In this document: piece after piece, positions 1 through 40,474 of the stretch
Numbering within the stretch: the first letter of the stretch is position 1
Layout: each line of letters begins with the position of its first letter
Origin: a virus
Length of the DNA: 40,474 nucleotides
Direction: 5' to 3' (one strand)
IMG/VR virus record: IMGVR_UViG_3300011013_000029
Span: 1-40,474 of that record
Made by a program: the position numbers and the translations under genes
Notes under the pieces: generated by a model
Told to the model about the DNA's origin: nothing
What the model saw: only the letters and a program-made list of their open reading frames with translations
Databases searched by the model: none

Positions 1-206
1 ATTTGATCGAACATGGTATTGCATCCTGCGAAAAAGATCTGCTTGTAGAAGGTCTCCTCATCGAGTTCATCGGGCTTTATTAACATAAAGTTCTTGAAAC
101 CTTCAGCTTCTTCTTTGCTTAATTTGATTTGAATTTTCATACGACCTCTGCTTCTTTCAGTTACTTTTACCTTTGCGTTATCTACATTAAATGACACATT
201 GTCCAT
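1..206 (-). CDS. Small hypothetical protein, 3' end outside window
   Basis: An open frame starts at the ATG whose first base is 206 on the minus strand and runs without a stop off the left edge, so only the first 68 residues are visible. It begins MDNVSFNVDNAKVKV, then TERSRGRMKIQIKLSKEEA and a segment rich in acidic and aromatic residues (DELDEETFYKQIFFAGC). No enzymatic motif is seen. The style, a short beta start followed by a charged helix, is like small conserved proteins of T4-like cyanophages, but I cannot name a family. Its start codon faces that of the plus-strand nuclease gene with only 27 bases between them, so the two genes are divergent and each promoter must lie in or near the other gene. 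The sequence GCTATAATAGG lies just ahead of the start on the minus strand. Confidence 0.7.
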   Translation of the reverse strand, partial: MDNVSFNVDNAKVKVTERSRGRMKIQIKLSKEEAEGFKNFMLIKPDELDEETFYKQIFFAGCNTMFDQ

Positions 207-233
207 TGCCTATTATAGCCTGGAGGAAGGGCT

Positions 234-761
234 ATGGGTGATGATTTTGATATAAGTCTTCTAAGAAAGAAAAAGAAGGTAAACTCTAGAGCTAAAGGTA
301 ACCGATTTGAAAACAAGATAGCTAAGTCTTTGAATGAAAGATTTAATACTAAGGAGTTCTGTAGAACTCCAGGCTCAGGAGCATTTGCAACAACACATAA
401 ATTACCTGAATACTTAAAGATCTATGGAGACTTAATAACACCAAAAGACTTTAAATACATTATTGAATGCAAGAAAGGATATAACGAAGAACAAATAAGT
501 GATTTACTCAATCCAAAATCAAATATTTCAAATATGATAGCGCAAGCCTCAAGAGATTCAAGAAAATGTTCTAAACATTTTTTCTTGATTATTGGTCAGG
601 ATAGAAGAGATCCAGTGGCTATAACCAACGATCTAACCCTTCCTATAGAGGGGAACAAGTTCTTTGGAAGATCGGGTGACACTGATGTAGTAATTGTAAG
701 TTTAAAAGAATTACTACTAATAGGAGACTTCCATTTTTTCGAGGAGGGTTCCCATCCTTGA
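234..761 (+). CDS. PD-(D/E)XK nuclease, Holliday junction resolvase-like
   Basis: This 175-residue protein has the layout of a small PD-(D/E)XK nuclease: a basic N-terminus (KKKK at 12-15), the helix GNRFENK with Glu26, a CRTPGSGAF segment (43-51), then Gly65-Asp66 and the ECKK strand with Glu78 and Lys80. Asp66, Glu78 and Lys80 are the likely metal-binding and catalytic residues. Phage proteins of this type are usually annotated as Holliday junction resolvases or recombination nucleases, so a role in DNA branch resolution or repair is likely but not proven. The start is supported by a strong ribosome site, GGAGGA at 222-227. It is the only convincing plus-strand gene in the window. Its last 45 bases overlap, tail to tail, the end of the unknown 851-residue gene on the other strand. 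Confidence 0.75.
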   Translation: MGDDFDISLLRKKKKVNSRAKGNRFENKIAKSLNERFNTKEFCRTPGSGAFATTHKLPEYLKIYGDLITPKDFKYIIECKKGYNEEQISDLLNPKSNISNMIAQASRDSRKCSKHFFLIIGQDRRDPVAITNDLTLPIEGNKFFGRSGDTDVVIVSLKELLLIGDFHFFEEGSHP

Positions 762-3272
762 GAGTAGGAAACCCAGTTCTTGGTTTAGGTTCTCTTTAAT
801 GGATTTCCTATTATACATTTCCATTACTGCCCTGTTCACCTCAAGACTAAAGTTGGTATGGTGCCCTTTAATCTTACCAGTATCCCCTGCTTTACTTAAC
901 ACAAACTCATTCTTTAATGTTATTTTCATGTTACCCGAAGATAATTCTGCTTGACCTGTAGTAGAGTTAACCGTAAGGTCCCAGGAGTTCCCCATCTGAT
1001 CTATTTCACCGTTTAGTACTGATCTCCAAGCATCTCTAAGGGGGTCATTCTGCTTGAACACATAATTTTTAGATCCAATTAAATCTCTATAGTCACACAC
1101 TAGTTGATTATCATCCGACCCTCCTGCGTGAAACATCTTATGAGCGATCTGCAACTGTGCAGATCTCCTGACAGTGGGATCCTCAGACTTTAAATCGTTA
1201 GCCACCCTATCAGCTTGTAGTAGAGTTACTGTCTGGTTTTTCAAAGAATCAAACGCGGCACGCAACTCATATTTAGTGCCTGTTCCTTTTATAATTTTTC
1301 TAGCATTTTTCTCTAGATCTGTAAGAAGTCCTGGGCTAGTATCATAACCCAAGCTCCTAAGTTTATCTAAAATGGATTTAGAGAATGTTTTAGGGGTATC
1401 TTTAGTGTTTATTTTTTTACCATCTTTAGTAGTAACTATGGCTTCGGTTGGGAGATCAAAAGCAGCGGTAGCTATTTTGTCTAACTCATCAAAGTAACCT
1501 TTAACAGCAGTTCTATCAGAACGAGACATTTGGAGATTACTAGATATTGTTTTTAGTAAACTTTCCTTGGTATAACTCTGCCTCATTAAGCCATCCTTAC
1601 CAGCAAAAGTATTAGCAGCCCCACCTCCATACTTCGCTGTGTTTAAACTCATATAGTTTTTCAAACTTACCTTTAAAACTGAAACTTCTTGTCCTGGTGA
1701 GTAAACTCCTGCGGCTATTAGTGCATCAAGTTCTTCTAAATGTTTATCCCCAAACGCTTCTTCAATAGGCATACTGTAAGGCTCCACCTCAAGCCCAGAC
1801 TTTTGTGCAGCTATCTTTGCTTCATCTAAATCATTATACAGTTCTAAAACATCTTGCCTCTTACCCCTTCCTACTTGATCCCCAACTGAAAGTGCATACT
1901 TTGGGCTTCTAACCCTCAAGGATTCAGCAGAGTGTTTTAACATGCTTTCAAATAAACTCTTGGACGCTTCCCCTTCACCCAGAACCTCATACAATTCTCT
2001 TGCTAACTCCTTAGTATCAACGTCAATGCCCGCTTCAACAGTTCTCGATACCCAACCTTCAGAATCAATCTTTGCCTTGATTAACTTTTGGGAAATAGTG
2101 CTTACCATCTGGGCTCGCAACATCATGAGAGGTTCCGGTAGGCTCCCATCTTTCCCTCGAAGTAACGCTAGAGAAGCTACTGTTAATATTTGCTCCATTG
2201 CCACTCCCCTTACGTTGTTAGTAGAACCTGTGCCTGTAATGGGAGGTCTAACAGTCATTGTCGCAAGCTCATATGAAGGATCAGCTTTCTTACAAATGGA
2301 AGTAGCTTTATCTAACAGATCTTTAATAAAAGCCCCTCTTCCTGCTCCTCCATCAAAACTTAATCCCCTAGAGGCATCTCCTGACCCTTTTACTACAACG
2401 TCCCCCCGGTTAGTTACGGCAAAATTAGACAGAACATTCTTACATTCATCGGGAGTTAAAGCTTCTTTACTATCTTTAACAATAACGTCCACAAGGTCTC
2501 TAAACGATCTGCTTATAAGAGAAGTTTGAGCTTCTTCTAAGGGCTCCTCCTGAGAGACCCACAAACCATCTTGCATACTTAGAGAGAACTTAGGGGATAG
2601 TAAAGCTCTCTGAAAAGACCAAGTTGAGTCCCCATAAAAGTAGTTACCATAATGAGCAGCCCCTATAAGCTTGTCCCATTTCGTATCCTTGATAGGTCCT
2701 GGGATGTAGTTTTCACCTTCTTCTTTAGACTTCTCCCATTTACCCATAATTTTCCATATATCTTTTTTTAAACCAAAAATATTTCTAAAGTCTTTCTCCA
2801 CTGATCTAATAGTATCCTCCGAAAGGCCAGTCTGACTGAGCATTAGCTGTTGCTTCCCAATGAAGTCTACATCCCCTGGAGTAAGAGGAGGTACAATCTC
2901 CATCTGCTGTTCTTCCTCTGGAGAGTCTACTTGAGAGCCTTCTTCGCCCTCTCCTGCCCCTTCCTGAGGGAGATTGGGGTCTGTAGCACTCCCGAAATGG
3001 CCCACAAAGTTGTCCCAGTTCTTTCTTATCGGTTGCGCGTAGGACTTGTTCGGGTTGGTCGCAAACATTGCAACCCCATCATCATTGTTCCATACATAGA
3101 GAGCTTTGCCTGAAGGGGTGGATACCGCAATAGGAGCTTGCCCAGGTGCCGGGACTTGGTCCAGAGCCTGATTGGCTAATGTCACCGCTTCTAGATCTTG
3201 CTGCTCTAATAACCTAAGGTCACGGTTGTGAATACGGCTAAAACTCTCTAGTATTTCTTTGTAAATATCCAT
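717..3272 (-). CDS. Large virion-associated protein of unknown function
   Basis: An 851-residue protein that I do not recognise. The N-terminus (MDIYKEILESFSRIHNRDL) looks helical. Residues about 35-75 have a YVWNNDDGVAMF segment that may be a small beta domain. Residues about 98-130 are low-complexity and acidic (EGAGEGEEGSQ, PEEEQQ). The remainder is mostly helical and charged, with a Gly-rich patch (GDASRGLSFDGGAGRG, about residues 298-313). No portal, terminase, lysozyme or ADP-ribosyltransferase motif was found. It follows the tail tube gene in the place where T4 has the portal gene, but it is not a portal by sequence. A hairpin terminator and a late-promoter-like TCTAAATA lie just upstream, so it may be transcribed on its own late promoter. 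A packaged internal head protein is a reasonable guess from size and position only. The ribosome site is weak. Confidence 0.6.
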   Translation of the reverse strand: MDIYKEILESFSRIHNRDLRLLEQQDLEAVTLANQALDQVPAPGQAPIAVSTPSGKALYVWNNDDGVAMFATNPNKSYAQPIRKNWDNFVGHFGSATDPNLPQEGAGEGEEGSQVDSPEEEQQMEIVPPLTPGDVDFIGKQQLMLSQTGLSEDTIRSVEKDFRNIFGLKKDIWKIMGKWEKSKEEGENYIPGPIKDTKWDKLIGAAHYGNYFYGDSTWSFQRALLSPKFSLSMQDGLWVSQEEPLEEAQTSLISRSFRDLVDVIVKDSKEALTPDECKNVLSNFAVTNRGDVVVKGSGDASRGLSFDGGAGRGAFIKDLLDKATSICKKADPSYELATMTVRPPITGTGSTNNVRGVAMEQILTVASLALLRGKDGSLPEPLMMLRAQMVSTISQKLIKAKIDSEGWVSRTVEAGIDVDTKELARELYEVLGEGEASKSLFESMLKHSAESLRVRSPKYALSVGDQVGRGKRQDVLELYNDLDEAKIAAQKSGLEVEPYSMPIEEAFGDKHLEELDALIAAGVYSPGQEVSVLKVSLKNYMSLNTAKYGGGAANTFAGKDGLMRQSYTKESLLKTISSNLQMSRSDRTAVKGYFDELDKIATAAFDLPTEAIVTTKDGKKINTKDTPKTFSKSILDKLRSLGYDTSPGLLTDLEKNARKIIKGTGTKYELRAAFDSLKNQTVTLLQADRVANDLKSEDPTVRRSAQLQIAHKMFHAGGSDDNQLVCDYRDLIGSKNYVFKQNDPLRDAWRSVLNGEIDQMGNSWDLTVNSTTGQAELSSGNMKITLKNEFVLSKAGDTGKIKGHHTNFSLEVNRAVMEMYNRKSIKENLNQELGFLLSRMGTLLEKMEVSY

Positions 3273-3290
3273 AACTCATTATAGTAAAAA

Positions 3291-3320
3291 AGCCTTCTCC
3301 CTATATTTAGAGAGAAGGCT
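3291..3320 (-). terminator. Intrinsic terminator after tail tube gene
   Basis: On the minus strand a 9-bp perfect stem (AGCCTTCTC paired with GAGAAGGCT), extended by a short inner CTA/TAG pairing, is followed at once by six T residues. It lies 25 bases after the stop of the tube gene and before the start of the 851-residue gene. This is a textbook Rho-independent terminator. Confidence 0.85.
3304..3311 (-). promoter_or_regulatory. Candidate late promoter inside the terminator hairpin
   Basis: The minus-strand octamer TCTAAATA matches the T4 late promoter core TATAAATA at 7 of 8 positions. It lies about 31 bases before the start codon of the 851-residue gene and is inside the loop side of the preceding terminator hairpin. 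No sigma-70-like -35 box is visible. It is a candidate by match and position only. Confidence 0.4.
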
Positions 3321-3345
3321 AATCTTAGTGCTCACTTATCCTTTA

Positions 3346-3969
3346 TTAGAATCCTGGACCGGCAAGACCAAGATCTTGATACTTACCATAGTCAACGAAA
3401 TCGTATCTAAATGTTACTTCAAGGGTTGAGAACTCATTTGTGGAATAGTTCTTTTCAGAGAATCTAGTAGCCGTGGGATACACACCATACATCTCTACAT
3501 AAGCATGAGGAGTATTTGTATTATCCAACTCCACGATAGTCATCCTCTGAGCCTTGAAAGGAGTAATAGGGGTGCCCGCAGGATCAGCGACCTTAGTTAC
3601 TTCACCCGTAATAGGGTCATACATCGACTTAAACCATCTCCACAAGGAAGGGGTAGCCTGACTAAGAAGTTGGTTATCAAAGGTAATCTGCACAGTTTCA
3701 GGAGTAAACTTCCCTGGATAGAATACCTTATCATTAACCCTGTCCACCACGATATCCTCTATTTGGCCTCCAACTGGACTAACCTGCTTGGCAGCTGCGA
3801 CAAGATCGGTGTAAGCTGTTACGCCTTGAGCGAGAAGACCATAGAATCTCACTTCAAATTGATAAGCTCTTACAGAATCAAGCTTAGTTGATATCTTTGG
3901 AAGTTCAGACCCAGGTCTAAACGTCCCTCTCACTTCATTTTTATAAATTCCAGGAGGTATACTAGTCAT
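3346..3969 (-). CDS. 19: Tail tube protein (gp19-like)
   Basis: A 207-residue protein directly after the sheath gene, where T4-like phages keep the tube gene. It has the tube-type pattern: an early beta strand SVRAYQFEVRFYG (about residues 32-44), a central ...VTQITFDNQ-like strand (VQITFDNQLLSQ), the WRWFKSMYDP helix, and a C-terminal beta segment ending in EVTFRYDFVDYG. It is somewhat longer than T4 gp19 (163 residues). Rings of this protein form the inner tube through which DNA passes. The start ATG is six bases after the end of the sheath gene, with a weak GGGTAAG ribosome site inside the sheath stop region. Sheath and tube are clearly one transcription unit, closed by the terminator at 3291-3320. 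Confidence 0.85.
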   Translation of the reverse strand: MTSIPPGIYKNEVRGTFRPGSELPKISTKLDSVRAYQFEVRFYGLLAQGVTAYTDLVAAAKQVSPVGGQIEDIVVDRVNDKVFYPGKFTPETVQITFDNQLLSQATPSLWRWFKSMYDPITGEVTKVADPAGTPITPFKAQRMTIVELDNTNTPHAYVEMYGVYPTATRFSEKNYSTNEFSTLEVTFRYDFVDYGKYQDLGLAGPGF

Positions 3970-3974
3970 ATTTC

Positions 3975-6020
3975 TTACCCATTAATGGTAGCCGATTGGC
4001 TTGTTAGGTTAACTTCAAAAACAATCGTTTCAGCAGCCTTTGTCGGCTTGATTGTAACTGAGCACCATAGTTCATTTCTATCTACTCTTAAAGGAGTGTT
4101 CGTAGTAGAATCACATATTACCGCACCTTCAACAATGGCTCTTCTTGCTAGGAGATCACCGATAAATGGATCCAAATTGGCCTTTACTTGCTCCCAGGTA
4201 AATTGGTCATTAGGCTCAAACTGGAAGGGCTTCCCTAATTGTAATAATGTCTTACGGATAAAGATCATTAACCTTCGAACATTAACTCGGTCCAAAGCAC
4301 TTGGCTTTCTCTGAGTAGTTCTTTGCCCAAAAATTACAATCCCTTCCGCTGGATCTTTCACAATAGGGTTCAAGGAGTTAGCATAAAGACTATCTTTATC
4401 CCCTTGGTTGAGGATGGTCTCAGTATCCGTGGGCTTTGTTAGCCTACCTCTATTGATACCTGCTGGAGCAAACCAGGGCTCACTCACAGAGTCAGTGAAT
4501 ACGCATTGTCTAGCAGCGAAGATTGCTGGGTCATACCATTCTTCCGCCCCAGCGAAGTAGTTGAATACTTGCACCCAAGGCCAGTAAGCAGCTGCATAAG
4601 AGGAATTCAAAGCAGCGGTTCTAGTGCCCTTGCCATTAATCCAGTCCGTCGCATCCTGAACCTTACCAACAGCAAGAGGAGGGGATACAAGTGCTAAGAA
4701 ATTCTTTGAGGACTCAGCAAGGGTCACCAGCTCGTTCTGAACAGCATCGTCAGAAATTCCAGGAACTGCTGCTAGTGAAATGTTTAAGGAATCATCATTT
4801 AAAGCATGGATCCCAGTCTTGTTAGTAGCACTACCCTTCAAAGCAGAGATCCCAGAACCAGTATATCCGCTCTTCCCAGAAGTAAAGTTATAAGTGCCTT
4901 CTATTGGTTTAACAAATCTTGGAGTAAGGGCATCGGCCACAGCGACCTCCCCGGATCCCGCGATTCCTACCGCCACAGGTAGCGTATCACCCCACACGTT
5001 GGGGAAGCTTGCATAATCTGTCTCTGCTACAGGTATTGACGCGGCATTCACATATACGTAATCTGATTTGGCATTTAGCTCGTCATTAGTGAGGAGTCTC
5101 TCAAAAGAATCTGCCGATACAGAGGCTAGCTCCCCCGTGAAAACTTCAGCTTGGGCACCATCTGAATTCACCACAAACCGGTCGAGGACTGATCTGTTAG
5201 TTACTTCTACTGAAATTCCTTGAGTTGAGCCATCTCTTAAACCACTTATATTATAAGCCGTCCCTGGATACAAGGAGTAAGCAACTAGTCCTATCGAGGA
5301 TATATCAAAGCCACGAATAGTAACGTCACCCGCTTCAGGGACTTGTCCAGTGATGCCGTTATTAACGGCACTAACGGCCCCGTTCGCCCGAATCGGTTGG
5401 AACCTAAGACCTTCGTTGCCATCCACGCCCACTGTACTTGATAGGCGTAAAGTAGCCCCAGACCCGGCAAACCTAGATGCTAAAACAAAAGCACCTGCTG
5501 CCGCCGCAGATTCATAGGCGATTAGGGGCTGATCATCAGTCAGTTCAGGATTAAATGCATTAAAGAGAACTTTTCGCCGGGTATTATGGGTCGTAGTGCT
5601 AGCCGGGATGACTACAAGGCCGCTCGTGGAAAAGACTCCTTGATTATCGTTAACTTGATAATAAAGCGAAGAAGGCGCAACAGGATCCCAGTTCCCAGAA
5701 ACGAATGCAGCTGGAGCGGCCCCTAAAGGAATAACAGCACTAGCTGCCGCCGCACTTTCATCAGCCGCTCTTACAAAGTATAACTGATTGGTTGCTTCAA
5801 GAATCTCTAAGGAACCTTCGAGCCCCTGTCCAGGCATATCCGTGTTAGGTCTCCCGAAGTTCTTAAGAAGGTTTTCTTGGCTCGTAATTAAAGTTGCCTT
5901 ATTAGTTGGGCCTTTGTCAGCGAATCCAACAATTCCCACAACACTTGAATTGACGTTAGGGGTATAAATTGAAACATCATTTTCAAGTACTACAACGGAA
6001 GGACTAGTAGGTATTGCCAT
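3975..6020 (-). CDS. 18: Contractile tail sheath protein (gp18-like)
   Basis: A 681-residue sheath protein, close to T4 gp18 (659). The N-terminus (SPSVVVLENDVSIYTP, then VVGIVGFADKGP) is the typical sheath start that donates a strand to neighbouring subunits. The C-terminal half has the most conserved sheath core: PWFAPAGINRG, GIVIFGQRTTQ, ALDRVNVRRLMIFIRK, and a final EVNLTSQSATI strand. The middle part (about residues 120-330) is variable and probably forms the outward-facing domains. The protein surrounds the tube and contracts on infection. It follows the 91-residue gene closely, with AGAGAG as the ribosome site just ahead of the ATG. Confidence 0.95.
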   Translation of the reverse strand: MAIPTSPSVVVLENDVSIYTPNVNSSVVGIVGFADKGPTNKATLITSQENLLKNFGRPNTDMPGQGLEGSLEILEATNQLYFVRAADESAAAASAVIPLGAAPAAFVSGNWDPVAPSSLYYQVNDNQGVFSTSGLVVIPASTTTHNTRRKVLFNAFNPELTDDQPLIAYESAAAAGAFVLASRFAGSGATLRLSSTVGVDGNEGLRFQPIRANGAVSAVNNGITGQVPEAGDVTIRGFDISSIGLVAYSLYPGTAYNISGLRDGSTQGISVEVTNRSVLDRFVVNSDGAQAEVFTGELASVSADSFERLLTNDELNAKSDYVYVNAASIPVAETDYASFPNVWGDTLPVAVGIAGSGEVAVADALTPRFVKPIEGTYNFTSGKSGYTGSGISALKGSATNKTGIHALNDDSLNISLAAVPGISDDAVQNELVTLAESSKNFLALVSPPLAVGKVQDATDWINGKGTRTAALNSSYAAAYWPWVQVFNYFAGAEEWYDPAIFAARQCVFTDSVSEPWFAPAGINRGRLTKPTDTETILNQGDKDSLYANSLNPIVKDPAEGIVIFGQRTTQRKPSALDRVNVRRLMIFIRKTLLQLGKPFQFEPNDQFTWEQVKANLDPFIGDLLARRAIVEGAVICDSTTNTPLRVDRNELWCSVTIKPTKAAETIVFEVNLTSQSATING

Positions 6021-6022
6021 GA

Positions 6023-6298
6023 TTAATTACTCTCTACTTTGTTTTGGTTTCTGACCTTTGCAGGCTTTACTATTTTCTTACCTGGAGGAGTAGGAGATAC
6101 CACCTTTGGAGGGGGATCTTCTACAATACGCACTTTAAACATTCTTCTCTGAACAAGATTATCCAAGACCGTGCTTTTCCAGGAATTAGGGGTTTCAATA
6201 GTTTTTTTGGAACCTATAAAGACATACTTTATTTCTCCACTTGAGAGATTAAAAGGTACTGAAACCCCTTGCATACAAGTATTCTTAATAATTTTCAT
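6023..6298 (-). CDS. Small protein upstream of tail sheath
   Basis: A 91-residue protein with a small beta-rich N-terminal part (about residues 1-60, with SVPFNLSSGEIKYVFIGSKK and LDNLVQRRMFKVRIVED) and a basic, proline-rich tail (PPPKVVSPTPPGKKIVKP). Small proteins of this general form, with a 'G-E...I' turn followed by 'L..L..R..F.V', are often found directly before phage sheath genes, but I cannot assign a function. The ATG has a good AGGAG ribosome site and follows a 65-base gap holding a late-promoter-like CGTAAATA, so it may be the first gene of a small unit with sheath and tube. Confidence 0.65.
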   Translation of the reverse strand: MKIIKNTCMQGVSVPFNLSSGEIKYVFIGSKKTIETPNSWKSTVLDNLVQRRMFKVRIVEDPPPKVVSPTPPGKKIVKPAKVRNQNKVESN

Positions 6299-6316
6299 AT
6301 CTATAAGCTCCTACTA

Positions 6317-6324
6317 TATTTACG
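6317..6324 (-). promoter_or_regulatory. Candidate late promoter before small gene, sheath and tube
   Basis: The minus-strand octamer CGTAAATA keeps the TAAATA half of the T4 late core TATAAATA (6 of 8). It is followed by TAG, then AGGAG and the ATG at 6298. It lies in one of the few real intergenic gaps of the window. Confidence 0.3.
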
Positions 6325-6363
6325 TCTAAAGAGGGATCATTTCTATTAAATTTATTCAAGACA

Positions 6364-7038
6364 CTATTCTACTAGTGTAGTGTCTATGTTGGTATCAATC
6401 TCAGTAATCTCGCCTGTATTCGTAAACATAAATTTAGGACTAGGTATATAGGTTTCCAAGGAAACTTGAATAGACTTTTGAATTATTCGATCACTAGTAT
6501 CCGCCGCAATCATACTTCCTAAATCCATTTCAGACACAAGAAAAGCTTTATTGTAATCTGAAAATTTTGTTCGAATATCCATATCAGGATTGAACAACGA
6601 GAAGATACCCGACCTAATCATATCCATATCCGCTTTATACTTACACCAGATATTAACTTCATAATTAATATTTATAGCTCTAGGTGCAAGACTTAAAATT
6701 CTTACTGCTCTTAATTTTTTGGGATCCCAATACGATTCATGCATTAAAATGGGGTTGTATCTTCTTCTATCATCAGAGTTTTCAGTGGACTTCTCCACAA
6801 TAGTGAGCATGGGGAGAATTAATGTGTTGTCTGCTTTCAACTTACCCGCGATTCTCTCGGGGTTACCATGAGAGCACTTTACTTTCACCCTATTGTGATT
6901 TCCGTCAATATAGTAAATGTTACTAAAGATATGTAGCATCTGCCTTAGACTATCCTTATAGACGTTATCTATCACCGGCAGAAGCTTAGTTTTAGTCATA
7001 CTTGCAATTTGATTTCTAGGGTCAGTGTTTACGCTCAT
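6364..7038 (-). CDS. 15: Tail terminator / sheath stabiliser (gp15-like)
   Basis: A 224-residue protein with the pattern of the T4 gp15 family: an early helix and strand ending in FSNIYYIDGNHNRVKV, then the conserved segment NTLILPMLTIVEKS and RRYNPILMHESYWDPKKLRAVR, then a beta core (APRAININYEVNIWCKY) and the C-terminal EMDLGSMIAADTSDRI. It is shorter than T4 gp15 (272). In T4 the hexamer caps the finished tail and holds the last sheath ring for joining to the head. The start overlaps the end of the gp14-like gene by four bases (ATGA), with a strong GGAGGT ribosome site, so translation is coupled. Confidence 0.8.
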   Translation of the reverse strand: MSVNTDPRNQIASMTKTKLLPVIDNVYKDSLRQMLHIFSNIYYIDGNHNRVKVKCSHGNPERIAGKLKADNTLILPMLTIVEKSTENSDDRRRYNPILMHESYWDPKKLRAVRILSLAPRAININYEVNIWCKYKADMDMIRSGIFSLFNPDMDIRTKFSDYNKAFLVSEMDLGSMIAADTSDRIIQKSIQVSLETYIPSPKFMFTNTGEITEIDTNIDTTLVE

Positions 7039-7580
7039 AACTTACCTCCAACATCATCCACCCTATCAAATCTATCTTCATTATAAATATCCTCGGTATC
7101 GCGAAGAAGTTTAGCGTGAACTAATAGGTGATAAACCCCATAGGCTTCAAAGCTATCCTCCTGGACTTCGTAAACCTCAAACTTCATTTCCTGAAATTCT
7201 GGTCGAAGAACGTCACCAATTTTAATTGTCCTACCTAAGGTGTCTTCGGTATAAGATTTATTAAATACAAATACTTGATCTATTTGCATCTCCACACCAA
7301 ACTGAGAAAGGTTTTCTTCTATAGGTCTGGGGTCGTAGTGAGCCCATAGGGTAATTGGCTCAGAAGCTATTGCTTTTTGTCTAGACTCCTGATAAACGTC
7401 ATCTATATCCTCACTCTTAACATACTCAAATACCTGGACCTTGGACCCAGAAAGCTTGATGTTTTCTGCATCTATCTTATTGAACAAGTTCTTATCATTT
7501 TTCTTATTAAATAATGATAAGCGAGTGTTCCTAACTTCAGGAAAGTTAGTAGGAGGAGTATTTACTTTAAATCTGGACAT
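7035..7580 (-). CDS. 14: Neck protein (gp14-like)
   Basis: A 181-residue protein between the gp13-like and gp15-like genes. Visible features are a SGSKVQVFEYVKSEDIDDVYQ segment with the following KAIASEPITLWAHYDPRP, then FGVEMQIDQVFVFN and IGDVLRPEFQEMKFEVYEV. This 'vfE...D.lYgE......P..l.a.ve..P' order and the late 'GD.l......eIyeV' beta segment are what T4-like gp14 proteins show. It is shorter than T4 gp14 (256). The gene shares one base with the end of the 1101-residue neck fusion (TAATG) and has no evident ribosome site of its own, which points to coupled translation. Confidence 0.7.
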   Translation of the reverse strand: MSRFKVNTPPTNFPEVRNTRLSLFNKKNDKNLFNKIDAENIKLSGSKVQVFEYVKSEDIDDVYQESRQKAIASEPITLWAHYDPRPIEENLSQFGVEMQIDQVFVFNKSYTEDTLGRTIKIGDVLRPEFQEMKFEVYEVQEDSFEAYGVYHLLVHAKLLRDTEDIYNEDRFDRVDDVGGKL

Positions 7581-8437
7581 TATGTTATATCAAATAGCGG
7601 TGGTCCTTCGATACCACTTACTAGCTCCTCTAAAAGTTTTTCTTTCTCTAAGGCAGCTTCTCTGATTAGGGAATCCCCATTCAGTTTCGTCCCTCCTCCT
7701 GGTCCCGGTAGGGTTTGGTATTTATTTCTAATCCCACCCAAGATCTCCTTAGCTAGGCACAAAGAAAATCTCTCCACCCAATTCTTATAAGCATGGTGAA
7801 TAGTTTTCGGGTCAAATGCTCTAAACTCCAACAATACCGTTTCTGTATTGTTTTCAGGAACCGGCCACACATGTAGATATCTATTCCCAATCAACTGCCA
7901 TGTAGACATCTGCCCTAGAACATTCTTTACTTGCTTTAGGTATTGCTGCATTAACAGGTATTGGCTTACATTGTAATTATTGAACAGCCCAGTGTTGGTG
8001 AAGAACATAATGGCAAAATCATATTCTAGTGAACCAGGGCTCGCCCCAAACTTAAAGAAGTCTCGTTTGTACCAAACATCATTTAGGTTATCAGCCACCG
8101 CAGCGGGAAGATCGTATACATTGATACCTCCTGAGGTTTGGAAAGTAGCATACTGAGTCATCCAGTCGGGGGCATGATACTCAAGACGAGAAATCGCTTC
8201 ATCTATACAAGTTTCAATTTGGAAATCTTCAAGCTCCACATCAACAACGGGATACCCAAGCCTAGAAAGAATATAATCTTTAATAGTTCGTTGGAAATCC
8301 TTGAACTCTACAGTGCCCTTAGCGTCTTTATTATTAAGATCGTCTGGTCTTGGGGTATCATAATCCTTAAGCTTATTACCCCCGTATTTACCGTAAGAGG
8401 AACCGTAAGACCTTACTATGGGGGTTCCAATTTTATT
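7580..8437 (-). repeat. Duplicated gp13-like domain, copy A
   Basis: This 858-base segment codes for the last 285 residues of the 1101-residue protein plus stop. It aligns without gaps with 10885-11742. I count about 57 amino-acid differences, so about 80% identity, with one run of 63 identical residues. Many third codon positions differ inside that run, so the copies are old and both are under selection. Confidence 0.9.
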
Positions 8438-10885
8438 AGATGTTAGCACCTCTGCCTCAGATTCTGATACTATGCCTCGGGTAGGAGGACCAGGATCAGG
8501 GAAAGGACTATCATTTCGCAAAATCATCTTGTAGGCATTAGTCGTCAGAAATGGAAGATCATTCTGATCGTAAAAAACAGCCTGTATCCCATACCCATTA
8601 GTCGAGAAAGGACCCCCATAAGGTTCGGGAGGCATTGCCATCCTATGGATAATTGTTCCATACCTAGACGCCTTAGTTAAAGTATCATCCATATAAGATT
8701 GTTGGGCTGGAGCAGGAGTTTGATCAACATAAATATACTGTCCATTACCTAAAGCCGAAGGAGTTGATAATATTTCTCCTCCAAGAATCTTACAAGTAGT
8801 ATTAGGTGGACACTGGAATATCTCCCAAGTTACTTTATTAGTCCCTCCCTCCCCATTAAAAGTGGCATCTTCATTGGTTGCCAAATAAGGGCCACTAAAA
8901 TCTGCCATCCCTATAACCTTTTCAAAGCCCTGGGAATATAGGCTATTAGATGTCTGATAGTCTAGTAACTCATTAGATATTCTATATTTTCTGTAGTAAT
9001 AAGCAATATAGTTCCTATCATCACCACTGACTAAGCCACTGATTCCGTAGGAATTAATAGTAACTGAACTTCCTGGGAACATGCTTGGGGTGTCCGACTC
9101 GTAATCATTGATCCACCTCGCATTGGGGAGGTGATTAAAACCAGCGGTCGTAGCATCTGTATAAAAAGGTCGAGTCCAACCATAAGTATTTTGGGTAGTC
9201 CATCCTAGAAGCGGCAAACTCCACTTCGGCCCCAACCCCAAAGCCTGCATAAATAGGGCTTGACCCATGGAGCTTTGGTTCCTAAAAGTCCACCCATACT
9301 TAAGGAAATGGTCCCCATAGTTACCACCTACTGTCCTCCACTGGGAAAGATTGGGATCATCTTTAGAATACTTATACATATCTGCCGAAGCAGGACCTAA
9401 ATAGGGCGCATTCCCAGGCCGGAAAGTCCCAATGGGGAGTCTTCCTGGGGTATTGCTCTTCCCAGGATACCAAGGGGAAATCCCACTAAGCCCTGGCCCC
9501 AATTCAGATGCATATTCCGTATCCCACTTACCTCCAGAAGGGTGTAACTGTTGGAACCCTACACAGGCTGAGAGACCATAAGAGGAAGTTGCAGTATGGT
9601 TATCCCCCCAATACCACCCATTGAACAAAGCTGAAGGAGTAATCACATCTATGGGCCTACCAACCCCATATCGGGGATCCCAAGGGTTGCTAAAATGTCC
9701 TTGCCCGGAACAGAAAGTATGGGCTTCCCCAAATCTCCCTAAGCCTATATCGTGCTTTGGATCGTCGTATCTTGTGGGGCCGAGATACCTATCAGGATCC
9801 TTCATCTCTTCATTGTTTAGAAGAACACCCGCAGCCATAATCATAGCTTTTTTAGCTTGGAAATGACCTCCATTAGATTTCTGATCTCTTCCATCCTTCC
9901 ATGCACTCCAATAATCAATACCAGCCTGGGTTAAAGCTTTTAAAGTTTTAGTACGAAGTTCTTGCTCACTCTCAGGAACAATCATTAACGATTTAAGAAG
10001 AACTAAGTTAATTAACTCTCCCCACCCTTGACCATACCCAGGTTGGTGGAATCCTGCATGAATAGCCTCGGAACCCCACTTTTGGTTATCATCCCCAAAA
10101 TAGTATCTAATAGCATTATATAGATCTTCCCAATAAGGCTTAACTACAGGAGAAGGAGTGTTAACCGACCCAAATATTTTAGCGTAATACCCACTAAAAG
10201 TGTTCCCACCACCGGGCTGCTCTTCTGTGAGAAACTGAGGTATTCTTGAGGCATCAAACTCAGACATATAAAATTGTATTTTATTATTAATCCTTCCTTG
10301 ATGCCAATAGGCTCCTGGTCTAAAAGTTAGGGTCTCCTCTAACCCCCCTCTCCCATGTGTTTCAGTGTCCAAAGGGGGAATTCTATCAAGGAAGGTTAAG
10401 GGCATCTTACAAGAAATAACTGTCCTAACCCTATCCTTAGATAACGCATAACTAAACAAAGCAGCTGTACCCACTCCACCTAAACCATCAACCGAGCTAG
10501 GGATACCAGAGGCCATAACTACCATATCATGGGGGACACAACTCAGAGGTAGTGATTGGTTATAGGACGCAACATAGGGTATCCTCGCATTCGCTCTCTC
10601 GTCGTAGCCCTGAACTGCCGCATGTCCTGGCACATTCATCATAATCCCATTAACATCTTTGTAGCCATTAAATCCAAATTCTCCATTGAAAAGCCAAGAT
10701 TCTTGGGGAGGGGTAGTAGAGACTATCGCAGCCGAGAAAAACGGATCATGTGTAGTAGGGGCAATCCAAGGACTTCCATCAATATATTGGCCGGAAGTCA
10801 TCGCATAGGTGGAAGACACAGTAGCAGTAATTCCGCTAACATCAGTGATACTTGGATAAAAACAACCAACAGTGATTTGAGCCAT
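7580..10885 (-). CDS. Neck protein gp13-like with large N-terminal toroid-like enzyme domain
   Basis: An 1101-residue fusion. Residues 817-1101 form a gp13-like neck domain (KDYILSRLGYPVVDVELEDF, then CIDEAISRLEYHAPDW and the ending PPLFDIT), ~80% identical to the end of the next upstream gene. T4 gp13 is about 309 residues, so the preceding ~800 residues are extra. That part has an aromatic-rich beta start, a helical region at about residues 255-360 (GWGELINLVLLKSL, then GIDYWSAWKDGRD and NGGH at 338-341 with KKAMIMAAGVLLNN), an aromatic loop HTFCSGQGHFSNPW, and beta segments at about 680-800. The helical part resembles alpha/alpha-toroid carbohydrate enzymes and uncharacterised secreted bacterial proteins; I cannot fix a reaction. 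The gene shares one base with each neighbour. Confidence 0.75.
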   Translation of the reverse strand: MAQITVGCFYPSITDVSGITATVSSTYAMTSGQYIDGSPWIAPTTHDPFFSAAIVSTTPPQESWLFNGEFGFNGYKDVNGIMMNVPGHAAVQGYDERANARIPYVASYNQSLPLSCVPHDMVVMASGIPSSVDGLGGVGTAALFSYALSKDRVRTVISCKMPLTFLDRIPPLDTETHGRGGLEETLTFRPGAYWHQGRINNKIQFYMSEFDASRIPQFLTEEQPGGGNTFSGYYAKIFGSVNTPSPVVKPYWEDLYNAIRYYFGDDNQKWGSEAIHAGFHQPGYGQGWGELINLVLLKSLMIVPESEQELRTKTLKALTQAGIDYWSAWKDGRDQKSNGGHFQAKKAMIMAAGVLLNNEEMKDPDRYLGPTRYDDPKHDIGLGRFGEAHTFCSGQGHFSNPWDPRYGVGRPIDVITPSALFNGWYWGDNHTATSSYGLSACVGFQQLHPSGGKWDTEYASELGPGLSGISPWYPGKSNTPGRLPIGTFRPGNAPYLGPASADMYKYSKDDPNLSQWRTVGGNYGDHFLKYGWTFRNQSSMGQALFMQALGLGPKWSLPLLGWTTQNTYGWTRPFYTDATTAGFNHLPNARWINDYESDTPSMFPGSSVTINSYGISGLVSGDDRNYIAYYYRKYRISNELLDYQTSNSLYSQGFEKVIGMADFSGPYLATNEDATFNGEGGTNKVTWEIFQCPPNTTCKILGGEILSTPSALGNGQYIYVDQTPAPAQQSYMDDTLTKASRYGTIIHRMAMPPEPYGGPFSTNGYGIQAVFYDQNDLPFLTTNAYKMILRNDSPFPDPGPPTRGIVSESEAEVLTSNKIGTPIVRSYGSSYGKYGGNKLKDYDTPRPDDLNNKDAKGTVEFKDFQRTIKDYILSRLGYPVVDVELEDFQIETCIDEAISRLEYHAPDWMTQYATFQTSGGINVYDLPAAVADNLNDVWYKRDFFKFGASPGSLEYDFAIMFFTNTGLFNNYNVSQYLLMQQYLKQVKNVLGQMSTWQLIGNRYLHVWPVPENNTETVLLEFRAFDPKTIHHAYKNWVERFSLCLAKEILGGIRNKYQTLPGPGGGTKLNGDSLIREAALEKEKLLEELVSGIEGPPLFDIT

Positions 10886-11742
10886 TATAATATATCAAAC
10901 AAAGGTGCCTCTTCTATTTCAGTTAGAAGTTCCTCTATAAGCCTTTCTTTTTCTTGTGTTGCTTCTTGAATTAAAGCCTCTCCATTTAAGGAGGTTCCGC
11001 CACCGGGACCTGGAAGGGTTTGATATTTGCTTCTAATCCCACCCAGAATCTCCTTTGCTATACATAGAGAATATCTCTGTATCCAGCTTTTATAAGCATG
11101 GTGAATGGTCTTTGGGTCAAAAGCTTTAAATTCCAAAAGTACACTTTCTTTGCTGGATTCGGGAATAGGGAATATATGTAAGTATTTATTATTTACTAAT
11201 TGCCATGTAGACATTTGACCTAAAACATTCTTTACTTGCTTTAAGTATTGTTGCATCAATAAATACTGGCTTACATTATAATTATTAAAAAGACCAGTAT
11301 TAGTAAAGAACATAATAGCAAAGTCATATTCTAATGACCCTGGTGAAGCCCCAAACTTAAAGAAATCTCGTTTGTACCAGACATCTGTTAAATTATCTGC
11401 TACAACTTGAGGAATCTCGTAAACATTAATGCCGCCTGTTACCTCAAAAGTAGCATACTGAGTCATCCAGTCAGGAGCATGATACTCAAGACGGGAGATC
11501 GCTTCATCTATACAGACATTTAATTGAAAATCTTCAAGCTCTACATCGACAACTGGGTAGCCTAACTTCGCTAATACATAATCTTTTACTGTCCTGTCAA
11601 AGTCCCTAAATTCTACGGTATCCTTGGCATCCTTGTTATTAAGGTCATCTGGACGAGGAGTCTTATAGTCCCCTAACCTGTTGCCTTTATAAATCCCATA
11701 AGATGATCCGTAGGATTTAACCGTAGGTATACCTATTTTGCC
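10885..11742 (-). repeat. Duplicated gp13-like domain, copy B
   Basis: The second copy of the neck domain, same length as 7580-8437 and gap-free against it. Both copies end in PLFDI plus one residue and the stop, and both share the stop base with the next ATG (TAATG). The gene boundary was therefore duplicated together with the domain. Confidence 0.9.
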
Positions 11743-12912
11743 CGCAGTAGTTCCTTCAGTAGCAGCAAAAGTAGCACCCGGAGCAGTACCAGTCATGTTG
11801 GATTCAGAGGTTGTAGCAGTCTGGCTTTGTAATGTAGGGGAGGGTAAAGGAAGGCTCGACAAAGGATAGATAATATTCGAAATAGCAGCACCCAAATTAA
11901 AAGCACCAGACAAGTCGTAGTGTACCTTATCCTCTGCTACTGAATATACTGCGTTTGGAGTGCCTCCCGCACTTGTAAAATAATTCCATACTGTTTCTGT
12001 CCCTGTGGTGGGAAGGAAATACGTATCAGTTTTTCCTAACAAATTTAAATCAATAGACGCATTGTAGGTACTAGTCCGAATGGTATTAAACCTTTCTTCT
12101 TCCCCTACCCTAGTCCCATGGTCATACTGATCGTGAGTACCCACTAGAACAGTTGTTGGTCGGGTTCTCCTATAATCAAAATTATTTAAGGTGCATCCAA
12201 ACTCTTCTAAAACATCATAAATATTTGTTACAAAATCAACAAGAAGACCCCTATAAGCTCTAGACCCATAAGGGGCTATCGCGTCTAAAGTCCCCATAAC
12301 AACATACATGCCATCAACGACTACAGTATTTGTACCTGCTGCCGATAAATCAGCAACTGCCGCTGATAACTGATTAAATAATCCGTATTTCGCATTCGGA
12401 GATGGGATAGTAAGAAAATTAGAATCTTTAGTCAGAGGCCAAAGGCTGGCGTAGTCTATCCCCCCAGCGTTGGGGTTACCAAAAAAGTCTAGAGTGTTAT
12501 CCCATTTTAAAAGACTAGTTTGATACTTCGATCCTTTAAAAAGATGCACATCTACACCAGAGGGTAACGACGCTGAGACCTCGCCCGCAACTGGAATAGT
12601 TCCTGGCGATAGCTTTTTTACTCTCCTCCCCCAATACCCTGAAGCTAGCCACCTTAAGGGAAACTCAGGCCCCACGACCGCACTTTCCCAGTGGGTATTT
12701 GCACTGAAAATATTATAGTTCTCCCATTCCTGCTGTCCTGGTTCGTAATTCCAAATCTTAAGTTGTGTTTGTTCTGCGAGATGGGCAGAAAGGTTTATAG
12801 TCGCGATATCAGGAATCCCAGGGTGAGGAACGGTAGCAGACAAAGAAGAGGCAGCAACGGCACCCGCACAATTAGAATCCCCTATACCAATAACTAGCCT
12901 CTTCTCAGCCAT
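10885..12912 (-). CDS. Neck protein gp13-like with N-terminal SGNH hydrolase-like domain
   Basis: A 675-residue protein when read from the ATG at 12912, which has an AGAAAGG ribosome site. A longer reading would need a TTG at 12948 inside the terminator hairpin. Residues 1-~375 look like an SGNH/GDSL esterase domain: block I VIGIGDSN with Ser13, a later GTLDA (207-211) in the place of the GxND or QGExD block, and DKVHYDLSG with Asp328 and His331 as the likely rest of the triad. Leu209 in the third block replaces the usual oxyanion Asn or acidic residue. A low-complexity Ala/Thr/Ser linker follows. Residues 391-675 are the gp13-like neck domain. It is the first gene after the capsid terminator. 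Confidence 0.8.
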   Translation of the reverse strand: MAEKRLVIGIGDSNCAGAVAASSLSATVPHPGIPDIATINLSAHLAEQTQLKIWNYEPGQQEWENYNIFSANTHWESAVVGPEFPLRWLASGYWGRRVKKLSPGTIPVAGEVSASLPSGVDVHLFKGSKYQTSLLKWDNTLDFFGNPNAGGIDYASLWPLTKDSNFLTIPSPNAKYGLFNQLSAAVADLSAAGTNTVVVDGMYVVMGTLDAIAPYGSRAYRGLLVDFVTNIYDVLEEFGCTLNNFDYRRTRPTTVLVGTHDQYDHGTRVGEEERFNTIRTSTYNASIDLNLLGKTDTYFLPTTGTETVWNYFTSAGGTPNAVYSVAEDKVHYDLSGAFNLGAAISNIIYPLSSLPLPSPTLQSQTATTSESNMTGTAPGATFAATEGTTAGKIGIPTVKSYGSSYGIYKGNRLGDYKTPRPDDLNNKDAKDTVEFRDFDRTVKDYVLAKLGYPVVDVELEDFQLNVCIDEAISRLEYHAPDWMTQYATFEVTGGINVYEIPQVVADNLTDVWYKRDFFKFGASPGSLEYDFAIMFFTNTGLFNNYNVSQYLLMQQYLKQVKNVLGQMSTWQLVNNKYLHIFPIPESSKESVLLEFKAFDPKTIHHAYKSWIQRYSLCIAKEILGGIRSKYQTLPGPGGGTSLNGEALIQEATQEKERLIEELLTEIEEAPLFDIL

Positions 12913-12929
12913 AAAATACCTTTCTAAAG

Positions 12930-12937
12930 TATTTACC
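12930..12937 (-). promoter_or_regulatory. Candidate late promoter before neck genes
   Basis: The minus-strand octamer GGTAAATA keeps the TAAATA half of the T4 late core. It lies between the capsid terminator and the ATG at 12912, where a promoter is needed if the terminator is efficient. Confidence 0.3.
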
Positions 12938-12948
12938 CTTAAACACAA

Positions 12949-12978
12949 AAAGGGTTCGGATTATAATCCGAACCCTTT
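12949..12978 (-). terminator. Strong palindromic terminator after major capsid gene
   Basis: A perfect 30-base inverted repeat without a spacer: each arm is 15 bases, starting AAAGGGTTCGG and mirrored to CCGAACCCTTT. On the minus strand it is followed by further T residues (CCCTTTTTGTGTTT), so it works as an intrinsic terminator for the capsid transcript. It lies 23 bases after the capsid stop codon. T4 also ends its gene 23 transcript with a terminator. Confidence 0.9.
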
Positions 12979-13001
12979 CGAAGCTAACTCCTACCTAAGG
13001 A

Positions 13002-14678
13002 TTAGGTGGGAGCACCACCGTAGGCAGTCACATCATGACTGTTGGCAGTCCCATTACGGAAGATTTCCTTCGTAATGAAGTCAGCACCAGTTCCGATCAA
13101 TCGAATAACTCGATAGAATCTTGAAGCTGGCTGAACTGCAACCTTACCATACCGGGTCAAGATACCCTTTCTTGGTTGGAAGGTCTCAGGATCTACAACC
13201 GTATCCAATGGCTGGAGTGGGACATATGGGCAATAGAAGAACCCAGCATCCATTGGGCTGCTACCCTTGTAGCCGACAATGATCTCGTCTTCAGGGAACA
13301 TTGGGTCAACAATCAAGTCATACTTGCCAGCAAACTTGCCCTTATACTGAATCTGAGTTCCCGTGTTGGTCGTTGGACCAGCGTCAGAAGGTAGACCACC
13401 CTCAAGCTTCGCAGCCGACTCTAGTAGTAAAGAGATCACAGGAGAGGTGACTAGGACATTGCCAGGAACCCGAAGAGTTGTTATGTAAATGTCAGTGCTA
13501 GCAAAGTTAATCAGTGCTAGAACATTTGAATACATGTGACCCAAGTGCTGTGGGGCAAATGTAGTGGTTGACTGGACAAATCTACCAAGATCCATAACAT
13601 AGATGTTGGAGTATCTACGGCTAATACCTTGGCTTCCACCGTCCTCAAAAGCACCCTCTTCTGCGGTCAGAGCAGCATCGAAATCATATTGGTATGCGCC
13701 AGCAACGAATGCACCACCGTTCCCAGTCGTGCCAGTGCCCCCAATGTCAGGGAAATCGTCAGCAGGACCACCGTAGAGCGACCGTAGATACCAACCATTG
13801 TCCCCATCAGTGCCAAAAACACCTGGGCCGTAAGCGATCATGCGAATGTCTTCGATCAGTTCGCGGTCGATTTCAAGGTTCATTTCCTTGGAGAGGAGAT
13901 CCGTCAGTTCGGCTTCCATATCCAAGTTGTGGTAAGCCTTGAGATCCTGCGCGGCTTCTAAGGTCCACACTGCTCTCATCTTACGTTCGCGAGCTTGCAC
14001 AGTCTGCTTCTGAATGTGCATTGAGATTTCTGGGATCAGATCCCCACGAAGTCTCTCAGCAGCAGAAACGCTATAGCCAAGAATGGAAGTGCCACTTGGG
14101 AAAGAAGCCAACTTACCGCCCATGGTAGTCGATGGGGAACCATTATTGTAACCCAGGACGTTAGACATGTCATAAGCAGAAGTCGTAATCTGATCATAGG
14201 TGAGAGCACTTGCAGACTCGTTCTGCTGGAGCCACCGCTGTAAAGCTGCGGCACTCTCAGGACCCTTACCGAGATTCGACCCATCGAAAGACCCAATACC
14301 CGAAGCCACCAGATTACGTGGAGTAATGTTGAACTTCGAATACATTAACTGGGTGACACCATTATGGTGCCGGGAGTTACCCATATAGAAGATTTGCGAA
14401 ACCGGGCCATCCATTGCCTGGGTTGCACCAATCTTGTTGAACATAAGCTCTGGATACATACGACGAATGAGGGGGAAAGCCCACTTTTGGAAAGTGCCAA
14501 TCTTACCCGTAGTCGTAGCATTAACGCTTAATGACTCTTCATCCATTCTGCTCTTGGTGAACTCCTTAGCTTGGTTCTCCAATAGACGAGCAGTCTGATA
14601 TGCGATGTGATCATCCCCGATACCTTCAAGGAGTGGCTCCCAACGCTTTACTAAACTGTTTCTATCAATTGCGGTCAT
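13002..14678 (-). CDS. 23: Major capsid protein (gp23-like)
   Basis: A 558-residue T4-type HK97-fold major capsid protein (T4 gp23 is 521). The N-terminal region (LVKRWEPLLEG, ARLLENQAKEF) is the expected cleaved propeptide. LLE at 16-18 and at 32-34 fit the L/I-x-E preference of the gp21 protease, but I cannot choose the site. Then come the highly conserved core segments TGKIGTFQKWAFPLIRRMYP and MDGPVSQIFYM, and later the ELTDLLSKEMNLEIDRELI helix, YVMDLGRFVQSTTTFAPQHL and FYCPYVPLQPLDTVVDP. A gly/ser-rich region at about 150-210 is where T4-like capsids carry their insertion domain. The gene has an AGAGGT ribosome site and directly follows the scaffold gene. Codon choice looks more GC-rich at third positions than the neighbours, consistent with strong expression. 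Confidence 0.95.
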   Translation of the reverse strand: MTAIDRNSLVKRWEPLLEGIGDDHIAYQTARLLENQAKEFTKSRMDEESLSVNATTTGKIGTFQKWAFPLIRRMYPELMFNKIGATQAMDGPVSQIFYMGNSRHHNGVTQLMYSKFNITPRNLVASGIGSFDGSNLGKGPESAAALQRWLQQNESASALTYDQITTSAYDMSNVLGYNNGSPSTTMGGKLASFPSGTSILGYSVSAAERLRGDLIPEISMHIQKQTVQARERKMRAVWTLEAAQDLKAYHNLDMEAELTDLLSKEMNLEIDRELIEDIRMIAYGPGVFGTDGDNGWYLRSLYGGPADDFPDIGGTGTTGNGGAFVAGAYQYDFDAALTAEEGAFEDGGSQGISRRYSNIYVMDLGRFVQSTTTFAPQHLGHMYSNVLALINFASTDIYITTLRVPGNVLVTSPVISLLLESAAKLEGGLPSDAGPTTNTGTQIQYKGKFAGKYDLIVDPMFPEDEIIVGYKGSSPMDAGFFYCPYVPLQPLDTVVDPETFQPRKGILTRYGKVAVQPASRFYRVIRLIGTGADFITKEIFRNGTANSHDVTAYGGAPT

Positions 14679-14679
14679 A

Positions 14680-15333
14680 TTAACCTCTATAATTGTTGAG
14701 TTTTTCGATCACGCCTTGATGTATCCACTCGTTACCGTGGACAGCGTGGTTTTCATTTAACTTTTCGCTAGCTTCCTTCACTTTGAAGTTATCTTCACTA
14801 ACGACGAGTGCCGAATCAGAGAGTTGTCTCTCTGCGTTTTCCGATTCACGTATACTTGAAACCTCATTCTTAACAGAATGAAGAGCTTCCTCAAGCTTGG
14901 TGGTTTTATCATTTGAGACCTTAGCTTGACGCTTCAGGTTAACATTCTCCTTTAGAAGCTTATCAACCTGACGAAGAAGAGCTTTATTCTTCTCCTCTTG
15001 CTGTTCTCCAAGGGAAGCAAGAACATCCATACCATTTAATTCATCTTGGTTGGTGCTCTCCAAAGCAAACATAGAGCGAACTGTTTCAAACATTTGAGCG
15101 TTGCGGAACGTCTCATTTTCTAGCTCTAGCTCCTTAAGGGCTTGTTCTTTTAGCTTCTTAATATTTCCACGAATAAAAGATTGGACCTTCGTGGATAGAT
15201 CACTTACTCTTTCCTCAACTCGATTTTCGATGATAACAGCGACAAGCTCAGATACCTTCTGAAGGGTGTCCTCATCGAGCCCTTCGGGAAGATACTGAGC
15301 CACCGAGTCTATAATTTCATTGCTCTGTGACAT
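14680..15333 (-). CDS. 22: Prohead core scaffolding protein (gp22-like)
   Basis: A 217-residue, strongly helical, charged protein between the protease and capsid genes, the place of T4 gp22 (269 residues). The sequence is rich in Glu, Lys, Leu and Gln, with heptad-like stretches (LRQVDKLLKENVNLKRQ, KTTKLEEALHSVKNEV), so coiled coil is expected. The front (YLPEGLDEDTLQKVSELVAVI) also looks like the start of T4-like core proteins. It should form the inner core on which the capsid shell assembles and then be degraded by the gp21-like protease. Its ribosome site, TATAGAGGT, is almost the same as that of the capsid gene. Confidence 0.8.
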   Translation of the reverse strand: MSQSNEIIDSVAQYLPEGLDEDTLQKVSELVAVIIENRVEERVSDLSTKVQSFIRGNIKKLKEQALKELELENETFRNAQMFETVRSMFALESTNQDELNGMDVLASLGEQQEEKNKALLRQVDKLLKENVNLKRQAKVSNDKTTKLEEALHSVKNEVSSIRESENAERQLSDSALVVSEDNFKVKEASEKLNENHAVHGNEWIHQGVIEKLNNYRG

Positions 15334-15352
15334 AATTTGACCTCTATATAGT

Positions 15353-15360
15353 TATTTAGT
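15353..15360 (-). promoter_or_regulatory. Candidate late promoter before scaffold and capsid
   Basis: The minus-strand octamer ACTAAATA keeps the TAAATA half of the T4 late core. It lies in the 47-base gap between the protease and scaffold genes, 20 bases before the scaffold ATG. A separate promoter here would allow scaffold and capsid to be made in larger amounts than the protease. Confidence 0.3.
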
Positions 15361-15380
15361 GGTTAGAAATATATTTAATA

Positions 15381-16613
15381 CTAATTTTTACCCTTTTTAG
15401 GAGTCTTCCGATACTTCTTCTTGCAAGCTTCCTTCAAACCCTGAAGAATAGAGTTACCTACATAGGTCATTGAGACGGGATTCTCCTTTGGGTGAGTCCC
15501 TCTGTAGTCTTCTTTACGGTTCTCCTGCTGGGAATCTTGCTGGGCTTTCTTCTGCTTCTTTTTCTTAGCAGCAGCAACAGCAGCCCTGGCTTTGATGTGT
15601 GTCTCGTCCTTGCCGGTGTAGTTCTCAGCTTTCCATTTGTCTATCGCTGGGTTACGGTAGGGCTTGCCGTCTGGACCTATTAGATAATTCTCTGGAGCTT
15701 TTTTCTTTGGGTCAGCTGCTCTAGCGTTTTCATGGCCTGCCTGACCTCCGATTGACCGGAAGTTTGAGTTTTTACGCTTCCTTCTGCTACCCTCATCAAC
15801 TTTAAAAGAGTCTTTCTTAGCTCTATTTTTAGCAGCCTCTTGGCTACTTTCAGAACCCTTTATATGGGTTACCTGTCCTGGTAACTTGGATGACTTCTTC
15901 TTCTTCTTCCTGGCGGGCTTCTTCCTATACCTAGGTTTGGAGTCTGGTTCAACTCCATGATGCATATCTGCATACCTGATATCTTGGTCAGCGGGATCTC
16001 GGGCTTCAACTATAGCCTCGTCAATCTTGCTTTCTAGCATAGTAAGGAGGGCACGTTGCTTCTTATGCTTTGAAACAATATCCTGAGCACGTTGGCTATT
16101 CTCTCTTATAGCTTCGGTCAACTCTGGGAAGGCTCCCTTAGTAGAAGGGTCGGAGACAAGATCAAAAGTAATAAGCTTAAAGTCCTCATTTACTATCTTG
16201 CCATTAGCCGCCTCAGAAACACTACCAACACCCCTGCTGGAGATCCCAACTTTTACATCATCGTTAAGAAGTGATTCTACAATCTTACCGTTTGGAGTTG
16301 AAAGGATTTCACATTCCCCCATCACGTCCCCATTCTTTTCAACCCAAAGCTTAGTGATTAGATGGGATGCTTGGGACAAGTGGATCGCATCATTGGCAGG
16401 GTGATCTAAGGCCCCAACTAATGAACGCTCGTTAATCTTATCTTGGATAGCCTTAACTTGGCTCTCTAAAACTTTCTTAGGGTAAACTCTTCCGTTGTTA
16501 TTTTGTTCGTCACACTTCTGGAACTTACCCTGTAACCTTACTCTAGGAGATGCTTTGGTCCCCTCGTTAATAACTTTAACTTTGTCTAGAACATTATATT
16601 CAACTAGTAACAT
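15381..16613 (-). CDS. 21: Prohead core protease (gp21-like) with long basic C-terminal extension
   Basis: A 410-residue protein; T4 gp21 has 212. Residues 1-~175 are the T4-type prohead serine protease: GRVYPKKVLE (41-50), GALDHP with catalytic His71, the SHLITKLWV strand, the ILSTPNGK segment and VGISSRGVGS with the catalytic serine at 125 or 126, then FDLVSDPS. It cuts scaffold and capsid propeptides inside the prohead. The remaining ~220 residues are unusual: rich in Lys and Arg (RKKPARKKKKKSSK, AAAKKKKQKKAQQD), Gln and Ala, probably disordered, with a small hydrophobic end (MTYVGNSILQGLKEACKK). This tail could act as part of the core or bind DNA. The ribosome site is AAGGAAAG. Confidence 0.85.
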   Translation of the reverse strand: MLLVEYNVLDKVKVINEGTKASPRVRLQGKFQKCDEQNNNGRVYPKKVLESQVKAIQDKINERSLVGALDHPANDAIHLSQASHLITKLWVEKNGDVMGECEILSTPNGKIVESLLNDDVKVGISSRGVGSVSEAANGKIVNEDFKLITFDLVSDPSTKGAFPELTEAIRENSQRAQDIVSKHKKQRALLTMLESKIDEAIVEARDPADQDIRYADMHHGVEPDSKPRYRKKPARKKKKKSSKLPGQVTHIKGSESSQEAAKNRAKKDSFKVDEGSRRKRKNSNFRSIGGQAGHENARAADPKKKAPENYLIGPDGKPYRNPAIDKWKAENYTGKDETHIKARAAVAAAKKKKQKKAQQDSQQENRKEDYRGTHPKENPVSMTYVGNSILQGLKEACKKKYRKTPKKGKN

Positions 16614-16621
16614 AGCTTTCC

Positions 16622-17026
16622 TTACTTTTGTTTACGAGACCAATACTTCTTACCCTTAAACTTAGGGTTTCTCTGCTTACCATGCCTTAACATGGTCCGC
16701 ACAGCATATTTCTTAACATCAGTGAATTTAGATGGTATGGTTCCTGGGGAGAAACCCTTTGCGACTCTACCTGCAACTTCCTGCTCATCATCTGTGCCCC
16801 ACTTTCTTTTTGTTATAACGTAGAGACGATCAGAGTTCTTTGTGGAGAATATCTGACCAACATACCCTTTCTTGAGAGCGTCAGTTATAGAGTTATAAAC
16901 TTTTACACGGGACTTAGCAGCCTGGGAGTGAGATTTCTTTGTAGACGTTAAGCCCTTAGATCTCCCAGTCTCGGAGCCCTTACCTGATGAAGCTCTGGTC
17001 TCACTGATTAGTCTTACTAAATCCAC
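16622..17026 (-). CDS. Small basic protein in gp67/gp68 position
   Basis: A 134-residue basic protein read from a GTG at 17026 with an AAGGGA-like site ahead of it; the frame overlaps the previous gene by 26 bases and has no nearby ATG. Residues about 8-35 are Ser/Lys-rich. The middle (VKVYNSITDALKKGYVGQIFSTKNS, then RLYVITKRKWGTDDEQ) looks folded, with a possible small beta domain. The end (HGKQRNPKFKGKKYWSRKQK) is strongly basic. I do not recognise a family. By position just before the protease it would match T4 gp68, a prohead core protein, but sequence support is absent. Confidence 0.6.
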   Translation of the reverse strand: MDLVRLISETRASSGKGSETGRSKGLTSTKKSHSQAAKSRVKVYNSITDALKKGYVGQIFSTKNSDRLYVITKRKWGTDDEQEVAGRVAKGFSPGTIPSKFTDVKKYAVRTMLRHGKQRNPKFKGKKYWSRKQK

Positions 17027-17426
17027 GCTTTTTCCCTTTCTTTTTCTTAGTGATAGTTAAAGTGGTTACAGGACCGACTCCCAGGCAACCAGTAGTAGTC
17101 ATTTCCCCAATAACTTCCTTAGCTTCTATGATTAGACTTTTTAGCCTACCCACCAAACTCTCCAATCTTTCTTTTAGAATCTTAGCTTCATCTAAAGCTT
17201 GAGGAGGTTTACTTGGCTTTGCCACTTCTTTGGATTCATTAATGGACCCTGCAAATCCTAAAACCTGATCCATAAAAGAATCAGAGACTTCAACGGATCG
17301 AAGACCATCATCTTTAACGGGAGCCGACCAAGGAGTCTCCTTAGGGGGATTTTCCTTAGGGGGATTTTCCTTAGTCGCAAAGATACTTTCAGAAATAGCT
17401 AAGAGATCTCGATTGCTTACGCCCAT
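17001..17426 (-). CDS. Small putative prohead core protein
   Basis: A 141-residue protein. Residues 18-30 hold a tandem repeat KENPPKENPPKE. At about 44-56 is VEVSDSFMDQVLG, which closely matches a segment near the start of the neighbouring 102-residue protein. A helical stretch follows (ILKERLESLVGRLKSLIIEAKEV), then a short TTGCLGVGPV loop and a basic end (TITKKKKGKKRGFSK). This acidic-helical-basic layout and its place before gp21 suggest a prohead core component, as T4 gp67 and gp68 are. The ATG follows the previous stop by nine bases with GAGG signals ahead. Confidence 0.55.
   Translation of the reverse strand: MGVSNRDLLAISESIFATKENPPKENPPKETPWSAPVKDDGLRSVEVSDSFMDQVLGFAGSINESKEVAKPSKPPQALDEAKILKERLESLVGRLKSLIIEAKEVIGEMTTTGCLGVGPVTTLTITKKKKGKKRGFSKTNQ
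17341..17370. repeat. Two-copy 15-base tandem repeat in small core gene
   Basis: Two adjacent exact copies of a 15-base unit (TTAGGGGGATTTTCC on the plus strand), with the first four bases of a third copy after them. In protein it gives the doubled KENPP motif. It keeps the frame and may vary in copy number by slippage. Confidence 0.85.
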
Positions 17427-17435
17427 CCTTTAACC

Positions 17436-17744
17436 TCACTCCTCAGTTTCTTCGTCGTCGAAATCTTCATCTTCAGACTCTGAAAGATCCTCACCCCCCT
17501 CTTCCAGAGCTTCATTAATGGTGTGCAGAATATAATCAACACACTCTTGAAGAGCTTCCTCAGGGATGGGACCATCTAGTTCAGACTCGCAAAGAGGGCA
17601 AACGTGTTCAGCCTCAGTAACTTCCTCATTCACCTCTTCAGGCTTCTCAACCTTCTTGGTTTCCTCGATCTTTTCAGCTTCCTGAAGATGGTTTGCTTTT
17701 AGGACTTGTGCGACAAAATCGTCGGTAACATCTATGTATCTCAT
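17436..17744 (-). CDS. Small acidic protein, gp67-like by position
   Basis: A 102-residue, very acidic protein. It starts MRYIDVTDDFVAQVLKAN, a motif shared with the next gene, followed by a Glu/Lys-rich helix, a CPLCESE knuckle (His-Val-Cys-x-x-Cys), a helix ALQECVDYILHTINEALEEG and a final run of Glu and Asp. T4 gp67 is also a short acidic prohead core protein in the same relative place before the protease, so the same role is possible. The Cys pair is not enough to prove zinc binding. It has a good AAGGAG ribosome site and is the first gene after a 63-base gap, so it likely starts the head unit. Confidence 0.6.
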   Translation of the reverse strand: MRYIDVTDDFVAQVLKANHLQEAEKIEETKKVEKPEEVNEEVTEAEHVCPLCESELDGPIPEEALQECVDYILHTINEALEEGGEDLSESEDEDFDDEETEE

Positions 17745-17772
17745 ACTAAATCTCCTTGTAACTATATGTATC

Positions 17773-17780
17773 TATTTTAA
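17773..17780 (-). promoter_or_regulatory. Candidate late promoter before head genes
   Basis: The minus-strand octamer TTAAAATA agrees with the T4 late core at 6 of 8 positions and is 29 bases before the ATG at 17744. The gap (17745-17807) is nearly all A and T. No terminator hairpin is visible in it. Confidence 0.25.
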
Positions 17781-17807
17781 ATGAATATAAATGATAAAAT
17801 TATTAAT

Positions 17808-18641
17808 CTAACAAGCAGTAAGGCTCATTCTAACTACTACATTAATAGTTGTTTCCGCAGAAATAAATGAACCATAGGTTACCCTAACTTTAACTAAAGG
17901 TCGCTTGGTCCAGGATGGGGTTGGACTTGTTCCAGGGCTGTAAGATGTTGGGTTAAACGTCAATTGTCCAGTAGAGGAATTGATTGAAAACAACTGACCC
18001 CCTCTCACCAATTCAAAGGAAACTTGAGGATCCAAAGGCTGTTTGAATATCTCCCCCGCAGCCGCCGGAAGGTTTGGTGCTCCTACTCCTTGAAAACTTT
18101 GGAAAGTTCTTCCACTACCCTCCTCTTCTAAAACTACTACAAATCCATTAGAGTTTGTAGGGGAAGTAGGGCACCACGATCGAAGGGCATATTCGCGGGA
18201 ACCAGGGGTGGCACCGGGATTTAGGCTTCTAGACTTACCTTCAACGAGTATACTTGGATAAGTTACCGATATACTCGCAACAGTGTATCCAATTGTCTCT
18301 TCTGGAGGAGCAGTGGGGTCTATTTCAGCAGCATTTCCTCCTCCATTTACAAATACAGAAGTTTGAATTTGGGTGTCTGCGACATCCCCGCACCCCAAGG
18401 GATCTGCATCCCTTAATACTGGACTGCCTTCAATAAACACCGTAGGGCTACCTTGAATTACCGGAACAGAATGTGTTGAGGGGGGATCAGTACATCCTGG
18501 GCTGTGAGGTACATAACTATCCCCGGCAACAATTACTGCCTTCCCCTCAATACGGACCTTAGTATTAGTAGTCGCAACCGCTTCGGTCGGAGACCAGCAG
18601 TGCCCCTGGCTAACATCCCCTTCTACAACAGCTAAAGGCAT
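17808..18641 (-). CDS. PAAR-type spike tip protein with C-terminal beta domain
   Basis: A 277-residue protein. Residues 1-~100 follow the PAAR pattern of repeated beta hairpins: VEGDVSQGHC (His14), VRIEGKAVIVAGD, PHSPGC (His46, Cys50), THSVPVIQGSP (His57), VFIEGSPVLRDADPLGCGD (Cys84). Three His and one Cys would give the usual metal site at the cone tip. PAAR proteins sharpen the tip of gp5/VgrG spikes; T4 has gp5.4 in this role. Residues about 115-277 are an extension with strands and the segment FSINSSTGQLTF, typical of cadherin-like or immunoglobulin-like folds. It follows the 898-residue gene with a one-base overlap (TAATG). Confidence 0.8.
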   Translation of the reverse strand: MPLAVVEGDVSQGHCWSPTEAVATTNTKVRIEGKAVIVAGDSYVPHSPGCTDPPSTHSVPVIQGSPTVFIEGSPVLRDADPLGCGDVADTQIQTSVFVNGGGNAAEIDPTAPPEETIGYTVASISVTYPSILVEGKSRSLNPGATPGSREYALRSWCPTSPTNSNGFVVVLEEEGSGRTFQSFQGVGAPNLPAAAGEIFKQPLDPQVSFELVRGGQLFSINSSTGQLTFNPTSYSPGTSPTPSWTKRPLVKVRVTYGSFISAETTINVVVRMSLTAC

Positions 18642-21337
18642 TATCTATCCTCCTTCTTTATAATAACTTTATCATCATCTGGTAAAATATACTGGCTTGT
18701 ATCCTTTACCGTGTTAATGACATAGTTAATTTTTACCCCGTCCCTATAACCCCTCTCAAGTTGACTAAACAATTCAATGTTGGAGTCATACATAAGTTGT
18801 CCCATCTGGCTTAGGGTCATCCGTCTAAACACATCATACCAAACAATCTGGTCTTTATCGTAGGTATCATTTATGTAATCAATAACATCCCTAATCATGT
18901 AAGACATGCCATATGATGAGACGGGACTAGAGCTTGTCGTGTATACTCCATTGGAATAGAATGTCTTAGTAAAAGATTCGCTATTCCTATCATATTTAAA
19001 TTTTATATTCTGACTGTCGGGGGGTTCAACCAATCCCACCTTCAAATCCCCTCCCGTATCATTATACAAGTTCACCTGAGCTAGAGCATATCTACTAGAA
19101 TCATTATCTGAAGTATCAATATCTAAAGTAAGTCGAACAGACCTACTAACAGTATCTCCAAATGAATCAAGATTTGAAACCCCATTCAGTGGGTTAAACT
19201 TAGACCCAGCCACGGGAGTTATTATTAGACCAAAGGGCATATTTCTTCCAATTCGAACCCCTCCCCTATAATCCTTGGGATCCTCAATGGCTTTAAAATT
19301 AATATCATTTAGTGATAGTTTTGCCCTACCTGTATCCATAATGTATCTGTATAAAGAATCCCTGTAATCCAAATTAACTCTGGTTACCGCCAATCCGTTA
19401 TTGAGTGTATGCTCATCAATTTCATCCTGATCGTCAGAAACTCTATAGTTTGCCGAGTATCTAGAGACCAAAGGATTATTATTGGATTCGCTAGCCATGG
19501 ACTCCAGATCAAGAATTAAATAAAGAGGTCGAAGGGCCGAAGCCCCAGTGTCTCCAGAGACCAACTCATTAACTCCAAATAATGAGGAAGCTTGCAATAT
19601 GTAATCCTTATTCTCTTTAAATAGTGTTAATGCATTATACCGAACCCCAGGAGGGACATAGTAAGTGCTGGAATAATCAGAGGTAGTAACCAAAGGCACA
19701 TGAGACCCATCAGACTTTTGGATATCCATATAGTAACCATCCCCATCCCCCGTTGGGACAGCAGCTTCACTTTGATCTATTTTCTCAACAGGGATACCTG
19801 CATCGGTTAGATACATTGGTAATCCCTCATTACTCAAAGGTTCTGTAATGCAGTTTGCATTAATATCTGTATTGAATCTTCTCTGTCTTCTAATTTCTCT
19901 CTTACGAAGGTTGATATGAGCATCGGGATCTGCTACAACTGACCCCACTGAGAGTAGACCTAAAGCTGCTTTTTCAGAGGTAGTAGGATCTGAATACCCT
20001 TTATACTTAATCCTGGAATCCGCAGTCTGCCTTCTAGCCAAGTCAATATAGTGATCAGAGTTAAACTCCGATAAAGTTCCTTCCAGCAAGTGCTTTTTAA
20101 CAACTTCTATGAAAACATCTTCACCTACTAACTGACCCCCTGGTAAATGTATACGCCGAAATGCGGATAGTAAAGCAGGTTGCAAACTAAATTTAATCGA
20201 ATCATTGCTTACCGCGAATAGATTGCTTTCATCCCACACAGCAGTCGAGTTACCCTTTTCAATAAGGGTCGCTACAGTAGCATACATTTCAGGAGTAAAT
20301 ATACTAGGGTAAGTAGTATTATTTTTAAAAGTTGAAATCTCCCTAGAGCCTTTTCTTTCAAAGAAATTATAACTATTGTCATATACTTCAGTCTGTGGAG
20401 TATTAGCAACTGTAGCTTGAGAAGTTTCAATTGAAGGGTCCAAACTTACATTCACTACGTTGACACTTATTGGCCTACCCCCTGAGGATTGGTTGGTCTC
20501 TTCCAAAACATTTACAGGTCTAACTGATGTATTTACAATAGGATCTGGTATTAGAACTGAAACATTAGGACGCTCACAAGTTGTAACAAAATTACCTGTA
20601 GTTATTGGGCCTGGGGGACATGCTGCATCACATTCCTGGGGTGTCCTAAAAGCACAGGCAGTTCTATTAAAGTATACTGCTGAATTCCCCACAACCTTAG
20701 GGGTAGTTGTCGCGGATAGAGAAGTCCCATGATTTTGATTATAAGGACTGCACCTAACACACTGATGGGATACGCTAAGGATTCTTTGCTGACTTTGGGG
20801 CAACCCCACATCCTCTGGGCATATTCTTACCATCTGCTGGCATAGGTATCCAGGAACAACGCCCGCGCCGGTTGTAGGGGTAGACGGGGTAGACGGACCA
20901 CCAGGACCTCCGGGTGTAGCAGGACCACCACGACCTCCAGGATCTCCAGGAGGGACCACCTCACCGGGACCCCCTCCTTCCCTAATAGGAACCTGAGGAG
21001 AAGGGCAAGCAGCCATGCAAGCATCTAGAGAAAAATGAATACACTCTGGGTCGTTAGAAGGAGGGTTGGGACCTATCCCATCGCATTTCCTACATTTCCA
21101 ATACCCGTTAACATACCTGAATCCGGGGTTAGGAGGTTGATACTCGGGATCCCCAGGAGATATCCTAACACATTTCCACTTATCCTGTATTGGAGGGTCT
21201 GGGACCAGGACAGGAATTTTAGGAGTTCCAGGACCAGTTGGAATAAGTATAGGAGGGTCTGGTGGCTGGATTGGATCTACGGTGATAGGCTCCCCACCAG
21301 GAACAAACTCACCGCAGCCAAACCTAATACCAGCCAT
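18641..21337 (-). CDS. Baseplate-associated protein with cysteine-rich modules and collagen-like stretch
   Basis: An 898-residue protein without a family I can name. Residues 1-52 are rich in Pro. Two cysteine-rich modules follow: C82/C85, C99, C107, C111 and C193/C196, C228, C236, C240, with the same C-x7-C-x3-C end (DACMAAC, QECDAAC) and a shared VRI-(S/C)-P-x-D before them. Between them, at about 121-152, is a Gly/Pro-rich collagen-like stretch (PPGDPGGRGGPATPGG). The rest is a long mixed domain ending at about 700-898 with aromatic and charged segments (VSSYGMSYMIRDVIDYIND, QLERGYRDGVKINYV). It lies directly before the PAAR tip gene, so it could belong to the baseplate centre or be a fibre. 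Cys-rich sequence is rare in phage virions. Confidence 0.65.
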   Translation of the reverse strand: MAGIRFGCGEFVPGGEPITVDPIQPPDPPILIPTGPGTPKIPVLVPDPPIQDKWKCVRISPGDPEYQPPNPGFRYVNGYWKCRKCDGIGPNPPSNDPECIHFSLDACMAACPSPQVPIREGGGPGEVVPPGDPGGRGGPATPGGPGGPSTPSTPTTGAGVVPGYLCQQMVRICPEDVGLPQSQQRILSVSHQCVRCSPYNQNHGTSLSATTTPKVVGNSAVYFNRTACAFRTPQECDAACPPGPITTGNFVTTCERPNVSVLIPDPIVNTSVRPVNVLEETNQSSGGRPISVNVVNVSLDPSIETSQATVANTPQTEVYDNSYNFFERKGSREISTFKNNTTYPSIFTPEMYATVATLIEKGNSTAVWDESNLFAVSNDSIKFSLQPALLSAFRRIHLPGGQLVGEDVFIEVVKKHLLEGTLSEFNSDHYIDLARRQTADSRIKYKGYSDPTTSEKAALGLLSVGSVVADPDAHINLRKREIRRQRRFNTDINANCITEPLSNEGLPMYLTDAGIPVEKIDQSEAAVPTGDGDGYYMDIQKSDGSHVPLVTTSDYSSTYYVPPGVRYNALTLFKENKDYILQASSLFGVNELVSGDTGASALRPLYLILDLESMASESNNNPLVSRYSANYRVSDDQDEIDEHTLNNGLAVTRVNLDYRDSLYRYIMDTGRAKLSLNDINFKAIEDPKDYRGGVRIGRNMPFGLIITPVAGSKFNPLNGVSNLDSFGDTVSRSVRLTLDIDTSDNDSSRYALAQVNLYNDTGGDLKVGLVEPPDSQNIKFKYDRNSESFTKTFYSNGVYTTSSSPVSSYGMSYMIRDVIDYINDTYDKDQIVWYDVFRRMTLSQMGQLMYDSNIELFSQLERGYRDGVKINYVINTVKDTSQYILPDDDKVIIKKEDR

Positions 21338-23784
21338 TACACTAAGGTCAGAACACTATTAGTTCCAAAGACTGAGCTTCCGTTAGAAGCTACATTAGGA
21401 GGAATTCCATATACTTGGAAATTAATTGTGGGATAAATTGCAACCCCTGAAGTTACAGATTCGGTTCCGGTCCCTACTAAAGCCCCATTAGGGTTAGGAG
21501 CAGTCATAATATCTGAATTAATAACTGCAAACCCAGCAAAATTCTTCCCATTATCTCTATCCGCAGCAGGACTAACTAACTCATTGAATGGGGCAGGACT
21601 AGTTCCGTCACCCGTAGCAAAAGTATTTGACCCTACCCAAGCTACAAAGATTGTAAACTCGTTTTGCTTCTTCTCTACCCAAACATTGGATACCCCACCC
21701 GCATTAGTGAAAAAGTTTGTTGTGGTAGAGCTATTTGCTCTTTGTGTAAGGGGAACACAGTTAGCCAACTGGGCAGCAACATGGTAATCGTCTGCCCACC
21801 CAATAGCACTTCTATCAATTCTAATAGTTTTCTTTACAAAGTAAAATTGAGCTATTCCGAAATCCCCTTCATTATCAATGCCACTATTCCAACTTTCAGC
21901 ATGAAAGAACTTACCAGTCGCAAGCCTATCTACCCTGTTAGTGGTAGAAGTAAACGCAGGGTCTAAAGCTGCTCCAAAGTTATTAGGCTTCGTTTGAAAC
22001 ACTGAATACTTTAATGCCTGTTGAGGGGTTTGGGTTCCTCCTAGTCCCCATTGGAAATAATTAATTCTATCATTGGGGTAGTCACCTTTACTTGTAAAAC
22101 TACCTTGCTCACACCATCGAGCCACGTCCCAATCTGGGAGGAGTGGGACAGAGTTAGTTTGGTAACCATACCTTTGCTCTACCTGAGCTTTAGCTCCATT
22201 TAAGGTCGTTATATTATACTGATCCTTAAGGTAAGATGCTAATGCTCCCTCTACGCCATATAGCATTCCTCCCTTAACAGAACCAGCACCCACTATTCTA
22301 GCAGACCTCTCAACTGTTCCCGCTAGACCTTTATAGTCTCTGATTATATCAGTGCGTATCTGTTCAACATAACCCTCCGAGGCAACGGGGTTAGCTATCG
22401 AAACCTGGGGAGTTGCTGCCGCGATCCCCGCTCTTTCGTTGTATGCTAACTCTGTAGTTCTAAAGAAAGGACGAATATCAATGACATCTTCCTTAGTTAT
22501 TATTGGTTGTCCTAACGCATTGGGCGAAGCTATTTCCTTAACCACAATGTAGGCAACCGGAAGAATAGACTGACCAATTAACGCCACAGAAGTAGTTGAT
22601 AAATTTTCTGAGAGGAGGGGTGCTAGGTTCATTAAATCGTCAGGAGAAGGGAAAGATCCCCGTATTTGTCCTGCGCCCGCTGAAGTAGCAAATCCTGTGT
22701 CCGGGGCCAATCTGTCGGAGACATTGGGCAACATTAAAGTCACACCGTCCAAACTTTGAAGATTTACTGAATCACCCTCATCTACATTAGTGAGAGAAGT
22801 AGTCCTGTTCACACCAATGCCAGCCCCCTTCACGATTCCAAGGGTTGGAGCAGTCAAAGTTTTAGGAACTCCATTAGTGTAGGATGCCACCTTAGTTTCA
22901 CTTTGATCAATAGGTTTAGAATAAATGAATAATAAGTCTATCCTTTGGGATGAAGTAAGCGATTGCTTATTGCCGTTATCATCATAATAATAAAAATCTT
23001 CGCTAGAGAACCTTGGAATTTCTAGCTCTAATTCGGTAGGAACATCTACAACTGCGGTCCTTACAGCACCCCGCCATCTCTTTATAAAATCGGATTCAAT
23101 TCTGCCTTGGTTTCTAAATGCGTCCACAAAGTTACCAGTAACTTCGGGGTTGCTAATAGCCTTTGATAAATCACTAGTTTTAAAAGTTTGTAAATAGCCC
23201 TTCAGTCCAGGCCAACTAGCCCTACCGGATAAAAGCCCATTAGTGCTCCCGTCCAATATAGTAGGATCCCCCGTGTCCACACCCTCCCCAGGTAGGTCAT
23301 TGTTCTTCATGGGGTAAACGAAGGTCCGTTCGAACAAACCATTCATTAAGGTTGCGTTTTCGACCTTTTCCTCTTGCCACTTCATCAAAGCAGCAGAAAC
23401 ATCAGCACCCTTTACAGTTTGAACGGACCATTGATTAACCTCATCAAGACTGTTATTCCCCGTACCAAGAGTCTGAGTTATAACTTGTAGTGGGGCTTTA
23501 GTGTATGCATCATTGATCCTTGCTGTGAACCGCCCCGGAAGAACTTTAACTTTAGAATCAGCACCCGTAACGTAGGGCTTAAGCTCCGAAAACAAATCCC
23601 TATCGAACCCCTGGGAGTTTAAGTTTTTTAATATACCATCTACCTGATCCTTCAGCCATTTCGAATTTTCTTCGAGTTGCTTAACGGGGATATTGTCAAC
23701 CTCATAGTAATAAGGGTCGTTAGCTTTAAAATACCTAACCGGATCAGTGAAACGATTACCAGAATCAAAATACCTAGTCGCCAT
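21337..23784 (-). CDS. Large baseplate or fibre structural protein
   Basis: An 815-residue protein. The start (residues about 17-50) has YYYEVDNIPVKQLEENSKWLK, which matches the start of the next upstream protein. The middle has a patch I associate with marine T4-like virion proteins: VAYIVVKEIASPNALGQPII and DIRPFFRTTELAYNERAGI (about residues 418-455). The last ~200 residues look beta-rich (FTIFVAWVGSN, INFQVYGIPPNV). No enzymatic motif was found. By place, between the beta-helix spike and the Cys-rich protein, it is probably part of the outer baseplate or of the fibre attachment, in the region where T4 has genes 9-12, but it is not alignable to those by eye. It shares one base with each neighbour. 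Confidence 0.65.
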   Translation of the reverse strand: MATRYFDSGNRFTDPVRYFKANDPYYYEVDNIPVKQLEENSKWLKDQVDGILKNLNSQGFDRDLFSELKPYVTGADSKVKVLPGRFTARINDAYTKAPLQVITQTLGTGNNSLDEVNQWSVQTVKGADVSAALMKWQEEKVENATLMNGLFERTFVYPMKNNDLPGEGVDTGDPTILDGSTNGLLSGRASWPGLKGYLQTFKTSDLSKAISNPEVTGNFVDAFRNQGRIESDFIKRWRGAVRTAVVDVPTELELEIPRFSSEDFYYYDDNGNKQSLTSSQRIDLLFIYSKPIDQSETKVASYTNGVPKTLTAPTLGIVKGAGIGVNRTTSLTNVDEGDSVNLQSLDGVTLMLPNVSDRLAPDTGFATSAGAGQIRGSFPSPDDLMNLAPLLSENLSTTSVALIGQSILPVAYIVVKEIASPNALGQPIITKEDVIDIRPFFRTTELAYNERAGIAAATPQVSIANPVASEGYVEQIRTDIIRDYKGLAGTVERSARIVGAGSVKGGMLYGVEGALASYLKDQYNITTLNGAKAQVEQRYGYQTNSVPLLPDWDVARWCEQGSFTSKGDYPNDRINYFQWGLGGTQTPQQALKYSVFQTKPNNFGAALDPAFTSTTNRVDRLATGKFFHAESWNSGIDNEGDFGIAQFYFVKKTIRIDRSAIGWADDYHVAAQLANCVPLTQRANSSTTTNFFTNAGGVSNVWVEKKQNEFTIFVAWVGSNTFATGDGTSPAPFNELVSPAADRDNGKNFAGFAVINSDIMTAPNPNGALVGTGTESVTSGVAIYPTINFQVYGIPPNVASNGSSVFGTNSVLTLV

Positions 23785-26700
23785 TAGTTACTCTTCTTTA
23801 AATCAAAATTATTTACTGAGGCTACACCTCTTCCCTTATCCTTATCTGAAAGAGAGTCCCCACCAAAGCCCTTATCATAAGGATCATATATCGCCACTAC
23901 CGTCGCCAAATTAGACTTACCAACGGAATTATGTTTTGCGTTTGCAAAGGTATTAGCGGCAGAATCATCAAGAAATGCCTTTATTGTTTTTGGACTATGC
24001 ACTATATCTCCAGCATAATGGAATCCTGTGTCGGACACTACAAGGGTATCTGGGTCCTGGAATAATGCCTTTACATAGAATGCACTTACATCCCCAGGAG
24101 AGGATAAAGACCCTGAGAAATGGTATCCTTGGGAGAACACCTGGGTAGCATACCCACTAACTCCATTGTTAGGATCCACTAAGTAATTTGCCAAGGGATC
24201 TACTGAGAAATACAGTCTAAACGGACCAAAATTTCTAATTGCACCTTTAGAAAATAGGTTTTGGTTATTAGGTCCAGGCCCGTAGAAATCTAGTAAAGAC
24301 AAACTGCTCGTATCTGGAGTAGTGGAAGGTGCAGAAGAAGCCCCAAACCAGCTCCCCGAAGGTCCAACATACCCGGCATCCTGGGGATGCTGCCCACTAA
24401 CCGACAGATAACTAGCTCTTAGTAATGAGTCATCTGCAATATTCCAAATGGGGAACCTAGTGCAAGCTTCCTCTAACCCATCAACTCCGCTAAAGTCGTA
24501 TATAATTGAGGAAGACTGAGCAAACCCCGCAGGGAAATGAGTATTTAAAACATTTATTTCACTCTGATTTAATGCTCTTACGCTCATGCCCCCTGTAGTA
24601 ACAGCCGAAATCCCGAAGTCTCCTCCATTGTCCTGAACTGCATAAAGGTAATACTGATCAATAGGAGGCCAAGTAGTATTTTGGAAATTTCGACGAGAAA
24701 CCCCAGGGTTGACGGAAAAGAAATCTTCGCCTGTTTGGACATACCCATTAGGGTATAACTGTAGATAACCTCCGCTAACCTGACTAGTGTAGGGAACTGT
24801 TGCCGTATCCCCCGTTTGTAGGTAATCAAACCTGCTTAAATCTAAACCATCACCGTATGTCTGCCCAGGCCAAAGATTTCTGTATGACCCTAAATCCTCA
24901 ATATTTACCACTGAGTTATTATCTGCTACAATACAAGCTCTAGTAGAATGTAGCTCAACTTTAGTGTGGTTGCCTGGGTCACTAAGAGCAAACGAGGAGG
25001 CTAGTAGGGTGCCTTCAGAATCCCTTAAAGGACATATCTCTAACTCCGAGTTGTTGTCAATCAGTGCATCTACTCCAAATTGGGCCACAACAGTGGGGCC
25101 TTGAAGTGATATCTTCGAGTTGTTTCCTGCGTATAAAGCTGCCCTCTTATGTTGCGCTGTATTACTGTTCCCTCCAAAAATCTTGTTTGCAAACTGCTTT
25201 GAACCTCTTAAGAATACTTGGGATCCATCCTCTGCGGCAATCGCTTCTCCAAAACAAGGTTCAAACCTATCGCCATTACCTTCGGTATATATTGCAGCAT
25301 GGATAGCGTCCAGCTTAGTCCCCTCTAGTCGTATAGCGGGTTTAGCATTCCTAGTCGAGCCAACCGAATCCTTGTAAACTCCGTGGGTTCCCGATACGAA
25401 GAAACTTTGGTAAATATCCGGCATAGAGCTAACATATACTGGCTCTATTGTAGAGTTTTTAGCGTGGATTGCCCCTCCATTAAGAAGGAAAGTTACCTGA
25501 TGTTGAAGATACTCAGTTCTGGCAGAGTCATAATTAGCAGCACCTAGGAACCCGGAATAAGTGTTATTGTTATAAACCAGGGAGCAACCATCCAGTTTCA
25601 TCGCATCCTTCTGATTTGCGTAACCTTTAAAGAAATCAAAGGACAGCTTGCTGTTTAATGCATCTATTCCAAAATAGTTACCATATGCCAGGAATCTTCC
25701 CTTCAAATTTAAATTGCAGTTATCTAATCTAGCCCCTGCTTCTGTGTTTAACTCAACAAATAGTTGAGTAGCATCCTGCCAGGATAAAGATCCTGAACCG
25801 TTAAGTTCAGTCCTACCCCCAGTAATGTTAGAGTTAACAGCGTGTATCCCTATATCATTCCTTGATAGACAGTATAAAGCTTCTTGTTCGGGACATGGCA
25901 AATTACGAGCACCACCGTCCCCATAATCAGCAACCTTATACACAAGGGACGAAGCTTCCGAAGACTTTTGCATATCCCTAGCGTAAGTAGATTTCACATC
26001 AATTGTTGAATTTTCTGCGTAAATACCTGCCCCATAGGACTCAAGAGTGTCGTAGGATGTAATCTTAGATTTCCATGGAATACCAACTCTTGACCCCCCA
26101 TCAAATCCATAGTTTCTAAATGCTACAAAGCCTCTGAGAAGTTTAACATTAGAATTGGAAACGAACAATCCAGCCTGAGTGCATCTTGAAGCGGAGCATC
26201 TTTCTAAATAAACTGTGGAGTCAGTAATCTCAATCCCTTTCTCTCGGGTTCTTGCCCCATCCACAGCAAAGTTTCTAATATAAACAGGACCATTGCAATT
26301 CTTAACTTTAATAAAATTTAAATGGTTAAAGTATGCAAAAGAAGCAGCTGCGTTTTTAGCACTACTCTCGTTTGTTGCACCTGTAACGGGCCAGATCACA
26401 TTATTCGTTATCTCATTAATAGTACTGGCGTCGTAAATATTCATATCGTCGCCACCAGCAGTTCGTTTGTCCTCGTCATAGGTATCGAACCGGAGAAACT
26501 TAGCCGCTTGCCAGTTTGATGCAGTATTAAAAGGACCTCCCCCAACATTGGAGCTTACGCTACCCGTTAAAACACCACCAGCTTGATTCTCTCCAACCTT
26601 CCTAGTAAACACATATGGGCGGCACAAGCTAGTTCCTTGATTTCCCGCAGGACTCGGTTGCCAGCGCACATCTGCAAAGAGCGCAGTATCTACAGCACTA

Positions 26701-27305
26701 CTGGTTTTTTGACCATTGGTATACATATAGGAGTTGTAAGCATCAAATGAAACTCCTGGGCACGAAACTGGTGATGTTTCGCCATTTACATGAAGGGAAC
26801 TTACATACTCTGCTAACCCAAAGCCTAAAGTGCTGTTGGAATTCGAGCTAATCCTCTCTACGGACATTTGCTCATTATCCAAGTCTATAACCGGGGCAAA
26901 AGCACAGTTTCTATTGACAATCTCCAAAGCTCCTCTTGGCCCGAAAACTTTATTAGAAAGTTCTAAACTTCCTAGATTGCCAAAGCTAGCAACTTCAATT
27001 AAAATTGGGCAGTTAATAACTTCAGGCAATGCCGCCAAACATGAACTTAAGTCTACAAAATAAAGAGGGTTGCAGGACGAGGTAGCGTCCCCAGAAACAA
27101 TGAAGGACATCCCAGTAATAGCAGAAGTTGGGTGACCTAATCTCTCCCAAAGAAGATGGGTTCTCTCCTCTAAATCATGAAGTGGAAGATTGTCCATCTC
27201 CCAATTATAAAAGGAGCTAGCGTCATACTTGGTGACATTCTTAGTCCAACAGACTAATAAGTCATCAGTTCCACCTTCCACATAAACATCACTTGGATTT
27301 AACAT
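23784..27305 (-). CDS. Beta-helix tail spike-like protein
   Basis: 1173 residues from the ATG at 27305, which comes one base after the previous stop (TAAaATG). A longer reading from a TTG at 27344 would overlap the previous gene and is less likely. The start carries YNWEMDNLPLHDLEERTHLLW, the same kind of N-terminal motif as the next gene. From about residue 330 to 800 there are short strands with repeated 'N-S-x-(V/I)' turns (VSNSNVKLLRGFV, AENSTIDVKS, AVNSNITGG, AKNSTIEPV), the mark of a right-handed parallel beta-helix as in pectate lyase and phage tailspikes. Such proteins bind or cut surface polysaccharides. The C-terminal ~250 residues look like a separate beta domain. Catalytic residues cannot be named. 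Confidence 0.7.
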   Translation of the reverse strand: MLNPSDVYVEGGTDDLLVCWTKNVTKYDASSFYNWEMDNLPLHDLEERTHLLWERLGHPTSAITGMSFIVSGDATSSCNPLYFVDLSSCLAALPEVINCPILIEVASFGNLGSLELSNKVFGPRGALEIVNRNCAFAPVIDLDNEQMSVERISSNSNSTLGFGLAEYVSSLHVNGETSPVSCPGVSFDAYNSYMYTNGQKTSSAVDTALFADVRWQPSPAGNQGTSLCRPYVFTRKVGENQAGGVLTGSVSSNVGGGPFNTASNWQAAKFLRFDTYDEDKRTAGGDDMNIYDASTINEITNNVIWPVTGATNESSAKNAAASFAYFNHLNFIKVKNCNGPVYIRNFAVDGARTREKGIEITDSTVYLERCSASRCTQAGLFVSNSNVKLLRGFVAFRNYGFDGGSRVGIPWKSKITSYDTLESYGAGIYAENSTIDVKSTYARDMQKSSEASSLVYKVADYGDGGARNLPCPEQEALYCLSRNDIGIHAVNSNITGGRTELNGSGSLSWQDATQLFVELNTEAGARLDNCNLNLKGRFLAYGNYFGIDALNSKLSFDFFKGYANQKDAMKLDGCSLVYNNNTYSGFLGAANYDSARTEYLQHQVTFLLNGGAIHAKNSTIEPVYVSSMPDIYQSFFVSGTHGVYKDSVGSTRNAKPAIRLEGTKLDAIHAAIYTEGNGDRFEPCFGEAIAAEDGSQVFLRGSKQFANKIFGGNSNTAQHKRAALYAGNNSKISLQGPTVVAQFGVDALIDNNSELEICPLRDSEGTLLASSFALSDPGNHTKVELHSTRACIVADNNSVVNIEDLGSYRNLWPGQTYGDGLDLSRFDYLQTGDTATVPYTSQVSGGYLQLYPNGYVQTGEDFFSVNPGVSRRNFQNTTWPPIDQYYLYAVQDNGGDFGISAVTTGGMSVRALNQSEINVLNTHFPAGFAQSSSIIYDFSGVDGLEEACTRFPIWNIADDSLLRASYLSVSGQHPQDAGYVGPSGSWFGASSAPSTTPDTSSLSLLDFYGPGPNNQNLFSKGAIRNFGPFRLYFSVDPLANYLVDPNNGVSGYATQVFSQGYHFSGSLSSPGDVSAFYVKALFQDPDTLVVSDTGFHYAGDIVHSPKTIKAFLDDSAANTFANAKHNSVGKSNLATVVAIYDPYDKGFGGDSLSDKDKGRGVASVNNFDLKKSN

Positions 27306-27306
27306 T

Positions 27307-27918
27307 TTACGTAAATGATATTGTCCATCTAAAAACAAGACCAAAGTCAGAGGTCTTGGTAATATTATTAAAATACCTATAGGCTACTAAAACAGACTCG
27401 TCGTCTGTTTTACCCCTAGGGTTCTTTACTAAAAGACCTATTTCATTGAGCGGAGCATCATTACCCTGCCGTTGAATATTGTTACAAGAATCCTCATCAA
27501 TAAATATCGTATACCTTACTGAACGATCATCAACTTTAGTAACCTTAGAATAGGGTATCTTAGATACCACTTGACGCTGAGAGGTTCCCGCTGTAAGATA
27601 AACTACTGAAGAAACAGCATCTAAGTTGCTATCCCCGTTACTCGTATATTCTGGTGTGGAGGACAAGGACCCAGACAGCTGATACGTAGAACTTACTTGA
27701 TTGCCCGACCAGCCACTAACACCCAGCTGAAACCTGTCAATTTGATAATCCACAATACTTGTGGATCCCACTAATCCATACAGATGAGCTAACGACCATC
27801 CAAAGCCAGATACGATCACATTATCCTCATCATATACTAGCTCTTCCTCACCCTCCCTAACTTTATGGATCGTAAGGTGCCCTCTCATGCCAATTTGTTC
27901 TATAAAAGATTTGTACAT
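27307..27918 (-). CDS. Small beta-rich baseplate or fibre-linker protein
   Basis: A 203-residue protein. The first part, RGHLTIHKVREGEEELVYDEDNVIVSGFGWSL written in pieces as RGHLTIHKV and DEDNVIVSGFG, follows a 'G.l.l.....g.........NlIV..G' pattern known from tail structural proteins of many phages. The end has APLNEIGLLVKN, VAYRYFNNITK and FRWTISF, which matches the 'iNE.GLf......a.r.F..i.K....l.irWti.f' ending of the same group. Such proteins often join fibres or spikes to the baseplate. It is a pattern-based assignment. It sits between a 378-residue beta protein and the beta-helix spike, with only one base between stop and next ATG on both sides. Confidence 0.6.
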   Translation of the reverse strand: MYKSFIEQIGMRGHLTIHKVREGEEELVYDEDNVIVSGFGWSLAHLYGLVGSTSIVDYQIDRFQLGVSGWSGNQVSSTYQLSGSLSSTPEYTSNGDSNLDAVSSVVYLTAGTSQRQVVSKIPYSKVTKVDDRSVRYTIFIDEDSCNNIQRQGNDAPLNEIGLLVKNPRGKTDDESVLVAYRYFNNITKTSDFGLVFRWTISFT

Positions 27919-27919
27919 T

Positions 27920-29056
27920 TTAAGTAAAATTTAACGATAAAGCTATTGTTGGACCCTTGTTATTTAGCAAGGAAATGGGAGAACCTAAAATGGTCACATC
28001 CCCACCAGTGTTAAGTAATTGAAGTCCTGAATTGTCTGTATAATCATTATGAAGTATTAAGTTATCAAAGTAAGTAACTTTAGCAACCAATTTATATTTC
28101 CTGTTGTTATTTAGAGCATTCCACCCATATGGGGGCATTAATCCAGACGAAAGCATAGACTTCAAGTCTAAACAATAAAGTCCAATATGTTGAATTCCTC
28201 CAAATAATGCAAACACAGTAGCGTCCCCTCTCTGAGGCACCGCAGCTACCCCAACTTGACCCGTCCCAGGACCTGCAAGAACACTACTGAATATAGTAAT
28301 ACCTTTATGGATATTAGCACCTACATTACCATCTAATAAATTCCTTGTCGGATTAAAAGTAACATACCCATTTTTGTCTACTAACTTGTAGTAGTTATAC
28401 ATACCGCTTATGGTTCCCGACCAGTAAGCATTTGCTCTCCCTATACTACTGAAATACCAATCTACCTCTGCTCCACTAGGAGGAGCGAACCCCCCTAAAA
28501 CATTCCAAATCGAACTAAGGTCTGGGTTTAACCAAGAATTAATGTAGTGTCCTAAATCTGGGGGAGTGGCTGAGAAAGAAGAGACCTCCCTAGGAGCAGT
28601 GCTGCCTCTTTCCAATCGGGTATCAGAGATGTGAGGATAGTTCGGAATAGAGCTATATATTGAGGAAAAAGGTTGTCCATAAACTTCCCCCTTCCTGAGA
28701 GGCTGCTGTTCTCCATCGCTATCATAGTAAATCGAACTAACGGTTACCCCAAGACGTTGCACAGCTGAAACATTATAGGATGCATAGTATAAAGGTGTAC
28801 CAGAAGTATACGACTCCGCTACAAACCTGCCAGCATTATATGAGCTTGCGTTGTTGCTTGGGTTACTGTCAATGAACTCAACACTTGTTACCATATGGGC
28901 ATGGTAGTTAAACCCGTCAGCATCCTTCCCATAGGTCAAAGCTTGGAAAGTATAGTTAGAGGCATCTAAGATAGAACTAGCTGACGGTAAATCCGCATAT
29001 TCGGGATTTACCGTAAGTAGGTCAGTTATTGTTTCTCCTAATCCTTGTAAGAACAT
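27920..29056 (-). CDS. Baseplate-region structural protein of unknown function
   Basis: A 378-residue protein rich in Tyr, Ser, Asn and Gly. The front half has many Ser/Tyr-rich strands (ASYNAGRFVAESYTSG, LYYASYNVSAVQRLGVTVSSIYYD), the middle has a Pro-rich stretch (FAPPSGAEVDWYF), and the end looks like a beta-sandwich (VAKVTYFDNLILHND, ISLLNNKGPTIALSLNF). I do not recognise the family. It follows the gp7/P2-I-like wedge gene with a one-base overlap, where T4 has gene 8, so a baseplate wedge or periphery role is likely from place only. Confidence 0.5.
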   Translation of the reverse strand: MFLQGLGETITDLLTVNPEYADLPSASSILDASNYTFQALTYGKDADGFNYHAHMVTSVEFIDSNPSNNASSYNAGRFVAESYTSGTPLYYASYNVSAVQRLGVTVSSIYYDSDGEQQPLRKGEVYGQPFSSIYSSIPNYPHISDTRLERGSTAPREVSSFSATPPDLGHYINSWLNPDLSSIWNVLGGFAPPSGAEVDWYFSSIGRANAYWSGTISGMYNYYKLVDKNGYVTFNPTRNLLDGNVGANIHKGITIFSSVLAGPGTGQVGVAAVPQRGDATVFALFGGIQHIGLYCLDLKSMLSSGLMPPYGWNALNNNRKYKLVAKVTYFDNLILHNDYTDNSGLQLLNTGGDVTILGSPISLLNNKGPTIALSLNFT

Positions 29057-32000
29057 TACACATCTATATTTATCTGATTCAATACCCCAAATATGCTAGT
29101 ACCCAAAATCTGAGTCCAAATCGCGGTATCAAAAGCAACCTTACGACGATAATCTAATCTAGAGCCTCCCTCTGGCCCCATTATAGCCTTAGTCTCATTC
29201 TTGTCTCTGGAAGCCAACCCTACGGCTGAGTTCTTCCCTGAAATATTATTAAAGAACCTAAAAACTTTTCTAATGTCATCTTTAGAGAACTCAACACGAT
29301 TTTCAGGACAATTACCTATAACATTAGGCATTACACACAGAGGGTCTTGATACTTACCGTTAACAAACATCTCAGATAGCTTCTTGAGAGTCATATTTTG
29401 AACTTCAACTGCATCTAACAGCATAAACTTATCATTTTGACCATTTGGAAGTAGGAACACTTCAATAATATAGTTCTGATCCCTCCTATGCAGTAATCCT
29501 GTATTGGCTCTATACTCCCTAGGCAATACTAAGTGTCGATTAATAGTATGGAAATCCAAAGTTAGTTCTTCAAAATCTTCTTTACGAAGCCTGGACACAG
29601 GTGAGATATTAGTAGGTCCCCCTACAACTAAATCAATACATTCCAACCTATTAACTTCAGATTCCACTTCATCCTTGGTTCTCAAAGGCATCGTAAATAT
29701 ATGGGAGTAATCCCTTACGACATTGGATCTGCCCACCAGAGCACTATGCTGTTCCCATCCATTTTTAGTATACGACCACATTTCCCCTAGCTCAGGAGCA
29801 GTATGCAACCAAATGCCTATTTGACGACCTCCAAAATTCACTCCAAGATTATCAGACACTAATGTTCTAACACTAACTCTATGTTCGTGATCTGGAAGTA
29901 AGAAATTCGTTCTTATTGGCCTGTCGGAAGGGCCGTTGTATTTTTTCAAATTAAATCTAACCCTGGGAAGACCTCCTATAGATGATCGAGACATTACGAA
30001 CGTGTTATCGAACATGTAAGGATCATCAGTAGTTTTCTTGAAAAGGTTATTAACTCTAAACAAAGAGAAACTATTATTTTCAAGAGATCCTGAGGTATGG
30101 ATAAGCTCCACCCCACTAACTGCCCCAGATAAAACCCTCTCAAAAGTATCCAAATACATGTCATTGGCCCCACTAGCAATGTATGCCATCGAACCTTGGA
30201 ACGCAGGAGAGTAGGGACTCATCTCGGTTACCGCTGATAAAGACGAGACTAAAATAGAATTTGAATCAAAACTCAACTTCTCAAAGTCGTGGTTGAACAG
30301 CGTGGGACCAAATATGTGAGAAAAAAGGTTAGCACCATCCAACTTTTGAATACCTGGATTTAGTTGGTGCCTGTTAAACTCAGTCGCATATATTTTATAC
30401 AACCTGTGCAAGTCCCTACCAAAAGAGTAGTTATAATAATCCGATATCGAATTGGGGAATCCCCCGTTTTCAGTTGCACTATTAGCGTAGGATTGATACA
30501 CATTACTAACTGAATTAGTGTAAGAATCCACTATACCGTAAGACTGCTTTGCCTCTATTAGCTTTCTCTTTTCTTGAGCACTATGCATCACCGAGTATAT
30601 TCCTGGGAGATCCCCCCTATCGAGTCTCACATTTTGTGAAGAAACCTGTGTCAGTGATGAGAGATCAAGTTCAAATTGATCATAAAGTCTCTCCCCTAGG
30701 ATAGTTACCCCGTCACTTGTGTAGTGAATATTTTGGTGTTGATATTCTCCTTCCACATAATACTGAGTAGCAGAGAGTTGGAATCCTGCACCAGCTATGT
30801 ATTGAGTAAACCCACCAACTGCCGCCCCTGACGCTGCGGGTCCTGCCGCTCCCCCGTCCGCAGAGTCAATGGCAACAGTGTCCACATCCAGTAAATACCC
30901 ATACCTAGAGGTGTTCATGGCTTGCTGCCCACTCCTGACCGTAGGTAAGGAGGACCAGGACCAGTTGCCGTAGGAGCCAGGGTCGGAAGTTGACTGCCCA
31001 TACAACGCTGTCGCCAACTCTTCATTGCTAGTGACTTTACACCCTCCCCCAGTAGCGTTTAAGCACGAAGAAAAATTACTATACAGGCCATTAGGGTAGT
31101 AGAGCCAGTCTGGCTCCGAACCGTCACCCATTGAGTTATTTATTAAAACCCTTAAGATCCTAAAATTCTGTTCTGGGAATAGCGTTCTAGCGTTATCTAA
31201 AAAGTATTCGGTAGCTGCCCTGTGTAGGGCAGCTATGGAATTACTATCTTGGCCTCGGGCAGCTTCAGTCTCCCCCTGATTCCACATAAGGTATACACTA
31301 CTTACTTGAGACATGCCCCCCATAGCCTCTATGCAGTTTCCAATGCTAGAAGCAAATCTATCCCATAAGGTGGATAACCTGTCACTAGACGGACACCAGT
31401 TAGAGTTTACACCAGGAGATATATAAGTTCCGGCGGTTGCTGCCCCAGACAAATTCTTAACATTCTTTGCAGTGGGGTCGATCACCCAGGAGTTATCAGT
31501 GCAAAACTTAAGCATATAAGTGTTACGTGGATCCCCTCTCTCTTTAAGACGTTGGGCAAACCTTATCTCTGGTCCCCAATAGGGTCTTGACCCAAACGTA
31601 ACCGGGAGATCTGGGTCTCCAGCTTGTGTATTGATATCCGTATTTTGAAGAGGGACAATCGTGCTAGAGAAGCTATCAGTATCATAGTTATACCAATTAA
31701 CTCCAGTAATAGGATCTACTGCGGAGGTCCCTCTCCCATTCATATTGCTCTGCCCAGCAAAAATAACTAAGTTCTTTTTCTGAGTAGGTTTGTCTCCTCT
31801 CGTAGCAAGAGTATTACTCACAGAATACTCGTAGTATTTGTTAACTGAATTGAAATCTTCACATTGGGACCATACCGCTGGCAGATTAACATGATCTGGG
31901 ATAGGAGTAAAAGTTAAGCTGCTCGGGATCATCCCTAAAGTCACAGCACTGGGTTCCGTATCCATGTTAAACTTGACAGGCATATTGAAGCCAGTCCTAT

Positions 32001-34095
32001 CGTAATACCCATTGAAAGGCATTAGTTTCTCATAAGACCTTCTTCTTATACTAGTTCTAGGGATGGTGGTTACTAAACTACCGTTCCGTATTTCAGAAGT
32101 TCCCTTAGATTTAGTTGAAGACCTATGAATAACCGTCCCACCAGGGTTAAGACCCCTCTTATAAGAATTTAAATTAAGTGCCTTTGAGAAGTAATTCTTA
32201 CCTTGCTCCACCTCAACTTTATTCGGTAGTATTAGGGGAACTAACTTAGTATCCTGGACATCTAGAGGATCATTATGGGCTAATTCTAAGTTGACCAAAG
32301 GAATAGCGTGTCCAGGGGCAAACTTCCTGGTGATTCTAGCAGCTATCTTGAATGCGTCCCCAGAGTTGGGCTCAGAGAGGTCTAGACCAGTTTTATTGAA
32401 GTCATAGGAAGAAGCATCTAAAACAACCTTAAAGTGGGAGGATTTCCCCGACCATAAAGAAACATATTCAAATTTTTCATTACTAAGGTCAGAAACTAAC
32501 CTGCTAACATTTGGAGCTTCATTATACCCTGATGTGAAGAATAAGAAACTTGAGGTTCTAGGCTCGTCATCATTATCAAGAGTATTAGTGGTCACATAGG
32601 AAATGAAATCTCTAACAAACCCATCCCTAACCCCAAAACAAGCTAACCTATCCGCAATAAAATATATAATATCTTTATTGAGTTCAAAGTTTACATAGTA
32701 AGGATACTCTTCGAATGGGGGCATAGGGAATAATCTTCCCCTGTAGAAAAACCCATTTTCCTTACCTGGGATATCCTCAAAGTATGCTGAGAACTTTTCA
32801 TAAGTTTCATATAAAATTCTATCGACCACATACCTGATATTGGTATCCACACTCGAAGGGGTATACCCAGATACCTTCATATCTACCGCTAATTGGTTAG
32901 TCCAATTTTCAGGGGATTTAAAATAAGAAGATTCTGTAGCTAGAGCGTAGTAAATCAAGTAGGGAATATAGGACTCATGTAACTCGGTAACATAGGTTTC
33001 CACTGGAATTACATCCTTTGGAAACACAGAATTCATTGCTATCTGAAATCCTCTCTTAGTCCCTGCGGCTTTATAGACTTTTACTGCATTCCTAAGCTGA
33101 AGCCTCCATCTACTTGGATCAGATCCAAATAAATCCCAACCAATCAACTCCGCTACTAACGGTAAGTATTCATCTGGACAATCATCAAGATCATAGAGGG
33201 AACCTAAGGTTTCGTTTATATTGTTAATGTCGAAAGCAAAAAATGAAAGTGCTCGTAAGAATCTTGTAAATGGTCCATTAGGAATCTCTTCCTGAGTTAA
33301 AAGCCCATAGTCAGAAAAAGATTCAAACCTATCTCTTACAGTAAAATCAGCCCTATCAGCATATAAAGGGGAATAGATAACATCTATCCAAGTTTTTAAC
33401 TTATCTAGTTGCTGGGTTCCGCTCAAGTAGGAATCCGTGGAACTAGCAAATATTGAGGGGTAAAACCCTAATCCATTTTTCCATGTATGTTCCGCTACGC
33501 CTTTTAAAGCATCGTTAAGTTGGATGGAGTTCCCTGGGTAAAGTTTTTTGGCAATTGTCTCCGAAACATATTCATGAGGATTATAATTTGTCCCAGTCGT
33601 GTTTAGGAAATACATCCATGAAAGATTTTCAATAAGATATATGTGAGTATCAGAGGGGCTATGAGAAGACTCGAATTTTGCAGTTGGGTCATTAACCCGA
33701 ATAGAGGGTAAAAGTGTTCCAGAGATATAGGTGTAGAAATCAGCACTGGTGGTGAAGTCCAAAAAGGATCTAGAAAGCTTGTTTAATATTTTTCTCTCAA
33801 ATAAGTCTGGTGTAATGTCTGTTAACTCGTTCTGCTTAATAAAGTAAGGAGTTATGCCTTCGAGAGAGGAGATGCCGCTATAAGCAGTATTCTCCACTCC
33901 ACTAACCGTTAACGCTGAAGATAAATCATTTGCTAATCGGATGTGTGAGTTTATTACTAAGTCCTTCGGGTCAGTAGTTTTACCAAAGGACTCTATATCG
34001 TCATCAGTAAGATATTGGGGTACGATATACTTCACAGCCTCATAGTAATTAGGCTTAAAATAAGGTTGATTTAATAGATACTTCTTACCAGCCAT
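29056..34095 (-). CDS. Baseplate wedge protein (P2 gpI/gp7-like) with inserted SGNH esterase-like domain
   Basis: A 1679-residue protein, the largest in the window. Residues about 296-345 carry the tail-protein-I pattern: DDCPDEYLPLVAELIGWDLF, then RWRLQLRNAVKVYKAAGTKRG. In T4-like phages gp7 fills this place after gp6, so this is probably the wedge protein that links hub and periphery. Residues about 772-1140 are an inserted SGNH domain of the sialate O-acetylesterase type: IFAGQSNMNG with Ser783, YLMWNQGETEA (938-945) and NIHYTSDG with His1124. The acid normally three residues before the His is Gln1121 here. The last ~530 residues return to wedge-like sequence. The gene shares one base with gp6 and one with the next gene. 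Confidence 0.75.
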   Translation of the reverse strand: MAGKKYLLNQPYFKPNYYEAVKYIVPQYLTDDDIESFGKTTDPKDLVINSHIRLANDLSSALTVSGVENTAYSGISSLEGITPYFIKQNELTDITPDLFERKILNKLSRSFLDFTTSADFYTYISGTLLPSIRVNDPTAKFESSHSPSDTHIYLIENLSWMYFLNTTGTNYNPHEYVSETIAKKLYPGNSIQLNDALKGVAEHTWKNGLGFYPSIFASSTDSYLSGTQQLDKLKTWIDVIYSPLYADRADFTVRDRFESFSDYGLLTQEEIPNGPFTRFLRALSFFAFDINNINETLGSLYDLDDCPDEYLPLVAELIGWDLFGSDPSRWRLQLRNAVKVYKAAGTKRGFQIAMNSVFPKDVIPVETYVTELHESYIPYLIYYALATESSYFKSPENWTNQLAVDMKVSGYTPSSVDTNIRYVVDRILYETYEKFSAYFEDIPGKENGFFYRGRLFPMPPFEEYPYYVNFELNKDIIYFIADRLACFGVRDGFVRDFISYVTTNTLDNDDEPRTSSFLFFTSGYNEAPNVSRLVSDLSNEKFEYVSLWSGKSSHFKVVLDASSYDFNKTGLDLSEPNSGDAFKIAARITRKFAPGHAIPLVNLELAHNDPLDVQDTKLVPLILPNKVEVEQGKNYFSKALNLNSYKRGLNPGGTVIHRSSTKSKGTSEIRNGSLVTTIPRTSIRRRSYEKLMPFNGYYDRTGFNMPVKFNMDTEPSAVTLGMIPSSLTFTPIPDHVNLPAVWSQCEDFNSVNKYYEYSVSNTLATRGDKPTQKKNLVIFAGQSNMNGRGTSAVDPITGVNWYNYDTDSFSSTIVPLQNTDINTQAGDPDLPVTFGSRPYWGPEIRFAQRLKERGDPRNTYMLKFCTDNSWVIDPTAKNVKNLSGAATAGTYISPGVNSNWCPSSDRLSTLWDRFASSIGNCIEAMGGMSQVSSVYLMWNQGETEAARGQDSNSIAALHRAATEYFLDNARTLFPEQNFRILRVLINNSMGDGSEPDWLYYPNGLYSNFSSCLNATGGGCKVTSNEELATALYGQSTSDPGSYGNWSWSSLPTVRSGQQAMNTSRYGYLLDVDTVAIDSADGGAAGPAASGAAVGGFTQYIAGAGFQLSATQYYVEGEYQHQNIHYTSDGVTILGERLYDQFELDLSSLTQVSSQNVRLDRGDLPGIYSVMHSAQEKRKLIEAKQSYGIVDSYTNSVSNVYQSYANSATENGGFPNSISDYYNYSFGRDLHRLYKIYATEFNRHQLNPGIQKLDGANLFSHIFGPTLFNHDFEKLSFDSNSILVSSLSAVTEMSPYSPAFQGSMAYIASGANDMYLDTFERVLSGAVSGVELIHTSGSLENNSFSLFRVNNLFKKTTDDPYMFDNTFVMSRSSIGGLPRVRFNLKKYNGPSDRPIRTNFLLPDHEHRVSVRTLVSDNLGVNFGGRQIGIWLHTAPELGEMWSYTKNGWEQHSALVGRSNVVRDYSHIFTMPLRTKDEVESEVNRLECIDLVVGGPTNISPVSRLRKEDFEELTLDFHTINRHLVLPREYRANTGLLHRRDQNYIIEVFLLPNGQNDKFMLLDAVEVQNMTLKKLSEMFVNGKYQDPLCVMPNVIGNCPENRVEFSKDDIRKVFRFFNNISGKNSAVGLASRDKNETKAIMGPEGGSRLDYRRKVAFDTAIWTQILGTSIFGVLNQINIDV

Positions 34096-35696
34096 TAGAT
34101 ATATCTTGCAGTTATGGTTAAGTTATTCAATTGAATAATTTCATTAAAGTCTAAGACAATAGCATCGGCTTGAATATTATCAACCGTCGCAAATCTAATT
34201 CGAGGTTCTCCCTCAAGAACTGCCCTTACAACATCTTGGGGTATAAACTCTTGCCCAAAGTCTCGGTTATCAACATTAAAGTACTCCATTATTAGCGTTC
34301 TGGCTCTACTTACCATTTGGGGCTCTACTGATTTAAGCTCCCTGTCCATAGTAATCCCTACCTGCAAATCTATCGTACGAATTAATCCGTCAACAATAAC
34401 AGGCTCGTCCGAAATCATTTTCTTAGGCTCCATTGCTTCTAGTAGCTGCCTCTTGTATTCCCTGGTGGCTCTCTTTAATTGGGTATCAGAAGCTTTTTCT
34501 AAAACAAATACATCAATAATATTAGCCGATGAGTAAGCCCTCCTTACTGAGGCTGTGCCCTTCCCAGTCGAGCCATAATTAGAAGTGAAATAGTTGACAA
34601 ATGCCTTATAATCAGCTAAAGTAACAATCCTATCCTGGCTTCTAAAGTATAACGGGGCATACCTTCTAGCTCTGCCTACGGATTCTGCGTCTGTGCCTCC
34701 TGTAGCTATACTGGAGTTTTGAATAGTTACGGACGGTATGTCACCCTTGTTAGTAGTGCCATTAGCTACAGCGTTGATGTATCCTGCTGCTACATTACCT
34801 CTGGTGCCCCCACCCACTCTATAACTGATTGAATAAGTATCTCCAACTGCGGGAGACATCCCTACCGTGTTGTCTCCAAAAAGTATAGATGCTCGAAAAT
34901 CTTGGTCCGTGGTTACTTGGAAAACTTTGTCACTCGCCCCCGATGCGAAATAAATATTTTCTTCTTCTGTGTAAATACCTCTGGTTGTAGCAGTCCCATC
35001 TACAAAAATTTGAGCACTCTTTTCAACGTAGGGACTTTGAGTTAAGTTAACTGTCTTTACTGCGTCCCCTCCCCCAAAGGTTCCCCCTTCAACTGCTAAT
35101 GCACCTTCCATTAGGACAGCACTAGCAACCGTAACAGTGTCCCCGGCATCTACTTCGCTAAAATTAAACTCAATACTGTGGGAGTTGGAGTCTAAATCCA
35201 CAGTGCCATTAGGATTAACCTTGTAGATTGTGTAGGTGACGGCTGCACCATCCTCTGGGGAAGTTGTAGCAATGACTCTTTGATCTGGGGTCAGGGTGAT
35301 GCTACTGGTGCCATTGACCCCAGCAACAAATGTAAGAGAAGCGTCTGCTACCGCCGAAATGGGGCCTTTCATCCTCACGCCAATAAGCTCTAAAAGTTTC
35401 TGAACACTAGACCTCTCGGAAGCTGTTCTAAGAAAATTTTCATTTGCTAAATAATCCGACTTATGAGATTGTATGTGCCCTACAGCAGCCATTAACTCCA
35501 CAAGCAACATGCCGAAGTCCGATTCCTCGAAGTAGTTGTAATCTAAAGGAAAATTAGCCTTAACATAGTCTAACAGAGTGTCCCTATACGTAGCGAAATC
35601 TGATGCTGCGAAATCCAGCAGCTTAACCTTATCCTCAAGTTTAGCGGGTATAAACTTTTGAAAATCAGACTGAACAGTCCCAGAAAAAACAACCAT
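34095..35696 (-). CDS. 6: Baseplate wedge protein gp6-like (baseplate J family)
   Basis: A 533-residue protein (T4 gp6 is 660). Visible family marks are an early DYVKANFPLDYNYFEESDFGMLLVE written in parts as KANFPLDYN and SDFGMLLVELMAAVG, the AYLANE-like segment YLANENFLRTAS, then GMSPAVGDTYSISYRVGGG with the typical Gly-rich turn, the SQDRIVTLADYKAFV motif, and IDVFVLEK. The C-terminal part (VGITMDRE) is the beta domain of baseplate J proteins. Gp6 forms the iris-like inner ring of wedges and binds gp25. It overlaps gp25 by one base (TAATG) and shares one base with the wedge gene, matching the T4 order 25-6-7. Confidence 0.9.
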   Translation of the reverse strand: MVVFSGTVQSDFQKFIPAKLEDKVKLLDFAASDFATYRDTLLDYVKANFPLDYNYFEESDFGMLLVELMAAVGHIQSHKSDYLANENFLRTASERSSVQKLLELIGVRMKGPISAVADASLTFVAGVNGTSSITLTPDQRVIATTSPEDGAAVTYTIYKVNPNGTVDLDSNSHSIEFNFSEVDAGDTVTVASAVLMEGALAVEGGTFGGGDAVKTVNLTQSPYVEKSAQIFVDGTATTRGIYTEEENIYFASGASDKVFQVTTDQDFRASILFGDNTVGMSPAVGDTYSISYRVGGGTRGNVAAGYINAVANGTTNKGDIPSVTIQNSSIATGGTDAESVGRARRYAPLYFRSQDRIVTLADYKAFVNYFTSNYGSTGKGTASVRRAYSSANIIDVFVLEKASDTQLKRATREYKRQLLEAMEPKKMISDEPVIVDGLIRTIDLQVGITMDRELKSVEPQMVSRARTLIMEYFNVDNRDFGQEFIPQDVVRAVLEGEPRIRFATVDNIQADAIVLDFNEIIQLNNLTITARYI

Positions 35697-36139
35697 TATA
35701 TCCTAACTCCTACTCCAAACTTTGTAGCCTCTGAGTCTCTTAAGGAACAACCTAAACTTACATTTAAATTACCAGAAATAGTCTCTTTAACTACCAATTT
35801 CTCAATCGCTACAGCTTTAAGATATTTACGAATAGAAATCTCAATCTCTTCTTTAATTAAACTAAATGTAGTTTGATCTAAAGGTTCCATTAAAAACTTC
35901 TTCAAGTTGCACCCGTAATCAGGTAGCATAAACCTCTCCCCTCGCGTAGTCCTTACAAGACTTTTAATGCCTGACTTAATTAAGTTAAGTCCCGCTTGCT
36001 CTGAAAAGTACCCTTTACCGGGAGTTTTTTCAAAAGGGTATTTAAATCCCTTAATTTTTGGATCTTTTAAAGTTAAGTCTTTCTTAGCCTTAAAAGAAAC
36101 TACTTTTCCGTAAACATCTGTGGTAGTTGGTGTTGCCAT
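35696..36139 (-). CDS. 25: Baseplate wedge protein gp25-like
   Basis: A 147-residue protein (T4 gp25 is 132). It has the gp25 pattern: a hydrophobic helix GLNLIKSGIKSLVRT, then GERFMLPDYGCNLKKFLMEPLD, the conserved 'G.R...P.yG..l...lfEp' motif, then the long helix IKEEIEISIRKYLKAV and a final beta pair. Gp25 starts sheath assembly at the baseplate and sits on gp6. It is followed by gp6 with a one-base overlap, the same order as in T4. The family used to be called lysozyme-like, but the role is structural. Confidence 0.9.
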   Translation of the reverse strand: MATPTTTDVYGKVVSFKAKKDLTLKDPKIKGFKYPFEKTPGKGYFSEQAGLNLIKSGIKSLVRTTRGERFMLPDYGCNLKKFLMEPLDQTTFSLIKEEIEISIRKYLKAVAIEKLVVKETISGNLNVSLGCSLRDSEATKFGVGVRI

Positions 36140-36140
36140 A

Positions 36141-38765
36141 TTAGTTTATCCCTGATACAATAATATTCTTAAAGAAGTTCTGGGTAACCTCGTAGTTCCC
36201 TTTAATCTCTGAAGGAGTTAAGGATCTAGAGTATATCTTGACACCTCCGACATTGCCCTTCAATCCACTGACCTTACCTCCGTAGGATCCTCCCATAAAG
36301 TTACCGTCAGGATTACCATCGGTATACCCTCCACCAATAATCCAAGGAGTAAAGTAACGATCTAACGCTGGTCCATATTTCAAAGCTTCAATTGAAGATG
36401 GACTTACTTTTGTAGTATTATACTCAAATGAGTTGTCCTGAAAGACTGAGGGCAGTTTTGCGGTCTCCCTCGAACCATCAACTCCAAAAACATCTTGGTA
36501 GGAGGAAGTAGCGATGTTAACAGAGTCTAGATACAGGTTAACTTCATTATCCTCAGGGGATACAGTAAAGACTAAATGACAAAACTCATCCTTACACGAA
36601 GATAAAGTTACGCCCCCTATAGTGCTGGATACCCTAACAGACATCCCGTCCCATGAGGAAGTTGACCGACACCCTGAGCCTTTTTTAACTACGAACCCAG
36701 CACTAGAAATATCATAGGATTGTGTTGGAGCTAATACTAAAACAGAGTTTGATGGAGGATTCTCAGAAGTTAGATTGGAAGGTGGTTTACCCTCTGTAAA
36801 CCTCTTATCCCTAGTAAACCCATAGATAAGACCTCTGGTAAAGCCTGTCCCACTATCCCTAGACAGATTTAAAATATCTTCTTGGGCGGATGCTCCAACC
36901 CCAATACCCACATTTTCGTTAGCTAGGATTAACCTGTATAGGCCAGATGCTGCATTACCTAAGTCATACTGAGCGAAGTCTGGTATATGAACCCAGGACT
37001 CAAAAGTTGCCCCCGCCCTACTATAAAACAAATCTTGAAACTCAGACTTTTGAGGAAGCTTTACATAACTCCCAACAGCACTAACAGCTTCGGGTTGGGC
37101 ATTATTCAACATGGCAATGCCACTTAAGTAAGGAACCCCTAAACCCAGATTAAACACATCTTTAGTTTTACCTATCATTTGGGAATTATAATCAATTCCC
37201 AAGTTTGTCCCGTTGAACACCCCAAAGTCCGACCCAGAAGGGTTATCAGACTTAACAGTTAAAAAGTTATAAAGGGATACAAGACCATTCTGTGCAATCT
37301 CCGCATTCACAGAAATACTTGGGGCAGTGCCTGAAGGAGCGTTGTCAACAATTGAGGACTTTCCAACATTAGCAACTAAAAGATGGTTTAATGCCACATC
37401 ACTACTCTCTTCGATCTGTTGAGTGTATTTTGTTGAAATGGGCATTACTACACCATCAACATCCGATTGGCTTATTGATATTTGTCTTTGCTTCTCCACA
37501 TCCAACAAGAAATTAATACCTTCCAGGTAAGAGAAGTCATTAACGGGGACTTCACCTGGGGAGAACATACTTCCTCTCCCATAGATAACAGGCATCTTGA
37601 CCGCTAGCTCTATTTGCTTCTTTCTTTTGTTTATATGCCTCATAAACCTTGAGGCTTCTGATAGCATAACTTGACGAAGGTTGGATATAATCGCTACAGA
37701 TGCCCCTTCATCCTGCTGGGTATCTATCTCCCCAGAAACATCATAAATTCTTCTATTCTTTTGACCGATAAGGTTCTGTAAAAGTATATCCTCATTGTAA
37801 TAGGGTCTTAAAGGAGGGGACTCGTCCAAGATATTTGGATCAAGAATAGTATCGAAATAACCATTTAAATCCTTCATGGAAGTTGGGATACCTCTTCCTC
37901 CAAGATTAGGATCAAATTCAAGTTTCCACTTCTGATCTGTCTGAAGGTTGGATTCCCTCTTCTCAAGCTCTAACAGGGCAGGGACAATTCCACTGGTTTG
38001 GGAGTCATAATACAGACCATCCACAGATAACAAAAACTTACCCGACTTAGCTTCAGGAGGACCAGCCTCCAACCTAAATATTTGCTCAGTTGGTTCCTCA
38101 GGCTCTTCATTAGTGGGCTCTAAGCTAGGATCTAAGAGTCTTGCTGAAAGAGTAGCATCAATCCTAGAGATAACCTCATCTACTTGGGTTATAAAATCTT
38201 GTGCATCTGCGGCTTGTTGCTTATAGGTAGCATACTCCGAATTAACAACTGAGGTCATCTGCTCAGGGGTTAGTTCCCCCCGCTCAAGACTTCTTTGATA
38301 CCTCATTGAATTTTTGAATTTTTGGAAACACTCTCCAAGAGATTCAACCTGAGCTATCGTGGATTCAACATTATTCCAAACAACCCCTCCAAACTGAACA
38401 ACTTGGTTAGCGGTATCAATAAATAAACCTATCTTACCAAGGAATCCTTCCTCATCCTCATCCTCCCCCAGCTTTGAAGAATTTGATACAAATCTAAATA
38501 CACCGTTATCAGTATCAAACTCAATAATGCCAGTCTTGTTCCTTAAAAAAGACCCCATCTTTTTAAATACACCATCCGCAGCGGCTCTACCATTAAACAG
38601 CCTACTTCTAGTGCCAGCTAAAATATCTGAAGTAAGAAGTTGCATGGCATTGGAAGTCAAGTTAAGTAAACAAGAAGGAACACCATAGGTAGTCCCTAGA
38701 GATGTTATGAGTCCTTGGCCTTGGCCCGTAAGTTCTGCAAAAGTTCTATAATCGAAAGTAGGCAT
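36141..38765 (-). CDS. Baseplate-associated protein with LamG-like C-terminal domain
   Basis: An 874-residue protein between the spike and gp25 genes. Residues about 1-230 are helical with a long charged region (SLGECFQKFKNSMRYQRSLE, QDFITQVDEVISRID) and a Glu/Pro-rich linker (EPTNEEPEEPTEQ). A middle part (about 240-560) is mixed. From about 565 to the end it looks like a concanavalin/LamG jelly roll: GSYVKLPQKSEF, FESWVHIPDF, HLVFTVSPEDNEVNLYLD, and the typical ending VGGVKIYSRSLTPSEIKGNY. Such domains bind sugars or proteins. No known T4 gene lies in this place. It shares one base with the spike gene. Confidence 0.65.
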   Translation of the reverse strand: MPTFDYRTFAELTGQGQGLITSLGTTYGVPSCLLNLTSNAMQLLTSDILAGTRSRLFNGRAAADGVFKKMGSFLRNKTGIIEFDTDNGVFRFVSNSSKLGEDEDEEGFLGKIGLFIDTANQVVQFGGVVWNNVESTIAQVESLGECFQKFKNSMRYQRSLERGELTPEQMTSVVNSEYATYKQQAADAQDFITQVDEVISRIDATLSARLLDPSLEPTNEEPEEPTEQIFRLEAGPPEAKSGKFLLSVDGLYYDSQTSGIVPALLELEKRESNLQTDQKWKLEFDPNLGGRGIPTSMKDLNGYFDTILDPNILDESPPLRPYYNEDILLQNLIGQKNRRIYDVSGEIDTQQDEGASVAIISNLRQVMLSEASRFMRHINKRKKQIELAVKMPVIYGRGSMFSPGEVPVNDFSYLEGINFLLDVEKQRQISISQSDVDGVVMPISTKYTQQIEESSDVALNHLLVANVGKSSIVDNAPSGTAPSISVNAEIAQNGLVSLYNFLTVKSDNPSGSDFGVFNGTNLGIDYNSQMIGKTKDVFNLGLGVPYLSGIAMLNNAQPEAVSAVGSYVKLPQKSEFQDLFYSRAGATFESWVHIPDFAQYDLGNAASGLYRLILANENVGIGVGASAQEDILNLSRDSGTGFTRGLIYGFTRDKRFTEGKPPSNLTSENPPSNSVLVLAPTQSYDISSAGFVVKKGSGCRSTSSWDGMSVRVSSTIGGVTLSSCKDEFCHLVFTVSPEDNEVNLYLDSVNIATSSYQDVFGVDGSRETAKLPSVFQDNSFEYNTTKVSPSSIEALKYGPALDRYFTPWIIGGGYTDGNPDGNFMGGSYGGKVSGLKGNVGGVKIYSRSLTPSEIKGNYEVTQNFFKNIIVSGIN

Positions 38766-39901
38766 TATTCGCTATAATCATTTAGTAAAGGATCATCGAC
38801 AACCGGATCCGCAGCTGGTTCAGAGTTGCCTGAGTTCAAATCAATTGTACTGCCGTCAATGGTCATATCTCCTCCACTAGATATAGACCCCCTGCCCCCA
38901 GCTTCAGTTATTAAATGCCCTTCTGACCCAATATCCACATTAGCTGCGCGAACTCGGAAGTTACCTCCAGCTTGCATATCAATATCCCCATCGGAATCAA
39001 TACTTAAATTACCATTACACTTAACTCTAATATCCGAAAAGGGAGCTTCTTCTGGTCCTCTGGTGACGATTTGAATCTTGGCTCCGGGGGTTGTTATAAA
39101 AATTCGACCCCTATCAGAATTGGAGGATATGGACACATCACCATTTTCACTTCTTAAATAAATTCCTCCCCACATTTTAGGGGGCTGATCCCCACCTGGG
39201 ACATTAGAATTGTTAGGCCAATACTCCGGGGATGGAGTTTGTCCCATACCTCCTGTTGAATTGTTTTCTATAGTAATGTCCTGACCGTCAACTACCCTCA
39301 TCTCAATAAAGGAGTTATGAGTTGTATAATAATGGGGGCCATTACTAGATGCTTTAATCGTTCCAGCCGCAGTAATTTTATTGGCGTCACCTTGAATAGT
39401 TATACCTTCCCCATGCTGATTACGCAGAATCACAGCCTCCACTTCAGGAGAATCATTTAGGGTTACTTTCTTTCCAAGTTCACTATGCAAATCCACTGAG
39501 GAGTTAATAGAAGGAGTTATCTCTTCTGCATTCTCATTCTGTCTCGTAATACTTAGCCCTTGACCGAAATAATCCTCATACCTAACTCTAGTTGGTTGGT
39601 ATTTGGAGTCGTAGTTACTTTGAGGCACCTCTTCCCAGCCCTTAATGTCAACGGGGTTACCTTCAGGGACCTCAACTACGGTGGAATGGTAGTATAATTT
39701 ATCTGATCCATCATCGTGGATAATAAATACTTGGTCGCCTACCTTAGGAGCCGCAAAGAATCCTCCCCCTCCAACTCTAAACATAGGAGATGTATAAATA
39801 ACATCCTTAGGACCACTAAAAAGTTCGCACGTAACTTCAAAGGACCCATTAGTAAGAGGGTCTATATTACTTGCAACTTGCGCTTTAATGAGTTTTAACA
39901 T
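38765..39901 (-). CDS. 5: Baseplate spike protein (gp5/VgrG-like), no lysozyme domain
   Basis: A 378-residue protein. Residues about 1-95 form an OB-fold-like domain (FEVTCELFSGPKD, PKVGDQVFIIHDDGSD, KLYYHSTVVEVPEG) as in gp5 and VgrG. From about 170 on come the short repeating strands of a triple beta-helix (ITIQGDANKI, GDVSISSNSDRG, LSIDSDGDIDMQAGGNFRV, GGDMTIDGSTIDLNSG). T4 gp5 (575) has a lysozyme domain between these parts; here it is absent. The protein should form the central membrane-piercing spike, with the PAAR protein of this window as its likely tip. The start is an ATG six bases after the previous stop. Confidence 0.85.
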   Translation of the reverse strand: MLKLIKAQVASNIDPLTNGSFEVTCELFSGPKDVIYTSPMFRVGGGGFFAAPKVGDQVFIIHDDGSDKLYYHSTVVEVPEGNPVDIKGWEEVPQSNYDSKYQPTRVRYEDYFGQGLSITRQNENAEEITPSINSSVDLHSELGKKVTLNDSPEVEAVILRNQHGEGITIQGDANKITAAGTIKASSNGPHYYTTHNSFIEMRVVDGQDITIENNSTGGMGQTPSPEYWPNNSNVPGGDQPPKMWGGIYLRSENGDVSISSNSDRGRIFITTPGAKIQIVTRGPEEAPFSDIRVKCNGNLSIDSDGDIDMQAGGNFRVRAANVDIGSEGHLITEAGGRGSISSGGDMTIDGSTIDLNSGNSEPAADPVVDDPLLNDYSE

Positions 39902-39906
39902 AACAC

Positions 39907-40474
39907 TTATGGACCCCCTTGGAGTCTTTCCCTTTGTTCCTTCAATCGGGCAAGCTTAACCTCCAGTAGTGCTCTTGGTGATCCGGTGTCCTGCCCTGCA
40001 AAGGCACCTGTTAAACGAGGTGGTATGAGTTTGCTTTTAAGAGCTTCTTCCTTTTCCGCTATCCGATCATCAATCTCTCCAATTAATACATCCTTTAATG
40101 TCCTGGATATCTGTTGTTCAGGCTGCTGGAACCCGGTTCTCATTAATGAAAATGTTGAATAAGCCTCTTCAGTTGTAATAACATGTGAGAACCCTATAAC
40201 TTTGTAGGACCCTGTATAGGGAGCAATCCTACTAGGTGCTCCTCGCATACCCGCAATAGGCTGATTAAACCCCACAAGATTACAAGTTTTTTCAAAATAA
40301 AATAATCTATTAAAAAATGGAAGGGTCTTTATAGTAACCTTAGGAGCCAAAGACTGCACTTTATGTAGGAGTGTGATATACGCCTCGTCAACCTGATCCT
40401 GGGATACGAATAGTTGAGTGTCTGCCGGGCCTGAAGTTGCTTGATTATCATACTCAAACATAAATTGTAGAATA
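39907..40474 (-). CDS. C-terminal part of a probable baseplate hub protein
   Basis: The frame is open to the right edge, so this is likely the end of a larger protein. An ATG at 40461 gives 184 residues, but it has no ribosome site, and codons before it (ILQF) continue the frame. The segment YTGSYKVIGFSHVITTEEAY followed by STFSLMRTGFQ has the form of the last beta domain of hub proteins of the gp27/gpD type, which ends with an 'H.i......t.l.l.R' strand. The remaining end is a charged helix (IDDRIAEKEEALKSK, EVKLARLKEQRERLQ). Standing directly before the gp5-like spike gene supports a hub or hub-linked role. Confidence 0.5.
   Translation of the reverse strand, partial: ILQFMFEYDNQATSGPADTQLFVSQDQVDEAYITLLHKVQSLAPKVTIKTLPFFNRLFYFEKTCNLVGFNQPIAGMRGAPSRIAPYTGSYKVIGFSHVITTEEAYSTFSLMRTGFQQPEQQISRTLKDVLIGEIDDRIAEKEEALKSKLIPPRLTGAFAGQDTGSPRALLEVKLARLKEQRERLQGGP

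Follow-up and report, generated by a model that had tools for sequence, protein, structure and literature searches.

In phage T4, gp13 forms a dodecamer on the gp14 hexamer, each gp14 contacting four gp13 subunits. Within gp13, the C-terminal arm attaches to the portal and helix 6 forms the channel lining, and twelve gp13 domains (domain III) bear six collar and six whisker fibers (PMC12270204). A first-pass annotation of the DNA described here regarded the neck as far from the usual site of phage enzymes, a view qualified by two precedents: P22 gp4 is a dodecameric head-tail connector with lysozyme activity (PMC5380687), and the neck passage structures of the lactococcal 936/TP901-1 phages place carbohydrate-binding and pectin-lyase-like modules at the neck (PMC6669499). 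Head-tail adaptors are usually seen as conserved, single-copy assembly parts, whereas the adaptor of the phage described here appears to have been duplicated into a carrier of two surface modules.

The two genes concerned, A and B, are adjacent in the window, i.e., the whole 40,474-nucleotide stretch of viral DNA that was analyzed (Table 1). As first annotated, the same 285-residue domain ends both at ~80% identity: an ungapped alignment of these C-terminal residues has 227 identical positions (79.6%) and 58 different ones, and at an E value of 2e-167 chance is no concern. The domain is present in the window as these two copies only; no unfused gp13 was found within this 40-kb fragment of the genome, again as initially reported. 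Ahead of it, and joined to it by low-complexity linkers, are modules of 816 amino acids in A and 390 in B, the first estimates (~800 and ~375) having been slightly low. Gene B is counted from its ATG, and the first start in its open frame is a TTG at 12948, upstream of that codon. Stop and start codons overlap as TAATG both between B and A and between A and the gp14-like gene; from these overlaps, the three genes are probably translated jointly, by translational coupling.

Table 1. Features of the gene A/gene B locus and its neighbors (window coordinates).
Feature	Position	Strand	Basis or remark
Gene A	7580-10885	-	ORF, 1101 aa
Gene B	10885-12912	-	ORF, 675 aa counted from ATG
gp13-type neck adaptor domain of A (residues 817-1101)	7583..8437	-	PHROG 211, PDB T4 gp13
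N-terminal module of A (816 aa)	8438..10885	-	Putative phage virion-surface domain; relatives in L004/L006, L084
gp13-type neck adaptor domain of B (residues 391-675)	10888..11742	-	PHROG 211, PDB T4 gp13
N-terminal module of B (390 aa)	11743..12912	-	SGNH/SASA-like hydrolase by motif
TAATG, B stop overlapping A start	10883..10887	-	Sequence
TAATG, A stop overlapping gp14-like gene start	7578..7582	-	Sequence
Major capsid protein (gp23-type), just upstream of A/B pair	13002..14678	-	Pfam Gp23 4e-70
gp14-like neck gene (181 aa)	7035..7580	-	Gene position; weak match to PHROG 11591 (virion structural protein)
gp15 tail sheath stabilizer/terminator	6364..7038	-	Pfam T4-gp15_tss 1.5e-8
gp18-type tail sheath	3975..6020	-	PHROG 23 4.5e-77
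Tail tube	3346..3969	-	PHROG 4542 1.5e-15

We regard the identity of the shared domain, a neck adaptor of the T4 gp13 type, as practically certain. The initial assignment to gp13 was upheld by profile: PHROG 211 ("head-tail adaptor Ad2") matched the domain of A with an E value of 1.7e-20 and that of B with 5.8e-23, and phmmer against the PDB found the solved T4 gp13 with both (1.3e-11 and 1.3e-10, respectively). A family profile of 22 relatives matched the solved T4 gp13 over residues 10-298 (E about 7e-21), and T4 gp13 was also the top Foldseek match (2.4e-7) of a low-confidence model of B. Among 22 diverse gp13s, the A and B copies included, 15 columns are invariant, and all 15 are intact in both A and B. 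Throughout the family, bare copies included, ~45 residues precede the first T4 helix, and the modules of A and B attach ahead of this arm. Gene position agrees as well; the order major capsid protein, gp13, gp14, gp15, sheath, and tube is that expected around gp13, a gp21-type head protease is also among the neighbors, and the A/B pair occupies the exact site of the single gp13 in relatives. In every relative checked, a gp14-like partner (74-89% identical) follows immediately after gp13. The pair was also considered as a substitute for a decoration gene that many relatives have between gp15 and sheath, but this idea found no support: a large proportion of the relatives with a bare gp13 are likewise without that gene.

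Viral contigs were scanned for A/B-type gp13, yielding ~150 loci, from which truncated ones were left aside. All non-truncated contigs except the window and four others (L003, L004, L005, and L006) have a bare, single gp13 gene of 280-300 amino acids in the same place, whereas in each of the four exceptions the two fused genes are present, identically ordered and with homologous modules. Outside these fused pairs, Stenotrophomonas phage RAS14 has a gp13 of 976 amino acids. The generalization that T4-type gp13 is a single small protein therefore holds for nearly all relatives, but not for RAS14; among ten distant reference gp13s, eight are 243-300 amino acids long, that of Flavobacterium phage immuto has 400, and the tenth is the RAS14 protein.

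L003 belongs to the lineage of the window, from which it differs by 0 and 1 nucleotides in the two fused genes and by 2.3% in the capsid protein; the other three contigs make up a second lineage. Between the lineages, identity is 40% for the A module (in L004 and L006), 46% for the B module, 78-80% for the gp13 parts, and 83% for the capsid protein. That two lineages with modules only 40-46% identical share this pair and its gene order argues that the pair is inherited and intact, and no assembly error. The five fused gp13 sequences included in our tree form one clade (93/92) nested within the bare ones; together with the presence of the pair in both lineages, this clade points to one duplication-fusion history predating the split of the two lineages.

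The pair of module-bearing adaptors has been retained despite substantial divergence, but that divergence is uneven. The nonsynonymous distance between lineages is 0.15-0.18 for the gp13 parts and 0.53-0.70 for the modules, i.e., 3.5-4 times lower in gp13. The earlier view that both copies are maintained is upheld. At the DNA level, grouping of the gp13 copies by genome is favored by 49 sites and grouping by type by 29, with 22 cross sites as background; at the protein level, the corresponding numbers are 11, 12 (A with A, B with B), and 3. These counts indicate that a type-specific signal persists alongside homogenization of the gp13 copies within each genome, and the DNA site patterns suggest older gene conversion between them. 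Homogenization fits copies that need to be compatible with one another, but ordinary recombination between similar neighbors explains the pattern equally well. The first-pass annotation had also singled out a run of 63 identical residues with silent changes. The silent changes are there (27 codons of the run), but the run is not peculiar to A and B, as 49 of its 63 columns are more than 95% identical across 66 family members; given this family-wide conservation and the 27 silent differences, the run was rejected as a sign of recent gene conversion.

What the N-terminal modules do is less easily read than what they are attached to. The A module was assigned to no enzyme family by Pfam, PHROGs, NCBIfam, or the PDB, and matched no toroid glycoside hydrolase or polysaccharide lyase there. 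A stand-alone 582-amino-acid protein that is 26% identical to it adjoins the portal gene of another viral contig (L084:8113-9858), and this protein in turn matches phrog_34846 (7e-18) and Omegavirus proteins annotated as minor tail or lysin A, in which the A-related domain comes after a LamG_3 lectin domain. No cellular relatives were found in the genome contigs scanned. Relatives beside a portal gene and in Omegavirus proteins indicate that the A module is a phage module placed on various proteins, at least some of which are virion proteins. Full-length AlphaFold models of A and B, made with alignments of 21 and 20 rows, had mean pLDDT values of 38 and 40, too low for fold assignment. The A model, at that confidence, has a helix-rich center and a beta-rich C-terminus, and Foldseek returned no significant match with it; a xanthan lyase at an E value of 5.8 was disregarded. 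With a poor model and no enzyme family match, the initial description of module A as a helical-toroid carbohydrate enzyme goes further than the results allow; a helical-toroid, carbohydrate-acting domain is possible, and we lean slightly against its being catalytic.

The B module offers more. Four motifs are present in both lineages: KRLVIGIGDSNCAG at block I, with Ser S13 in GDSNCAG near the first strand; GPE at 81-83, supplying the block II Gly; GTLD at 207-210, at block III, where Leu replaces the oxyanion Asn of GxND; and DKVH, the DxxH of block V, with D328 and H331. We presume that these motifs follow the SGNH block order (I, II, III, V), and that SASA esterases (PF03629) are their closest likeness. 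Searches of Pfam, PHROG, NCBIfam, and the PDB gave no match to this module, and hhalign comparisons with NanS, TesA, the phage's own SASA domain, and 51 decoys did not discriminate, the top score going to an unrelated protein. That recognized SASA domain lies in a 1679-amino-acid protein with a Tail_P2_I domain (29056-34095); it scored 24.2 bits in Pfam on the protein itself and 29.3 bits, above the cut-off, with its neighbors. It has GQSNMNG and GPE at places matching those of the B module, and its block III reads NQGETEA, so SASA-type domains also deviate at that block. The earlier label of SGNH hydrolase-like is accordingly kept for its motifs, but with no library match and no block III Asn, the B module is SGNH-like, short of family membership. 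We think it probably catalytic.

The modules might also be no enzymes at all and serve instead for passive adhesion or structural decoration, in the manner of the repeat-rich RAS14 gp13 extension. That extension, ~700 amino acids of Trp-rich repeats, is non-enzymatic by eye, the A module has no enzyme family match, and in Omegavirus its relative shares a minor tail protein with a lectin domain. However, the SGNH motif residues Ser, Asp, and His are conserved in B across the two lineages, at 46% identity, and a further SASA-type esterase domain is encoded by this phage, on a baseplate-type protein; we consider the non-enzymatic explanation unlikely. The original phrase "two enzymes" is nonetheless too strong: B has SGNH-like motifs, but A is without an enzyme family match.

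The account that we favor, and consider somewhat more probable than not, is that, before the two lineages split, a single ancestral gp13 gene underwent tandem duplication and each copy gained a different N-terminal module, both products still being neck adaptors whose C-terminal gp13 part would link portal and gp14, with the modules displayed and the two proteins probably sharing one ring. In T4 the gp13 C-terminus is occupied by portal binding, which probably leaves the N-terminus free; the A and B modules both sit there, and would be exposed on the neck exterior. Because the two genes are adjacent and overlap, the proteins would probably be made in similar amounts and could co-assemble, perhaps alternating 6+6, an arrangement made attractive by the two gp13 settings that a gp14 hexamer creates. 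We put the presence of both proteins in one ring just short of an even chance. From the neck, the displayed modules would then most likely act on host surface polysaccharide by binding or modifying it, B as an SGNH-type esterase and A as a surface domain of the tail-protein kind. The most elaborate version, an obligate hetero-dodecamer of alternating A and B that carries six copies each of two polysaccharide-acting enzymes in place of the fibritin fibers, seems unlikely.

Alternatively, the neck may be built from a single copy (or from one per particle), and the second may be an alternative adaptor for some virions or conditions or a paralog that has moved to a different structural position, in which case no mixed ring exists. 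The few type-specific residues common to the two lineages (12 protein sites by type versus 3 cross) are in its favor. It has to contend, however, with the retention of family-invariant residues in both A and B, with their location in one overlapping gene block that has a single gp14 and a single gp15, and with the homogenization of their gp13 parts within each genome; we consider it unlikely, and the use of both A and B in the neck probable.

Processing of the fusions, by proteolysis or from an internal start, could likewise release free gp13 and leave the modules to act elsewhere. The linkers at the junctions are of low complexity and the phage encodes a gp21-type head protease, but by eye the linkers have no common cleavage motif. 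At neither junction is there an in-frame ATG preceded by a good ribosome site; counted upstream, the closest ATGs lie 29 and 17 codons away and the closest GTG 3 codons away. Moreover, bare relatives start right at the gp13 domain, so a start could have been retained there and was not. We consider processing improbable. That unrelated genes were joined by an assembly or annotation artefact, conceivable for a metagenomic contig, is rejected with near certainty, because the same uninterrupted architecture recurs with the correct flanks in five contigs of two lineages.

Should A and B both be incorporated, the ring would be a heteromeric adaptor of natural origin, showing that the gp13 N-terminus can bear very large cargo. 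It would offer an explanation for contact between host polysaccharide and the upper part of the virion in some uncultured phages, and would put the function of the outer side of phage necks within direct experimental reach.

T4 gp13 (PDB 9mkb, 9lu4-9lu7) resembles A and B in its homologous adaptor domain and in its neighbors gp14, gp15, sheath, and tube, and by analogy A and B would be expected to form a dodecamer between the portal and the gp14 hexamer. T4, however, has one bare, 309-amino-acid gp13 that binds fibritin via domain III, whereas the window has two copies with large N-terminal modules and, unlike T4, a conserved arm of ~45 amino acids ahead of the first T4 helix. The gp13 of Stenotrophomonas phage RAS14/CM1 (WAX21693.1) is similar to A and B in having a C-terminal gp13 part, about 26-27% identical to those of the window, behind a long N-terminal extension, but it is a single copy (in the CM1 record), and its repeats have no likeness to either module. 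In the lactococcal 936/TP901-1 siphophages, the neck modules belong to a separate collar protein with a BppU-like N-terminus and there is no adaptor fusion (PMC6669499); in the podophage P22, gp4 is an 18-kDa protein whose activity is intrinsic, without fusion or duplication (PMC5380687). In Omegavirus, the minor tail proteins Halley gp45 and Redno2 gp43 (phrog_34846) include a domain distantly related to the A module (26-27% identity, via L084), but there it follows LamG_3, a lectin domain, within a minor tail gene of siphophages and is not fused to gp13. Our literature search found no paper on duplicated or enzyme-fused gp13. N-extended gp13, as in RAS14, and carbohydrate-active or carbohydrate-binding parts at phage necks were already known; what is new is a duplicated adaptor bearing two different N-terminal modules.

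Comparing the DNA site patterns of the two window gp13 copies with those of their counterparts in related contigs suggests that the copies have been partially homogenised within each genome; their central part (codons 114-171) has almost no type-specific DNA sites. In the 186,570-base record of the T4-like Escherichia phage phiC120 (NC_055718.1), gp13 was also matched at two places, which are possibly a duplicated assembly end.

Features discussed in the window phage and in compared viral contigs and records
Feature	Location	Strand	Basis
gp13 copies	window 7583-8437 and 10888-11742	-	
Tail_P2_I + SASA-type carbohydrate esterase protein, 1679 aa	window 29056-34095	-	domain matches
874-aa baseplate-region protein, LamG_3-like lectin stretch at its end	window 36141-38765	-	
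Four large proteins (898, 815, 1186 and 851 aa)	window 18641-27344 and 717-3272	-	
Variable beta-repeat genes, gp15-sheath gap	L011:6579-8879, L016:3594-5927, L030:12065-13096, L061:2329-4464		
LamG_3 lectin domain, then module A relative	L173:2394-4514 (Omegavirus Halley gp45), L174:2394-4514 (Omegavirus Redno2 gp43)		
Stenotrophomonas phage RAS14 gp13 (WAX21693.1), 976 aa, labelled 'hypothetical protein'	L093:1829-4759		

The 1679-aa protein probably sits at the baseplate, and its SASA-type match (residues ~774-860) is predicted to be a second esterase of the window phage, better supported than the first. The four large proteins gave just weak, chance-level matches to PHROG and Pfam and were assigned to no family; several of them have relatives across related contigs.

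In many relatives with one unfused gp13 gene, the genes that lie in the gap between gp15 and the sheath gene vary strongly and contain beta repeats; some of them carry a lectin-like 'DTYPSSAAAYSVRKL' unit twice. The fused lineages lack this apparent decoration locus of the neck or tail.

The annotation of the Omegavirus protein that includes the module A relative varies between minor tail protein and lysin A; the latter label is probably wrong, because Halley has another gene labelled lysin A. As to N-extended gp13, the ~700-aa N-terminal extension of the RAS14 protein is made up of Trp-rich repeats, and the profile length of PHROG 211 (head-tail adaptor Ad2), at 976, suggests that this family already hides fusions like that of RAS14.
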